Below, in pieces: positions 1-51,651 of a stretch of DNA of 51,651 nt. Made by a program: the position numbers and the translations under genes. The notes below the pieces were generated by a model. It made no database searches. It was not told where the DNA came from and saw only the letters and a program-made list of their open reading frames with translations. The stretch is taken from assembly GCA_001567115.1 (NCBI GenBank), contig LMZT01000121.1, forward strand, positions 1 through 51,651. Reading direction: 5' to 3'. The first letter of the stretch is position 1. Each line of letters opens with the position of its first letter. The DNA comes from Candidatus Hinthialibacteria bacterium OLB16. GTDB taxonomy: Bacteria; Hinthialibacterota; Hinthialibacteria; OLB16.

Positions 1-1
1 C

Positions 2-1884
2 CAGGCGGGTCAGTCCAAGATTTGTCGAAACGCCCCCTCAGGGAGAACGCCACCCTCAGGTTATGCCGCGCAAGCAGGAAGCCCTCCCCCCGCTCCGCCC
101 CCTGTAAAAGCTGCACCGCCACCGGTCGAAGAGCCACGCTATGTGACTCCTCCGGAGGATGATTTTCTGTTGAAACCCATGCCCGAACTGCGCCGGAGCC
201 GGCTTATTCGCCACCACCCAGAAAACGCCTGGAGCCACGTGTCGCCAAACCGGCCCCGACTCCGGAGGCTCCATCTCAAGACGAAAAAATTGCTTTCGCT
301 CCCAAGCGCGAACGGTTCCGGGTTCCGGGTTTTATCAAATCTCTTCCATTGATCCGTCGTTTCTGGTGGGAAGATCCGATTGTCGGGCCTCCACCTGAGC
401 CGAAGTATGACATTGAAGAGAGCTTCGCTTCGGCCCTCAACAAGCCGGTGGATTCCGAAATTGCCATGAAATCCGGTTCAGCCCCTCCCGAAGGTCCGGC
501 CGAACCAGTTGCTGCTCTCGATGAAGAAAAAGGGAAAGTCGAGCCGGAGATGCTGGCCGTGACGCCACCTCCAGCCGAGAGCCGGGAACCCGCTCCGGAA
601 GAACGGAAACTGGAACCTTTTGAGGAGCCTCAGACCGCAACCCTTCCCAAAGAAAGGGGGGAGCCACCTGTCCTCGAACTCCCTGAAGGGGAGCTGGCGG
701 ATGGTGAAACTTCCGGGCAGCCGCTGGAAATGAAATCATCAACTGCCCAAAGCACTGCCGCTGGAAAGACTCTGCTGGTTCCTCCGCTCCAGCCTGTTGC
801 CAAGGGGACTATCCAGATGTTCGATGAATCCGGGCAGGCTGTCACCGATCCGGGCACTGTGCTGGATATTGTCCCACTGACCAGCTCGCGCCTTGAATAT
901 AATAACAATGGATTTTATGGCAATTTCCAGGCCTATGCCCCGGGAGATGACTGGCTGGTTCTGGTGAACGAGCTCGATCTGGAAGATTATATTTCTGGAA
1001 TTGTCCCACAGGAGATTCCCGGAGATGCCCCCTTTGAAGTCCTTAAAGCCCAGGCAGTCATGTGCCGCTGTTATGCACTGAAGCTGATACAGAGCGGAGA
1101 CAGCGCCGAGTATGGCTATGATCTCCCGGGAGATCCGGAATCGGAATGGCCTTATGCCGGCCGCTCCAGAGAAACCCCGAACATCCGCCTGGCGGTCGAA
1201 GAAACCGCGGGTGAAATCCTGGTAGACCCCAGTGGGAATCTGGCGACACCGGTGTACTGCTTCTCCAGCGGGGGTTATGTGGCGGATGCCCGTTCGGTCT
1301 GGGGAGGCACAGGGCAGTCTATCCCGGATTACCTCGTCGCTCGTCCGGATTTTGATCCGGCAGTGGTGGGATTTGCCGTTCCAGAAAATGGGTTCGCGGG
1401 CAATGAATCCATTCTGGAAGAGTGGCTCGCTTCCCCCCCGAACACGTATGACCGGGAAGCTGCGGGAGAGGCTTTCCGCTGGAAACGAACCCTGTCTTCC
1501 GAAGAGATGGATGCCCTGGTGAATGATTACTGGAACGACCAGGTCGGGCAGGTTAAGACAATTTCTGTGGATGCCCGTGCCATCTCTGGCCATGCGACCC
1601 GCATGACGATTGTCGGAAGCGAGCAAACGGTTGAGGCTCGTGACTCCGATACGATTCGTGAAGCCCTGCAGCTGGATTCCTCTTTGATTGTCATCAAAGA
1701 GAACTGGCGGAGCGGCTGGACCATCTATGGCGGCGGGCTTGGACATGGTGTCGGCCTGTCGCAATGTGGCGCCATCGGGCTGGTGAAACAGAAAAACGCA
1801 AACTACCGCCAGATTCTCAATTTCTATTTCAACACCTTGAAGCTCGGCCGGCGCCATCTGGTCCGTTCCGGCGCAGGGGCCTGA
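2..1884 (+). CDS. SpoIID/LytB-domain protein, 5'-truncated and frameshifted
   Basis: Probable peptidoglycan-active envelope protein of the SpoIID/LytB family, whose founding member is a lytic transglycosylase acting on denuded glycan. From a TTG at 349 the frame gives 511 residues: a Pro/Glu-rich linker (about 1-150), then the SpoIID domain (about 200-480). The domain has the conserved VPQEIP segment (Glu222, aligned with the catalytic Glu of SpoIID) and the C-terminal GHGVGLSQCGA signature near residue 465. The 349 start is not the real one. The same frame is open and Pro-rich back to 163. Upstream of that, frame 2 carries similar Pro-rich coding (positions 2 to about 200) running off the window edge. 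One missing base between about 163 and 200 would join them. I see no sporulation genes, so a cell-wall remodelling role is more likely than sporulation. Family call is firm; substrate is inferred. Confidence 0.8.
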
Positions 1885-1971
1885 TCCCGGCAACAGAGGC
1901 TTTTCCGGAAATGAGCCACAATCTCCCGGGCATCTCCTCCATGGGAGGAAGAGGTGGCATAATCCTCACCG

Positions 1972-2859
1972 ATGAGTGGCTGCCTGCGATCGAGCGTCTG
2001 TGTCAGCATTGTTCATTATTGCGCGAAAGAACTGCTTGAGCGCTGCCTGAATTCTTTCAGCCAGTTCCCCCCCTCGGTGCCTTATCGAATCGTCATTGCG
2101 GATAACAGCGCTGACCAGTTTTCAATCCGTGACATGGTCGAGAAGCATCCCCACAGCATTCTAAAAGAAATGCCGGGGAATATCGGGTTTTCCGCCGCCA
2201 ACAACCGCGCCGTTGAGGATGCGGAAGAACGCTACCTGTTCTTTCTCAATCCAGATTCAGAAATTCGTGACTCGACCCTCGAACTGCTGATCGACCGCCT
2301 CGAGAGCAGTCCGGAAATCGGCATGGTCGGGCCGGGGATTGAAGATTCTGAAGGGAATATTCAGTTCAGCTGCCGTGCCTTTCCCGGATACTCCACCTTT
2401 CTGGGCCACCGGTATTCCCTTTTGACCCGCTGGTTCCCACTCAACCCGATTTCAGCGGATTACCTACAATCCGGCCGCAGCCACACCGAAGCCCGCTGTG
2501 TCGATTGGGTCAGTGGGGCTGCCATGCTGATGCGCCGTTCGGACTTCGAGGATCTCAAAGGGTTCGATGAATCTTTTTTTCTTTATGCTGAGGATGTGGA
2601 TTTGTGTTATCGCCTCCACAAGGAAGGAAGAACCATTGTTTATGAACCAGGGGCTGTTGTGCGGCATCGGGTCGGAGGTTCCTCGAGCAGGAACCGGTAC
2701 CGTGCCCTGTGGGAGCGCCACCGGAGCATGTACACCTTTTACCGGAAGCATTACAGCCTGGAAATTCCGCTCATGGATGTGACCACACTCCTCGGAATCA
2801 CCCTGCGCGGCCTTTTTTTCCTTCTGCTCGAAATCTGTGGACGTGCTCCTCATCGGTGA
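1972..2859 (+). CDS. GT2-family glycosyltransferase, rhamnosyltransferase-like
   Basis: A 295-residue GT-A fold glycosyltransferase, probably adding a sugar to a surface polysaccharide or lipid carrier at the cytoplasmic face of the inner membrane. It has the N-terminal nucleotide-sugar strand and loop (VSIVHYC, then IADNSADQF), the NPDSEI metal-binding region near residue 95 in place of a classical DXD, the WVSGAAMLMRR acceptor-side segment, and the FLYAEDVDLCYRL motif with the likely catalytic Asp. This arrangement is typical of WbbL/RfbN-like enzymes. A hydrophobic stretch near the C terminus (about 270-287) may anchor it. A GGAGG-like site lies about 20 nt before the ATG, which is long, so the start is slightly uncertain. 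It follows the SpoIID-like gene after 87 nt. Donor and acceptor sugars cannot be read from the sequence. Confidence 0.85.
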   Translation: MSGCLRSSVCVSIVHYCAKELLERCLNSFSQFPPSVPYRIVIADNSADQFSIRDMVEKHPHSILKEMPGNIGFSAANNRAVEDAEERYLFFLNPDSEIRDSTLELLIDRLESSPEIGMVGPGIEDSEGNIQFSCRAFPGYSTFLGHRYSLLTRWFPLNPISADYLQSGRSHTEARCVDWVSGAAMLMRRSDFEDLKGFDESFFLYAEDVDLCYRLHKEGRTIVYEPGAVVRHRVGGSSSRNRYRALWERHRSMYTFYRKHYSLEIPLMDVTTLLGITLRGLFFLLLEICGRAPHR

Positions 2860-2921
2860 AAAAAACAGTTTATTTTGAAATTCACCAATCTCGGTTCTCC
2901 TTGTTCCCACAGATGCAGTCT

Positions 2922-2940
2922 CCCATTACAATGGGTTTTT
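2922..2940 (+). terminator. Weak intrinsic terminator after the glycosyltransferase gene
   Basis: A 5-bp stem CCCAT/ATGGG with a TACA loop is followed at once by TTTTT (2936-2940). The stem is short, so termination is plausible but weak. Confidence 0.35.
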
Positions 2941-2970
2941 GAGTGACTCGATTTCACTCATGAGTGTTTT
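2941..2970. promoter_or_regulatory. Overlapping palindromes upstream of the TPR gene
   Basis: GAGTGA (2941-2946) pairs with TCACTC (2954-2959). The overlapping CACTCATGAGTG (2955-2966) is a perfect 12-bp palindrome followed by TTTT. It lies 20-50 nt before the ATG at 2990. It could be an operator or a second hairpin of the preceding terminator; the sequence does not decide. Confidence 0.3.
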
Positions 2971-2989
2971 CATACGAGGATAGCCACCC

Positions 2990-4675
2990 ATGGAAAGTCA
3001 GACATTCGGTCCAACCGGGCCGAATCCGGTTGCAGAGGAACAATTCCGCCGAGGTTTCGAGCTTGCAAGGCAGGGGGAAATCGATGAGGCCATCCTGGCG
3101 GTTGAAGCAGCCATCGCCGTTTCTCAGGATGACAGCCGTTACCATGACCTGCTTGGGAGCCTGTATGCCCGCAAGGGCCTGTTTGAAATGGCCCTGGCCG
3201 AGTGGAAGCGCTCCATCGAATGTGATCCCGATCATGCAGAAGTTTTTCGGCGAATCGAAACAGCCGAAAAAATGCGGGTGCAGAATCAATCCGGCGGCAA
3301 CCGCTGGAATTTCCTCGGGCTTGCGCTGCTGTCTTTTTTCGTGGTGGTTTCAGTCTCTGCCGCTGTGCTCTCATACCGGTCCAAATCCGCTGATCGAACC
3401 CTGATCGAAAGCCTCCGCACCGAGGTGGCTCAGGCCCGGCAGGGCATGGTCGAACAGGCGAAATTCGATTCCATCCTGACAGAAAAAAATAACCTCGAAG
3501 CCCAGGTCAACGAATCGGCGAAGACACTTGTCGAACTGAAAAAAGAAAATGACCAGCTCAAAACCGGAACTGTCTCTCAAGGGGATCTCCAGCATGAACA
3601 GGAGCTCCGCAACCGTGTCCAGAGTGAACTGGCGGCAGCCCGGAAAACCATCGATACCATGAAAGCCCAGCTGGATGCGATCGGGAGCGCTTCGGGAATA
3701 CAGAACCTCACTTCCCAGATCGCCCAGAAAAGCCAGGAGATCGACACACTCAACCGTAACTACAAGACTCTCAATGATGAGCGCAAACGGCTCGAGGATG
3801 AACTCAACAAAGCACGGGCCGATCTGGTCTCAACCCGGAACCATGCGGCGGATCTTGAAGCCGCAGCAGTCAACATGGTCACTGCGACTGAAGCCACCCG
3901 TTTGAAATCGGAAATTACAGCGCTCACCTCCCAGGTGGCCCAGTTGAAGGGATCCGGATCGGCTCCATCAGCTCCGGGAACCCCGCAGGTCGATTCGAAA
4001 GAGGTCCTTTTCCTCCTCAATGGCGCATTGGAAGCGGTCCGATTCGCCGCGGCCGGCAAACCGGATGATGCACGCGCCGCGCTGCGCAAAGTCCAGGATA
4101 AAGCACCGAAGGATGCCGCTATCGCCGATACACTCAAATCACTTGGTGCTGAGCCATCACCCCGGCCCGAGCCACCGGCCCCGACTGCGACCCCCAAACC
4201 ATCTGAACCCAAGGCCGAACCCACTCCCAGGCCAGAGGCAAAACCAACTCCAAAAACATCCGAAAAGAAGAAGCCTAAACCAACCCCTGAACCCAGGAAA
4301 AAGGCCGAACCAAAACCGGAGCCTGAGCCTGAGCCTGAAAAAGCCCCTGCTCCGACTGCCCTTCCAAAGCCACCTGACACTGTGCCGGTTGCCAGTGGTG
4401 AGTCCTCTGTGGCACGGCCAGTCAAGGTCCGCCGCCTTGATTCAAGCTCATCGAAAGTGGAAGAAAAGAAACCCGCTGCCAGGCCAGCCCCGGATAACCG
4501 AAAAAAAGACCTCTACCAGCGCAAGAAACAGCTCACCGAGCAGGCGCTCGGCCTCTATCGTAAAAAACAATTTGATGGGGCGGAGCGTCTGATCAATCAG
4601 GCCTATCAGATTGACCCGGATGATCCCGCTGTGAATCAGCTTCGCAATGCCATCCGGAAGGCTCAAAAGGGATAA
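2990..4675 (+). CDS. Membrane-anchored TPR and coiled-coil protein
   Basis: A 561-residue scaffold-like protein with no enzymatic motif. Order: two TPR-like helical repeats (about 16-90), one transmembrane helix (about 107-127), a long coiled coil (about 133-318), a low-complexity Pro/Lys/Glu/Thr tail (about 375-480) and a further TPR-like pair at the C terminus (about 510-560). The short N-terminal part would be cytoplasmic and the coiled coil periplasmic. The Pro-rich spacer is long enough to cross part of the envelope. A GAGGA site about 10 nt upstream supports the ATG. It sits between envelope genes and larB. A role in envelope assembly is inferred from architecture only. Confidence 0.75.
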   Translation: MESQTFGPTGPNPVAEEQFRRGFELARQGEIDEAILAVEAAIAVSQDDSRYHDLLGSLYARKGLFEMALAEWKRSIECDPDHAEVFRRIETAEKMRVQNQSGGNRWNFLGLALLSFFVVVSVSAAVLSYRSKSADRTLIESLRTEVAQARQGMVEQAKFDSILTEKNNLEAQVNESAKTLVELKKENDQLKTGTVSQGDLQHEQELRNRVQSELAAARKTIDTMKAQLDAIGSASGIQNLTSQIAQKSQEIDTLNRNYKTLNDERKRLEDELNKARADLVSTRNHAADLEAAAVNMVTATEATRLKSEITALTSQVAQLKGSGSAPSAPGTPQVDSKEVLFLLNGALEAVRFAAAGKPDDARAALRKVQDKAPKDAAIADTLKSLGAEPSPRPEPPAPTATPKPSEPKAEPTPRPEAKPTPKTSEKKKPKPTPEPRKKAEPKPEPEPEPEKAPAPTALPKPPDTVPVASGESSVARPVKVRRLDSSSSKVEEKKPAARPAPDNRKKDLYQRKKQLTEQALGLYRKKQFDGAERLINQAYQIDPDDPAVNQLRNAIRKAQKG

Positions 4676-4683
4676 CCTGCCCG

Positions 4684-5439
4684 ATGGATCCCAGCCAACT
4701 TGCCCGCCTTCTCGATCAATTCAGGGAGGGGAAACTGGACCGGGACCAGGTGCTGTCCCAATTGGCACGGCTGCCGTTTGAGGATCTGGGGTTTGCGCGC
4801 CTCGATCATCACCGCGCTTTGCGCAAGGGATTTCCGGAAGTCATCTTCGCGGGTGGAAAAACCGCAGAACAGACACGGGTGATTTTTGAGAAAATCGCCA
4901 TGCGCAGCGATCGTGTTCTGGCCACACATGCCTCTCCTGAAACTGCCGATGCGGTTTCTCGTTCGCTCCCGGAGGTCAGATACCATCCTCAGTCGCGCTG
5001 TCTGGCGCTGGATCGGCGCCCTGATGAGAAACGGATCGGCAATGTTCTGGTTGTCTGTGCTGGAACTTCGGACTTGCCGGTCGCAGAAGAGGCTGCTGTC
5101 ACCGCCCACCTCATGGGGGCGGAGGTGCATCAGATCAATGATGCCGGGGTCGCCGGAATCCACCGCCTGCTGTCGGAAACTCAGGCCCTTCAGGAAGCCC
5201 GGGTTCTCGTGGTGGTGGCCGGCATGGAAGGAGCACTTCCCAGCGTGGTGGCTGGATTGGTGTCGGTGCCGGTTGTCGCAGTCCCGACCAGTGTCGGTTA
5301 TGGGGCCAGCTTCGGTGGGGTCGCTGCCCTGCTGGCCATGCTGAACAGCTGTGCCTCCGGCATTTCTGTCGTGAACATCGACAATGGTTTCGGTGCGGGC
5401 TACCAGGCTGCCTTAATCAACCGGCTTGGCGCTCCCTAA
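4684..5439 (+). CDS. larB: Pyridinium-3,5-biscarboxylic acid mononucleotide synthase LarB
   Basis: A 251-residue LarB homologue of full length. LarB carboxylates nicotinic acid adenine dinucleotide and cleaves the phosphoanhydride, the first step toward the nickel-pincer nucleotide cofactor of lactate racemase and related LarA enzymes. The family signature is visible: an N-terminal helical region with LDRDQVLSQL, the FPEVIFAGGKT segment, the AGTSDLPVAEEA motif, and the PurE-like core with VAGMEGALPSVVAGL and VPTSVGYGASFGGVAAL. The gene starts 8 nt after the TPR gene. larC, larE and larA are not in this window, so the rest of the pathway must be elsewhere or the protein serves another nickel-dependent process. 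Confidence 0.9.
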   Translation: MDPSQLARLLDQFREGKLDRDQVLSQLARLPFEDLGFARLDHHRALRKGFPEVIFAGGKTAEQTRVIFEKIAMRSDRVLATHASPETADAVSRSLPEVRYHPQSRCLALDRRPDEKRIGNVLVVCAGTSDLPVAEEAAVTAHLMGAEVHQINDAGVAGIHRLLSETQALQEARVLVVVAGMEGALPSVVAGLVSVPVVAVPTSVGYGASFGGVAALLAMLNSCASGISVVNIDNGFGAGYQAALINRLGAP

Positions 5440-5669
5440 AGCACCTGGGAGTTGTTTCCTTCGGTTCCATTCAGAACTCCAGGCAGGCGAATCACACAGC
5501 CCGGCTGCGGCTTTGATCGAGGTGCGCCGGCGCCGGGATCCTCGGCAACCTGGCTGAGCACCTGCGCCAGCCGCTCGAGAAATTCCTCCGGTGGCTCTGT
5601 TTTGAAACAGTCGGAGCCAATACAGATTGAGGTTTGTTTTCGGATTGGAAACGCAACAATTTCACCCAT
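5436..5669 (-). CDS. Small hypothetical protein, 77 residues
   Basis: I do not recognise this family. The start chosen is an ATG at 5669 preceded by a strong GGAGGG ribosome-binding site (complement of 5678-5683) with 8-nt spacing. The product begins MGEIVAFPIRK, has two cysteines in a CIGSDC segment, an amphipathic helix (LERLAQVLSQV) and a Pro-rich tail. It converges on larB, and the two genes overlap by 4 bp at their stops. The good ribosome-binding site and plausible composition argue that it is real; a conserved-domain match is lacking. Confidence 0.45.
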   Translation of the reverse strand: MGEIVAFPIRKQTSICIGSDCFKTEPPEEFLERLAQVLSQVAEDPGAGAPRSKPQPGCVIRLPGVLNGTEGNNSQVL

Positions 5670-5814
5670 TTCATCAGCCCTCCATGATTCAGCTGGCCAT
5701 TCTCCCTGGCCAAATCGAAGCATCTGGAGTGCATCCTGCCAGAGGCGTGTGACAAAAATGGATATCCCGCTGCGCAGGCCATGGCAGAGGGCTGAAAATT
5801 AAACTGCGGTGGGT

Positions 5815-7089
5815 TCAACTGAGGGGGTATTTTCCGTATTCCTGCACAGTCCGGTACAGGGCTAGCAGGTTCTCGACAGGGATTCGTGCCTGGACATTAT
5901 GGGTGGGATTGAAGACAAAGCCTCCACCAGCCCCGAATATCCGGATGCGGTGGCGGACTTCCGCGGCAACTTCCTCAGCGGTGCCGAAGGGAAGGGTGTG
6001 CTGGGTATCCACTCCTCCGCCCCAGAAAACCAGGCGATTCCCATACTGCTGCCTGAGTTCTTCCGGATCCATGCAGGCCGCCGAACACTGGACCGGATTC
6101 AGGATATCGAAGCCAGCCTCGATAAAGTCCTCCAGAAACACACGCACCGATCCGCAGGAATGGATAAAGGATTTCCATGAGGTATTCGTGTGGATCCAGT
6201 CATTCACTTTCTTATGGAAAGGTTTGAAAAGATCCCGGTAGGCCTTCAGTGAAATAAATGGCCCCTGCTGTGTGCCGAAATCGGTGCCGGTGACAAAAAC
6301 AGCTGTGATCTTCGATCCGATGGCCTGATTGATGCGGGTCCAGTTCCGCAGGGCGATTTCACACTGGCGCTCGAAAATCTCGTATATGAAATCCCTGCGT
6401 GAAGCGGTACTGATATACCATTCGGTTACATCCCGAATTCCTCGCGGGTGCTTCAGGGAGGGCGCAGGGACATGCGCAATATCTCCGAAAGCGGTTCCTC
6501 CCAGGCCGGCCAGAATCGCCCTGCCGGTTGCATAGAGATGGTCCGCCTGGCGTATAAAATGTTCGAGACCTTCATCGGACAGATCTCTGAATTCCTCGAG
6601 GTTGTCCTCGACTCGAAGCTGGTCTTCGATGATCGGTTCCTGGCGGATCAGGGTATCGAAATAATATCCATCTTTGGGCATTTTCCCGCTGGGCGGAGCC
6701 GAAAGATCCCCCTCGGGGTACATCAGGATGTCACCGTTTTCATCTGGTTCCGTATTGAAACATCCCGGAACCAGGACTGGTGTGCCATCGAACAATTCCC
6801 AGGGTTTCCAGTTCTCATTACGGAACCCGAACATGGTGCGCAAACCCCTCAATCCGACCACATCCACCCCGATTGCATCCATCAGATCAGACGCAATTTC
6901 ACCCAGCATCTGGTATGGCTCGACAACCTTCACTGGAGTGCCGGGAGGATCGAGCTGGAGGGCCTGGCGCAGCTTGTACACGGAACTGACATGCATTCCG
7001 GTCACAGAACAGCCCCCCAGGTCAAGCGGGAGGCGGTCTGCCTCCTGATGATTGAGTGCTGCTTCGATTCTCTGGCGCGATGTCATCAT
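5815..7089 (-). CDS. Uroporphyrinogen decarboxylase-family methyltransferase
   Basis: A 424-residue TIM-barrel protein of the URO-D superfamily. It belongs with the cobalamin-dependent methyltransferase branch (MtaA/CmuA-like) or the uncharacterised UroD-like enzymes common in anaerobes, rather than haem-pathway HemE. It keeps the putative zinc-thiolate ligands of the methyltransferase branch, His310 and Cys312 (HSCGS) and Cys335 (VQCSA), and the GGVDTQ segment near residue 358. The N terminus has the family's ATSRQRIEAALNHQEADRLP-like opening. The ATG pair at 7089 has no obvious ribosome-binding site. No corrinoid protein or methylamine/methanol gene is adjacent, so the methyl donor and acceptor are unknown. 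Confidence 0.8.
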   Translation of the reverse strand: MMTSRQRIEAALNHQEADRLPLDLGGCSVTGMHVSSVYKLRQALQLDPPGTPVKVVEPYQMLGEIASDLMDAIGVDVVGLRGLRTMFGFRNENWKPWELFDGTPVLVPGCFNTEPDENGDILMYPEGDLSAPPSGKMPKDGYYFDTLIRQEPIIEDQLRVEDNLEEFRDLSDEGLEHFIRQADHLYATGRAILAGLGGTAFGDIAHVPAPSLKHPRGIRDVTEWYISTASRRDFIYEIFERQCEIALRNWTRINQAIGSKITAVFVTGTDFGTQQGPFISLKAYRDLFKPFHKKVNDWIHTNTSWKSFIHSCGSVRVFLEDFIEAGFDILNPVQCSAACMDPEELRQQYGNRLVFWGGGVDTQHTLPFGTAEEVAAEVRHRIRIFGAGGGFVFNPTHNVQARIPVENLLALYRTVQEYGKYPLS

Positions 7090-7319
7090 GGTGGCGTGGG
7101 TTCGATCCTTCAGGTTTTCTCTCGGGGATGGATTACATTTACCAGAATTTGCCGGTATCGGTTAGAAGGCAGCTTGGGACTCTGTGTCCGGCTCCACTTG
7201 ATTCAGCCTGCCAGACCGGGAAAAGCGGGATTCCGTCCAACTGGACAGAATAAAAGATCCTCTCTTAACATGCAGGTCAATGCTTTGACCCCTTCGATGA
7301 AAGGATAAGTGGCCGCCGC

Positions 7320-8243
7320 ATGTCTTTCGGACTCATTGTGGATTCGTGTTTCAGAGACCATGCCACCGGACGCCACCCGGAGCGTCCGGAACGGTTGGAT
7401 TCCATCGATTCCGCTTTCAAAGAGCATAAGATTCTGGAATCCTGCCATTGCCTTTCCTTTGAGCCGGCTGAAGAAGAGTTTCTTGAGAAGGTCCATCGCA
7501 AGGAGATGATCGAAAGGGCCTTTGCCACTTCCGCCAAGGGTGGGGGATTCCTCGACCCGGACACGATCCTGTCGGGCTATTCGGCACGGGTCGCCACCCA
7601 GGCCGCCGGCGCCTCGATCGCACTGGCTCGGGCTGCTGTCCAGGGTGAGTTTCGCAAAGGATTCGCAGTGGTTCGCCCCCCGGGGCATCATGCCACCCAT
7701 CAGCGTTCGATGGGGTTCTGCATTTTCAACAACATTGCGCTTGCCGCTGAGGCCATGCTCGAACTTGACTCCATCCGCAAGGTGGCCATTGTCGATTTCG
7801 ATGTCCACCATGGAAATGGGACCCAGGATATCTTTTATGAGCGTGGCGATGTTTTTTTCCTCTCCCTGCATGAGTATCCCCATTATCCCGGGACTGGGCA
7901 GGCCGAGGAAACTGGCGCTGGAGAAGGGCAGGGCACCACCTTGAATGTCCCTCTGCCTCCCGGCATCGACCAGGAGACCTGGTTTGAAGCTTTCCACAAA
8001 GGGCTTGAAGCCATCTCGCAGTACAATCCGGATGCAATCCTGGTTTCGGCCGGTTTCGACAGCCACCGTCGCGATCCATTGGGTGATTTTCCTCTCGATG
8101 AGAAAGCCTATGCCAGGATCGGTGGATTGCTGGCGGACCTGGCAGGAGAACATCCGCTGATCAGCATCCTCGAGGGAGGATACAATGTGGATGTGCTGGG
8201 AAGCTCTGTGGTCGCCTATATCGATGGCCTTCGCGGCCGGTGA
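7320..8243 (+). CDS. Histone-deacetylase-family amidohydrolase (AcuC/AphA-like)
   Basis: A 307-residue class II HDAC-like enzyme that should remove acetyl groups from acetyl-lysine, acetylpolyamine or related amides, using zinc. The active site is complete: tandem His123-His124 in RPPGHHA, zinc ligands Asp161 and His163 in DFDVHHGNGT, Asp247 in SAGFDSH, and the EGGYN glycine/tyrosine motif near the C terminus. Possible partners are acetylated proteins: the window also encodes an acyl-CoA synthetase/GNAT fusion (35965-38706) that could be a lysine acetyltransferase, but the two are 28 kb apart. The 230 nt upstream hold no promoter I can call with confidence. Confidence 0.88.
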   Translation: MSFGLIVDSCFRDHATGRHPERPERLDSIDSAFKEHKILESCHCLSFEPAEEEFLEKVHRKEMIERAFATSAKGGGFLDPDTILSGYSARVATQAAGASIALARAAVQGEFRKGFAVVRPPGHHATHQRSMGFCIFNNIALAAEAMLELDSIRKVAIVDFDVHHGNGTQDIFYERGDVFFLSLHEYPHYPGTGQAEETGAGEGQGTTLNVPLPPGIDQETWFEAFHKGLEAISQYNPDAILVSAGFDSHRRDPLGDFPLDEKAYARIGGLLADLAGEHPLISILEGGYNVDVLGSSVVAYIDGLRGR

Positions 8244-8324
8244 GGTGGCCGAAGGATGCGGGTCACATCCCAGTGAATTCTTGGAATTATCCGGGTTTCT
8301 GCTGAGGTCAAGAGGGCAGAATGC

Positions 8325-8354
8325 TGGACAACCTCACAATCCTGCTTATATACT
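8325..8354 (+). promoter_or_regulatory. Sigma-70-like promoter for the first pseudopilin
   Basis: TGGACA (8325-8330), an 18-nt spacer and TATACT (8349-8354) match the -35 and -10 consensus at five of six positions each. It lies 50 nt before the ATG at 8405. Confidence 0.5.
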
Positions 8355-8404
8355 GAAGAATAAGACTACATCGCTTATCTATTCCCGGCAGGTGATAAAT
8401 ATTC

Positions 8405-9127
8405 ATGGTTTTTTCTGTCCTTCCGAAAAAAGCAGGCTTTACACTCATCGAGCTGTTGATCGTCATCGCAATCATCCTCATCCTGATTTCCATTGCGCTC
8501 CCCAATTTCCTCGAAGCCCAGATGCGCGCCAAGGTGGTAAGAGAAAGCTCCGACATGCGCAGCCTGGCCACAGCCATCGAGTCTCTGAGGACCGAACGAA
8601 ATGCACTGCTTGTGGATTTCTGGGATGATGACAACACGACCATCACTCAGGCGCGTTTCCGTGGCAGCAGCCAGTACCCCAGCCCGGCTTTTTCAGCCTG
8701 CTGCCGCTGGCATCGTGGAGATTTCCGCGGAGGGACCACCGGCCTGTTCACCCCGCTGACCACTCCGGTCAGGTATATGACCTCAGTTCCACCCGATCCG
8801 TTCTTCATGGAGGGGGATAAAGCCTTGATCTCCCAGGATGTTCTCAAACCGGTGTCTTACATGTATATCGACCGGGAATCTGCAGATATGAAAATGTCCA
8901 AGACCGACTTTCTCGGGGCTTTCGGCTGCTGGCGGCCGGATGGATCGGACTGCCCGCCCGGTACCCGCATGGTGGCTCCACTCCGCCAGGATGCCTATGT
9001 CCTGATCGGCTATGGCCCTGATGCACTGAGGGAAACTCCCTATCACACCCCATACAGTCCAACCAATGGAACCAGCAGCTATGGCGATGTCCTTTATCGC
9101 TCAGACCAGCAGTTCACTCCAAGATAA
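8405..9127 (+). CDS. Type II/IV pseudopilin-like protein
   Basis: A 240-residue prepilin-like protein. The class III signal KKAG/FTLIELLIVIAI places prepilin peptidase cleavage before the Phe, leaving a methylatable N-terminal Phe and Glu5. The hydrophobic helix continues to about residue 35. After the conserved LPNFLEAQMRAKV turn comes a globular domain of about 190 residues with several cysteines. Near the C terminus is a YSPTNGT motif, shared with the pseudopilin at 9732-10385. Proteins like this usually belong to type II secretion or type IV pilus-like machines. The assembly ATPases pilT and pilB are 2-3 kb downstream. It has its own promoter and converges on the FmdE gene. Confidence 0.85.
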   Translation: MVFSVLPKKAGFTLIELLIVIAIILILISIALPNFLEAQMRAKVVRESSDMRSLATAIESLRTERNALLVDFWDDDNTTITQARFRGSSQYPSPAFSACCRWHRGDFRGGTTGLFTPLTTPVRYMTSVPPDPFFMEGDKALISQDVLKPVSYMYIDRESADMKMSKTDFLGAFGCWRPDGSDCPPGTRMVAPLRQDAYVLIGYGPDALRETPYHTPYSPTNGTSSYGDVLYRSDQQFTPR

Positions 9128-9178
9128 CAAGGGTATTCATCCTGCAGGGGATATTGATTCTACCCCGAAAATGCCGGG

Positions 9179-9712
9179 CTATTCGGTTGATTCATTGATC
9201 TCGAACAGGTCCGCTGCGTTCATTCCATAAATCTTCCTGGCCTGCTCATCGACTGGAAGGCTGTCCTTTTTCCACTGGTCCAGAAGGTGCCGGGTCGTGT
9301 CCTTGATGCGGTACTGGATCCGGGCTTTCCGTTTCTCATCCCGCATGGTGACCTCCACAGCATCCCCATCCTTGCGTTCGATATTGGCTTTTCCAAGGGT
9401 GGCTCCAGTGGACAGCTGGATGCCATCCAGCAGGCATGAGCCTGGCGGAGCCGCATCGCAGACGGCCTCGACTTTGATTCCGAAACAACGCGGAAAACCA
9501 TGATTCAAAACTGCATCTTCTCCCATCCGCACACCCAGGATCACCGAAGGCCCCAGATGTCCATGAAAGCGTTCGATGTCATCCAGAGAGAGCGGGCGGT
9601 AAGGCTTCTGTGCAGCAGCGGGGGCCTCGTGTGCTCCTGCCGGGGGTATTGAGGCGATGACTGCCGGCAGCAGGGCCATCAGGCAGAGTCTTTTGATCAG
9701 ATTCAGCTTCAT
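9179..9712 (-). CDS. Exported FmdE-domain protein
   Basis: A 177-residue protein with a Sec signal peptide (about 1-27, cleaved after an AGA-like site) followed by an FmdE domain (subunit E of formylmethanofuran dehydrogenase family). The domain shows FHGHLGPSVILGVRMG near residue 49, which carries the conserved His-rich start, and CLLDGIQLSTGATLGKANIE. The second segment has Ala in place of the usual Cys in the TGCT motif, so metal binding may be altered. Other Fmd/Fwd subunits are absent, so methanofuran chemistry is unlikely. Stand-alone FmdE proteins are thought to handle metals or molybdopterin-related cofactors, but function is unproven. It lies 19 nt after the minus-strand pseudopilin, probably in the same transcript. 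Confidence 0.8.
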   Translation of the reverse strand: MKLNLIKRLCLMALLPAVIASIPPAGAHEAPAAAQKPYRPLSLDDIERFHGHLGPSVILGVRMGEDAVLNHGFPRCFGIKVEAVCDAAPPGSCLLDGIQLSTGATLGKANIERKDGDAVEVTMRDEKRKARIQYRIKDTTRHLLDQWKKDSLPVDEQARKIYGMNAADLFEINESTE

Positions 9713-9731
9713 TTCCGTTCCTTCCTTTCTG

Positions 9732-10385
9732 TCAGGGTGAGTAATGTCCCGAAGCCAGGCGTGCTATCAATCCCAGGCTGTGGGTGCCATTGGTTGGCGA
9801 ATACCAGCGATGTGTGGCGGATGGATCGCGGGTGTGTTCGCTCAATTTGAGCGGATCATGATCCAGGCCGACACTCCAGACCCCATATTTTACCGGGCAC
9901 TGGGATTCAGGGTGTTCTTTGGAGGATTCATGATAAAAAACATACTTCCGGTTATCGACTGGAAATTCTGTCGGCAGCCACATCCCTTCCACAGTGGGGA
10001 GATCATTGAACAGCCCGGGGCCGATTCCACGGTACTTGACCACCTGAGCACCCTCCGTATTGGTTGCGCCTTTAAAATGAAAATGATCGATCGGACGGCG
10101 TGCAAGATAGGGTGTTGGCGTGGTTAACTCCATTGGAAGTTCATAATAACGCGCTATTAATTCAGGCACGACAGCGAAGCAGTAATAGCGCGATGGAGGC
10201 AGCGCGCTGTGGTCCAGCCGGTAACTTTCGATCGCTGTGGCCGATGCAACCAGCGAAGCCTTCTGGGAAACCACCAGGCTGCGCATCCGCGCCCCGATGA
10301 AATTTGGCAGGGCGATCCCGATCAGGATCAGAATGATCCCGATGACCACCAGCAGCTCGATGAGGGTAAAGCCGCGGTTTTTCAA
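9732..10385 (-). CDS. Type II/IV pseudopilin-like protein
   Basis: A 217-residue prepilin-like protein with a very short leader (MKNRG/FTLIELLVVIGI), Glu5 of the mature protein conserved, and the hydrophobic helix ending in LPNFIGARMRS. The globular domain has a WYSPTNGT motif near the C terminus that is also in the pseudopilin at 8405-9127, so the two are paralogues with diverged heads. Its ATG overlaps the stop of the upstream OB-fold gene by 4 bp, which implies translational coupling. A minor-pilin or pseudopilus subunit role is inferred from the signal and helix; no secretin or pilC gene is in the window. Confidence 0.83.
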   Translation of the reverse strand: MKNRGFTLIELLVVIGIILILIGIALPNFIGARMRSLVVSQKASLVASATAIESYRLDHSALPPSRYYCFAVVPELIARYYELPMELTTPTPYLARRPIDHFHFKGATNTEGAQVVKYRGIGPGLFNDLPTVEGMWLPTEFPVDNRKYVFYHESSKEHPESQCPVKYGVWSVGLDHDPLKLSEHTRDPSATHRWYSPTNGTHSLGLIARLASGHYSP

Positions 10386-11176
10386 TAGAGGCTCCAGTTC
10401 TCCACAGTGCTTGAGGTTTCTATAAAGTCGTTGATGCTGCGCGGCCAGATTTCATAGCCGCCGGTATAGGGCACGCTGGTGTCTTCCTGATTGAAAATGC
10501 CAACCAGGTCGATCACTCCCGCCGGCGCAGGCTGGGTTCCAAGGCCGGTCTGGCCTCGAAGCACAACCGAAATTGTGGCGCCATTGACATCAGCCACCGC
10601 CACTCTCCCACCCTGCTCCCAGGTGCCACTCGAAAGGTGCACATCCCTTAATCGGACCAGACGGCCCTGGTAAAATTCTCCACCCGTTGCCCGGCTGGGA
10701 TCGAAAGCCTGAGCCTGCTGCAAATCGGCAATATCATAAGGGACTGGTTCTCCCGGGTGGCCGAGGTTTTCGATGGTAAAAGTAAAAACTGGATTGTGGC
10801 GTTCCATGATATTCGTTTTTCCACCGAAATGCCCGGTCAGCCCAGTGACTCGCAACAGATCACCGGCGACAATCTGCGCGACCGATGCGGGGTAGTTGGG
10901 TAACCCGGAGCCATACCAGGCCCCCGAATAGACCTGAATCCCCCCCGTGTTATCCTGTACAAACAGCACGATGCTGTTATCGCCAATACTGTTCAACCCA
11001 GTCGGGCTGTTGAGAGCGATCGCTTCAACCTGATACCTGTCAAGTGTATTTAAGCCGGGGAAAACGGGATTTCCTGTAGGCGAAACAACATTCATGGCTG
11101 CGCAGGTTGTGGGTATCTGAGCATAACAGTGGATGGAGGTGATAGCGGCCATCAGCAGTACAAAAATTCGTAACAC
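10382..11176 (-). CDS. Exported OB-fold domain protein
   Basis: A 264-residue exported protein. The GTG start at 11176 is supported by AAGGAG seven nt upstream. A signal peptide (FVLLMAAITSIHCYA) is followed by an OB-fold region resembling the nucleic-acid-binding fold found in extracellular nucleases such as YhcR and in many secreted proteins. Visible features are the IVLFVQDNTGGIQVYSG strand pair, VAGDLLRVTGLTGHFGGKTNI and a second set GRLVRLRDVHLSSGTWEQGG. There is no nuclease domain. It is translationally coupled to the following pseudopilin gene, so it may be a substrate or accessory tip protein of that apparatus; this is inference. Confidence 0.65.
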   Translation of the reverse strand: MLRIFVLLMAAITSIHCYAQIPTTCAAMNVVSPTGNPVFPGLNTLDRYQVEAIALNSPTGLNSIGDNSIVLFVQDNTGGIQVYSGAWYGSGLPNYPASVAQIVAGDLLRVTGLTGHFGGKTNIMERHNPVFTFTIENLGHPGEPVPYDIADLQQAQAFDPSRATGGEFYQGRLVRLRDVHLSSGTWEQGGRVAVADVNGATISVVLRGQTGLGTQPAPAGVIDLVGIFNQEDTSVPYTGGYEIWPRSINDFIETSSTVENWSLY

Positions 11177-11203
11177 AGCGGTTCTCCTTACATTCCGATT
11201 GTG

Positions 11204-11238
11204 CTCATACGAATATACAATTTATATGAGTTTGTCAA
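11204..11238 (-). promoter_or_regulatory. Minus-strand promoter with an inverted repeat
   Basis: On the minus strand TTGACA (complement of 11233-11238) is followed after 15 nt by TATATT (complement of 11212-11217). An inverted repeat CTCATA (11204-11209) / TATGAG (11225-11230) straddles the spacer and -10. It would drive the OB-fold, pseudopilin and FmdE genes, and the repeat is a candidate operator. The 15-nt spacer is short. Confidence 0.4.
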
Positions 11239-11322
11239 TTGGGGGCAGTGTTCTGGCGGCTTCTATGCACCACACAGAAGAGGTTTTCTCTGTAGGATTG
11301 TCGAGCGGACGGTACGATTCAC

Positions 11323-11351
11323 TTGACAGTGGTTGGCCTTGCCACTAGCTT
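11323..11351 (+). promoter_or_regulatory. Sigma-70-like promoter for pilT-pilB
   Basis: A perfect TTGACA (11323-11328), a 17-nt spacer and a weak TAGCTT -10 (11346-11351), 77 nt before the pilT ATG. The spacer contains AGTGG and CCACT as a short inverted repeat. Confidence 0.42.
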
Positions 11352-11427
11352 TTCAAAATGGAGTGGATGATCCTCCACAGCTGGGATGTTGCTAAAACCT
11401 TATTCTTCCAAAAAGAACTCTTAAAAT

Positions 11428-12492
11428 ATGGCCCTTGAAATCAACGACCTTTTACGCATGGTAGTCGAACGAGATGCTTCCGACCTGCACATTTCGGTGG
11501 GAAGACCCCCGACAATCCGAGTGGATGGCCGCCTGGAAAATCTTTCCAGTGAACCCCTCACACCTGAGGACAGTGTCGGCTTGATGGAGGCAATTACCCC
11601 GGACCGGTACCGTGAGGAAATTCAGCAGATCGGATCCTGCGACTTCGGTTACGCATTTGGAAATCTTGCCAGGTTCCGAGTGTCGGTTCTCCGGACACGC
11701 GGAACGATCGGCATTGTGATGCGCCTGATTCCTTTCCGGATCCTCACTTTCGACCAGCTGGGCCTGCCGGTGGGCGCTGTCAAAGAGCTGATGGAAAAGC
11801 CGAGAGGGCTGATCCTGGTGGTAGGGCCGACTGGAAGCGGAAAGACCACCACACTGGCCTCGATGATCGACTATGTCAATGTGAATATGGATCATCACAT
11901 CATCACCATTGAGGATCCGATTGAATATTACCATCCGCACAAACGTGCCATCGTCACACACCGCGAGCTGAACATCGACACACCCTCCTTTGCCCATGCG
12001 CTCAGGCAGGCTCTGCGCCAGGATCCGGATGTGATTCTGGTCGGTGAAATGCGCGATCTGGAAACAATGGAAGCGGCCATTACCGCCTCTGAAACCGGCC
12101 ACCTGGTATTCGCCACCCTTCATACCAACAGCGCCTCTCAGACCATCAACCGGATTGTGGATGCATTCCCGGTGACCCAGCAGGAGCAGGTTCGGATGCA
12201 GTTGTCGGTGACACTGGCTGCTGTGATCTCACAGCAGCTGCTCCCCCATGCCAGCGGCAAGGGGCGTGTGGCAGCCTATGAAATCATGATCATGACACCG
12301 GCTATCGCCAACCTGATCCGTGAACGCAAAACCAACCGTGTTCTCAGCTCGATCCAGACAGGCACCAAGCTCGGAATGATCAGCATGGACCAGTACCTGC
12401 TGAATCTCTACAACCAGAAAAAGATCACCGGCGAGGTGGCTTTGTCACGAGCCGCAAATCCCGAAGAACTGCGTCAGCGCCTGCTCGATTAA
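11428..12492 (+). CDS. pilT: Twitching motility ATPase PilT
   Basis: A 354-residue hexameric retraction ATPase of type IV pili, acting at the cytoplasmic base of the machine. It has the N-terminal PAS-like domain (LLRMVVERDASDLHISVG), Walker A GPTGSGKT (133-140), the Asp box (IEDPIEYYH), Walker B with LRQDPDVILVGEMRDLET, and the His box TGHLVFATLHTNSA. The AIRNLIRE-type motif typical of retraction ATPases is present as PAIANLIRERK. Length is normal. pilB follows after 21 nt, so the pair is an operon. The order pilT-pilB without pilC between or after is unusual. Confidence 0.95.
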   Translation: MALEINDLLRMVVERDASDLHISVGRPPTIRVDGRLENLSSEPLTPEDSVGLMEAITPDRYREEIQQIGSCDFGYAFGNLARFRVSVLRTRGTIGIVMRLIPFRILTFDQLGLPVGAVKELMEKPRGLILVVGPTGSGKTTTLASMIDYVNVNMDHHIITIEDPIEYYHPHKRAIVTHRELNIDTPSFAHALRQALRQDPDVILVGEMRDLETMEAAITASETGHLVFATLHTNSASQTINRIVDAFPVTQQEQVRMQLSVTLAAVISQQLLPHASGKGRVAAYEIMIMTPAIANLIRERKTNRVLSSIQTGTKLGMISMDQYLLNLYNQKKITGEVALSRAANPEELRQRLLD

Positions 12493-12513
12493 ACCCCGAC
12501 CGAGAAGAGAACC

Positions 12514-14292
12514 ATGGCCAAACAGGAACAGAAGAAAGAAGTTGACTCGAAGCTCAGCCTGGATTCATTGCTTGAATCGGCGGGTTTGATCGGAGCCGAA
12601 GGCAGCGACTCCCCGCTTCAGGCTGAGATGGGAGCGCGGGTCAAGAGCAAAGGCCATCGCGAAGGCGGGATGGTTGTGGATGAATCGGAGGCAGCTCAGA
12701 CCCTGGCTTCCGGCATGGCCCAGGCAGTCGGCTTCTCTTCGGAAGAAGAGGGCCTGGCGGATATGGCCCACCGCCTCAACATGGAATTCATCCGGATGAG
12801 GGATTATGAAATCGACCCGAATCTGGTGGCGACATTCCCGGCTCATGCCGCTCAGTTTTATGGTGTCTTCCCGATAAAGTGGGAGGATGGCGCGCTGGTT
12901 GTGGCGATGAGCAACCCCAGCGATTTCCGGATTGTCGATGATATCGAGCTGATGGTCGGGCACCCGGTCAAGGGTGCGGTGGCACGCCCCAGTGATGTCA
13001 TCGACCTCATCGATGAGTACTATGGCAAAGTCGATACAAGCATTGAAAGAATTCTCGAAAGCATCACCCAGGAGGACATCAACTTCGAGGTCCGCGAGGA
13101 TGACATCGGGAATCTCGAACGCCTCGCCAAAGATCCTCCGATCATCCGCCTGGTCAACCTGATCCTGCTTCAGGCAGTCAAGGACCGCGCCTCAGACCTT
13201 CACATGGAGCCTTATCAGAACTCATTCCGTGTCCGTTACCGTGTGGATGGCGCCCTGCATGAGACCAAACCCCCGCCGAGGCAGCTGTGGCACGCCATGG
13301 TCTCGCGCATCAAGGTCATGTCCAATATGGATATTTCGGAGTACCGCCTTCCGCAGGATGGGCGCATCCGTCTGAACATCGCCAACCGCGAGGTCGACAT
13401 GCGTGTATCCTCGCTTCCGACCATCGGGGGAGAAAGCATCGTGATGCGCATCCTCGACCGCCAGAATGCGGTGATGGGGCTTGAGCAATCCGGCCTCACG
13501 CCCGAGAACCTGATGCTTATCGAGAAGATCATCAAGCGGCCGAATGGAATCCTCCTGGTGACCGGGCCAACCGGTTCCGGAAAAACCACCACTCTGTATG
13601 GCGCATTGATGAAGATTTACAACCCGGAACTGAAAGTCATTACAGTTGAGAATCCGGTCGAATATGAGTTCAAAGGAATTGTTCAGGTCAACATCAACCC
13701 GGATGTCGGGCTGACCTTCGCCTCCTGTCTCCGCTCGATTCTCCGCCAGGACCCGGATGTCATCATGGTCGGTGAAATTCGAGATGTCGAAACCGCCCAG
13801 ATCGCCATCGAGGCCTCGCTTACCGGCCACCTGGTGCTGTCGACCCTGCATACCAATGATGCCCCCTCCGCTGTCACCCGTTTGACCGATATGGGAGTCG
13901 AGCCATTCCTGATCACATCCTCCATCGAAGCGGTGGTCGCCCAGCGGCTGGTTCGAACTATCTGCAAACGCTGCAAGCAGCAGTACAAGCCGACGGATGA
14001 AGAGTTTTACGACCTGGGACTGAATCCGGAAGAAGTCAAAGGTGTCACCTTCTATAAAGGTGCCGGGTGTGAGGATTGCGGCTATTCCGGCTACAAAGGC
14101 CGGTTAGCGATCTTCGAAGTATTCGTCATGTCGAATGTCATCCGTGACCTGGTTCTGGCCCGTGCCCCAAGCTCTGTCATCTTCCAGCAGGCGCGTGAGG
14201 AAGGCATGCTGACCCTGCGTGAGGATGGATGGAAGAAGATCGTGATGGGATTGACGACCATCGAAGAGGTCCTTCGCGAAACCCTGGAATGA
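12514..14292 (+). CDS. pilB: Type IV pilus assembly / type II secretion ATPase PilB/GspE
   Basis: A 592-residue extension ATPase. Order: an N-terminal variable part (to about 85), the GspE N-terminal domain (about 90-180, with the FPIKWEDGALVVAMSNPSD segment), then the ATPase core with Walker A GPTGSGKTTTLYG, Asp box ENPVEYEF, Walker B LRQDPDVIMVGEIRDVET and His box TGHLVLSTLHTND. A four-cysteine zinc motif (CKRCKQ ... CEDCGYSGYKGR) lies near the C terminus, as in PilB and GspE. It would power assembly of pili or pseudopili made from the prepilins in this window. The stop overlaps the start of the next gene (ATGA), which suggests coupling. Confidence 0.93.
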   Translation: MAKQEQKKEVDSKLSLDSLLESAGLIGAEGSDSPLQAEMGARVKSKGHREGGMVVDESEAAQTLASGMAQAVGFSSEEEGLADMAHRLNMEFIRMRDYEIDPNLVATFPAHAAQFYGVFPIKWEDGALVVAMSNPSDFRIVDDIELMVGHPVKGAVARPSDVIDLIDEYYGKVDTSIERILESITQEDINFEVREDDIGNLERLAKDPPIIRLVNLILLQAVKDRASDLHMEPYQNSFRVRYRVDGALHETKPPPRQLWHAMVSRIKVMSNMDISEYRLPQDGRIRLNIANREVDMRVSSLPTIGGESIVMRILDRQNAVMGLEQSGLTPENLMLIEKIIKRPNGILLVTGPTGSGKTTTLYGALMKIYNPELKVITVENPVEYEFKGIVQVNINPDVGLTFASCLRSILRQDPDVIMVGEIRDVETAQIAIEASLTGHLVLSTLHTNDAPSAVTRLTDMGVEPFLITSSIEAVVAQRLVRTICKRCKQQYKPTDEEFYDLGLNPEEVKGVTFYKGAGCEDCGYSGYKGRLAIFEVFVMSNVIRDLVLARAPSSVIFQQAREEGMLTLREDGWKKIVMGLTTIEEVLRETLE

Positions 14293-16553
14293 TCGCCGCG
14301 GGGATGCTCGAGGCGGCCAGGTGCTGTTCACGCTTATTGCTTGCCGGGGGCATTCTTGTAACCCTCCTGCTGATTGATTCCCTCTCGGTTCAGGGATTTC
14401 GGGAGCCGAAAATGACAGCCATTCTCTTTTATGGGGGAATGGCTTTTCTGTTTCTGGGGGTCTTCGCGCTGGCATGGCTCCTCGATCGCCCCATCCGCTT
14501 TCCTTTTCCAACGCCCCTTCTGGCGTTGCTTCCACTGGTCCTTGTTTTCTGCTGGCAGATGGATTTCTTCAATTATTCGGTGGAATCCAGCCCCTATCAC
14601 GAGCTGAAATCAGCCTACCGCCTTTATATCCTCAGCCCCGCGCTGGCCTGGATTGCGGTTTTCACACTGTCATCACGGGTCTTCGGCTCTCCGAAAAGCA
14701 GCCGTTATCTCGGATGGATGATCCTGGTGGCCATGGCTCTCGAAGTCGGGGTGGTCCTGCTCGAGATTATTCAGAACCAGACCGGGCTGAGGGTGAGCCT
14801 GCTCAATCTGGCAGGCGAAATCGACCTGATGGGCCAGGAGATAAAAGAACGCATTTATGGCACCATCGGCAACCCCAATTTCGTGGCCGGTTATCTCGCA
14901 ATCGGTCTTTTTCCAGTTCTCGGATGGAGCCTGGGGTGCAACCGGCTCCGTGGCCAGATTTGCGGGGGATGGGTCACTTCCATCAGCCTGCTGGCGATCA
15001 TTGCAACCCGTTCAAAGGGAGGGATTCTGGCCCTGGTGGTGGGAGGTGTCCATTATGGGTTCCTTTGCCATCGAAGAAAAGTTCATCGCCGGGATGGGGA
15101 TCGCCAGGCTATCCGCTCATTTCCGAAAGGACCCATCCTGATCCTTGTGATCGCGCTGGTATTGTTTGGCTGGGTTCTTGCCGACCGGGGATCATCACCC
15201 TCTGAGGGAACCTATCTGGGGCATTGGCTGGAAACGCTGACACTCCGCGGAGACTCGATCGCGGTTCGTGCACTGCTGGCGGATTCGGGATTCCGGATGT
15301 GGAAAGAAAGCCCGTGGGTGGGAATCGGGGCGGGTGAGTTCAAAGTTGAATTCCTGTCGACCCTCCAGAAGATGCTCCAGGGGCAGGATGCAGAGCGGTA
15401 TGCCGGACGGGTGGCGCGCCTGCATTCCCTGCGTGCCAACCACCTGCATAATGAATATCTTCAGATACTGGTCGAATGGGGCGCACTCGGGCTGGCGCTG
15501 GTCATGCTGTTTCTGGCCTGGAACCAGGTGCTGGCCCTGGAATATCTGCGGAGTGCCCGGCGAGGGCGTGATTTTCACATGCGGCTGGGCTTGCTCTCGG
15601 GATTCTGGGCAGCCCTCGGGGGCAGCCTTTTCGATCTCCCCTTTCATCGGCCATCCCAGGCCTTTCTGCTTGCGGTGCTTCTGGGTGCGGTAATTGCTCC
15701 CGCAAACTTCCGGCTCGGCCTGCCAGGCAGCCGCACTCTCTCAAGAAAACTGCTGGTGATTCCCATCGTGGGAGCATCCCTGCTTCTGGGAGGGTATCTG
15801 CTGCTTGAATGTGGCAGGCGGTATGTGTGCCAGCGTGAAGGATTTCTGGCCCAGGCCATCATCAGCGGGAAAATTCCCGGTGGGGATGCCAGCAAAGCAG
15901 CCTCCATGATCAAGCAGATCATCCATCGTCTCCCCGGAGAAGGAGATTACTACCAATACCTGGCCCATACTCTCCTTCATGTGGAAAAAAACCCGAATGG
16001 TGCGATCGACTTCATCCGCCGCGCACGCCAGATCAGCGACCAGCCGGAACTGTATCTGCTGGAAGCGCGTGCCCAGATCGAGAAAGGAAACTATACAGCA
16101 GCCGAACCTTTGCTGGCTTTCATGGAGACACTCGACCGGGACCGCCCGGGACTGCATTATCTGATCGGCAGATACCGCCAGGCTCGCGGAGATCTGGAGA
16201 AAGCACGATCCGCCTATCTTGCAGAAATCCACTGGGCTGAAAGCCGCAATGCAGCCATGACACCGGATCTTTCAGATTCATACCTGCGTCTGGCGAGCAT
16301 CCTCGAGGACCTTGGCGATTTCCCCAAAGCAGTTATCTTCTATGAGAAATTCCTGGAAAAGATGCAGGGGCAGATTCCCAGTTACCCGCTGGCCCAGCTG
16401 CATCTTGGAAGGATTCTGCGCGATCACCTGTATGAATACCGGCTTGCAGAAAAATACTTCCTCGAAGCCCAGGCCATCTTCCAGAAGCAGGGGAATATGG
16501 CAGAGGTCGGGCGGGTTCACCGCGAACTCGACCTGATCCGAAAAAGGCGGTAA
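14289..16553 (+). CDS. O-antigen-ligase-family membrane protein with TPR tail
   Basis: A 754-residue Wzy_C/O-antigen-ligase superfamily protein. The ATG at 14289 overlaps the pilB stop by 4 bp, which I prefer over an in-frame ATG 60 nt upstream inside pilB. About eleven membrane helices span residues 10-500. The ligase signature is visible: RIYGTIGNPNFVAGYL, the cytoplasm-proximal ATRSKGGILAL motif, and the periplasmic loop ending HLHNEYLQILVEWGALGLAL. TPR-like repeats (about 560-754) follow. Enzymes of this family join glycan to lipid A-core, polymerise O units, or glycosylate pilins (PglL/PilO). Its coupling to pilB makes a pilin O-oligosaccharyltransferase a serious alternative. Substrate is not determinable here. 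Confidence 0.82.
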   Translation: MIAAGMLEAARCCSRLLLAGGILVTLLLIDSLSVQGFREPKMTAILFYGGMAFLFLGVFALAWLLDRPIRFPFPTPLLALLPLVLVFCWQMDFFNYSVESSPYHELKSAYRLYILSPALAWIAVFTLSSRVFGSPKSSRYLGWMILVAMALEVGVVLLEIIQNQTGLRVSLLNLAGEIDLMGQEIKERIYGTIGNPNFVAGYLAIGLFPVLGWSLGCNRLRGQICGGWVTSISLLAIIATRSKGGILALVVGGVHYGFLCHRRKVHRRDGDRQAIRSFPKGPILILVIALVLFGWVLADRGSSPSEGTYLGHWLETLTLRGDSIAVRALLADSGFRMWKESPWVGIGAGEFKVEFLSTLQKMLQGQDAERYAGRVARLHSLRANHLHNEYLQILVEWGALGLALVMLFLAWNQVLALEYLRSARRGRDFHMRLGLLSGFWAALGGSLFDLPFHRPSQAFLLAVLLGAVIAPANFRLGLPGSRTLSRKLLVIPIVGASLLLGGYLLLECGRRYVCQREGFLAQAIISGKIPGGDASKAASMIKQIIHRLPGEGDYYQYLAHTLLHVEKNPNGAIDFIRRARQISDQPELYLLEARAQIEKGNYTAAEPLLAFMETLDRDRPGLHYLIGRYRQARGDLEKARSAYLAEIHWAESRNAAMTPDLSDSYLRLASILEDLGDFPKAVIFYEKFLEKMQGQIPSYPLAQLHLGRILRDHLYEYRLAEKYFLEAQAIFQKQGNMAEVGRVHRELDLIRKRR

Positions 16554-16556
16554 GAC

Positions 16557-19500
16557 TTACCTCAGATCCTGATGGTACTCCTGCAGGGACCGAACCTCAT
16601 GATCCCCCTGCCGGATGGCGGCGATGCCGCGCACTGTCGCCACGGCCGCGGCCGAGGTGGTGATGTAGGGAATGCGGTGCTTGACTGCGGCCTGGCGGAT
16701 GTAGGAGTCATTCTGGGTCGATAATTTCCCTTCGGGTGTATTGATCACCAGCTGAACCTCTCCATTTTTCATCGTATCGACCAGGTCCGGGCGCTGCTCG
16801 AAGATTTTATTCACCATCTCCGAAGGAATCCCCTGCTGTTTCAGAAATTCATGGGTTCCACGTGTGGCCTTGATTTTGAATCCAAGCGAGACCAGCTGGT
16901 TGGCCACCTCAATCATCTTTGGTTTTTCCTGGTCGCTGACTGTGATCAGCACAGTCCCTTCGGTGGGAAGCTTCTGCTGGGCAGCCTGTTCGGCTTTGTA
17001 AAAGGCCATCCCAAAAGAATCCGCCATGCCGAGAACTTCCCCGGTCGAACGCATCTCGGGGCCAAGGACCGGATCGACTTCCGGAAACATGTAAAATGGG
17101 AACACCGCCTCTTTCACTCCATAATGCGGCAAGGGGCGGTTCTTGAGGTTGAATTCGGAGAGTTTCTTCCCAAGCATGATCTGTGTCGCAATGCGTGCCA
17201 TTGAGATATTGCAGACCTTCGAGACCAGCGGCACTGTCCGTGAGGCGCGTGGATTGGCTTCGAGTATATGTACCACATCCTTGCAGATGGCATACTGGAT
17301 ATTCATCAGGCCGACAACTTTCAGCTCGATGGCGATTCTCCGGGTGTATTCGCAGATTGTTTCGATATGGCAGGGAGGAATGCTGATCGGAGGGATGCTG
17401 CAGGCGGAGTCCCCCGAATGAACACCGGCCAGCTCGATATGCTCCATCACAGTGGGGACAAAGGCATCCTCGCCATCCGCGATGGCATCCGCTTCGCATT
17501 CGATGGCATCCTCGAGGAACTTGTCGATGAGGATCGGCCGTTCCGGAGTCACAACCACCGCATTGGCGACATACTCACGCAGCATGGATTCATCATAAAC
17601 CACTTCCATGCCACGCCCGCCCAGCACATAAGAGGGGCGGACCATCAGGGGGTAGCCGATGCTTCCGGCGACCTCCAGGGCTTCTTCGATCGATGCAGCC
17701 ATGCCGCTGGGGGCCTGAGGGATCCCGAGTTTCTGGATCACCTGGCGGAAGCGGTCACGGTCTTCGGCCAGATCGATGGTGTCAACCGATGTCCCCAGGA
17801 TCCGCACCCCTGCAGCTTCAAGGTCGCGTGCGATATTGAGGGGCGTCTGGCCGCCGAACTGGACAATCATCCCTTCAGGTTTTTCTTTCTGGTAGATGCT
17901 GAGGACATCCTCAACAGTCAGAGGTTCGAAATAAAGTTTGTTGGATGTGTCGTAATCCGTGGAGACAGTTTCGGGATTGCAGTTGACCATGATCGACTCG
18001 ATGCCTTCGTCGCGAAGGGCAAAGGCTGCATGAACACAGCAGTAATCGAATTCGATCCCCTGCCCGATGCGGTTCGGGCCGCCTCCCAGCACCATGACCT
18101 TGCGATTCGGGCTGACCGGCACACTGTCGGGAGCATTGTAAGTTGAAAAATAATAGGCTGCGTTTTCCACCCCGCTGACAGGCACTGCTTCCCAGGCTTC
18201 CTCCAGCCCCGATCCGGAACGGCGTGAGCGGAGGGAAGGCTCTGGAACCTTGAGGAGTCCCGCCAGGTAACGGTCCGAGAAGCCATCCCGTTTGCACTGG
18301 GCAAGCATGTCTTCCGGGATGTCTTTGCCCCTGTATGTGAGAACTTTCTCCTCAAGCTCGACCAGCTCCTTCATCTGCTCGAGGAACCAGGCCTTGATAT
18401 GGGTCAGGCGGTGCAGATCCTCGATGGTTGCCCCTTTGCGCAGCGCCTCATAGAGAATGAATTGGCGTTCGCTGGTTGGAACCGCCAGCATGTGCATGAG
18501 TTCCTGGAGAGACTTTTTGTTGAAATCCTTTGCGAACCCCAGCCCATACCGCCCATTTTCCAGTGAGCGGATGGCCTTGTGAAAAGCCTCTTTGTAGTTC
18601 TTCCCGATGCTCATGACCTCACCGACTGCCCGCATCTGGGTTCCCAGCTTGTCTTCAACCCCTTTGAACTTTTCGAAAGCCCAGCGGCAGAACTTGACCA
18701 CCACGTAATCTCCCGAGGGTGAATACTTGTCGAGTGTTCCATCCCGCCAGTAAGGGATTTCATCCAGCGTCAGGCCACCAGCAAGCAGTGAAGAAACCAG
18801 CGCGATCGGGAAGCCGGTGGCTTTGGATGCCAGCGCCGAAGAGCGTGAGGTGCGCGGGTTGATCTCGATCACCACCACACGGTCGGTCACCGGATCATGG
18901 GCAAACTGGACATTGGTTCCACCGATGACCTGGATGGCTTCGACAATCGCATACGAGTATTTCTGCAGGCGCTGCTGCAGCTCCGGCGAAATTGTGAGCA
19001 TCGGCGCCACACAGTAGGAATCACCGGTATGGATTCCCATCGCATCGACATTCTCGATAAAACAGACTGTGATCATCTGGTTCTTTGAATCCCGAACGAC
19101 TTCGAGTTCCAGCTCTTCCCAGCCCAGCACAGACTCTTCCACCAGGATCTGGCCCACCAGGCTGGATGAAAGGCCGCGCGCAGCGATGGTCCGCAGTTCC
19201 TCGAGGTTATAAACCAGCCCTCCGCCGGTGCCGCCCATCGTGTATGCGGGCCGGATCACCACCGGATATCCCAGCCCTTCGGCGATCTTCTCGGCCTCTT
19301 CAATGGTGGTGGCGATTTCGCTCCTGGGCATTTCGATTCCCAGGCGGGTCATGGTGTCTTTGAAAGCCTGGCGATCCTCGCCCCGTTCGATGGCATCCAC
19401 CTGAACTCCAATTACCTTGACCTCATAACGGTCCAGGACACCGGCGCGATACAGTTCGGAAGCCAGATTCAGGGCACTCTGCCCCCCCAGGTTCGGAAGC

Positions 19501-19757
19501 AGCGCATCCGGGCGCTCTTTGGCGATAATCCTCGTGATCGTTTCGACAGTGAGTGGTTCGATATAGGTGAAATCCGCCATCTCCGGGTCAGTCATGATGG
19601 TGGCTGGATTCGAGTTGACAAGCACAATTTCATACCCCAGTTTCCGCAAAGCTTTGCAGGCCTGGGTTCCGGAATAATCAAATTCACAGGCCTGGCCGAT
19701 TACAATCGGACCAGACCCGATAATCATCACTTTGCGGATATCAGTACGGCGCGGCAT
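16557..19757 (-). CDS. carB: Carbamoyl-phosphate synthase large subunit
   Basis: A 1,066-residue, full-length CarB that makes carbamoyl phosphate from bicarbonate, ammonia and two ATP for pyrimidine and arginine synthesis. Two homologous ATP-grasp halves are present: the first starts [20 protein letters not shown], the second [21 protein letters not shown]. Each carries a NPRxSRS/T metal-binding motif ([12 protein letters not shown] and [12 protein letters not shown]). The C-terminal MGS-like allosteric domain (about 935-1066) includes [13 protein letters not shown]. carA is not in the window. The gene converges on the O-antigen-ligase gene with 3 nt between stops. It has its own promoter at 19788-19815. 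Confidence 0.97.
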   Translation of the reverse strand: [1066 protein letters not shown]

Positions 19758-19787
19758 AAAGGCAAATCCCCTTTCGGTAAAAACGGC

Positions 19788-19815
19788 ATTCTAGTCTAAT
19801 TATGAGTTTTGACAA
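19788..19815 (-). promoter_or_regulatory. carB promoter
   Basis: On the minus strand, TTGTCA (complement of 19810-19815), a 16-nt spacer and TAGAAT (complement of 19788-19793) lie about 30 nt before the carB ATG. Both hexamers match consensus at five of six positions. An AAGGGG ribosome-binding site follows. I saw no PurR- or ArgR-like operator. Confidence 0.55.
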
Positions 19816-19892
19816 TAAACTCCACATCACCTCAACCCGGCTCCAGAACGTGAATTATCCGCAACAATCTGCAATTTTCTGCTGATTGGTCC

Positions 19893-19938
19893 TTTACACA
19901 GCCTGCCGGGATGGGCTATCCTTCTCAATGGGGAAGGA
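19893..19938 (+). promoter_or_regulatory. Promoter and start-site hairpin upstream of 19980
   Basis: TTTACA (19893-19898), an 18-nt spacer and TATCCT (19917-19922) form a fair sigma-70 promoter. A 6-bp inverted repeat TCCTTC (19919-19924) / GAAGGA (19933-19938) lies at the expected transcript start and could be a 5' stabilising hairpin or an operator. Confidence 0.42.
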
Positions 19939-19979
19939 CAGGATGATTGGGGAAATCCTGGGATTGAGGGGGGAAATTC

Positions 19980-20408
19980 ATGAGCCACCAGCCGCGTACA
20001 GCTGTCCAGTACATTCTCATTTTTCTCTGTGTACTTCTGGCGTTTGATCTGGGAATCCGCCTGTTCTCGGGAAGCCCGGTGGAAGCGACACGAATTTCAG
20101 GCCGTGAAACCGATGCCGCCTTTACCTCGCTGTCCTCTGCCAACATGAATCTGTCCCAGTCGAACTTGCGTCTGGCTGCGAGCATCGATCGCTTGAGCAC
20201 CGAACTGCATTCGCTGGATCTGGATAAATGGGCGAAATCGGAAGAGGCTGTTGCCAAGGCCCAGGAAGGCCTTGCGAAATCATCTGAACTGCTTGCCAGC
20301 GCGTTAACTCGCGCATGTGATGTTTTGAAAGCCATGGGTGGAAATGCTCCGCAGGCCGGGGCAGCGGGTGAAAATGAGGAATCCCCGAAGGAGCCGGAAC
20401 AGCAGTAA
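19980..20408 (+). CDS. Small membrane-anchored coiled-coil protein
   Basis: No recognised family. The 142-residue product has one N-terminal transmembrane helix (about 11-29), a predicted helical or coiled-coil region (about 45-115) and an acidic, Pro/Glu-rich tail. A strong ribosome-binding site (GAGGGGGGAA, 19966-19975) supports the ATG. It has its own promoter and is 70 nt upstream of another exported protein, so the two are probably co-transcribed. A structural envelope role is the most one can infer. Confidence 0.6.
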   Translation: MSHQPRTAVQYILIFLCVLLAFDLGIRLFSGSPVEATRISGRETDAAFTSLSSANMNLSQSNLRLAASIDRLSTELHSLDLDKWAKSEEAVAKAQEGLAKSSELLASALTRACDVLKAMGGNAPQAGAAGENEESPKEPEQQ

Positions 20409-20478
20409 TATTTTTCTGCCAGATTTCAGCCCCGGAAGGAAGACCTCCATATTCACAAAGAGGGGTAGGTTGTGTGCC

Positions 20479-21327
20479 ATGGTTTTCAGGTCACGGTTTT
20501 GGTTTCTTTTCTGTCTGGTGACAACATTTTCTGTTGTTGAGGCTTCAGCCGGATTAACGGATTGGTTTCAGGCCATCTGGCCGAAGCAGCCCGGCCCGGA
20601 GGATCCGCATCTCTATCCGGAGGGATCCCTGCTTTATGACTTATGGACCTGCAAAGGTGAGACCGAGATCGGGTGGATTGGAGTCACCCGTCAATTCACC
20701 GATCACGATCCCTATGTGGTGGTGGTCATCCGCAGCGAGTTCCCCGAGCAGTCACGCCTGAATCTGAATATCGGGATGGAACTGCATGCCCCCCGCCACA
20801 AGATGATCATTGCCGCTGACAGAGTGTCTCTCGAGCGGGAACAGGATGTGGCTTTCTTCTATCACCCCGAGGATATGGGGCGTCTTGGCGGATATGGAGA
20901 ATACAAAGCGGTTCTGCTGCTGGATGGGCTGCCCCGTGATGTCATTTCCTTTCGTCTGGACCGCGAAGAAGACCTGATGAAGAAAAAAGAGGAAGAGCGG
21001 ATGCGCAAAGAGGCTCTCTCTGCATTCCGCGAAGGAAGGATGGCTTCTGGAGCGAATGGATCCAATGGTGGAAGCCTGGAAGCCAAAAGCCTTCTGGGTG
21101 ACCCGGATTCCGGACCGGATGTTGTCAAACAGGGGTCCGGTGAAATGCTCGGAAAAGCGCAAGGAACCCCCGAGATCGTGGTTCGCGATCCAGAAGACTG
21201 GTACCGGACCCGCTACGAAAATGAGGAAGGCAAAATCATTCTCTTTCCCAAGAAAGCCCGACGTACCTGGCAGGAGAATGTCACCAGCGATCTGCGCCAC
21301 CGCATCCGTTACTACTCCTTCCTCTGA
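20479..21327 (+). CDS. Exported hypothetical protein
   Basis: No recognised family. The ATG at 20479 is preferred because AGGGGTAGG lies about 10 nt upstream and a clean signal peptide (FWFLFCLVTTFSVVEASA) follows. Frames extending further upstream into the previous gene look spurious. The mature part, about 260 residues, begins with a beta-rich domain containing YPEGSLLYDLWTCKGETEIGW and HAPRHKMIIAADRVSLER. A charged helical stretch (KKKEEERMRKEALSAF) and a low-complexity Gly/Ser segment come next, and it ends WQENVTSDLRHRIRYYSFL. Probably periplasmic and part of the same transcript as the gene at 19980. Confidence 0.6.
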   Translation: MVFRSRFWFLFCLVTTFSVVEASAGLTDWFQAIWPKQPGPEDPHLYPEGSLLYDLWTCKGETEIGWIGVTRQFTDHDPYVVVVIRSEFPEQSRLNLNIGMELHAPRHKMIIAADRVSLEREQDVAFFYHPEDMGRLGGYGEYKAVLLLDGLPRDVISFRLDREEDLMKKKEEERMRKEALSAFREGRMASGANGSNGGSLEAKSLLGDPDSGPDVVKQGSGEMLGKAQGTPEIVVRDPEDWYRTRYENEEGKIILFPKKARRTWQENVTSDLRHRIRYYSFL

Positions 21328-21365
21328 TCGGTTTCCATGAGCCAGGGTATGGCTCGGAAAACCGG

Positions 21366-21390
21366 CCCTGCGGCGCAGGGGATCTTTATT
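21366..21390 (+). terminator. Possible terminator after the exported protein gene
   Basis: CCCTGC (21366-21371) pairs with GCAGGG (21375-21380) across a GGC loop, followed by GATCTTTATT. The stem is stable but the T tract is poor. Confidence 0.35.
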
Positions 21391-21426
21391 GAGTGTGCGG
21401 GCGATCGGTAAGATAGGATCGCTCCC

Positions 21427-22763
21427 ATGCTCCGATTCATCGAGAAATTCACCGGACTTCTGACCGGCCCATTGCCCGCGGGCTGGCCGGGAGTCCGGAT
21501 TTGGATTTCCGTTTTTCATGGGCTGGGCTGTATGCTTCTGGCGGCCTTTGCCTCTCCCGGGATTGCCGCCATCGAATGGATGATGGCGTTTCATCCGGCC
21601 GATTATCCCGGATTGAAAGGGATTTATCGTTTCCTCGCGGAGCTTCAAACCGGCATTCCACCCATCCAGGCAGTCCTCGAGCTGATTGCTTATGACCTGA
21701 CCGGCAGCCTCGCACCGGTGGCCAGCTGGCTGTATCGGGCTGGATTGGCTGGGGTGCACCTGTTATCCCTGCATTGGGTTTGTCGTGGAAAATTCCGCTT
21801 CGTGCTCTGTTCCGGAGCATCCCTGGTTTTCCTCTGGGCCTCCATTCTGATCCATCGCCAGATGCCGGTGAGCTATGATGTCTTTTTCCCACTGCTGGTG
21901 CTGTCGTATCTGACCCTTGCCCCGGCCAGAGAGGATGGCCGGTGTGGGGGATTGCAGTGGAGCACTCCGCGCCTCCTGTCGGCTGGCCTCTGCCTGGCTG
22001 TTCTGGAATTGACCCGGCCATTCGTCATGATCCTTCTCCCGCTGCTGCTTGCCGGCCCATTACTGGCTTTCCGGGCCGCCCGGGATTGGAGGAAGGCGGC
22101 GGTTTTTCTTCTGCCTCTGGTGATTCTGTCCGGGGGATGGCATGTAAAAATGCTGGTCTGCCATGGCCAGTGGGTCTGGACCAACCAGTCGGGATTCAAC
22201 CTGCTGCGTGCCTGGGAATCATTTGGAGTCGATGCTCCCCCATTTGTCGATGAAGAGGGAAATCCCGCCAATCCGAATTTACCGAGGCTGATGAATACCG
22301 GCCATCACACCCAAATGAACCGGGAAGTCCAGCAGGCGGTTTTCCGTGCCATTCTTTCCCGGCCGGGTGAAGCACTGGGCCATGCTTTTAATCGTTTGAA
22401 AATTTTTCTGCGGCCGCGCACCAGCATTTATCATCTCACACCAGTGGAGGGGTTCGGGATTCAGGTTTACCGGGTGTGTGTCTGGTTCAGTGTGGCCTGG
22501 ATGGCGATCCAGGTTCTCAGGCTGGTTTTTTCCTGCGGGGCTGGGAATCTGTGCGCCTGCTTGGCTTGAGGGAGAACCAGCTGGCGCTGTTTTCCCTGTT
22601 ATCCCTTCTCATTCTGGCTCTGGGTGAGGCGGGCGAGGAAGCCAGGCTGATGGTCTCGCTGCTTCCTTTGCTGGGGAGTTTCCCTGTTTTCCAATCCATT
22701 CAGGACAGGATCCCGCCGTGTGGCAAGCAGGCGCCTCCAGGGGATGGAGGCCATGTCGATTGA
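21427..22763 (+). CDS. Polytopic membrane protein, split by a frameshift
   Basis: Multi-pass membrane protein with an ArnT/PMT-like glycosyltransferase feel (large hydrophobic core, long loop with GGWHVKMLVCHGQWVWTNQSGFNLLRAWESFG), but no catalytic signature I can name. As written, the frame stops at 22569 after 380 residues. The next frame continues without a break as FLRGWESVRLLGLRENQLAL and then a strong transmembrane helix, to a stop at 22763. Adding one T to the T6 run at 22526-22531 joins them into a 445-residue protein with about ten helices. The arrangement is what a single-base sequencing error would give. The next gene, cmk, is also frameshifted. Confidence 0.6.
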
Positions 22764-22842
22764 CGCTTTCCTCGGGAAAGTTCATCCTGAATAAGTTGTC
22801 AGAGCGGAAATCATTGAATCGGTTACTCTTTTTCAGGGCATC

Positions 22843-23527
22843 ATGATCGTTGCAATCGATGGGCCGGTGGGTGTTGGAAAAAGCACAGTTGCGGATGCCG
22901 TGGCGCGGCGCCTGGGCCTTCTGCATATCGATACCGGCGCAATGTACCGCGCGCTTGCCTGGAAATGCCTCGAAGAGGATCTGGATCCGGGTGATGAAAA
23001 AGCTCTGTCAGAGCTGGCCCGCAGGACACAGATTCACCTCGAGCCTTCCCCTGGAGGGCCGCGGGTCTTCTGCGATGGGCTTGAAGTCACAGGCCTGATC
23101 CGGACTCCCGAAATCAATGCGCTTGTTTCGAAAGTGTCTGCCTGGCCCGGACTGCGGCAGGTGGTTGTGGAATATCAGAGGCTTCTGGGGCGGCACGGGG
23201 AGTGTCATCATGGAAGGCCGTGATATCGGCACTGTGGTATTCCCTCAGGCAGATGTCAAACTGTACCTCAATGCGGATCTCGAAACCCGGGTCGCGAGGC
23301 GTGCCGCGGAGGATGAATCCCGCGGGCTTCCCTGGTCGAAAGATGAAATCCGGCAATCCATCCTGGAACGGGATGAAGCGGACTCTCACCGGGAGGCCAG
23401 CCCTCTGCGAATCGCCGAAGATGCAATCGAACTGGATACCTCGAACCTGCCTTTTAATGAGGTGGTCGACAAGGTCGTGAAGGTCATCCGCAGCCGGATC
23501 TGCGAGCGGAAAGATTCCCCGGCTTGA
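22843..23527 (+). CDS. cmk: Cytidylate kinase, split by a frameshift
   Basis: Cytidylate kinase phosphorylates CMP and dCMP to the diphosphates and is normally essential. The N-terminal half (22843 to about 23190) has the P-loop GPVGVGKST (residues 7-15), the DTGAMYRAL motif and the inserted CMP-binding domain. The second half, in the next frame, has MEGRDIGTVVFPQADVKLYL, the RRAAEDESRG lid and the RDEADSHREASPL segment. Removing one G near 23187-23190 gives exactly 227 residues, the length of E. coli Cmk. Because cells cannot normally lose this gene, the break is probably a sequencing error. The final codons fall inside a repeat element that begins at 23514. Confidence 0.88.
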
Positions 23528-23730
23528 CCGGGGATCCAGTGGGCAGTGGGTCATTCCCACCCCCCCTGCCGTCATTCCCAACACACAATCCGTCATTCCC
23601 GCGAAAGCGGGAATCCAGAAAATTGCTCGGATGCCATGGATCCCCGCTTTCGCGAGGATGACGATTAGGGGGGCGAGGATGACGTGAAAGAGTGCGGGGG
23701 GTGACGTGAAAGGGAGCGGGGATTACACAA
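23514..23730. repeat. Palindromic intergenic repeat cluster
   Basis: Two 26-nt arms, starting near 23592 and ending near 23663, are imperfect inverted copies (about 23 of 26 positions complementary) around an 18-nt centre. Each arm is itself palindromic (CCCGC GAAA GCGGG in the left arm). A related hairpin, CCCCGG CTTGA CCGGGG, overlaps the cmk stop at about 23517-23533. Further partial copies (GTCATTCCCA at 23571, GCGAGGATGACG at about 23652 and 23674, TGACGTGAAAG twice) follow. Such elements are widespread REP/MITE-like intergenic repeats in bacterial genomes. The cluster could fold as a long cruciform and act as a transcription terminator. Confidence 0.7.
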
Positions 23731-24102
23731 CGCCACGGCCCACTGGCAGAGAGGGTCGGAAGCGCCTGGTGTAGGGGCGACATTCATGGCGCCCGAAAAT
23801 CCCTTTGCGCCCGAAAATCCCTTGGTGCCCCCTCAACCTCGGCCCTTCTCCCACAGGAAGAAGGGAGTGTCTCCTTCCGTATCGGGCATTATTCGCCTGA
23901 ACTTCAGTCTTGGGTGGTGTTTGCTACCCAGGGTTTCTTGCCCTGCCAGAATGGCTCACTGTTGGCGCCAGCAATTCGACAGGCCGCTTCCGATGTTCAA
24001 TGATTTCAAATGGATAGAAAGAGAAAATTAGTTGGCATGAAACTTTCTCTATACCCTGTGTGAGAAGCAGAGACCGATAATGATGGAAAGGAGTGATGTG
24101 CG
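23731..24102. other. Gene-free stretch upstream of the Hsp20 genes
   Basis: No convincing gene. From about 23772 the sequence GTAGGGGCGACATTCATGG and two copies of GCGCCCGAAAATCCC (23790 and 23810) resemble another common intergenic repeat family. The rest up to 24060 is unique, with CTATACC near 24050 as a possible -10 but no matching -35. I found neither a sigma-32-type CTTGAA/CCCCAT pair nor a CIRCE element before the Hsp20 genes. Confidence 0.5.
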
Positions 24103-24564
24103 ATGTTGTTCAGAGAAATGATGCAGGAAGGTGAAAGACTGAGCCGTCAAATGGATCAGCTCTTTCGAAGCGGTTATAACTTTGGCGGATTCCCCCGTTT
24201 CCGCAGTGCATCGCTGCCGGGTCTGTCCGTACGAACCTATCCGCTCATCAACATCCGTGATGAAGGAGAGGCCTACAAGGTTGAGGTCCTGGCACCTGGT
24301 GTGAATCCAGACAGCCTCAATATTACCGCAAACCGTGACAGCCTGACCATCTCGGGGGAAAGGTCGGCGCCCGAAGGTGCCCTCCCCGAGCAACTGAATC
24401 GAGCCGAAAGATCGGCAGGAAAATTCAGCCGTTCGTTCTCTCTGCCCACTGTGGTGGATGTCAACCGTATCGAGGCAGAGTACAAAAATGGCCTTCTCCA
24501 GGTCCATGTACCCAAGGCAGAAGAAGCCAGGCCCAGGTCGATCGCTGTTGCGATCACCAACTGA
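24103..24564 (+). CDS. Small heat shock protein, Hsp20 family
   Basis: A 153-residue alpha-crystallin-domain chaperone that holds unfolding proteins in a refoldable state. The N-terminal arm is Arg/Phe-rich. The crystallin domain (about 45-140) opens YPLINIRDEGEAYKVEVLAPGV, includes SLTISGERSAPEG and ends with the signature AEYKNGLLQVHVPKAEEARPRSI, where the family usually has NGVLxVxxPK. The C-terminal IAV stands in place of the IXI anchor. The ATG follows AAAGGAG about 12 nt upstream. It is paired with a second, diverged Hsp20 gene 41 nt downstream, probably one transcript. Confidence 0.93.
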   Translation: MLFREMMQEGERLSRQMDQLFRSGYNFGGFPRFRSASLPGLSVRTYPLINIRDEGEAYKVEVLAPGVNPDSLNITANRDSLTISGERSAPEGALPEQLNRAERSAGKFSRSFSLPTVVDVNRIEAEYKNGLLQVHVPKAEEARPRSIAVAITN

Positions 24565-24605
24565 GATGGCTGGAGCCGGAGACTCTGATGAAAGGAGATA
24601 AAACG

Positions 24606-25007
24606 ATGGTAAAAAATTGCGCTGAATCAACAGTCCCTGTGGCCGCAAATGCAGAAAGAGCCTCAGAAAGAGAATTTTACTTCTCCCCGAGGGTCGACAT
24701 TTATGAAAGTGAAGAGGGGTTGACCGTCCTGGCGGATGTTCCGGGTGTGACACCTGAGGACCTCAGCATCAAGGTTGAAAATGGTGTCCTGAGCCTCCAT
24801 GCCAAGGCGTCTCATAAAAATGAAGTTCGAGATGCATCCTACCTCTGGAGAGAATTCGGCCATGCCAGCTTCTGCCGTCAGTTCCAGCTGCCGGAAGAAG
24901 TCGATCCGGAGAATATCAAGGCGGAGTTGAAGAATGGAGTATTGACCCTCTTCCTGCCGCGAGCGGAATCGGTCAAACCCAGGCTGATCGAAGTAAAAGT
25001 TTCCTGA
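24606..25007 (+). CDS. Small heat shock protein, Hsp20 family
   Basis: A 133-residue second Hsp20. The ATG at 24606 is preferred over one at 24588, because AAAGGAG (24591-24597) is correctly spaced for 24606 and lies within the reading frame of the longer version. The crystallin domain opens FSPRVDIYESEEGLTVLADVPGV and ends with AELKNGVLTLFLPRAESVKPRLIEVKV, which contains the family NGVLTL-LP signature and an IEV anchor. This class is the HSP15/Hsp18-like branch and differs markedly from the gene before it, so the two may form hetero-oligomers. A terminator follows at 25041. Confidence 0.93.
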   Translation: MVKNCAESTVPVAANAERASEREFYFSPRVDIYESEEGLTVLADVPGVTPEDLSIKVENGVLSLHAKASHKNEVRDASYLWREFGHASFCRQFQLPEEVDPENIKAELKNGVLTLFLPRAESVKPRLIEVKVS

Positions 25008-25040
25008 GTTCAGTCCACCTGATTTGACTGCCACACCCTG

Positions 25041-25080
25041 AAGCCCTCCCTCTCCGAAAAGTGGGAGGGCTTCTCATTTA
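25041..25080 (+). terminator. Intrinsic terminator of the Hsp20 operon
   Basis: A perfect 10-bp stem, AAGCCCTCCC (25041-25050) with GGGAGGGCTT (25063-25072), and a 12-nt loop, followed by the moderately T-rich CTCATTTA. Confidence 0.65.
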
Positions 25081-25119
25081 ATCCCACATCTCGCAGGTGT
25101 CGTGAACCAGCCCAACTTA

Positions 25120-25141
25120 AATAGAGCGAAATTTCTCTATT
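25120..25141. promoter_or_regulatory. Inverted repeat upstream of the PFOR gene
   Basis: AATAGAG (25120-25126) and CTCTATT (25135-25141) form a perfect 7-bp inverted repeat with an 8-nt AT-rich centre, about 120 nt before the PFOR promoter. It could be a regulator-binding site. The rest of 25081-25260 shows nothing I can name. Confidence 0.3.
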
Positions 25142-25263
25142 CATGCAAAATGACTTGTCGGCCAATATCCCACGATGCTGACTGAATATGTTGATTTTAT
25201 TAGCCTTATCCGCACAGGGCAGGGGTCATTAAAGAAAAGACGAGACACCGGTCCGAATCTCCC

Positions 25264-25292
25264 TTGACTTCTATGAATAAGAGTAATACATT
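25264..25292 (+). promoter_or_regulatory. Promoter of the PFOR gene
   Basis: TTGACT (25264-25269), a 17-nt spacer and TACATT (25287-25292), 68 nt before the ATG at 25360. Confidence 0.55.
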
Positions 25293-25359
25293 ACCAATAA
25301 TACTGAGAAGGGGTCAATTTTATCCATCCTAAAATGACAAAAGATTGGAGCCACTCAAT

Positions 25360-28300
25360 ATGTCCCGCCCTTGGATAACGATTGATGGAAATGAAGCAGC
25401 TGCTTACACAGCATTTCGAACCAATGAAGTGATCGCCATCTATCCGATTACTCCCTCGTCAGCGATGGGAGAGCTTTCGGATCAGTGGGCGTCAGAGAAG
25501 AAACCCAACATCTGGGGAACCACGCCTGTGGTTGTTGAAATGCAGAGTGAAGGAGGGGCCGCCGGGGCTGTGCATGGCTCCCTTCAGGCCGGTGCGCTGA
25601 CTACTACTTTCACTTCTTCGCAGGGGCTTCTCCTGATGATCCCGAACATGTACAAGATCGCCGGTGAATTGACATCGGCTGTCATCCATGTGGCTGCGCG
25701 TTCCATTGCCGCTCAGGCCCTGTCGATTTTCGGGGATCATCAGGATGTCATGTCGGCACGTTCCACGGGGTTTGCCATGCTGGCAGCCAACTCGGTCCAG
25801 GAAGTCATGGATATGGCCCTGATTGCCCAAGCCTCCACCCTGGAGGCGCGAGTGCCTTTCATCCACTTCTTTGATGGCTTCCGCACCTCCCATGAGGTGG
25901 CGAAAGTCCAGGCTCTTCTGGATGAAGATATGCGTGCGCTGCTGGATGAGGATCTGATCATCGCCCATCGCCAGCGCGCTTTGACCCCCGACCGGCCGGT
26001 CATGCGTGGAACAGCTCAGAATCCGGATGTGTACTTCCAGGCACGCGAAACGGTGAATCCATTTTACCAGGCAGTTCCCGGGATTGTGCAGAAATATCTG
26101 GACCGGCTGGCTGAAAGGGTCGGCCGCAAATATCAGATCTTCGAATATGTCGGCGCTCCCGATGCTGAACGGATTGTCATTGTCATGGGTTCCGGCGCAG
26201 AGACAGTGGAAGAAACAGCCAGGCATCTTGAGGCGCAGGGAGAAAAAATCGGTGTTGTCAAAGTTCGCCTATATCGGCCCTTTGCGGTCGATTCTTTCAT
26301 AAAAATCCTTCCCGCTACGGTCAAGGCAATCGCTGTGCTCGACCGGACCAAAGAGCCTGGTTGTCTCGGCGAACCCCTTTACCTCGATGTAGTCGCTGCT
26401 CTTGCCGAGACCGTGGCGGGAGGGGGTTGCCATCTCAAATCCATGCCCCGGGTTATCGGGGGCCGGTTCGGACTTTCCTCTAAAGAATTCACCCCGGCGA
26501 TGGTGGCGGGAGTTTTCAATGAACTGAAATCCCCCGCTCCGAAAAATCATTTTACCATTGGCATCCGTGATGATGTGACTCATACCAGCCTGGACTATGA
26601 TGAGTCGTTCTCGATTGAACCCGACGACATGGTCCGTGCCCTTTTTTATGGCTTGGGATCGGATGGAACAGTCGGGGCCAACAAGAACTCAGTTAAAATC
26701 ATCGCAGAAGAAACTGGCAATTGTGCCCAGGGCTACTTTGTTTATGACTCCAAAAAGGCTGGCGCAGTCACCATCTCCCACCTGCGATTCGGGCCGCGTC
26801 CGATTCGTGCGCCATACCTGATCTCATCAGCGAACTTTGTCGCCTGCCATCAGTTCGTTTTCCTTGAAAGATACGATGTGCTCAAAGAAGCGGTTGAAGG
26901 AGCGACTTTCCTCCTCAACAGCCCCTTTGGCCCTGATGAAGTCTGGAATCATCTCCCACGCAGCCTTCAGCAGCAGATGATCGATAAAAAGATCCGGTTC
27001 TTCGTTATCGATGCTGTAGATGTCGCCCGCAAGAGTGGCATGGGCGGGCGCATCAACACCATCATGCAGACCTGCTTCTTTGCTGTCAGCGGTGTCCTGC
27101 CACGCGATGAGGCGATTGCCTCGATCAAGTCGTCGATCGAGAAAACCTATGGCAAAAAAGGCGAGGCGGTCGTCAAGAAGAATTTTGATGCAGTCGACAT
27201 GACCCTGGCAAACCTGCATGAGGTCAAGCTGCCGGTGTCTGCAACCAGCTCCATTGAACTGAAGCCGATCGTCCCGCTTGAAGCCCCGGATTTTGTCCAG
27301 CAGGTCACGGCGCCGATTTATGGAGGCCTGGGGGATTCTCTTCCTGTCAGCCTTCTGCCAGTCGATGGCACTTACCCGACTGCGACAACCCAGTGGGAAA
27401 AGAGAAACATCGCCCAGGAAATTCCGGTCTGGGATCCGGAATGGTGCATCCAATGCGCCAAATGCGCGCTGGTGTGCCCCCATGCCGCCATCCGTGTGAA
27501 GGTCTATGATCCAGCAGCGCTGGCCGATGCCCCTCCGGCTTTCCTTTCAGCCGACTGGCGTGGAAACGAATACAAGGGCATGAAGATCACCTACCAGACT
27601 GCAGCGGAAGACTGCACCGGCTGCGGAATCTGCGTGGAAGTCTGCCCGGCCAAGAACAAGCGTGAAACCCAGTTTAAAGCCCTCAACATGAAGCCGCAGC
27701 AGCCACTTCGCGAGCAGGAGCGGACCAACTACGACTTCTTCCTGAAGGTGCCCGACATCGACCGCCGTGGAATCAAGGTGGAGACGATCAAAGGTTCCCA
27801 GCTGCTCCGTCCCCTGTTCGAATACTCCGGAGCCTGCTCCGGATGCGGAGAAACCCCCTACCTCAAACTCGTCAGCCAGCTGTTTGGGGATCGCGCATTG
27901 GTCGCCAATGCAACCGGCTGTTCCTCAATCTATGGAGGCAACCTTCCAACCACCCCATGGGCGCAGGATCAGGATGGGCGTGGGCCGGCCTGGTCCAACT
28001 CACTCTTCGAGGACTGCGCCGAATTCGGGCTTGGTTTCCGCCTCTGCATCGACAAGCTCAATGAACAGGCCTGCGAGCTGGTTCAGAAAATGAGCTCCCA
28101 GATCGGGGATGACCTGGTTACCGCGATTCTCAATGCAGATCAAACCGATGAAACCGGCATTTATGACCAGCGTGAACGGGTCGCCGCCCTCAAGGACAAA
28201 CTGGCGGCTATCAACACCTTTGAGGCCAGGCGCCTTCTGAGCATTGCCGATTACCTCACACGCAAGAGTGTCTGGAGCATTGGTGGGGATGGATGGGCCT

Positions 28301-28938
28301 ATGACATTGGCTTTGGAGGACTCGATCAGGTCATGGCTTCGGGACGGAATGTCAATATCCTCGTCCTCGATACAGAAGTCTATTCCAACACCGGTGGACA
28401 GGCCTCAAAAGCGACTCCCCGCGGGGCAGTCGCCAAATTCGCTGCGGGTGGAAAGCCGACCGGCAAGAAAGACCTGGGCCTGATCGCGATGACTTACGGG
28501 ACAGTTTATGTCGCCCAGGTCGCTATGGGCGCCAATGACACCCAGGTGGTCAAGGCCTTCATCGAAGCGGAGCGCTACGAGGGACCCTCGATCATCATCG
28601 CCTACAGCCACTGTATCGCCCATGGCATCGATATGAGCAAGGGCATGGACTGCCAGAAGAGGGCAGTTCAATGCGGGCACTGGCCCCTTTACCGTTTCAA
28701 TCCGGACCTCAAAGCCAAAGGCCAGAATCCGCTTTCTCTCGATTACCATGAACCAAAGATTCCCGTGTCTGAATACGCATACAATGAGACACGTTACAAA
28801 ATGCTCACCAAGAGCGATCCGGAGGCAGCCGCCTTCCTGATGCAGCAGGCCCAGAAAGATGCAGTTGAACGTTGGCGCTACTACAGTGCATTAGCGTCCA
28901 ATGTCTATGCATCGGGAGAAAATGGTTCTTCTCAATAA
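25360..28938 (+). CDS. nifJ: Pyruvate:ferredoxin (flavodoxin) oxidoreductase, single chain
   Basis: A 1,192-residue homodimeric-type PFOR that oxidises pyruvate with CoA to acetyl-CoA and CO2, reducing ferredoxin. The ATG at 25360 is preferred; a TTG 15 nt upstream lies in the ribosome-binding site (TTGGAG). Domains in order: pyrimidine-binding domain (DGNEAAAYTAFRTNEVIAIYPITPSS), transketolase C-like domain, the gamma-like domain (GLGSDGTVGANKNSVKII), an EKR-like region, two 4Fe-4S clusters (CIQCAKCALVCP and CTGCGICVEVCP), and the thiamine-diphosphate domain with CSGCGETPY, GDGWAYDIGFGG and TEVYSNTGGQ. The fourth Cys of the proximal cluster is probably in SHCIAHG. It starts the energy-metabolism block, with a DHOD-like gene next. 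Confidence 0.97.
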   Translation: MSRPWITIDGNEAAAYTAFRTNEVIAIYPITPSSAMGELSDQWASEKKPNIWGTTPVVVEMQSEGGAAGAVHGSLQAGALTTTFTSSQGLLLMIPNMYKIAGELTSAVIHVAARSIAAQALSIFGDHQDVMSARSTGFAMLAANSVQEVMDMALIAQASTLEARVPFIHFFDGFRTSHEVAKVQALLDEDMRALLDEDLIIAHRQRALTPDRPVMRGTAQNPDVYFQARETVNPFYQAVPGIVQKYLDRLAERVGRKYQIFEYVGAPDAERIVIVMGSGAETVEETARHLEAQGEKIGVVKVRLYRPFAVDSFIKILPATVKAIAVLDRTKEPGCLGEPLYLDVVAALAETVAGGGCHLKSMPRVIGGRFGLSSKEFTPAMVAGVFNELKSPAPKNHFTIGIRDDVTHTSLDYDESFSIEPDDMVRALFYGLGSDGTVGANKNSVKIIAEETGNCAQGYFVYDSKKAGAVTISHLRFGPRPIRAPYLISSANFVACHQFVFLERYDVLKEAVEGATFLLNSPFGPDEVWNHLPRSLQQQMIDKKIRFFVIDAVDVARKSGMGGRINTIMQTCFFAVSGVLPRDEAIASIKSSIEKTYGKKGEAVVKKNFDAVDMTLANLHEVKLPVSATSSIELKPIVPLEAPDFVQQVTAPIYGGLGDSLPVSLLPVDGTYPTATTQWEKRNIAQEIPVWDPEWCIQCAKCALVCPHAAIRVKVYDPAALADAPPAFLSADWRGNEYKGMKITYQTAAEDCTGCGICVEVCPAKNKRETQFKALNMKPQQPLREQERTNYDFFLKVPDIDRRGIKVETIKGSQLLRPLFEYSGACSGCGETPYLKLVSQLFGDRALVANATGCSSIYGGNLPTTPWAQDQDGRGPAWSNSLFEDCAEFGLGFRLCIDKLNEQACELVQKMSSQIGDDLVTAILNADQTDETGIYDQRERVAALKDKLAAINTFEARRLLSIADYLTRKSVWSIGGDGWAYDIGFGGLDQVMASGRNVNILVLDTEVYSNTGGQASKATPRGAVAKFAAGGKPTGKKDLGLIAMTYGTVYVAQVAMGANDTQVVKAFIEAERYEGPSIIIAYSHCIAHGIDMSKGMDCQKRAVQCGHWPLYRFNPDLKAKGQNPLSLDYHEPKIPVSEYAYNETRYKMLTKSDPEAAAFLMQQAQKDAVERWRYYSALASNVYASGENGSSQ

Positions 28939-29046
28939 CCGGGAATTGCGGGGGGATCAGACTGATTCCCTCCCTGGCCAGCAGTAAAACACCGCTGGAT
29001 CCGAAGGCGGCACGAAAGAAAAAGCAAATTCAGGAGGAAACAACCG

Positions 29047-30054
29047 ATGGATCTCTCGACAACATTCATGGGAATCAAATTGAAAAGTCCGCTGGTCCCA
29101 TCTGCTGCTGGGCCGCTTTCCAAAGAAATCGGGATGATGCGTTCCCTGGAGGATGCTGGAGCCTCAGCGATCGTGATGTACTCCCTCTTTGAGGAACAGA
29201 TTCGCCATGAGGCGGCGGAACTTGACCACTACCTGGACCGTTCCACCTATGCCCATGCCGAGGCATTGACCTACTTCCCCGACCTGGGCCAGTACAACCT
29301 TGGGCCGGATGAATACCTGAATCACCTCAGCAAAGCCAAGGAAGCACTGGATATTCCGGTGATCGGCAGCCTGAATGGCGTATCAGTCGGTGGCTGGACC
29401 GATTATGCCACAAAAATCGAGCAGGCTGGTGCGGATGGCCTGGAGATCAACCTGTATTTCATCCCCGCCAACCCCGAACTTTCCGGCTTGGATGTCGAGC
29501 AGCTTTATGTGGATGTGCTCACCGAAATCAAAAAGGCGGTGAAGATCCCGGTCACCATGAAGCTGAGCCCCTATTTCAGCTCGCTTTACTCCATGGCCAG
29601 AAAACTCGAACAGGCGGGCGCCAATGGATTGACTCTGTTCAACCGTTTTTATCAGCCTGATATCGATCTCGAGGAACTGACTGTCAAACCCCACCTGCTG
29701 CTTTCATCCAACTATGAAATGCGCCTGCCGCTTCGCTGGATCGCGATCCTGTATGGCAATGTGAAAATGAGCCTCGCAGCCACCAGCGGAATCACCGATG
29801 GGCTTTCTGTCCTCAAGATGCTCATGGTGGGCGCGGATGTCACCATGGTCTGCTCGGAAATTCTCCGCCATGGTCCACACCGCCTCGCTGAAATCGAAAC
29901 CGAAGTCCGCCAGTGGATGGAAGAACATGAATACGAATCCGTGGACATGATGAAGGGGAGCATCAGCCAGAAGTCCTGTGCGGAACCGGCTGCATTTGAG
30001 CGCGCCAACTACATGAAAACACTCCAGAGTTTCGACCGCTACAGGTTGGCGTAA
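29047..30054 (+). CDS. Dihydroorotate-dehydrogenase-like flavoprotein
   Basis: A 335-residue TIM-barrel FMN protein related to class 1 dihydroorotate dehydrogenase. Visible features: the N-terminal MDLSTTFMGIKLKSPLVPSA opening, GADGLEINLYF, IPVTMKLSPYFSS with the FMN-binding Lys, and the phosphate-binding region LAATSGITDGLSVLKMLMVGADVTMV. It is of the DHOD-like clade often seen next to nifJ, not a PyrD that would serve pyrimidine synthesis, and it lacks an obvious catalytic Cys or Ser loop. It lies 108 nt after the PFOR gene with AGGAGG before its ATG. The reaction is unknown; its position suggests an electron-transfer or redox step linked to PFOR. Confidence 0.75.
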   Translation: MDLSTTFMGIKLKSPLVPSAAGPLSKEIGMMRSLEDAGASAIVMYSLFEEQIRHEAAELDHYLDRSTYAHAEALTYFPDLGQYNLGPDEYLNHLSKAKEALDIPVIGSLNGVSVGGWTDYATKIEQAGADGLEINLYFIPANPELSGLDVEQLYVDVLTEIKKAVKIPVTMKLSPYFSSLYSMARKLEQAGANGLTLFNRFYQPDIDLEELTVKPHLLLSSNYEMRLPLRWIAILYGNVKMSLAATSGITDGLSVLKMLMVGADVTMVCSEILRHGPHRLAEIETEVRQWMEEHEYESVDMMKGSISQKSCAEPAAFERANYMKTLQSFDRYRLA

Positions 30055-30168
30055 GAGCACATACAGATCTTTATCATTCAGTATTGTTTTGGGACTCCCC
30101 TGAGTGGGAGACAGGGTTTCTTTGCCAATAATGCCGCCTGTGGACGGCCGAAATTAAAGGAGCCTTAA

Positions 30169-30670
30169 ATGATTCTAGCCCCGGAAAAAAATTCCTTTCC
30201 CATCCGATGACAAGCGCTGGCGTCTGGTGGCAACCACCATGCGCCGCCTTGGCTACAAACCCCATGCCCTGATCGAAGCTCTGCACACTGTTCAGGAGAC
30301 TTTCGGCTATATCGATGAGGATGCCCTCAAGTACCTCTCACGCGCCCTGCGGATCCCCCTGAGCCAGGTTTATGGAGTCGCCACCTTCTACCATTACTTC
30401 AGCATGAAGCCCCAGGGGAAGCATACCTGCGTGGTCTGCATGGGAACTGCCTGCTACATCAAAGGCACCGGCCAAATCCTGAACAACCTCGAGAATGCCT
30501 ATTCCATCAAGGCTGGTGAGACCACACCCGATGGCGGCCTTTCCCTGCTGACAGCACGCTGCCTGGGGGCTTGCGGGATCGCCCCCGCAGTGGTTCTTGA
30601 TGGAGTCGTTATCGGTCATGCCGACCCCGCGCACTTCAACGCCCGTGTTGAGGAGAAACTCAAACAATGA
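30169..30670 (+). CDS. hoxE: Bidirectional hydrogenase subunit HoxE (NuoE-like), frameshifted near start
   Basis: A [2Fe-2S] subunit of the diaphorase part of NAD-linked [NiFe] hydrogenase. The thioredoxin-like domain carries four cysteines, [10 protein letters not shown] and CLGACGIAP. The body reads from about 30191 in one frame. The natural start is an ATG at 30169, preceded by AAAGGAG (30156-30162), in the neighbouring frame: MILAPEK, then [24 protein letters not shown]. Removing one A from the A7 run at 30185-30191 joins them into 166 residues, close to the usual HoxE length. Without the repair a GTG at 30227 could be used, but it lacks a ribosome-binding site. The stop overlaps the hoxF start (ATGA). 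Confidence 0.85.
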
Positions 30671-32274
30671 CAACCGATGAACTTCAACAGATATCCACGA
30701 TCGAACAGGAAACCCAGGGGCAGTACCAGCACCATGTCTGTGTCTGTGTCGCAGCCGGCTGCCTCTCCTCTCAAGCGGATGTGGTGCAGGAATCTCTGGC
30801 CAAAGAAATCGAGCGCCAGGGCATGGGAGATAAATGCCACATCAAAGGTGTTGGGTGCATGGGCCTTTGTTCGAGAGGCCCCCTGGTTTCTGTCGACCCT
30901 GAAGGGGTTCTCTATCAGAATGTAAAGCCCTCCGATTCCGCCGAGATTATCGAGAGCCTTGGCAAAGAGAAAGTCAGCCGCCTGGAATGCTCCACAGAAA
31001 TTCCCTTCTTTCAGCATCAGAAAAAAATTGTTCTTGAAAATTCAGGCCTCATCGATCCCAACCGCATCGAAGAATACATCGCTGTCGGCGGTTATGGCTC
31101 TCTGGTCACCTGTCTGACTGAAATGACCCCCTCCGAGGTGATCGATGAAATCATAAAAAGCGGGCTGAGAGGGCGTGGCGGAGCCGGATATCCGACAGGC
31201 CTGAAATGGAGCATGGTTGCCAAATCCCGTCCGGGGCACAACGGCAAGTACATCGTCTGCAATGCCGATGAAGGAGACCCGGGCGCCTTCATGGATCGCA
31301 GTGTGCTCGAAAGCGATCCCCACCGCATTATCGAAGGCATGACCATTGCCGCCTATGCGGTCGGGGCCACCAATGGCTATATCTATGTCCGGGCTGAATA
31401 CCCGCTGGCCATCAAACGGCTGAGGAATGCCATCCGTCAGGCCTCACGCCTCGGCCTCCTGGGAAATGAAATCTGTGGAACTCCGCATCGTTTCAATATC
31501 GAACTCCGCCTCGGGGCGGGAGCTTTTGTCTGCGGAGAGGAAACCGCTCTGCTGGCATCCATCGAGGGCAAGCGTGGCACCCCGCGCCCACGGCCCCCAT
31601 TCCCTGCTGAATCCGGCCTCTGGGAGGCGCCGACACTGATCAATAATGTCGAGACCTTCGCCAATATCGCCACGGTTATCCGCAATGGCAGTTCGTGGTT
31701 TTCGGCTATCGGAACTGAAAAAAGCAAGGGGACCAAAGTCTTCGCCCTGGCTGGCCGGGTTGAAAACACCGGCCTGATCGAGGTTCCGATGGGAATCACC
31801 TTGCGCGAAATCATTTTCGAAATTGGCGGAGGCATTCCCGGCGGAGCCAGATTCAAGGCAGTCCAGACCGGTGGCCCATCCGGAGGCTGCATTCCTGAGA
31901 ATTTCCTCGATGCCCCTGTCGATTATGAGTCCCTGAACCGCCTCGGATCCATTATGGGATCGGGAGGCATGATCGTGATGGATGAAACCTCCAATATGGT
32001 GGATGTCGCCAAATTCTTCATGGACTTCAGCCGTTCGGAGTCCTGCGGCAAATGCACTCCCTGCCGGGTCGGGACCGCGGTCATGTATGACCTGCTGGCG
32101 CGGATCACGGATGGGGAGGGGCGTGAACAGGATCTGTCGATGCTCGAAGAGCTGTGCGATCTGGTTAAGAACACCAGTTTGTGCGGCCTCGGCCAGACCG
32201 CTCCGAACCCGGTCTTGAGCACCCTGCGGTACTTCCGCGAGGAATATAACCACCAGCTGGTTTCCAGCGAATGA
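30667..32274 (+). CDS. hoxF: Bidirectional hydrogenase subunit HoxF (NuoF-like)
   Basis: A 535-residue NADH-binding subunit with FMN and iron-sulfur centres, catalysing electron exchange with NAD(H). Order: an N-terminal thioredoxin-like [2Fe-2S] domain (about 20-110, CVAAGC and CMGLC), the Rossmann-like FMN/NADH domain with [13 protein letters not shown] and [13 protein letters not shown], a soluble ligand-binding beta-grasp region, and the C-terminal 4Fe-4S motif SCGKCTPCR with a fourth Cys in TSLCGLG. The length matches cyanobacterial HoxF rather than the NuoE-HoxF fusions of Cupriavidus. It is translationally coupled to hoxE, with hoxU 35 nt downstream. Confidence 0.93.
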
Positions 32275-32309
32275 GGCTGTCGAGGGAATTGAAACATGGA
32301 GCCTGAATC

Positions 32310-33032
32310 ATGAGCCCGAATGTTCGAGTAAAAACACTCAAAATCGACGGAAAAGATGTCAGCGCCCGTGAGGATCAGACCATCCTCTCGGTAGCGCGGG
32401 AAAATGACATCTTCATTCCCACCCTCTGCCAAATGGATGGGCTGACATCGGTGGGCGCCTGCCGCCTCTGCCTGGTGGAAATCAAGGGATCCGCGAAACT
32501 GCAGGCTGCCTGTGTCACTGAAGTCCAGGAGGGAATGGAAGTCGTCACCGACTCGGAGCGCCTGCACAGCTATCGCAAAATGCTGATCGAGCTGCTGTTC
32601 GTTGCCCGCAATCACATCTGCTCGGTGTGTGTGTCCAATGGCCACTGTGAACTTCAGTCGCTGGCCCAGCGGCTCGGCATTACACATATCCATTTTCCGT
32701 TCCGTTACCCGAAACTGGCTGTCGACCTTTCACATGACCGGTTCGGGATGGATAACAACCGGTGCATCCGTTGCGGGCGCTGTGTGCGGGTCTGTGATGA
32801 AATTGAGGGCGCGCATACCTGGGACCTGATGGGCCGTGGAGATGCCTCTCAGATCGTCTGCGACCTCAATCAGCCCTGGGGGTCCTCCGAAACCTGCACC
32901 TCCTGCGGAAAATGTGTCCATGTCTGCCCCACCGGCGCACTTTTCGAAAAAGGAAAGTCTTCTTCCGAAATGTCCAAACGACAGGAATTCCTGCCCTACC
33001 TCACTCTCATGCGTGGAGACCACAATGAGTAA
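32310..33032 (+). CDS. hoxU: Bidirectional hydrogenase subunit HoxU (NuoG-like)
   Basis: A 240-residue iron-sulfur subunit joining the diaphorase to the hydrogenase part. It has the ferredoxin-like [2Fe-2S] site ([17 protein letters not shown] plus a later Cys in AACVTE), the His/Cys 4Fe-4S region ([14 protein letters not shown]), and two 4Fe-4S ferredoxin repeats ([13 protein letters not shown] and [12 protein letters not shown]). The order and length are those of HoxU. Its last 8 nt overlap the start of hoxY, implying coupled translation and matched amounts of the two. Confidence 0.93.
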
Positions 33033-33558
33033 GAAAACCCTTGCCACTGTCTGGCTGGATGGCTGCTCAGGCTGCCACATGTCTTTCCTTGATCTGGATG
33101 AACGCCTGGTGGGGATCCTGGACAAAGCCGACCTTGTCTACAGCCCGCTGGTGGATATAAAAAAATTTCCGGACATGGTCGATATCGCCCTGATCGAAGG
33201 AGCTGTCAGCAGCAATGAAGACCAGGAGAAGGTCCGCAATATCCGCAGGCACACACGGTGCCTGGTTTCACTGGGGGATTGTGCAGTCAACTCGAATGTT
33301 CCCGGAATGCGGAACTACTTCAAGGTTGAGGAACTGTTCAATCGGGGGTATTTCGAGAATGCCACCCGAAATCCGAGGGTCCCGGATGTGGGCCTGCCGC
33401 AGCTTTTGAAACGGGCCTGCCCGGTGCATGAGGTAGTCCAGGTGGATTTCTTCATTCCCGGGTGCCCGCCCTCAGCGGATGCCATCCACTTCGTTCTCAA
33501 TGAACTTCTCGATGATCGAATTCCGGATATCAGCCAGTTGACACGCTTTGGTGCTTGA
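33025..33558 (+). CDS. hoxY: [NiFe] hydrogenase small subunit HoxY
   Basis: A 177-residue cytoplasmic small subunit of the group 3d type. The ATG at 33025 lies within the end of hoxU; earlier starts in this frame lie inside hoxU and are shadows. It carries the proximal 4Fe-4S cluster ligands Cys14 and Cys17 in [24 protein letters not shown], and [10 protein letters not shown]. It lacks a Tat signal and the extra medial and distal clusters of membrane-bound enzymes, as expected for HoxY. It passes electrons between HoxU and the HoxH active site. hoxH begins 15 nt downstream. Confidence 0.93.
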
Positions 33559-33573
33559 AAGAGGTCCGATAAC

Positions 33574-35001
33574 ATGAACCGACAAATCGTTATTGATCCC
33601 GTCACACGGATCGAAGGCCACGGAAAAATCACGATTCACCTCGATGAAGACGGGCAGGTGGAAAATGCGGTCTTTGCGGTGACACAGTTCAGAGGCTTCG
33701 AGAAGATCTGTGAAGGACGCCCCTTCCGTGAGATGCCCTCGCTGATGGCCCGCATCTGCGGTATCTGTCCTGTGTCACATCTGATTGCATCAGCCAAGGC
33801 GTGTGATGAACTTCTGGCAGTGCGCATTCCGCCAACAGCCGCCAACCTGCGCAAGGTCATGAATATCGCCCAGATTGTCCAATCCCATGCACTGAGCTTT
33901 TTCCATCTGGCTTCGCCCGACCTGCTGCTAGGAATGGATGCGGATCCGGCCCAGCGCAATATCGTCGGAGTGTTGAAGAATAATCCCGAACTGGCTCGAG
34001 GTGGCATCCGCCTTCGCCAGTTTGGCCAGCAGATCATCGAATGGCTGGGCGGAAAGCGCATCCATCCCTCCTGGGTGGTTCCGGGCGGGGTCAATGGACC
34101 TCTGACCGCCGAACTTCGTGACCGGATTCTCGCGACTGTTCCAGAAGCCCTCGATATTATCCAGAAGACACTGAACTGGTTCAAACGGACACTTGCCCGA
34201 TATAACGAGGAGATCCGCACCTTCGCCAATTTCCCCAGCCTGTTCATGGGGCTGGTATCCAGGGACAAGGAGCTCGAGTTCTATGATGGCTCTATCAGGA
34301 TCCTTGGTGCCGGCGGCAACATCCTAGCGGATAATCTCGACCCGGCCAGATACACGGAATTCATCGGCGAATCGGTCGAAGAGTTCAGTTACCTCAAATC
34401 ACCGTTCTATGAGCCTCTGGGATATCCCAATGGGATGTACCGGGTCGGGCCTCTGGCAAGGCTGAATATCATCGACCGGGCCGGAACTCCTCTGGCCGAT
34501 CAGGAACTGGCTGAATTCCGCACGCTTGAACGAGGGGCGGTGCTGTCATCCTTTCACTACCACTATGCGCGCCTGATCGAGATTCTTCATGGCATTGAAA
34601 AAATCGAAATGATCCTGAATGACAAGGAGATCCTGAGCAGCCATGTGCGTGCCCTGGCGCGCCCGAATGCCTTTGAGGGAGTCGGTGTTTCCGAGGCTCC
34701 CCGTGGAACCCTGATGCACCACTACAAAATCGATGAGGATGGCCTCATGGTCTGGGCCAACCTGATCATCGCCACCGGCCATAACAATCTCGCCATGAAC
34801 CGTGGAGTCCTCCAGGTCGCCAAACATTTCGTCGATGGCCGGAAACTCCAGGAAGGGATGCTGAATCGGGTCGAGGCGGTTATTCGCGCTTATGATCCCT
34901 GCCTGAGCTGTTCCACCCATGCCCTGGGCAAAATGCCGCTTCTGATCGAACTGGTCGAACCGGATGGACGCATTGTGGATGAACTGAGGCGGGAAAAATG
35001 A
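33574..35001 (+). CDS. hoxH: [NiFe] hydrogenase large subunit HoxH
   Basis: A 475-residue catalytic subunit holding the Ni-Fe(CN)2CO centre. Both metal-binding motifs are intact: [10 protein letters not shown] (Cys62, Cys65) and DPCLSCSTH (Cys443, Cys446, His449). A 26-residue tail after His449 (starting [11 protein letters not shown]) should be removed by the maturation protease encoded next. The tail shows that nickel insertion is proofread as in other [NiFe] enzymes. Similarity to HoxH and operon order hoxEFUYH indicate the bidirectional NAD-linked group 3d enzyme, which in fermenters usually makes H2 to discard NADH electrons. The stop overlaps hoxW by 4 bp. Confidence 0.95.
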
Positions 35002-35507
35002 ACCGGGTCCTGGTGATCGGATTTGGCAATCCGCTGCGTGGGGATGATGGATTTGGCTGGGAGGTTGCCGGGCAGCTCGAGAGAAGGCTGTCACAGGAAT
35101 CTTCAGTCCATATTCTGACTCCCATTCAGCTGGCTCCGGAGCTGGCTGAGACCCTGACCCGGTATGATCATGTATTTTTCGTCGATGCCGCGCTCGGAGA
35201 TCAACCAGGACGATTGATTCTGACCGAAATCGCCGAAGGGAATCTCGACAGCGGTTTTACCCACCATCTGGATCCCCAGGCGCTTCTGGCTTCCGCCCGA
35301 ATCCTGTTCGGAGCTCAGCCAAGAGGCCGCATCCTGACAGTCGATGGATTGAATTTCGAACTGGGACAGGGCCTTTCCGATCCGATCACGCGAGCACTTC
35401 CTGAGGCGGTTCACCTGCTTGAAAAAGAGATCGAAAAAATCCTGGGCGATGACCCTGAGGCACAGGCCTTCGCTCAGACAAACATGGAGGTGGAGTCCGA
35501 TGCATGA
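34998..35507 (+). CDS. hoxW: Hydrogenase maturation endopeptidase HoxW/HycI family
   Basis: A 169-residue protease that clips the C-terminal tail of HoxH once nickel is in place. The family motif [13 protein letters not shown] (residues 8-20) includes the nickel-sensing acid in GNPLRGDD. The second metal-binding acid is in [11 protein letters not shown] (about 60-70), and [10 protein letters not shown] has the conserved His near residue 90. The ATG overlaps the hoxH stop (ATGA), and hypA follows with an 8-nt overlap. The C terminus is about 15 residues longer than usual and acidic. Confidence 0.9.
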
Positions 35508-35847
35508 GTTTTCGATTGTGGAAGCTCTGGTTCAACGCATTCTGAGTGAGGTCCGGAAGCAGGGGGATCCCAGGGTGGATGCCATTCATTTCCGTCGTGG
35601 CAGTGCCTTCTCGGAACCGGCTCTGGTTCAGGCCTTTGAAGTCCTTGCCAGGGATACACCTTTGGAAAAGGCACGCCTGGAAATCGAGATTCTGAATCGC
35701 GATTTCACCTGCCCGAGGTGCGGCCACAGCCAGGTGGTCCAGAGTGATGACCTGGTCGGCCACATGTTTGTCTGTCCGGGATGTGGTTATGTGGAAGAGA
35801 TCGATGAGGCTCATGATCTCGAGCTGCTCTCGGTAAGGGTTGCTTGA
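35500..35847 (+). CDS. hypA: Hydrogenase nickel incorporation protein HypA
   Basis: A 115-residue nickel chaperone. The start is at MHE, where His2 is the nickel ligand; the motif requires this exact start, so the longer frame upstream is discounted. The zinc site is Cys71/Cys74 and Cys92/Cys95 (CPRCGH and CPGCGY). HypA works with the GTPase HypB to load nickel into HoxH. hypB, hypC, hypD and hypE are not in this window, so other maturation genes must lie elsewhere. It overlaps hoxW by 8 nt and closes the operon. Confidence 0.93.
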   Translation: MHEFSIVEALVQRILSEVRKQGDPRVDAIHFRRGSAFSEPALVQAFEVLARDTPLEKARLEIEILNRDFTCPRCGHSQVVQSDDLVGHMFVCPGCGYVEEIDEAHDLELLSVRVA

Positions 35848-35869
35848 GCAGCGGGAATAACAGTAAAAT
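35840..35869 (+). promoter_or_regulatory. Possible promoter for the acyl-CoA synthetase/GNAT gene
   Basis: TTGCTT (35840-35845), an 18-nt spacer and TAAAAT (35864-35869). The -10 is good and the -35 poor. It overlaps the hypA stop. Confidence 0.3.
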
Positions 35870-35964
35870 AAGACCACATTTATTTCTTTATTCGTGCAGT
35901 TGAAATTGAGTTGGATTTCCGTCCCGATCGAATGGGGAGCAGTGAACTTAAGAAGGAGCTGGAA

Positions 35965-38706
35965 ATGGATCGAAGATATAGTGAAAACGCCCTGGAACAG
36001 GTAACTCCCGAAGAGGTGGGCCATCCGCTGGATTCGTTCTTTCACCCCGGGACAGTTGCATTGATTGGAGCCACCGAAAAAGCAGGCAGTGTCGGAAGAA
36101 CCCTCCTGCGGAACCTGGTGACAAACCCGTTTGGAGGCACTGTCTTTCCTGTCAATCCCAAAAGGCCCAGTGTCTGGGGAATCAAGGCCTACCCGAGTGT
36201 CGGTTCGATTCCCGAGAAGATTGACATGGCGGTGGTGGTCACGCCTGCCCCCAGCATACCGGGCATCATCGAGGAATGTGTCGAGGCCAATGTCAAAAGC
36301 GCCATTATCATATCCGCCGGTTTCAAAGAACTGGGTCCCGAGGGTGCCAAACTCGAGCAGGATATCCTTGAACGTGCACGCAAGGGAAATATCCGCATCA
36401 TCGGCCCCAACTGCCTGGGCCTGATGAATCCGATTACCGGGTTGAATGCCACTTTCGCCAGCAGCATCGCACGCCCCGGCAATGTGGGTTTCATCAGCCA
36501 GTCAGGGGCACTCTGCACAGCCATTCTTGACTGGAGCCAGCAGCACAAGGTCGGTTTCAGTGCCTTCGTTTCCATTGGTTCAATGGTCGATGTCGGCTGG
36601 GGAGATCTGATCGATTATCTGGGCGATGATCCCAAAACTAAAAGCATCGTTATATACATGGAAACTGTGGGTGATGCGCGGTCGTTCATTTCAGCCGCAC
36701 GTGAGGTGGCCCTGACCAAGCCCATTATCGTCATCAAAGCTGGAAGGACCGCGCAGGCTGCCAAAGCGGCTGCTTCTCACACTGGCTCCCTGGCAGGCAG
36801 TGATGAGGTTCTTCGTGCTTCGTTTCGCCGGACCGGCGTTCTTCAGGTGGACAGCATCGAAGACCTGTTTTACATGGCGGAGGTCCTCGCCAAGCAGCCC
36901 AGGCCGAAAGGCCCGCACCTCGCTATCTTCACCAATGCCGGTGGGCCGGGTGTGCTTGCCACCGATGCGCTCATCATGTCGGGTGGCGAACTGGCCGAGC
37001 TGTCGGACGAAACTGTGTCTGCCCTCAGTGAGTTCCTGCCGGTCCACTGGAGTCATGGCAACCCGATCGACATTCTCGGCGATGCCGACCCGGACCGTTA
37101 CGCTCGCGCCCTCGAAACTGTCGCCAAAGATCCTGACAGCGATGGATTGCTGGTCATTCTGACCCCGCAGGATATGACCGATCCGACACAGACAGCCGAG
37201 AAACTGATCCCCTATGCCAAAATCGAAGGAAAGCCGGTTCTCGCCAGCTGGATGGGAGGCCCGGAAGTGGCGGCTGGCGAAAGCATTCTGACCAAAGCGG
37301 GGATTCCAACCTTTCCATACCCCGATATCGCTGCGCGTGTTTTCAATTATATGTGGCGCTACTCCTACCACCTTCGGGGCCTTTATGAAACACCGAGCCT
37401 GCAAGTCGATCAGGAGGAATATGTCCCGGACCGGGAGAAAGTCGATCAGATTATCTCTTCAGCATTGAATGAAGGCCGGACAATCCTGACCGAGTTCGAA
37501 TCCAAGGAAGTCCTCGCCGCTTATGGGATCCCCGCGGTGAAGACCCTGATCGCCACCACCGAGGCCGATGCGGTCCAAGCTGCAGCCGATGCGGGCTATC
37601 CGGTGGTTCTCAAACTGTACTCGCAGACCATCACCCATAAGACCGATGTCGGCGGTGTCCAGCTCAACCTGGAAAATGAAGAAGATGTCAGGCGCGCCTA
37701 TAAATCCATTCTCAAGGGTGTGACTGAAAAAGCGGGCGCAGAGCATTTTCAGGGCGTCACTGTCCAGCCCATGATCAAACGTGAAGGGTATGAGATCATC
37801 ATCGGCAGCAGCATCGATGAGCAGTTCGGCCCGGTTCTGCTGTTTGGCTCCGGCGGGCAGCTGGTGGAAGTCTTCAAAGACCGCTCTCTCGGCCTTCCGC
37901 CTCTCAATACCACCCTGGCACGCAGGATGATGGAACAAACCAAGATTTACAAAGCGCTCAAAGGTGTCCGGGGGCGCCGCCCGGTGGATTTGTCGGAGCT
38001 CGAGCACCTCATGGTGCGATTCAGCTACCTGGTATCCGAGCAGCCGCGCATCCGGGAAATCGATATCAATCCCTTGCTGGCATCGCCGGATATGCTGGTC
38101 GCTCTGGATGCCCGTGTTGTCATCTTCGGGGCGGATGTCGCCGATGACCAATTGCCGAAACTGGCCATCCGGCCATATCCGACCCAGTACGCCCAATCCT
38201 GGAAAACAAAACAGGGGCTGGATGTCATGATTCGGCTGATCCGACCTGAGGACGAACCAGCGATGGTTCGTTTCCATGAGACCCTTTCCGAACGGACTGT
38301 ATACTACCGTTACCTGCACACATTGAAGCTGTCTCAACGAGTCACTCATGAACGCCTCACACGCATCTGCTTCAGCGACTACAGCCGGGAATGGCCGCTC
38401 GTGATCGAGCGCAAAGGTGAAAATGCGGGTGAGTATGAAATCCTCGGGGTTGGACGGCTGACCCGCAGCCGGATCGAGGATGAAGCGGAATTTGCCATTC
38501 TTGTGGCTGACAAGTACCAGAAACAGGGGCTTGGTTCCGAACTCCTGCGACGCCTGATTGATATCGGGCGGAAAGAAGGGTTCAAGCGGATCGTTGGCTT
38601 GATCCTTCCGGAAAATTATGAGATGCAGAGAGTTTCCGAGAAGCTCGGATTTGTGACCGAGCATGATGTCCAGGAAGGCCTGGTAAAAGCTGTCTACGTT
38701 TTATAG
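35965..38706 (+). CDS. ADP-forming acyl-CoA synthetase fused to GNAT acetyltransferase (Pat-like)
   Basis: A 913-residue protein. The ATG at 35965 is chosen for its AAGGAG (35953-35958); a TTG at 35911 is less likely. Order: CoA-binding Rossmann domain (about 20-120), succinyl-CoA-ligase-like domains, ATP-grasp domain (about 480-700), then a GNAT domain (about 735-910) with the acetyl-CoA loop [10 protein letters not shown]. This is the layout of the protein lysine acetyltransferases Pat/YfiQ. The loop around His272 (ASHTGSLAG) keeps the phospho-histidine position of true ADP-forming acetyl-CoA synthetases, so the protein may also make ATP and acetate from PFOR-derived acetyl-CoA. Either activity, or both, is possible. 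Confidence 0.85.
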
Positions 38707-38739
38707 GCAAGGAGGACAGGGGACCTGACTGACCGCCTG

Positions 38740-41045
38740 ATGCAAAGGTCCCACATCCTGGAAAGATCCGCCTGAGGCTTGCCCTTCGGGGAACTCTTCA
38801 GGGGGTTGGTTTCAGGCCATTTGTTTACCGCCTTGCACAGCAGTGCGAGCTGGGGGGATGGGTCCGGAATACATCCTCAGGTGTGTTTCTCGAAGTTGAG
38901 GGTCTGGAGGAGCGAGTGGAGGCTTTTCTGCTTCGCCTGGAGCAGGAAAAGCCTCCACTTTCCGTTTTTACCAGCATCGAACCACTCTTCCTGGATCCGG
39001 CCGGCTACTCTTCATTCCGGATTCTCGAAAGCGGCAGGACCCAGCCTCGAGCGGTCATTCTCCCCGATATCGCCACATGCCCGGATTGCCTGGAAGAGAT
39101 TCTTGACTCCGGCAACCGTCGTTATCGTTACCCCTTCACCAACTGCACTGCCTGTGGGCCGCGTTACAGCATTATCGAGAAACTTCCTTATGACCGCCCC
39201 AACACCACCATGCGCATCTTCGAAATGTGCTCCGAATGCCGGCAGGAGTATGAAAATCCAGGTGACCGGCGTTTCCATGCGCAGCCGATTGCCTGTCCGG
39301 CTTGTGGCCCGCACATCGCTCTCTGGAATCACGCTGGAGATCTCCTCGCAGAGAAGGACCAGTCCCTGAAAGCAGCAGCCCGGCTCCTCGAGGAAGGAGC
39401 CATTCTCGCATTCAAAGGCCTGGGGGGCTTTCAGCTGCTGGTTGATGCCCGTGACAATGCAGCCGTTTCGAGACTGCGCCAGCTGAAGCATCGTGAAGAA
39501 AAACCATTTGCCATCATGGTTCAAGACATAAAAGAGGCGCAGAAACTCTGTGTCATCGCGCCGATGGAAGAAAGGCTGCTGAAATCACCGGAATCCCCAA
39601 TTGTCCTGCTGCGTAAGAAAAAGGAGATCCTTGCATCCCAGGTGGCGCCTGGCTGTCCCGACCTGGGGGTCCTGCTGCCCTGCACTCCACTTCATCACCT
39701 GCTGTCTGGGGAGATCGGCTTTCCAGTGGTTGCCACCAGTGGAAATCGGACAGATGAGCCGATCTGTATGGATGAATACGAGGCTCTCGATCGCCTCAAA
39801 GGCATTGCGGATGCCTTTCTGGTGCACAATCGCCCGATCCGTCGGTATGTCGATGACTCGGTAGCCCGGGTCATCCTGAAACGCGAAATGCTGCTGCGCC
39901 GGGCACGCGGTTATGCCCCCCTGCCGATCCCACTGCATAAGGACACGCCTCCTCTGTTGGGGGTTGGAGCCCATCTGAAGAATACAGTCGCATTGAGCCT
40001 GGGGAATGAGGTTGTTCTCAGCCAGCACATCGGGGACCTTGAGTCGGTCGAGGCTTTCAATGCCTTCAAGGCAGCAGTCGAGGATCTGCAGGAACTCTTC
40101 CAGGTCAGACCCTCTGAGGTGGTTTGTGATCTGCACCCGGATTATCTTTCCAGCCGCTTCGCCCGGGAAAGGTCTCCACACCCTCTCGCGATCCAGCACC
40201 ATGAGGCCCATATTCTTGCCTGCATGGCTGAAAATGCACTGGCACAGGAGGTCCTGGGTATTTCCTGGGATGGCATCGGCCTTGGGTCGGATCGAACCCT
40301 GTGGGGAGGAGAATTCCTGCTTGTGGAGCCAGCGGGTTCCTCACGCCTTGCGCATCTCAGGCCCTTTCTTCTTCCAGGAGGGGAAAGTGCAGTCAAAGAA
40401 CCGCGCCGTTCGGCGATCGGCCTGCTGTATGAACTGCTGGGGGAATCCTGCTTTTTTCAGGAACATCTGGCTCCGTTTGAGACCTTCTCTGACCAGGACC
40501 TCAAAGTTATCTATCAGGCACTGAAGACCGGGCTGAACTCCCCGGGGACTACATCGATGGGAAGGCTGTTCGATGCTGTGGCCTCTCTCTGTGGGATTCG
40601 CCAGGTGGACCGTTATGAAGGCCAGGCCGCTATGGAACTGGAATCCTCTGCTGTCCTGTCTCCCACAGAAAGCAGTTATGACTTTGTGATTCATGGTGTG
40701 AAGCCTCCATACACGATCGATTGGGGACCGATGGTACGATCCATCCTCGATGACTTGGGGCAGATGCAGCCGGTTGGAGAGATCGCCGGGAAGTTTCATA
40801 ATTCATTGGCGGAAATGATTTTCAGGGCCGCTGTCCTTTCGCATAAAGACACAGTGGTTCTGAGCGGAGGTTGTTTCCAGAACCGGATCCTGCTTGAAAA
40901 AACAGTTCCCCGACTCAAACAGGAAGGTTTTCGGGTATACTGGCCTCAGAGAGTTCCCCCGAATGATGGAGGCATTGCGCTCGGCCAGGTTTATGGGGCA
41001 GCCCATCGGCTTCCGCAATTGAAAGATTCAGCCACAGGAGGGTAG
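38740..41045 (+). CDS. hypF: Carbamoyltransferase HypF, frameshifted near start
   Basis: A 768-residue (after repair) HypF that builds the cyanide ligands of the hydrogenase iron by activating carbamoyl phosphate and loading HypE. Order: acylphosphatase domain with LRGTLQGVGFRPFVYRL, two zinc fingers (CPDC ... CTAC and CSEC ... CPAC), the YrdC-like domain, and the Kae1-like C-terminal domain with HHEAHILACMAEN and SWDGIGLGSD. The in-frame start is lost: the frame has a stop at 38730 and no ATG or GTG. An ATG at 38740, or CTG at 38725 behind AAGGAGG (38709-38715), lies in the next frame. One missing A at 38762-38764 would join it. CarB in this window supplies the carbamoyl phosphate. Confidence 0.85.
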
Positions 41046-41051
41046 GGAAAT

Positions 41052-42050
41052 ATGCCGGACAAACCTTCGATGAGCCGCCAGGATTTCTTGCGCAACATGG
41101 CGGCAGGCCTGAGTGCCCTCAGCCTTGGAAGCAAGGATGGGGGATGGGCTGAAACTTCTCAGCCATTTACTGCAACCGATCTGTCCCTCCCTTACCGTTT
41201 GAAGCCTGTTGCCAGCTACTCTGTGGCCTTCACGCAGATGCGTGGTTTGTGCTTTGACTCAGGCAATCAGCTGCTTGTTGCCACGGAAAACGGGATTCAC
41301 CGGCTGGATCAGAAAGGCCAGGCAGCTCCGATCATTCCGCTTCCATCCCCTGCCATGAGTGTCGCAGCCAATGAAGAGGGATCGATTTCTGTTCTGACCC
41401 GTGGCTCCGCCCTGCTATTTGACAGCCACTATCAGCCGCTCTCGGATTGGGAAAAACCTCGCATCCTGGATAATCCGGATGCCTGGCTTGTTTCCGCCAC
41501 CATGAATGACCGGTCAGTCTTTGTCTCGGATGCCGGGAACCGGAAGGTCTTTCAAATCGCGTTGAATGGAGACCTGATTCAGGAAATCGATGGCTTTCAT
41601 ATCCCCAGCGCCTATTTCCCCTGCGCCCTCAACAGTGATGGATCCCTGCTGGTTGGACATACTTCCAGGCATCAGGTTGAAATCTTCGACGCGCAGGGTG
41701 AGCTGCAAACCAGCTGGGGAACCTATGGCAGTTCGCCTGAACGCTTCTGTGGATGCTGCAATCCGACCAACCTCGCTGTCTACCGCAAAGACTGGATTGC
41801 AACCGCTGAAAAAGGAATTCCGCGTGTGAAGATCAACAATCCCGAAGGGAAACTCCTGGCCTATTTATCCGCTCAGGACCTCGGATTGCATGAAGAACAA
41901 TCCTATCTCAACCAGCTGCGGCGGGGCGCCAATGGCGAGCTTCCCTGCCATGATGGCTGGCCTGGAATGCCGATGGCATTCGATTCACAGGGTCGGCTGG
42001 CAGTCGCCCTTCCCGGACTGAAAACCATCCGAATCTACGAAATTGCATAG
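41052..42050 (+). CDS. Exported NHL-type beta-propeller protein
   Basis: A 332-residue protein with a beta-propeller fold of NHL type, about six blades, each recognisable by a hydrophobic strand, a Gly-Asp/Asn turn and a following strand (for example GLCFDSGNQLLVATENGIHRLD and SVFVSDAGNRKVFQIALNG). The N terminus reads MSRQDFLRNMAAGLSALSL, like a Tat signal but with RQ where RR is required, so export route is unclear. A conserved cysteine cluster FCGCCNPTN (Cys233, 235, 236) precedes WIATAEKGIPRVKI, a sequence I associate with propellers in other phyla but with no known role. It follows hypF by 6 nt, so it may be part of the same transcript. Confidence 0.65.
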   Translation: MPDKPSMSRQDFLRNMAAGLSALSLGSKDGGWAETSQPFTATDLSLPYRLKPVASYSVAFTQMRGLCFDSGNQLLVATENGIHRLDQKGQAAPIIPLPSPAMSVAANEEGSISVLTRGSALLFDSHYQPLSDWEKPRILDNPDAWLVSATMNDRSVFVSDAGNRKVFQIALNGDLIQEIDGFHIPSAYFPCALNSDGSLLVGHTSRHQVEIFDAQGELQTSWGTYGSSPERFCGCCNPTNLAVYRKDWIATAEKGIPRVKINNPEGKLLAYLSAQDLGLHEEQSYLNQLRRGANGELPCHDGWPGMPMAFDSQGRLAVALPGLKTIRIYEIA

Positions 42051-42140
42051 GCAATCCACCTGTTCTGGTGTAATAATGTCAAACAGTTAACTCTCTGCAC
42101 ATCAATTGAGGATTTATCGGGTCGTGACGAAACATCGCCA

Positions 42141-42776
42141 ATGAACAGGGAAGAACGGACGGATACGATCCAGGCTGATGAACAACTCCGGGCTTCGATT
42201 CTAAATTCGCCCGAAGTGGGTTGGCGGGCTTTTCTTGAGATTCATTCCGCCTTTATCAGGAACATCATTAAACGCCATGGGTTTTCCATTGAAGATTCCG
42301 AGGAAGTCCTGCAGGAGGTTTTTCACAACCTCCTCAAAGAGGATTGCCGGTTTTTCAAGGTGTGGGATTCCAGCAAATGCACCTTGAGAGGATTCCTGTC
42401 AGTTGTGGCAACCCATGCTGCGATCACCTTCTACCATTCCCGTTTTCATCGGGAATCGTTCCTTAAGAGCCATCAGGATGGATCGATCGAACTCGATGTG
42501 CTCGTATCACCTTCTGTCAACCCCGCAGAACGCCTTTTCCGGATTCAGGCTGTTTCGCTGTTGACTGATGTGCTCGACCGCTGGGTTATCGAGGGGAAAC
42601 TGGATTCCATCGATAAGAAAATTGTCCTGCTTCGGCTCAGGGGGCTGTCTTTCAAAGAGATCTCGGATGTGACCGGAATGGCCGTAAACCATACAACTGT
42701 GAGATTTTCACGCCTGAAACCGAGGCTTCAAAAGCTCCTGGCCCGGAAAGGCCTGGAGGAGGATCTAAATGATTAA
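42141..42776 (+). CDS. ECF-type RNA polymerase sigma factor
   Basis: A 211-residue sigma-70-family factor with only regions 2 and 4. Region 2 spans about 25-105, including GFSIEDSEEVLQEVFHNLLKE and the DNA-melting and -10-contacting segment, and region 4 lies at about 145-205 with the LRLRGLSFKEISDVTGM helix-turn-helix. No anti-sigma gene with a zinc-binding motif lies nearby. Instead the gene converges on the kinase/protease giant at 42773-48309, and their stop codons overlap by two bases. Partnership with that protein is inferred from position and from the known pairing of some ECF factors with Ser/Thr kinases. Target promoters are not visible. Confidence 0.85.
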   Translation: MNREERTDTIQADEQLRASILNSPEVGWRAFLEIHSAFIRNIIKRHGFSIEDSEEVLQEVFHNLLKEDCRFFKVWDSSKCTLRGFLSVVATHAAITFYHSRFHRESFLKSHQDGSIELDVLVSPSVNPAERLFRIQAVSLLTDVLDRWVIEGKLDSIDKKIVLLRLRGLSFKEISDVTGMAVNHTTVRFSRLKPRLQKLLARKGLEEDLND

Positions 42777-45700
42777 GGGCCGGTGATCACCCTGATCCCA
42801 TTCCGGCGCAATTTCTCGATCTCTTCCACCTGCCCGGCTGCTGGCGTGTTACGGATATCGAGCTGGTGGAGGCGCTTCAGTCGGGATGCGAACTTGAGAT
42901 CATTGACCGGATTGCCGGAGAGATCCAGTTCATTGAGGTTGCTTAAAACCATCAATGGCAGAGGATTTGATACCTGGTTGAGAGATATCCGGAGGGCGGT
43001 CAGGCAGGTCAGCCCTTTGAGAGCTGACAGGTCGGTAATTCTATTCTCAGCCAGATTCAAATGGCGGAGTCGTGAAAGGTCCCGAAGCGGTGTGAGATCA
43101 TGAATCCGGTTCTTGATCAGGGTCAGGCTTTCCAGGTATCCGAGTTCTGCAATCGGTGAAATATCTTCGATGCCTGATCCATTGATGGACAGGTGCTGCA
43201 GCCGGTTCATTCCTTCTAGTGCATTCATTTTGAAGCCTGCAAAATCAGTCAGAATCAAGGCCAGCAGGTGGCTGAAACCCTCACCGAAAGACCGGAGCTG
43301 GGAATCCCTGGAGAAGAGATAGAGAAAACGGAGCGAGGGGAGTTGATGGAGGAGAGAAATGTTCTTGATTTCTTTTGTGTCGATCCGGATGTGGTTGAGC
43401 ATGCTGCAGTACTGAATCCCGTTGAGATCGAGGGTTGCTTCAGCCAGATTCAGGTAACGGACTTCTCCGAGATCCTTCTTTGTGAGCGGTCCAGATTTTT
43501 TCCCGGCCTGCTGGCGAAGAGCCTGTTCGAGAATCGGATCTGGGATGTCCACAGCTTCCTCTTCCGGAGATTCCGGATTCTCCAGTTTCTCAAACTGCTT
43601 GTAGAAAGTAGTTTTATAATTCTCGATCTGTGCTGCCAGAGACTCCGCCCCATCTTCGGCATTCAGGGAGTTATCCCAGGGGTATGCGGGCCATATTCTG
43701 ACACTGTTGTCATCCGCCCCGGTGATCAGATATCGGTGCCTGGGTGAGTAAGCCAGACAATGGACCGGCCCCTGATGGCCATGCAGGCTGATCAGCTCCC
43801 GGCCTGTGCCAATTTCCCACACCTTGCAGGAGGAATCCTCAGAGGAGGTAAACAGGCGTTGGCCATCTGGAGAGAACGCCACAGAAAGGACATAGAGGGT
43901 ATGTCCTTCGAAGACCTGAAGCTCCTTGCCGGTTTCGGAATCCCATAACCTGGCGGTTGAATCATCACTGGCTGTGGCAATGAACCGACCTCAGGACTGA
44001 AACGGGCTGCACGGAGGTTCTGGCTGTGACCGGTCAGCTTCATCAATCTTTGCCGTTCGAATGGCTGCCAGACCGTGGCTCCCGGAGAGGTTTCTGCCAC
44101 CACCAGTTTCCCGCTGTCGGGCGACCAGTCGAGATCCTGGATTTCAGTGTCTCCACAATCCCAGCAGGAGGCTTCATGCCAGTCGGTTGTTTTCCAGATT
44201 CGGACCACCCCCTCCATCTCACCGATTGCAAGCCATTGGCCATCTTTTGAAAACCTCAGAGCGGATACAGCTGAAAATGGCCCGCTTAAGGAACCGATCA
44301 GCTCACCAGTATCCACTCGCCAGATTCGAACCATTTTTCCAAGGCCGGCGGCTGCAAACAGGCGGCTGTCCGGGCTGTATTCACCACAGTGAAGTTCATT
44401 GCTGTACCCTTCCTGTTCCCGAACCAGCCCCAAGGAGGGTAATTGCAGAATCGGAAACTGTGCATCATAAAGGCCGCACACCGCCAGTGTGCTTTCGTCG
44501 GGACTTAATGAGGTGAAACGGATCCGGCTGCCCTGCTGGAGGACCAATGGATTCCCGGCTTTTGAGCGGACAGGCCACAGACGGCAGGTTCCATCCGCTC
44601 CCGCACTGGCCAGGGTCTGGCTGTCCGGGCTGAAGGCAATGGAATCGATCGCACCCTGATGACTGGCCAGCTGCTCCTCCTCCTCCCAGGTCCCCGTATG
44701 CCAGACCCGGATGATTCCTTCATTCGAACCGGCTGCCAGCCGCTTCCCATCGGGAGAGAAGGCGATCGAACGGATCATTCTTTCAAAACCATGGAGAGCC
44801 TTGATTTCATTTCCGGTGGCCCGGTCATAAACAAAAACAATCTCCGACATTCCTCCCACTGCCAGGAGATTTCCATCGGGGCTGAAAGCCACCGACTGCA
44901 CATACCCCCACTGCTGCAGGGACAGGAGAAGTTCTCCGCTTGCGGCATCCCACAGGCGGGCCATGCAGTCACAGGGATCATTGCGGCTTCCGCAGGATGC
45001 GAGGAAACGGTTGTCTTTTGACAGCGCGACATCGTTGATTGGATCAGCTCCCTGCTTAAAAGAAGAAATCCACTTGCCGGCCTGGAGGTCATAGAGGTGG
45101 ATGGAGCCATCTTCACACCCGGCTGCCACCAACCGGCCATCTGAACTCAGATCCAGACAACGGAGAATCATTCCCTCCAGCACCAGGCTCTTGACCGTAT
45201 GCCAGTCCGCTGTGTCGATGATATCGACAACACCTCTCTCATATCCTGCCGCAAGCAGTGTCCCGTCTCCGGAAATCTTGATTTCTTTGATAAGCCCTTT
45301 GCCGGGTTTGCTTTGCCGAATTTCGGCTCCCGAACTGGCATCCCAGAGCCGGATGGTCCCATCAACCCCGGCAGTATACAGCCTGCTCCCTTCCGGAGAG
45401 AAAACAGCCGAATTGATTTCGCCTGCATGGCCATAGAGTGTCATCCGATCCTGGTGGCACAGGGAAAACAGATACCCCCACTCCCAGTTGCGATGCTCTT
45501 TGGGTGCATCGAGGAGAATATCCTGCGCCTGGTCGAACCGGAATTCATCGATCGCTTCTTCGGCAAGTTTGATGGATGAAATATACAGCTCTTCTTCAGC
45601 AACACGGCGTGCGGCTTGGGCCTCTTTGAGAGCTATCTGCTCCCGCCACAGCCCATAACCAAGCGCTCCCCCCAGGAGCAGAAACAGAAGCGCTGAGAAA

Positions 45701-48309
45701 ACTGCCCCCATCAGGATGTGTTTCCGTTTTGTTTCCTGAATCCTGGCTCTTTCTGAAAGAGCCAGGGCCTGTTTGCGGGACGTGTAATTCCTCAGGTTTC
45801 TTGCCAGTTCCGAAGCGCTTGAGTAACGCAGTGAGGGTTGCCGGCGGTGCAGTGGTCGATATCTTCGGCTGTAAGCGGATCATGAATATCACGGCGCCAG
45901 TCCACAGTCAGAGGCTGTCTCAGATCCCCCCGGATCATCTGAAAAAGGATGACTCCCAGGGAATAGATATCTGACCGGATTGAGGCGTGGTGATTCATCA
46001 GCAGCTCGGGAGCCATATAGAAACGGCTGCCGGAAAGTGTGGCCAATTCCGTATGGGTGAGTGTGTCGGTATAACCCGGGACTGGCTCGGCAAGCAGGAA
46101 CTGTGGCTGATTGATTTGCCCGATTCCGAAATCGCTCAGTTTGACCCAATACCTCTCCGGATTATCCGGATCTTCAACAACCAGGATATTGGTGGGTTTC
46201 ACATCCCGGTGGATGATTCCCGCATCATGGGCAACCTGCAGGGCATCAGCGATCGAAGCAACCATTTCCAACCGTGATTCGAGTGGCAGTGTGTCGAGAT
46301 GGTCCTTTGCCCAGGCTGACAGATTCTGTCCGGGCACATTCTCCATTGAAATAAAATAGGGTGGCTCATCCACATAGACATCATAAATCTGAACGATATT
46401 CGGATGGTTTCCGACTGCCTGTCTGAGGTGGCGGAATAAATTCGCTTCGCGTATGAGCGATCTGGCACGGTCGGCGCGGAAGCAGAACTTGAAAACACGG
46501 ATTTCCCCATCGATCCCATTCTTTCCACGCCAGACTTCCCCGAATCCCCCTTCACCCAGCTTCTCCACCAGAGTCCATCCCGGCAGAGATGGTATTTCCT
46601 GGTCCAGCCCCGGCCGCCATCCCAGTACCGGGATATCATCAGGGGTGATGCACCTCCAGGCTTCGGAAGTATCGGGAGGCGGCCTGAGCGCTCCCGCTCC
46701 CACCTCACCCACTTCACAAATCTCCAGCTGGTCGGCACGGCCTTTGAAACGAAACGCCCCATGATTGAGCCAGGTGACCGAATCATGGCTCTCCAGATCA
46801 CTGATGTGGAGAATCTGCCGGGCATTATCGAAAACAGATTTCGAGAGCAGTATTTGCCTCGGAAGGGCGACCCGCACAAGGTCATGAAGAATTTCGATCG
46901 GGCCTCCCTCGACCCGGTGCGTTCTTCCTCCCTCTGCATGGCGGAAAAAAAAACATTTCACCATCATGGATGGCGATACGGCAGTCCGGGCCGCTCTCAG
47001 CCAGTGGATCACCCTGCTGCAATCGAGAGACCAGCCGGATGGCGAATCTGACCGCATCAGAAGGTCTCTGGAATGAGCAGAAGATCATGCCATTCTCGAA
47101 ATTCAGCGATTCGGAATGAGGAAACGATGCCAGGGTGGAATGGACCTGATTGATAATCGGGCGCAGGAGGCCATTGGCTGCATTCCGAAGATCCACCAGG
47201 CAGCCTGTCCTGGCCTCGGAGGTCGAAATTTCCTCATGCAGAATCCCGGCTGCCGGGTCGCCAAAAAGCACATACTGCGCCCAGGTCAGGTCATGGACTC
47301 CGCCTTGCGCCTGAGTTTCAAGACGGGCCTGGCGTATGGACTGGCCGATGGATTTCCCAGACAGAAGCAGGGAGTAGATCCTATTGGAAAATTCGCGGCT
47401 CTCACGATCCAGGATTCGGAATAGAGTCCCGATGAAATGCTGGCCGCCACTTCGGATGAAACACTCCAGCATGGCGCTGTGGCCATTCTCTTCGAACCCA
47501 CCCGCTTCGGCTGCATGGCATGCATTGCTGAACACCAGCCGTGGTGGATGCTGGTTCTGGAGGCCCGATCGCAGATCGGCGCAGCCCAGGATTCCATTTG
47601 TGAAAACCCATCCGCGTTCCCCGCTGGCTGGCTTTGTGCCATGCCCGGAGTAATGCAGAATGTCGGCTTTTGCCAATCTGGAAAGCACTGCCTCCTTCTC
47701 GATGTGACCATTAAGCCATTCGACATGCAGTTTCTCTCCACGGGAGAGCTGCTGGACCAGCGAAGCCCCCTCTCTGCCGGATTCCGGGAGGTCATTGGTT
47801 GGATTTGTCACAACCAGGCAATACAGCTCCGGCCCGGGCGGCGGCCGATTGGCGGCCTCGGATTCCCAGGCAGGAACCAGCCTGCCACACGCATAACGGC
47901 ACCCAAAAAACTGAGCCCCATCACTGAGCAGCTCCCAGGGGAAACTGACCAGGCCAGGATCGAGCTGCAGAATCAGGTATTCGCAGGGGGAGTCCTGAAG
48001 ATGTTTCTGAATAGGTTCGGAGAATATCCCTCGAAAGATCTGATGCCCCAGATTGAGGATCGTCGCATGGGTGTGGTTTTTATCGCCATGCAGATTGATC
48101 GAGGCGAAGATGGCCCGGAACTGGTTCGACAGGTCATGGACTGTCTCGATGGACAGATCGGAATGGCAGGTTAACAGCAGATCGGGGTTCTGCCGGGAGG
48201 TCAGGGTGATGTCGATTCCTCCACCTTGCTGGTGGAGATCAAGCAACAGGATCCCGGACACGGATGGAGGGTCAGCCAGAATGGTCGGATCGGATGAGGT
48301 TGAGGACAT
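42773..48309 (-). CDS. Giant CHAT protease / cyclase-like / Ser-Thr kinase / WD40 / LRR protein, split by frameshifts
   Basis: Three single-base repairs (A9 run 46945-46953, 45835-45837, 43989-43990) give one 1,845-residue frame. Order: unknown N terminus (1-105); CHAT caspase-like protease (105-360) with His223 in HYSGHG and Cys264 in SNACHA; degenerate nucleotide-cyclase-like domain (365-535) with AIHDGEMFFF and QILLSKSV; Ser/Thr kinase (577-840) with GEGGFGEVW, Lys607, HRDVKPTN (Asp702) and DFG (Asp726); transmembrane helix (866-886); fourteen WD40 repeats (about 905-1545), enough for two seven-bladed propellers; a linker; and about eight LRRs (about 1590-1845). All protease and kinase residues are present. 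The propellers and LRR are on the far side of the membrane from the kinase. Function is unknown; a sensor that activates a protease is inferred. Confidence 0.8.
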
Positions 48310-48354
48310 GGATTCGAGGATCTCTTGTATTCCAGGGAATGCAGAGGCCCAGAG

Positions 48355-48390
48355 TTACGCCCTTTTCAACCAGCGGATCGCTGTCTCCAT
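48355..48390 (-). CDS. Possible 11-residue leader peptide
   Basis: An ATG at 48390 follows a GGAGAGG site at 11-nt spacing and encodes METAIRWLKRA, then TAA. It is in the same frame as the giant gene, and the frame stays open from this TAA to the ATG at 48309, which has no ribosome-binding site of its own. It could be a leader, or the true start of the giant protein behind a sequencing error. The gap 48310-48526 holds nothing else I can name. Confidence 0.3.
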   Translation of the reverse strand: METAIRWLKRA

Positions 48391-48526
48391 GGGATAAATT
48401 TCCTCTCCAATATCCGGTTATCTGGGTACAGGATGTCCCATTTCCCGAAGCAACCGGAAGACAATGTAACAAATTTTCCAGTTTATGGAAAGGAAAAAAG
48501 GAGAAGGAACTTGAATGAGTGGCGGG

Positions 48527-49615
48527 TCAGGAATCGATTGTGTTGAATATTTTCTCCCAGAAAAATGTGGTGGCACGGAGTCTGTCTTTCTGGCTGATCT
48601 CACCGCAGGTGGCCGATTCCAGATAATTGGCCAGCAATCCCTCCAGAGGAAGGGACCACTCTCTCTCGGCCTGTGAATAAAATCTGCTGAAGGCTTCATC
48701 CGCCTTCCTGTAATCACGCTGCCCGATGCAGTGCCATCCCTCATGAAAAACATCTGTGCCCGGTGCATCGCTCAGGCAGCCTGGAAGCACTGGATGGTCT
48801 TCCGGGTCAACACCACACCCCCGTACAGCCGGAACCGGCATGAGGACATAGCCCTCCTGCTTGATGAATGATTTCATGTTTTTAAGGAACAGCAGGAAAC
48901 GATGGCCGAGGTCTTTCGAGTCGAATATCTCTTCCACCCTGGACTCGAGAACCTGAAGAGCCTGCTGGATGGATCCCTGGATGCACAGCCCCGCCAGCAC
49001 CGCTTTCCACTCCCTTTTTCCAAATTCCCCTTCATCGACCAGGATTTCGACCCCTTCCGATTTGGCGTCACGGCGGATATAGAGAGCAATCCCATTTTCA
49101 ATCGAGAGCGGTTGGGGTTCGAAGGCCGGGGACCAGTTGAAACTCTGAATCAGGAGGCCCTGTTTCCAGACCTCGAGTGTCCCCCCTGAATTTCCATCCA
49201 GATCGACACTGAGAGTGGATGCCCCTTCATTCCGGTTCAGGCTGAAATAGAGATGTTTGCCATCCGGATATGTGAATTCCACCCCAACCTTTCCATCAAA
49301 GCAGTGAATGCCAGGGGTCCGGGTGAGTTTTTCGATCCAGTCGGCAACAAACTGATCCTCCCGAAAGAAGGCCAGGGACTCATTGCACAAGGCCTGTAAA
49401 AATTTCCCGCAGGCATTGACCCTGAATCGCCCTTTAACATGAAATGGCAGATCGAGGTTATTTTCCTCCTTCATTTCAGGAAGAAGGAGCAGTGACATCA
49501 GATCCTCTTCGTTTTCGACCAGATTCAGTGTTTTGATGAGATAGCGCAGATTTTCCGGATTTCTGCAGTTTTCTGCTCTCTTTGAAAGATCACCCATACT
49601 GTATTCTCTATCCAT
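48527..49615 (-). CDS. Hypothetical protein upstream of the CHAT-kinase gene
   Basis: No recognised family. The 362-residue product starts at an ATG preceded by AAAGGAGGAG (complement of 49626-49635), a strong ribosome-binding site with 10-nt spacing. It is predicted soluble and mixed alpha/beta. The N-terminal helical part (about 1-95) includes LIKTLNLVENEEDLMSLLLLPEM. A beta-rich middle (about 100-195) reads GKVGVEFTYPDGKHLYFSLNR and LYIRRDAKSEGVEILVDEGEF. The helical C-terminal part contains DVFHEGWHCIGQRDYRKADEAFSRFYSQAE, which resembles a TPR unit. It is 218 nt upstream of the giant gene, same strand, and is a candidate adaptor or substrate. Confidence 0.65.
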   Translation of the reverse strand: MDREYSMGDLSKRAENCRNPENLRYLIKTLNLVENEEDLMSLLLLPEMKEENNLDLPFHVKGRFRVNACGKFLQALCNESLAFFREDQFVADWIEKLTRTPGIHCFDGKVGVEFTYPDGKHLYFSLNRNEGASTLSVDLDGNSGGTLEVWKQGLLIQSFNWSPAFEPQPLSIENGIALYIRRDAKSEGVEILVDEGEFGKREWKAVLAGLCIQGSIQQALQVLESRVEEIFDSKDLGHRFLLFLKNMKSFIKQEGYVLMPVPAVRGCGVDPEDHPVLPGCLSDAPGTDVFHEGWHCIGQRDYRKADEAFSRFYSQAEREWSLPLEGLLANYLESATCGEISQKDRLRATTFFWEKIFNTIDS

Positions 49616-49639
49616 GGAAGATATTCTCCTCCTTTATCT

Positions 49640-49793
49640 CCCCTTTACAATAAGGTACTGGGCGGATGGAAAAAAAAACTACAAAAAATTTTATCTTGGA
49701 AATTATTATTGTGATAAATGAACGTTTAATGATATCTATTACTGATTACCTCGCAGTGACCGAGCGGGCGCATCGCCCGAAGCGGATTGACCT
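49640..49793. other. AT-rich junction before the restriction-modification locus
   Basis: From 49670 to about 49750 the sequence is markedly AT-rich (A8 tract at 49671, ATTTTAT, TTATTATT), then switches abruptly to G+C-rich coding. TTGTGA (49709-49714) and TATCTA (49733-49738), 18 nt apart, may be a promoter for the methylase gene. A perfect hairpin CGGGCG-CAT-CGCCCG lies at 49765-49779, just before the methylase ATG. Such AT-rich flanks often mark the edge of acquired DNA; a junction between unrelated contigs is the alternative. Confidence 0.45.
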
Positions 49794-50448
49794 ATGAACC
49801 ACATCAAGTCCAGGCAGCGCGTCGCTGACCACGGCGAGGTCTTCACCCCCGCCGTGGCTGGTCGAGGCCATGCTCGACCTGGTGAAAGGCGAGACGGAGC
49901 GCATCGACTCCCGCTTTCTGGAGCCGGCGTGCGGCAGCGGGAACTTCCTTGTCCGCATCCTGCAACGGAAGCTCGCCGCCGTCGAACTCAAGTTCGGGAA
50001 GTCGGACTTTGAAAGGCGGCAATACGCCCTTCTCGCCCTGATGTGCACCTACGGGATCGAGCTCCTGGAGGACAACATCGCCGAATGCCGCGCGAACATG
50101 CTGGAGGTTCTCGCCAACTACCTGAGGCTTGGGGAATCGGACGAGCTCTATCGGGCCGCTTCCTACGTGCTGTCTCAGAACCTTGTCCACGGCGATGCCC
50201 TGAAGATGCGCACGAACGATGATCAGCCGATCACCTTCGCCGAGTGGGGGTATCTGGGGGAAGGGGAAGTACCAGCGGCGTGACTTCCGCCTCGACATCC
50301 TCGCCCAATCTGCCGGCTTTCACCGCGGAAGACTCGCTCTTCTCCCTCCTCGGGCGGCACGAACCCTTCCGTCCCCTCCAAGGATTACCCCCCAATGACG
50401 TTAAGCCAGTTGGCCGCGCTCGGCGACGCAGAGAGGGAGGTCGCATGA
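49794..50448 (+). CDS. SAM-dependent DNA methyltransferase subunit, multiply frameshifted
   Basis: Small N6-adenine DNA methyltransferase component of a restriction-modification system. The SAM-binding motif I, FLEPACGSGNFLV, is intact, and the flank TPPWLVEAMLDLVKGE precedes it. The gene is broken by four extra bases (C5 run 49846-49850; G4 run 50263-50266; 50315-50316; C4 run 50373-50376). Removing them gives 216 residues from MNHIKSRQRV to GDAEREVA, with a stop at 50446-50448 that overlaps the next start (ATGA). No NPPY motif is in this subunit; it is in the next gene. Codon choice is more G+C-rich than in the rest of the window, consistent with acquisition. Confidence 0.75.
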
Positions 50449-51651
50449 GCACCCAGGCCCGCTTCGCGCTCCGTGGCCGCAACCCGGATGTTCTGACATG
50501 CATCGCGAACCTCTCGAACGACGAAGTCTTCACCCCGCCCGAGCTCGCAAACCGGATGCTGGACACGCTGGCCGAGTCATGGGCGGCGGCCAACGGCGGC
50601 GCTGACATCTGGGCGGACAGCACGGTGAGGTTCCTCGACCCCGTGCACGAAGTCGGGCGTCTTCCTGCGCGAGATCACCAGCCGGCTGGTGACGGGGCTG
50701 GCGGAGGAGATGCCGGAGCTGGAAGCGCGGGTGAACCACATTTTGACCCGGCAGGTGTTCGGCATCGGCATCACCCAACTGACCAGCCTGCTGGCACGGA
50801 GGAGCGTGTATTGCTCCAAGCACGCCAACGGCCAGCACTCGGTTGCCGGGGGGGTTCGACAGCGACGCCGGCAATATCTGGTTCGAGCGGATGGAGCACA
50901 CGTGGCAGGGTGGCAGATGCATTTACTGTGGCAGCAACCAAGCGACCTACGATCGAGGTGACGGGCGTGAAACGCACGCGTATGCGCTCATCCACACTGA
51001 CAACATCAAGACTCGGGTTGCCGAGTTCTTTGGAGGCGACATGCAATTCGACGTGATCATTGGTAACCCGCCGTACCAGTTGGATGATGGCGGCTTTGGC
51101 GCAAGCGCGATCCCCATTTACAACAGATTTGTAGAGCAAGCGAAGGCGCTTGAACCGCGCTTCTTGACGATGGTTATCCCGTCTCGCTGGCTCTTTGGTG
51201 GGCGTGGCCTCGACGAGTTCCGGAGGGCCATGCTTATCGACAATCGGATTAGAAGGCTCGTCGACTATCCGGACAGTCGGCAGGTGTTCCCGAGCGTGGA
51301 TGTTGCGGGAGGTGATCGTGCTACGTTCCTGTGGGACAGAGACAACCCGGGCGATTGTCGCGTTGGTTGAGTTTGAGCACGGGCTAACATCGTCAGAGAC
51401 CGTGCGCCCACTTCTGGAAGATGGTGCCGAAGTATTCATTCGCAGTAATCGCGCGATTGCCATCCTGCGGAAGGGTAATGGCTGTGGAGACGGGCACAAG
51501 GTCACTATCGCTCCCGGAGGCACTGCGCTTCGATAGGCAGGTCAGTTCGCAGAAGCCATTTGGATTGCGGACCTTCTTTCGAGGATCGGATAAGAAGTCG
51601 TCGAAGAGCGACGTGTTGGTCTCCCAAAGTGGAGGGCGAGCTTGGGCGCAT
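50445..51651 (+). CDS. Eco57I-like restriction-modification methylase, frameshifted and truncated
   Basis: Large N6-adenine methyltransferase-type protein of the Eco57I/type IIG-like group, cut by the window end. It begins MSTQARFALRGRNPDVLTCIANLSNDEVFTP. Motif I region FLDP-CTKSGVFLREI is followed by HILTRQVFGIGITQLTSLLARRSVYCSKHANG, a zinc-like cysteine segment (HTWQGGRCIYCG), and motif IV FDVIIGNPPYQLDDGG. Four extra bases break it (C4 run 50639-50642; G7 run 50848-50854; 51365-51366; G3 run 51473-51475). The frame is then open to the end of the window. Whether it is a decayed gene or error-prone sequence is not decidable here. Restriction activity would be in the missing part or absent. 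Confidence 0.75.

Follow-up and report, generated by a model that had tools for sequence, protein, structure and literature searches.

A chain of CHAT protease, Ser/Thr kinase and WD40 repeats, its ECF sigma factor and a predicted anti-sigma partner in Candidatus Hinthialibacteria and related bacteria

On one contig of Candidatus Hinthialibacteria bacterium OLB16, a CHAT protease domain, a protein kinase and repeat domains are lined up on one strand and run into the end of an ECF-type sigma factor gene, which raises the question of whether these parts form a single protein and what such a protein might have to do with transcription. The sequence analyzed, hereafter the window, is this whole contig (LMZT01000121.1, 51,651 nucleotides; G000:C121), which belongs to a 4.05 Mb genome in 181 contigs that is 93% complete. 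Between positions 48309 and 42773 of the minus strand, Pfam matches follow one another in the order CHAT (PF12770), kinase (PF00069), WD40 (PF00400) and LRR_4; with the cyclase-like domain and the transmembrane (TM) helix included, the order is CHAT, cyclase-like domain, Ser/Thr kinase, TM helix, WD40 and LRR, spread over four open reading frames (Table 1).

Table 1. Positions of the chain, its parts and its neighboring genes in the window
Feature	Position	Strand	Basis or remark
ECF-type sigma factor, 211 aa	42141..42776	+	convergent with the chain, with a 4-base overlap at the chain's 3' end
Fourth frame: remaining WD40 blades, then the LRR tail (about 43435-42830)	42773..43882	-	PF00400 E 3e-18, LRR_4 E 5e-20
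Third frame: TM helix, larger part of the WD40 propeller region	43792..45711	-	PF00400 E 1.8e-67, 7 stretches
Transmembrane helix (GAVFSALLFLLLGGALGYGL)	45649..45711	-	translation; between kinase and WD40
Second frame: rest of the cyclase-like domain, then the Ser/Thr kinase	45792..46943	-	PF00069 E 4.7e-37
Class III cyclase domain, probably degenerate	46640..47220	-	spans the T9 frame change; match to PDB cyclase profile
T9 homopolymer, first frame change	46945..46953	-	frames continue exactly on either side in alignment A5
First frame: alpha+beta region at the N-terminus, CHAT domain, beginning of the cyclase-like domain	46950..48309	-	ORF; alignments A1/A5 with unbroken relatives
CHAT protease domain	47257..48051	-	PF12770 E 2.5e-26 to 8e-26, positions 3-289 of 289
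Partner gene, 362 aa, probable zinc-less anti-sigma factor	48527..49615	-	profile matches in 13 loci, each beside a matching sigma gene

The chain and its unbroken relatives

The first-pass annotation had read this region as one protein after repair of its frames, which holds for the family, whereas the window DNA as sequenced contains four ORFs separated by three frame changes within 5.5 kb (at the T9 run and near positions 45845 and 43990, the latter two at short C and G runs as far as can be read from the sequence). In G002 (JAJVIK01, bacterium isolate Bin_79R), a genome of the same family, six paralogues were found, each a single unbroken ORF (1572-2077 aa) that encodes CHAT, a cyclase-like domain, a kinase, a TM helix and WD40, and because of these homologues it is well supported that the window gene is one chain. 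One of them (L024/L042, 1969 aa) has the domain order of the window including the LRR tail, the same tail with which the fourth frame ends, and a convergent sigma gene at its 3' end. That the window instead encodes four independent smaller proteins resembling a chain by chance has a probability close to nil: four ORFs are indeed present, but an alignment shows the frames joining precisely across the first break where the relatives continue, and the six intact chains already refute such a reading for the family.

When the CHAT, cyclase-like, kinase, partner and sigma parts of the window were each compared with the six relatives, L024 was the nearest for all five (the kinases are 61% identical), which indicates that the module is inherited as a unit. 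The LRR tail is a trait of the window subfamily, and other paralogues carry different tails; in G002 these appear from their sequences to be LamG-like, trefoil-like or without an extra domain. A second module of sigma, partner and chain was observed in the genome of the window (G000:C9; L037 5175-12929), which shares the tail of L026 from G002 and has two frame breaks inside CHAT. A search of the genome contigs with a single protein gave no relative, whereas an alignment query did. Among 386 genomes, most of them from outside the class and scored by the best candidates per genome, linkage of CHAT with the degenerate cyclase was detected in G000, G001 and G002 only. The same class also has receptors without CHAT (L038, L040 and L041), which share the cyclase-kinase or kinase-WD40 half with the window chain, and the latter looks like such a receptor half fused to an N-terminal CHAT module.

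Most of the individual domains proposed from the first reading were borne out. The CHAT His/Cys pair (His codon at about 47643, Cys codon at about 47520) is present in the window and invariant in all eight sequences aligned, and the CHAT domain of this family is predicted to be a cysteine protease. A beta-alpha unit precedes CHAT in the predicted model of the chain, while an hhalign match to EACC2-caspase spans the CHAT part alone; the top-ranking Foldseek matches of the chain model were kinases alone. The kinase, in the second frame, has the motifs GEGGFGEV, VFK, HRDVKPTN, DFG and APE, and its active-site Lys, Glu, HRD and DFG residues are intact and invariant in all relatives aligned, as in a Hanks-type Ser/Thr kinase. 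A single membrane helix lies between kinase and WD40, and the WD40 propellers and the LRR tail fit their Pfam matches. Since charge counts around the TM helix in five intact relatives are more positive on the kinase side, the topology suggested is one with kinase and CHAT inside and WD40 and LRR outside. The cyclase-like domain stood as to its family but not as to its active site: profile comparison with solved class III cyclases gave a match to Ma1120 (E 7e-7), whereas the metal-Asp columns are not conserved across paralogues (S/G/K/D/E/E/D/D and D/D/R/E/E/G/T/N). Because these two columns, picked by eye from the alignment, vary, the domain is probably catalytically degenerate and regulatory.

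A separate matter is the state of the window copy itself. It is conceivable, if on the less likely side, that this locus is a decaying pseudogene whose function is kept only in relatives, a state that would not conflict with the explanation favored below for the family. Such decay would fit the density of frame changes in the chain, two more within CHAT in the genome's single further copy, the loss of about 65 aa from the partner, and the full length of long neighbors, namely CarB (1066 aa), PFOR (1197 aa), GspE, HypF and an acyl-CoA ligase-like gene. On the other side, every break lies in or adjoins a short homopolymer, the usual site of read errors, a methyltransferase near the end of the contig (49.8-51.4 kb) is likewise broken, and the four long pieces are each free of in-frame stops. 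A uniform rate of assembly error is made a weaker explanation of the breaks by CarB, PFOR, GspE and HypF, which are full length on the same contig; the breaks may come from decay or from local error.

The flanks of the module were also read. At 49840-51651, fragments of DNA adenine methyltransferase lie in several frames ('EPACGSGNFL', 'NLSNDEVFTPPELANRMLD'), apparently from two different adjoining enzymes and with several frame breaks, which could possibly represent misassembly or decayed restriction-modification genes. Genes for pyruvate:ferredoxin oxidoreductase, a NuoF-like protein, NiFe-hydrogenase subunits and HypF at 25345-41045 form a hydrogen-metabolism cluster adjoining the module.

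The sigma factor and its partner

The sigma factor of the window is of the ECF type, with regions 2 and 4 only. Its match to NCBIfam sigma70-ECF (E 2e-7) falls under the curated cut-off, which the G002 homologue exceeds, and a profile of its subfamily (A3) matches the solved ECF factor SigE over positions 27-207 (E 2.7e-9). The sigma gene of L024/L042 is placed and oriented identically. Across 14 genomes of the class, the subfamily has 13 strong members (179-295 bits; the next best hit reaches 58 bits), which are confined to the four class genomes with strong matches to the full CHAT chain. ECF43-type phospho-activated sigma factors are recognized by region 2.2 having lost its acidic DAED motif; in this subfamily, by contrast, eight of nine members keep the acidic D-x-E-E/D motif. 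As the motif is kept, direct phosphorylation at region 2.2 of the EcfP type is argued against and should not be needed by these factors (PMC8999054). No promoter motif common to the upstream regions of the module genes was found beyond the level of shuffled sequences.

Beside the chain lies a conserved gene that was absent from the first-pass annotation, and the module thus comprises three genes: the chain, the ECF sigma factor and a partner of about 430 aa. The window partner is about 65 aa shorter than its relatives in the middle of the protein, with no frame break. A profile of the partner (A2) recovered 13 genes, which occupy the same 13 loci as the A3 sigma genes in a one-to-one manner (two in G000, seven in G002, three in G001 and one in G004), and the link between chain and sigma factor that had been noted in the window is strengthened by this complete pairing of sigma subfamily and partner. 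A CHAT gene is present in the same locus at 11 of the 13 pairs; for two G001 pairs (L179 and L180), no CHAT gene was seen on the stretch available. A mirror-tree comparison of CHAT and partner across seven modules gave no significant correlation (r 0.21, p 0.20).

What the partner might be is suggested mainly by its N-terminus and by more distant loci. No Pfam match was found for it. When 72 windows were compared by hhalign with a zf-HC2 profile built from the class genomes, the two over the partner N-terminus gave P 1.8e-4 and 4.4e-4, a short and weak resemblance, and the best of the other 70 gave P 0.043; the zinc ligands H-x3-C-x2-C are absent from the aligned partner N-termini. The zf-HC2 domain is the standard zinc-finger anti-sigma domain. 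Outside the class, seven of the 11 CHAT loci read have an ECF sigma factor nearby, and all seven, which are from distant phyla, adjoin a zf-HC2 protein (207-254 aa, E 9e-5 to 8e-9), while no kinase was detected in the three chains scanned from such modules. The partner is therefore proposed as a probable, zinc-less anti-sigma factor, a prediction drawn from sequence comparison.

Several other identities for the partner were considered. An AlphaFold2 model of the L042 partner (pLDDT 74) has N-terminal helices of low confidence, followed by a beta domain and a C-terminus of TPR-like helices, and a Foldseek comparison with the PDB gave no match at E <= 0.001. VIA-align returned middling Ig-like and TPR matches, which may reflect common arrangements rather than a known fold, and Csx30 was not among the matches listed. 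The partner profile had implausible PDB matches only (designed PPR proteins and one stretch of 33 residues). Identity with DUF1822 was not supported by profile comparison (Prob 0.3), and PF08852 (DUF1822) had no match in the class.

Related arrangements were noticed elsewhere. The Leptospira interrogans plasmid pLiSL25 (L122 6095-9116) has, in the same order, genes for a sigma-70 factor and for a hypothetical protein of 242 aa, then an ORF without annotation that is 31.5% identical to the window CHAT. Two compact loci (L188 6643-9802 and L189 130-3373) comprise CHAT, a secreted-looking protein of about 180 aa, an ECF sigma factor and a zf-HC2 anti-sigma factor, and are possibly the simplest form of the CHAT-sigma-anti-sigma module. 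Similar-looking genes for secreted proteins of 672 and 673 aa with 'QRQRRR'-type N-termini (L030 568-6902 and L034 1951-5090) adjoin cyclase-CHAT-type genes in G002 and G001.

A proposed mechanism and its alternatives

The model that we regard as modestly probable is that receptor-activated CHAT cuts the anti-sigma partner and thereby frees the ECF sigma factor. The chain would be a membrane receptor whose external WD40 and LRR parts sense a ligand or a protein, and whose cytosolic part would combine the kinase, the non-catalytic cyclase-like regulatory domain and the CHAT cysteine protease. Sensing would change the kinase, through dimerization or autophosphorylation, and this change would be passed via the cyclase-like linker to activate CHAT; active CHAT would cleave the partner of about 430 aa, which as a zinc-less anti-sigma factor would otherwise keep the adjacent sigma factor inactive, and the freed sigma factor would redirect RNA polymerase. 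The domain order, the invariant catalytic residues, the one-chain homologues, the sigma-partner pairing and the anti-sigma neighbors of distant CHAT genes are observed, from which we infer binding of sigma by the partner, cleavage of the partner by CHAT, gating of CHAT by the kinase, the topology and the ligand. A precedent exists in type III-E CRISPR, where Csx30, which inhibits the ECF factor CASP-sigma, is cleaved by Csx29 (CHAT) (PMC10028731). Weighing against the model are the short and weak anti-sigma resemblance of the partner and its lack of a PDB match by Foldseek, the failure to find a common promoter motif, the uncorrelated CHAT and partner distances, the two G001 pairs with no CHAT gene on the stretch seen, and the three breaks in the window copy.

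An unlikely alternative makes the kinase the switch, which would phosphorylate the partner or sigma factor directly and so free the latter, leaving CHAT to process the chain or end the signal. Conservation is highest in the kinase (mean identity 55%, versus 33% for CHAT and 25% for the partner), kinase distances correlate with those of sigma (r 0.49, p 0.02, one of six comparisons), and control of ECF factors and anti-sigma factors by Ser/Thr protein kinases is known (PMC8999054). However, the distant modules keep sigma, the zf-HC2 anti-sigma factor and CHAT, and it is the absence of a kinase from the three chains scanned there that makes CHAT the constant part of the module; the retained acidic motif of sigma region 2.2 also speaks against direct phosphorylation. 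Still less probable is that the chain is a cell-death effector in which sensing of an invader leads CHAT to cleave many proteins or a pore former. Variable sensor tails and CHAT or caspase domains are typical features of the conflict systems found in multicellular bacteria (PMC8195603, PMC10907252), but no toxic effector such as gasdermin was identified in the locus, whose flanking ORFs were annotated in part, PADLOC returned generic kinase matches only, and the exclusive pairing of sigma and partner points to transcription. Because the distant CHAT genes adjoin an ECF sigma factor and a zinc-finger anti-sigma factor, the module most likely turns genes on by cleavage of an inhibitor rather than by killing the cell. 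Of the initial proposal that a membrane sensor with a kinase controls a death protease, the membrane sensor with kinase and protease is retained and the death role is not supported.

Relation to known systems and significance

The initial impression that no described system has this arrangement is too strong. No description of a chain of CHAT, degenerate cyclase, Ser/Thr kinase, WD40 and LRR was found in open-licence papers, but the coupling of CHAT or caspase domains to ECF sigma factors is already known. Kaur et al. (2021) described, by comparative genomics, EACC2-caspase/CHAT chains with variable tails, Ser/Thr kinases included, beside an ECF sigma factor and DUF1822 (PMC8195603). The window family appears to resemble these in a constant N-terminal alpha+beta region with caspase/CHAT followed by a variable tail, and the reported operon order, with an ECF sigma factor and DUF1822 as the third gene, was seen at the cyanobacterium-type loci read here. 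The two EACC2-type chains scanned, however, have CHASE2 and periplasmic-binding-like tails in place of the cyclase-kinase-WD40-LRR tail of the window, whose partner is unmatched to DUF1822. Genes for CHAT and other proteases also occur near the ECF sigma factors of the ECF54 group, for which proteolysis has been proposed as the means of control; to this extent the group is similar to the window module, but its description includes no anti-sigma factor (PMC8999054), whereas the window module has a predicted one. Chains of active cyclase, CHAT, TPR and CsgG (L181 and L183) have a homologous CHAT domain (313-320 bits with profile A1) within the same sigma/anti-sigma/CHAT module, and differ in an N-terminal cyclase recognized by PF00211, the lack of kinase and WD40, and an anti-sigma factor with zinc ligands.

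In type III-E CRISPR, the pathway from CHAT to sigma has been demonstrated experimentally (PMC10028731). There as here, a CHAT protease, an inhibitor and an ECF sigma factor are neighbors, the cut of the inhibitor being experimental in the former and proposed in the latter. The trigger in type III-E is RNA-bound Cas7-11, whereas in the window family a kinase/WD40/LRR membrane receptor would lie within the protease chain itself; moreover, the window partner has no credible sequence match to any solved chain. No CRISPR-like repeat array was detected at 30000-51651 of the window, and the large ORFs scanned in the window are metabolic or secretion genes.

Tentatively, and at a little under even confidence, chains of this kind may represent a CRISPR-independent receptor family in which a kinase and a caspase-like protease share one polypeptide and free a dedicated ECF sigma factor through the cut of a zinc-less anti-sigma factor. 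One genome would then have seven such sigma-partner-CHAT channels in parallel, most of them with differing sensor tails (LRR, LamG-like, trefoil-like or none). Such a module would bring receptor kinases together with caspase-like proteases and alternative sigma factors as one inherited unit outside CRISPR, and its partner offers a concrete predicted substrate for CHAT proteases, a group in which known substrates are few. The module also points to the logic of type III-E, in which CHAT cuts a sigma inhibitor, as part of a wider theme of bacterial signaling.
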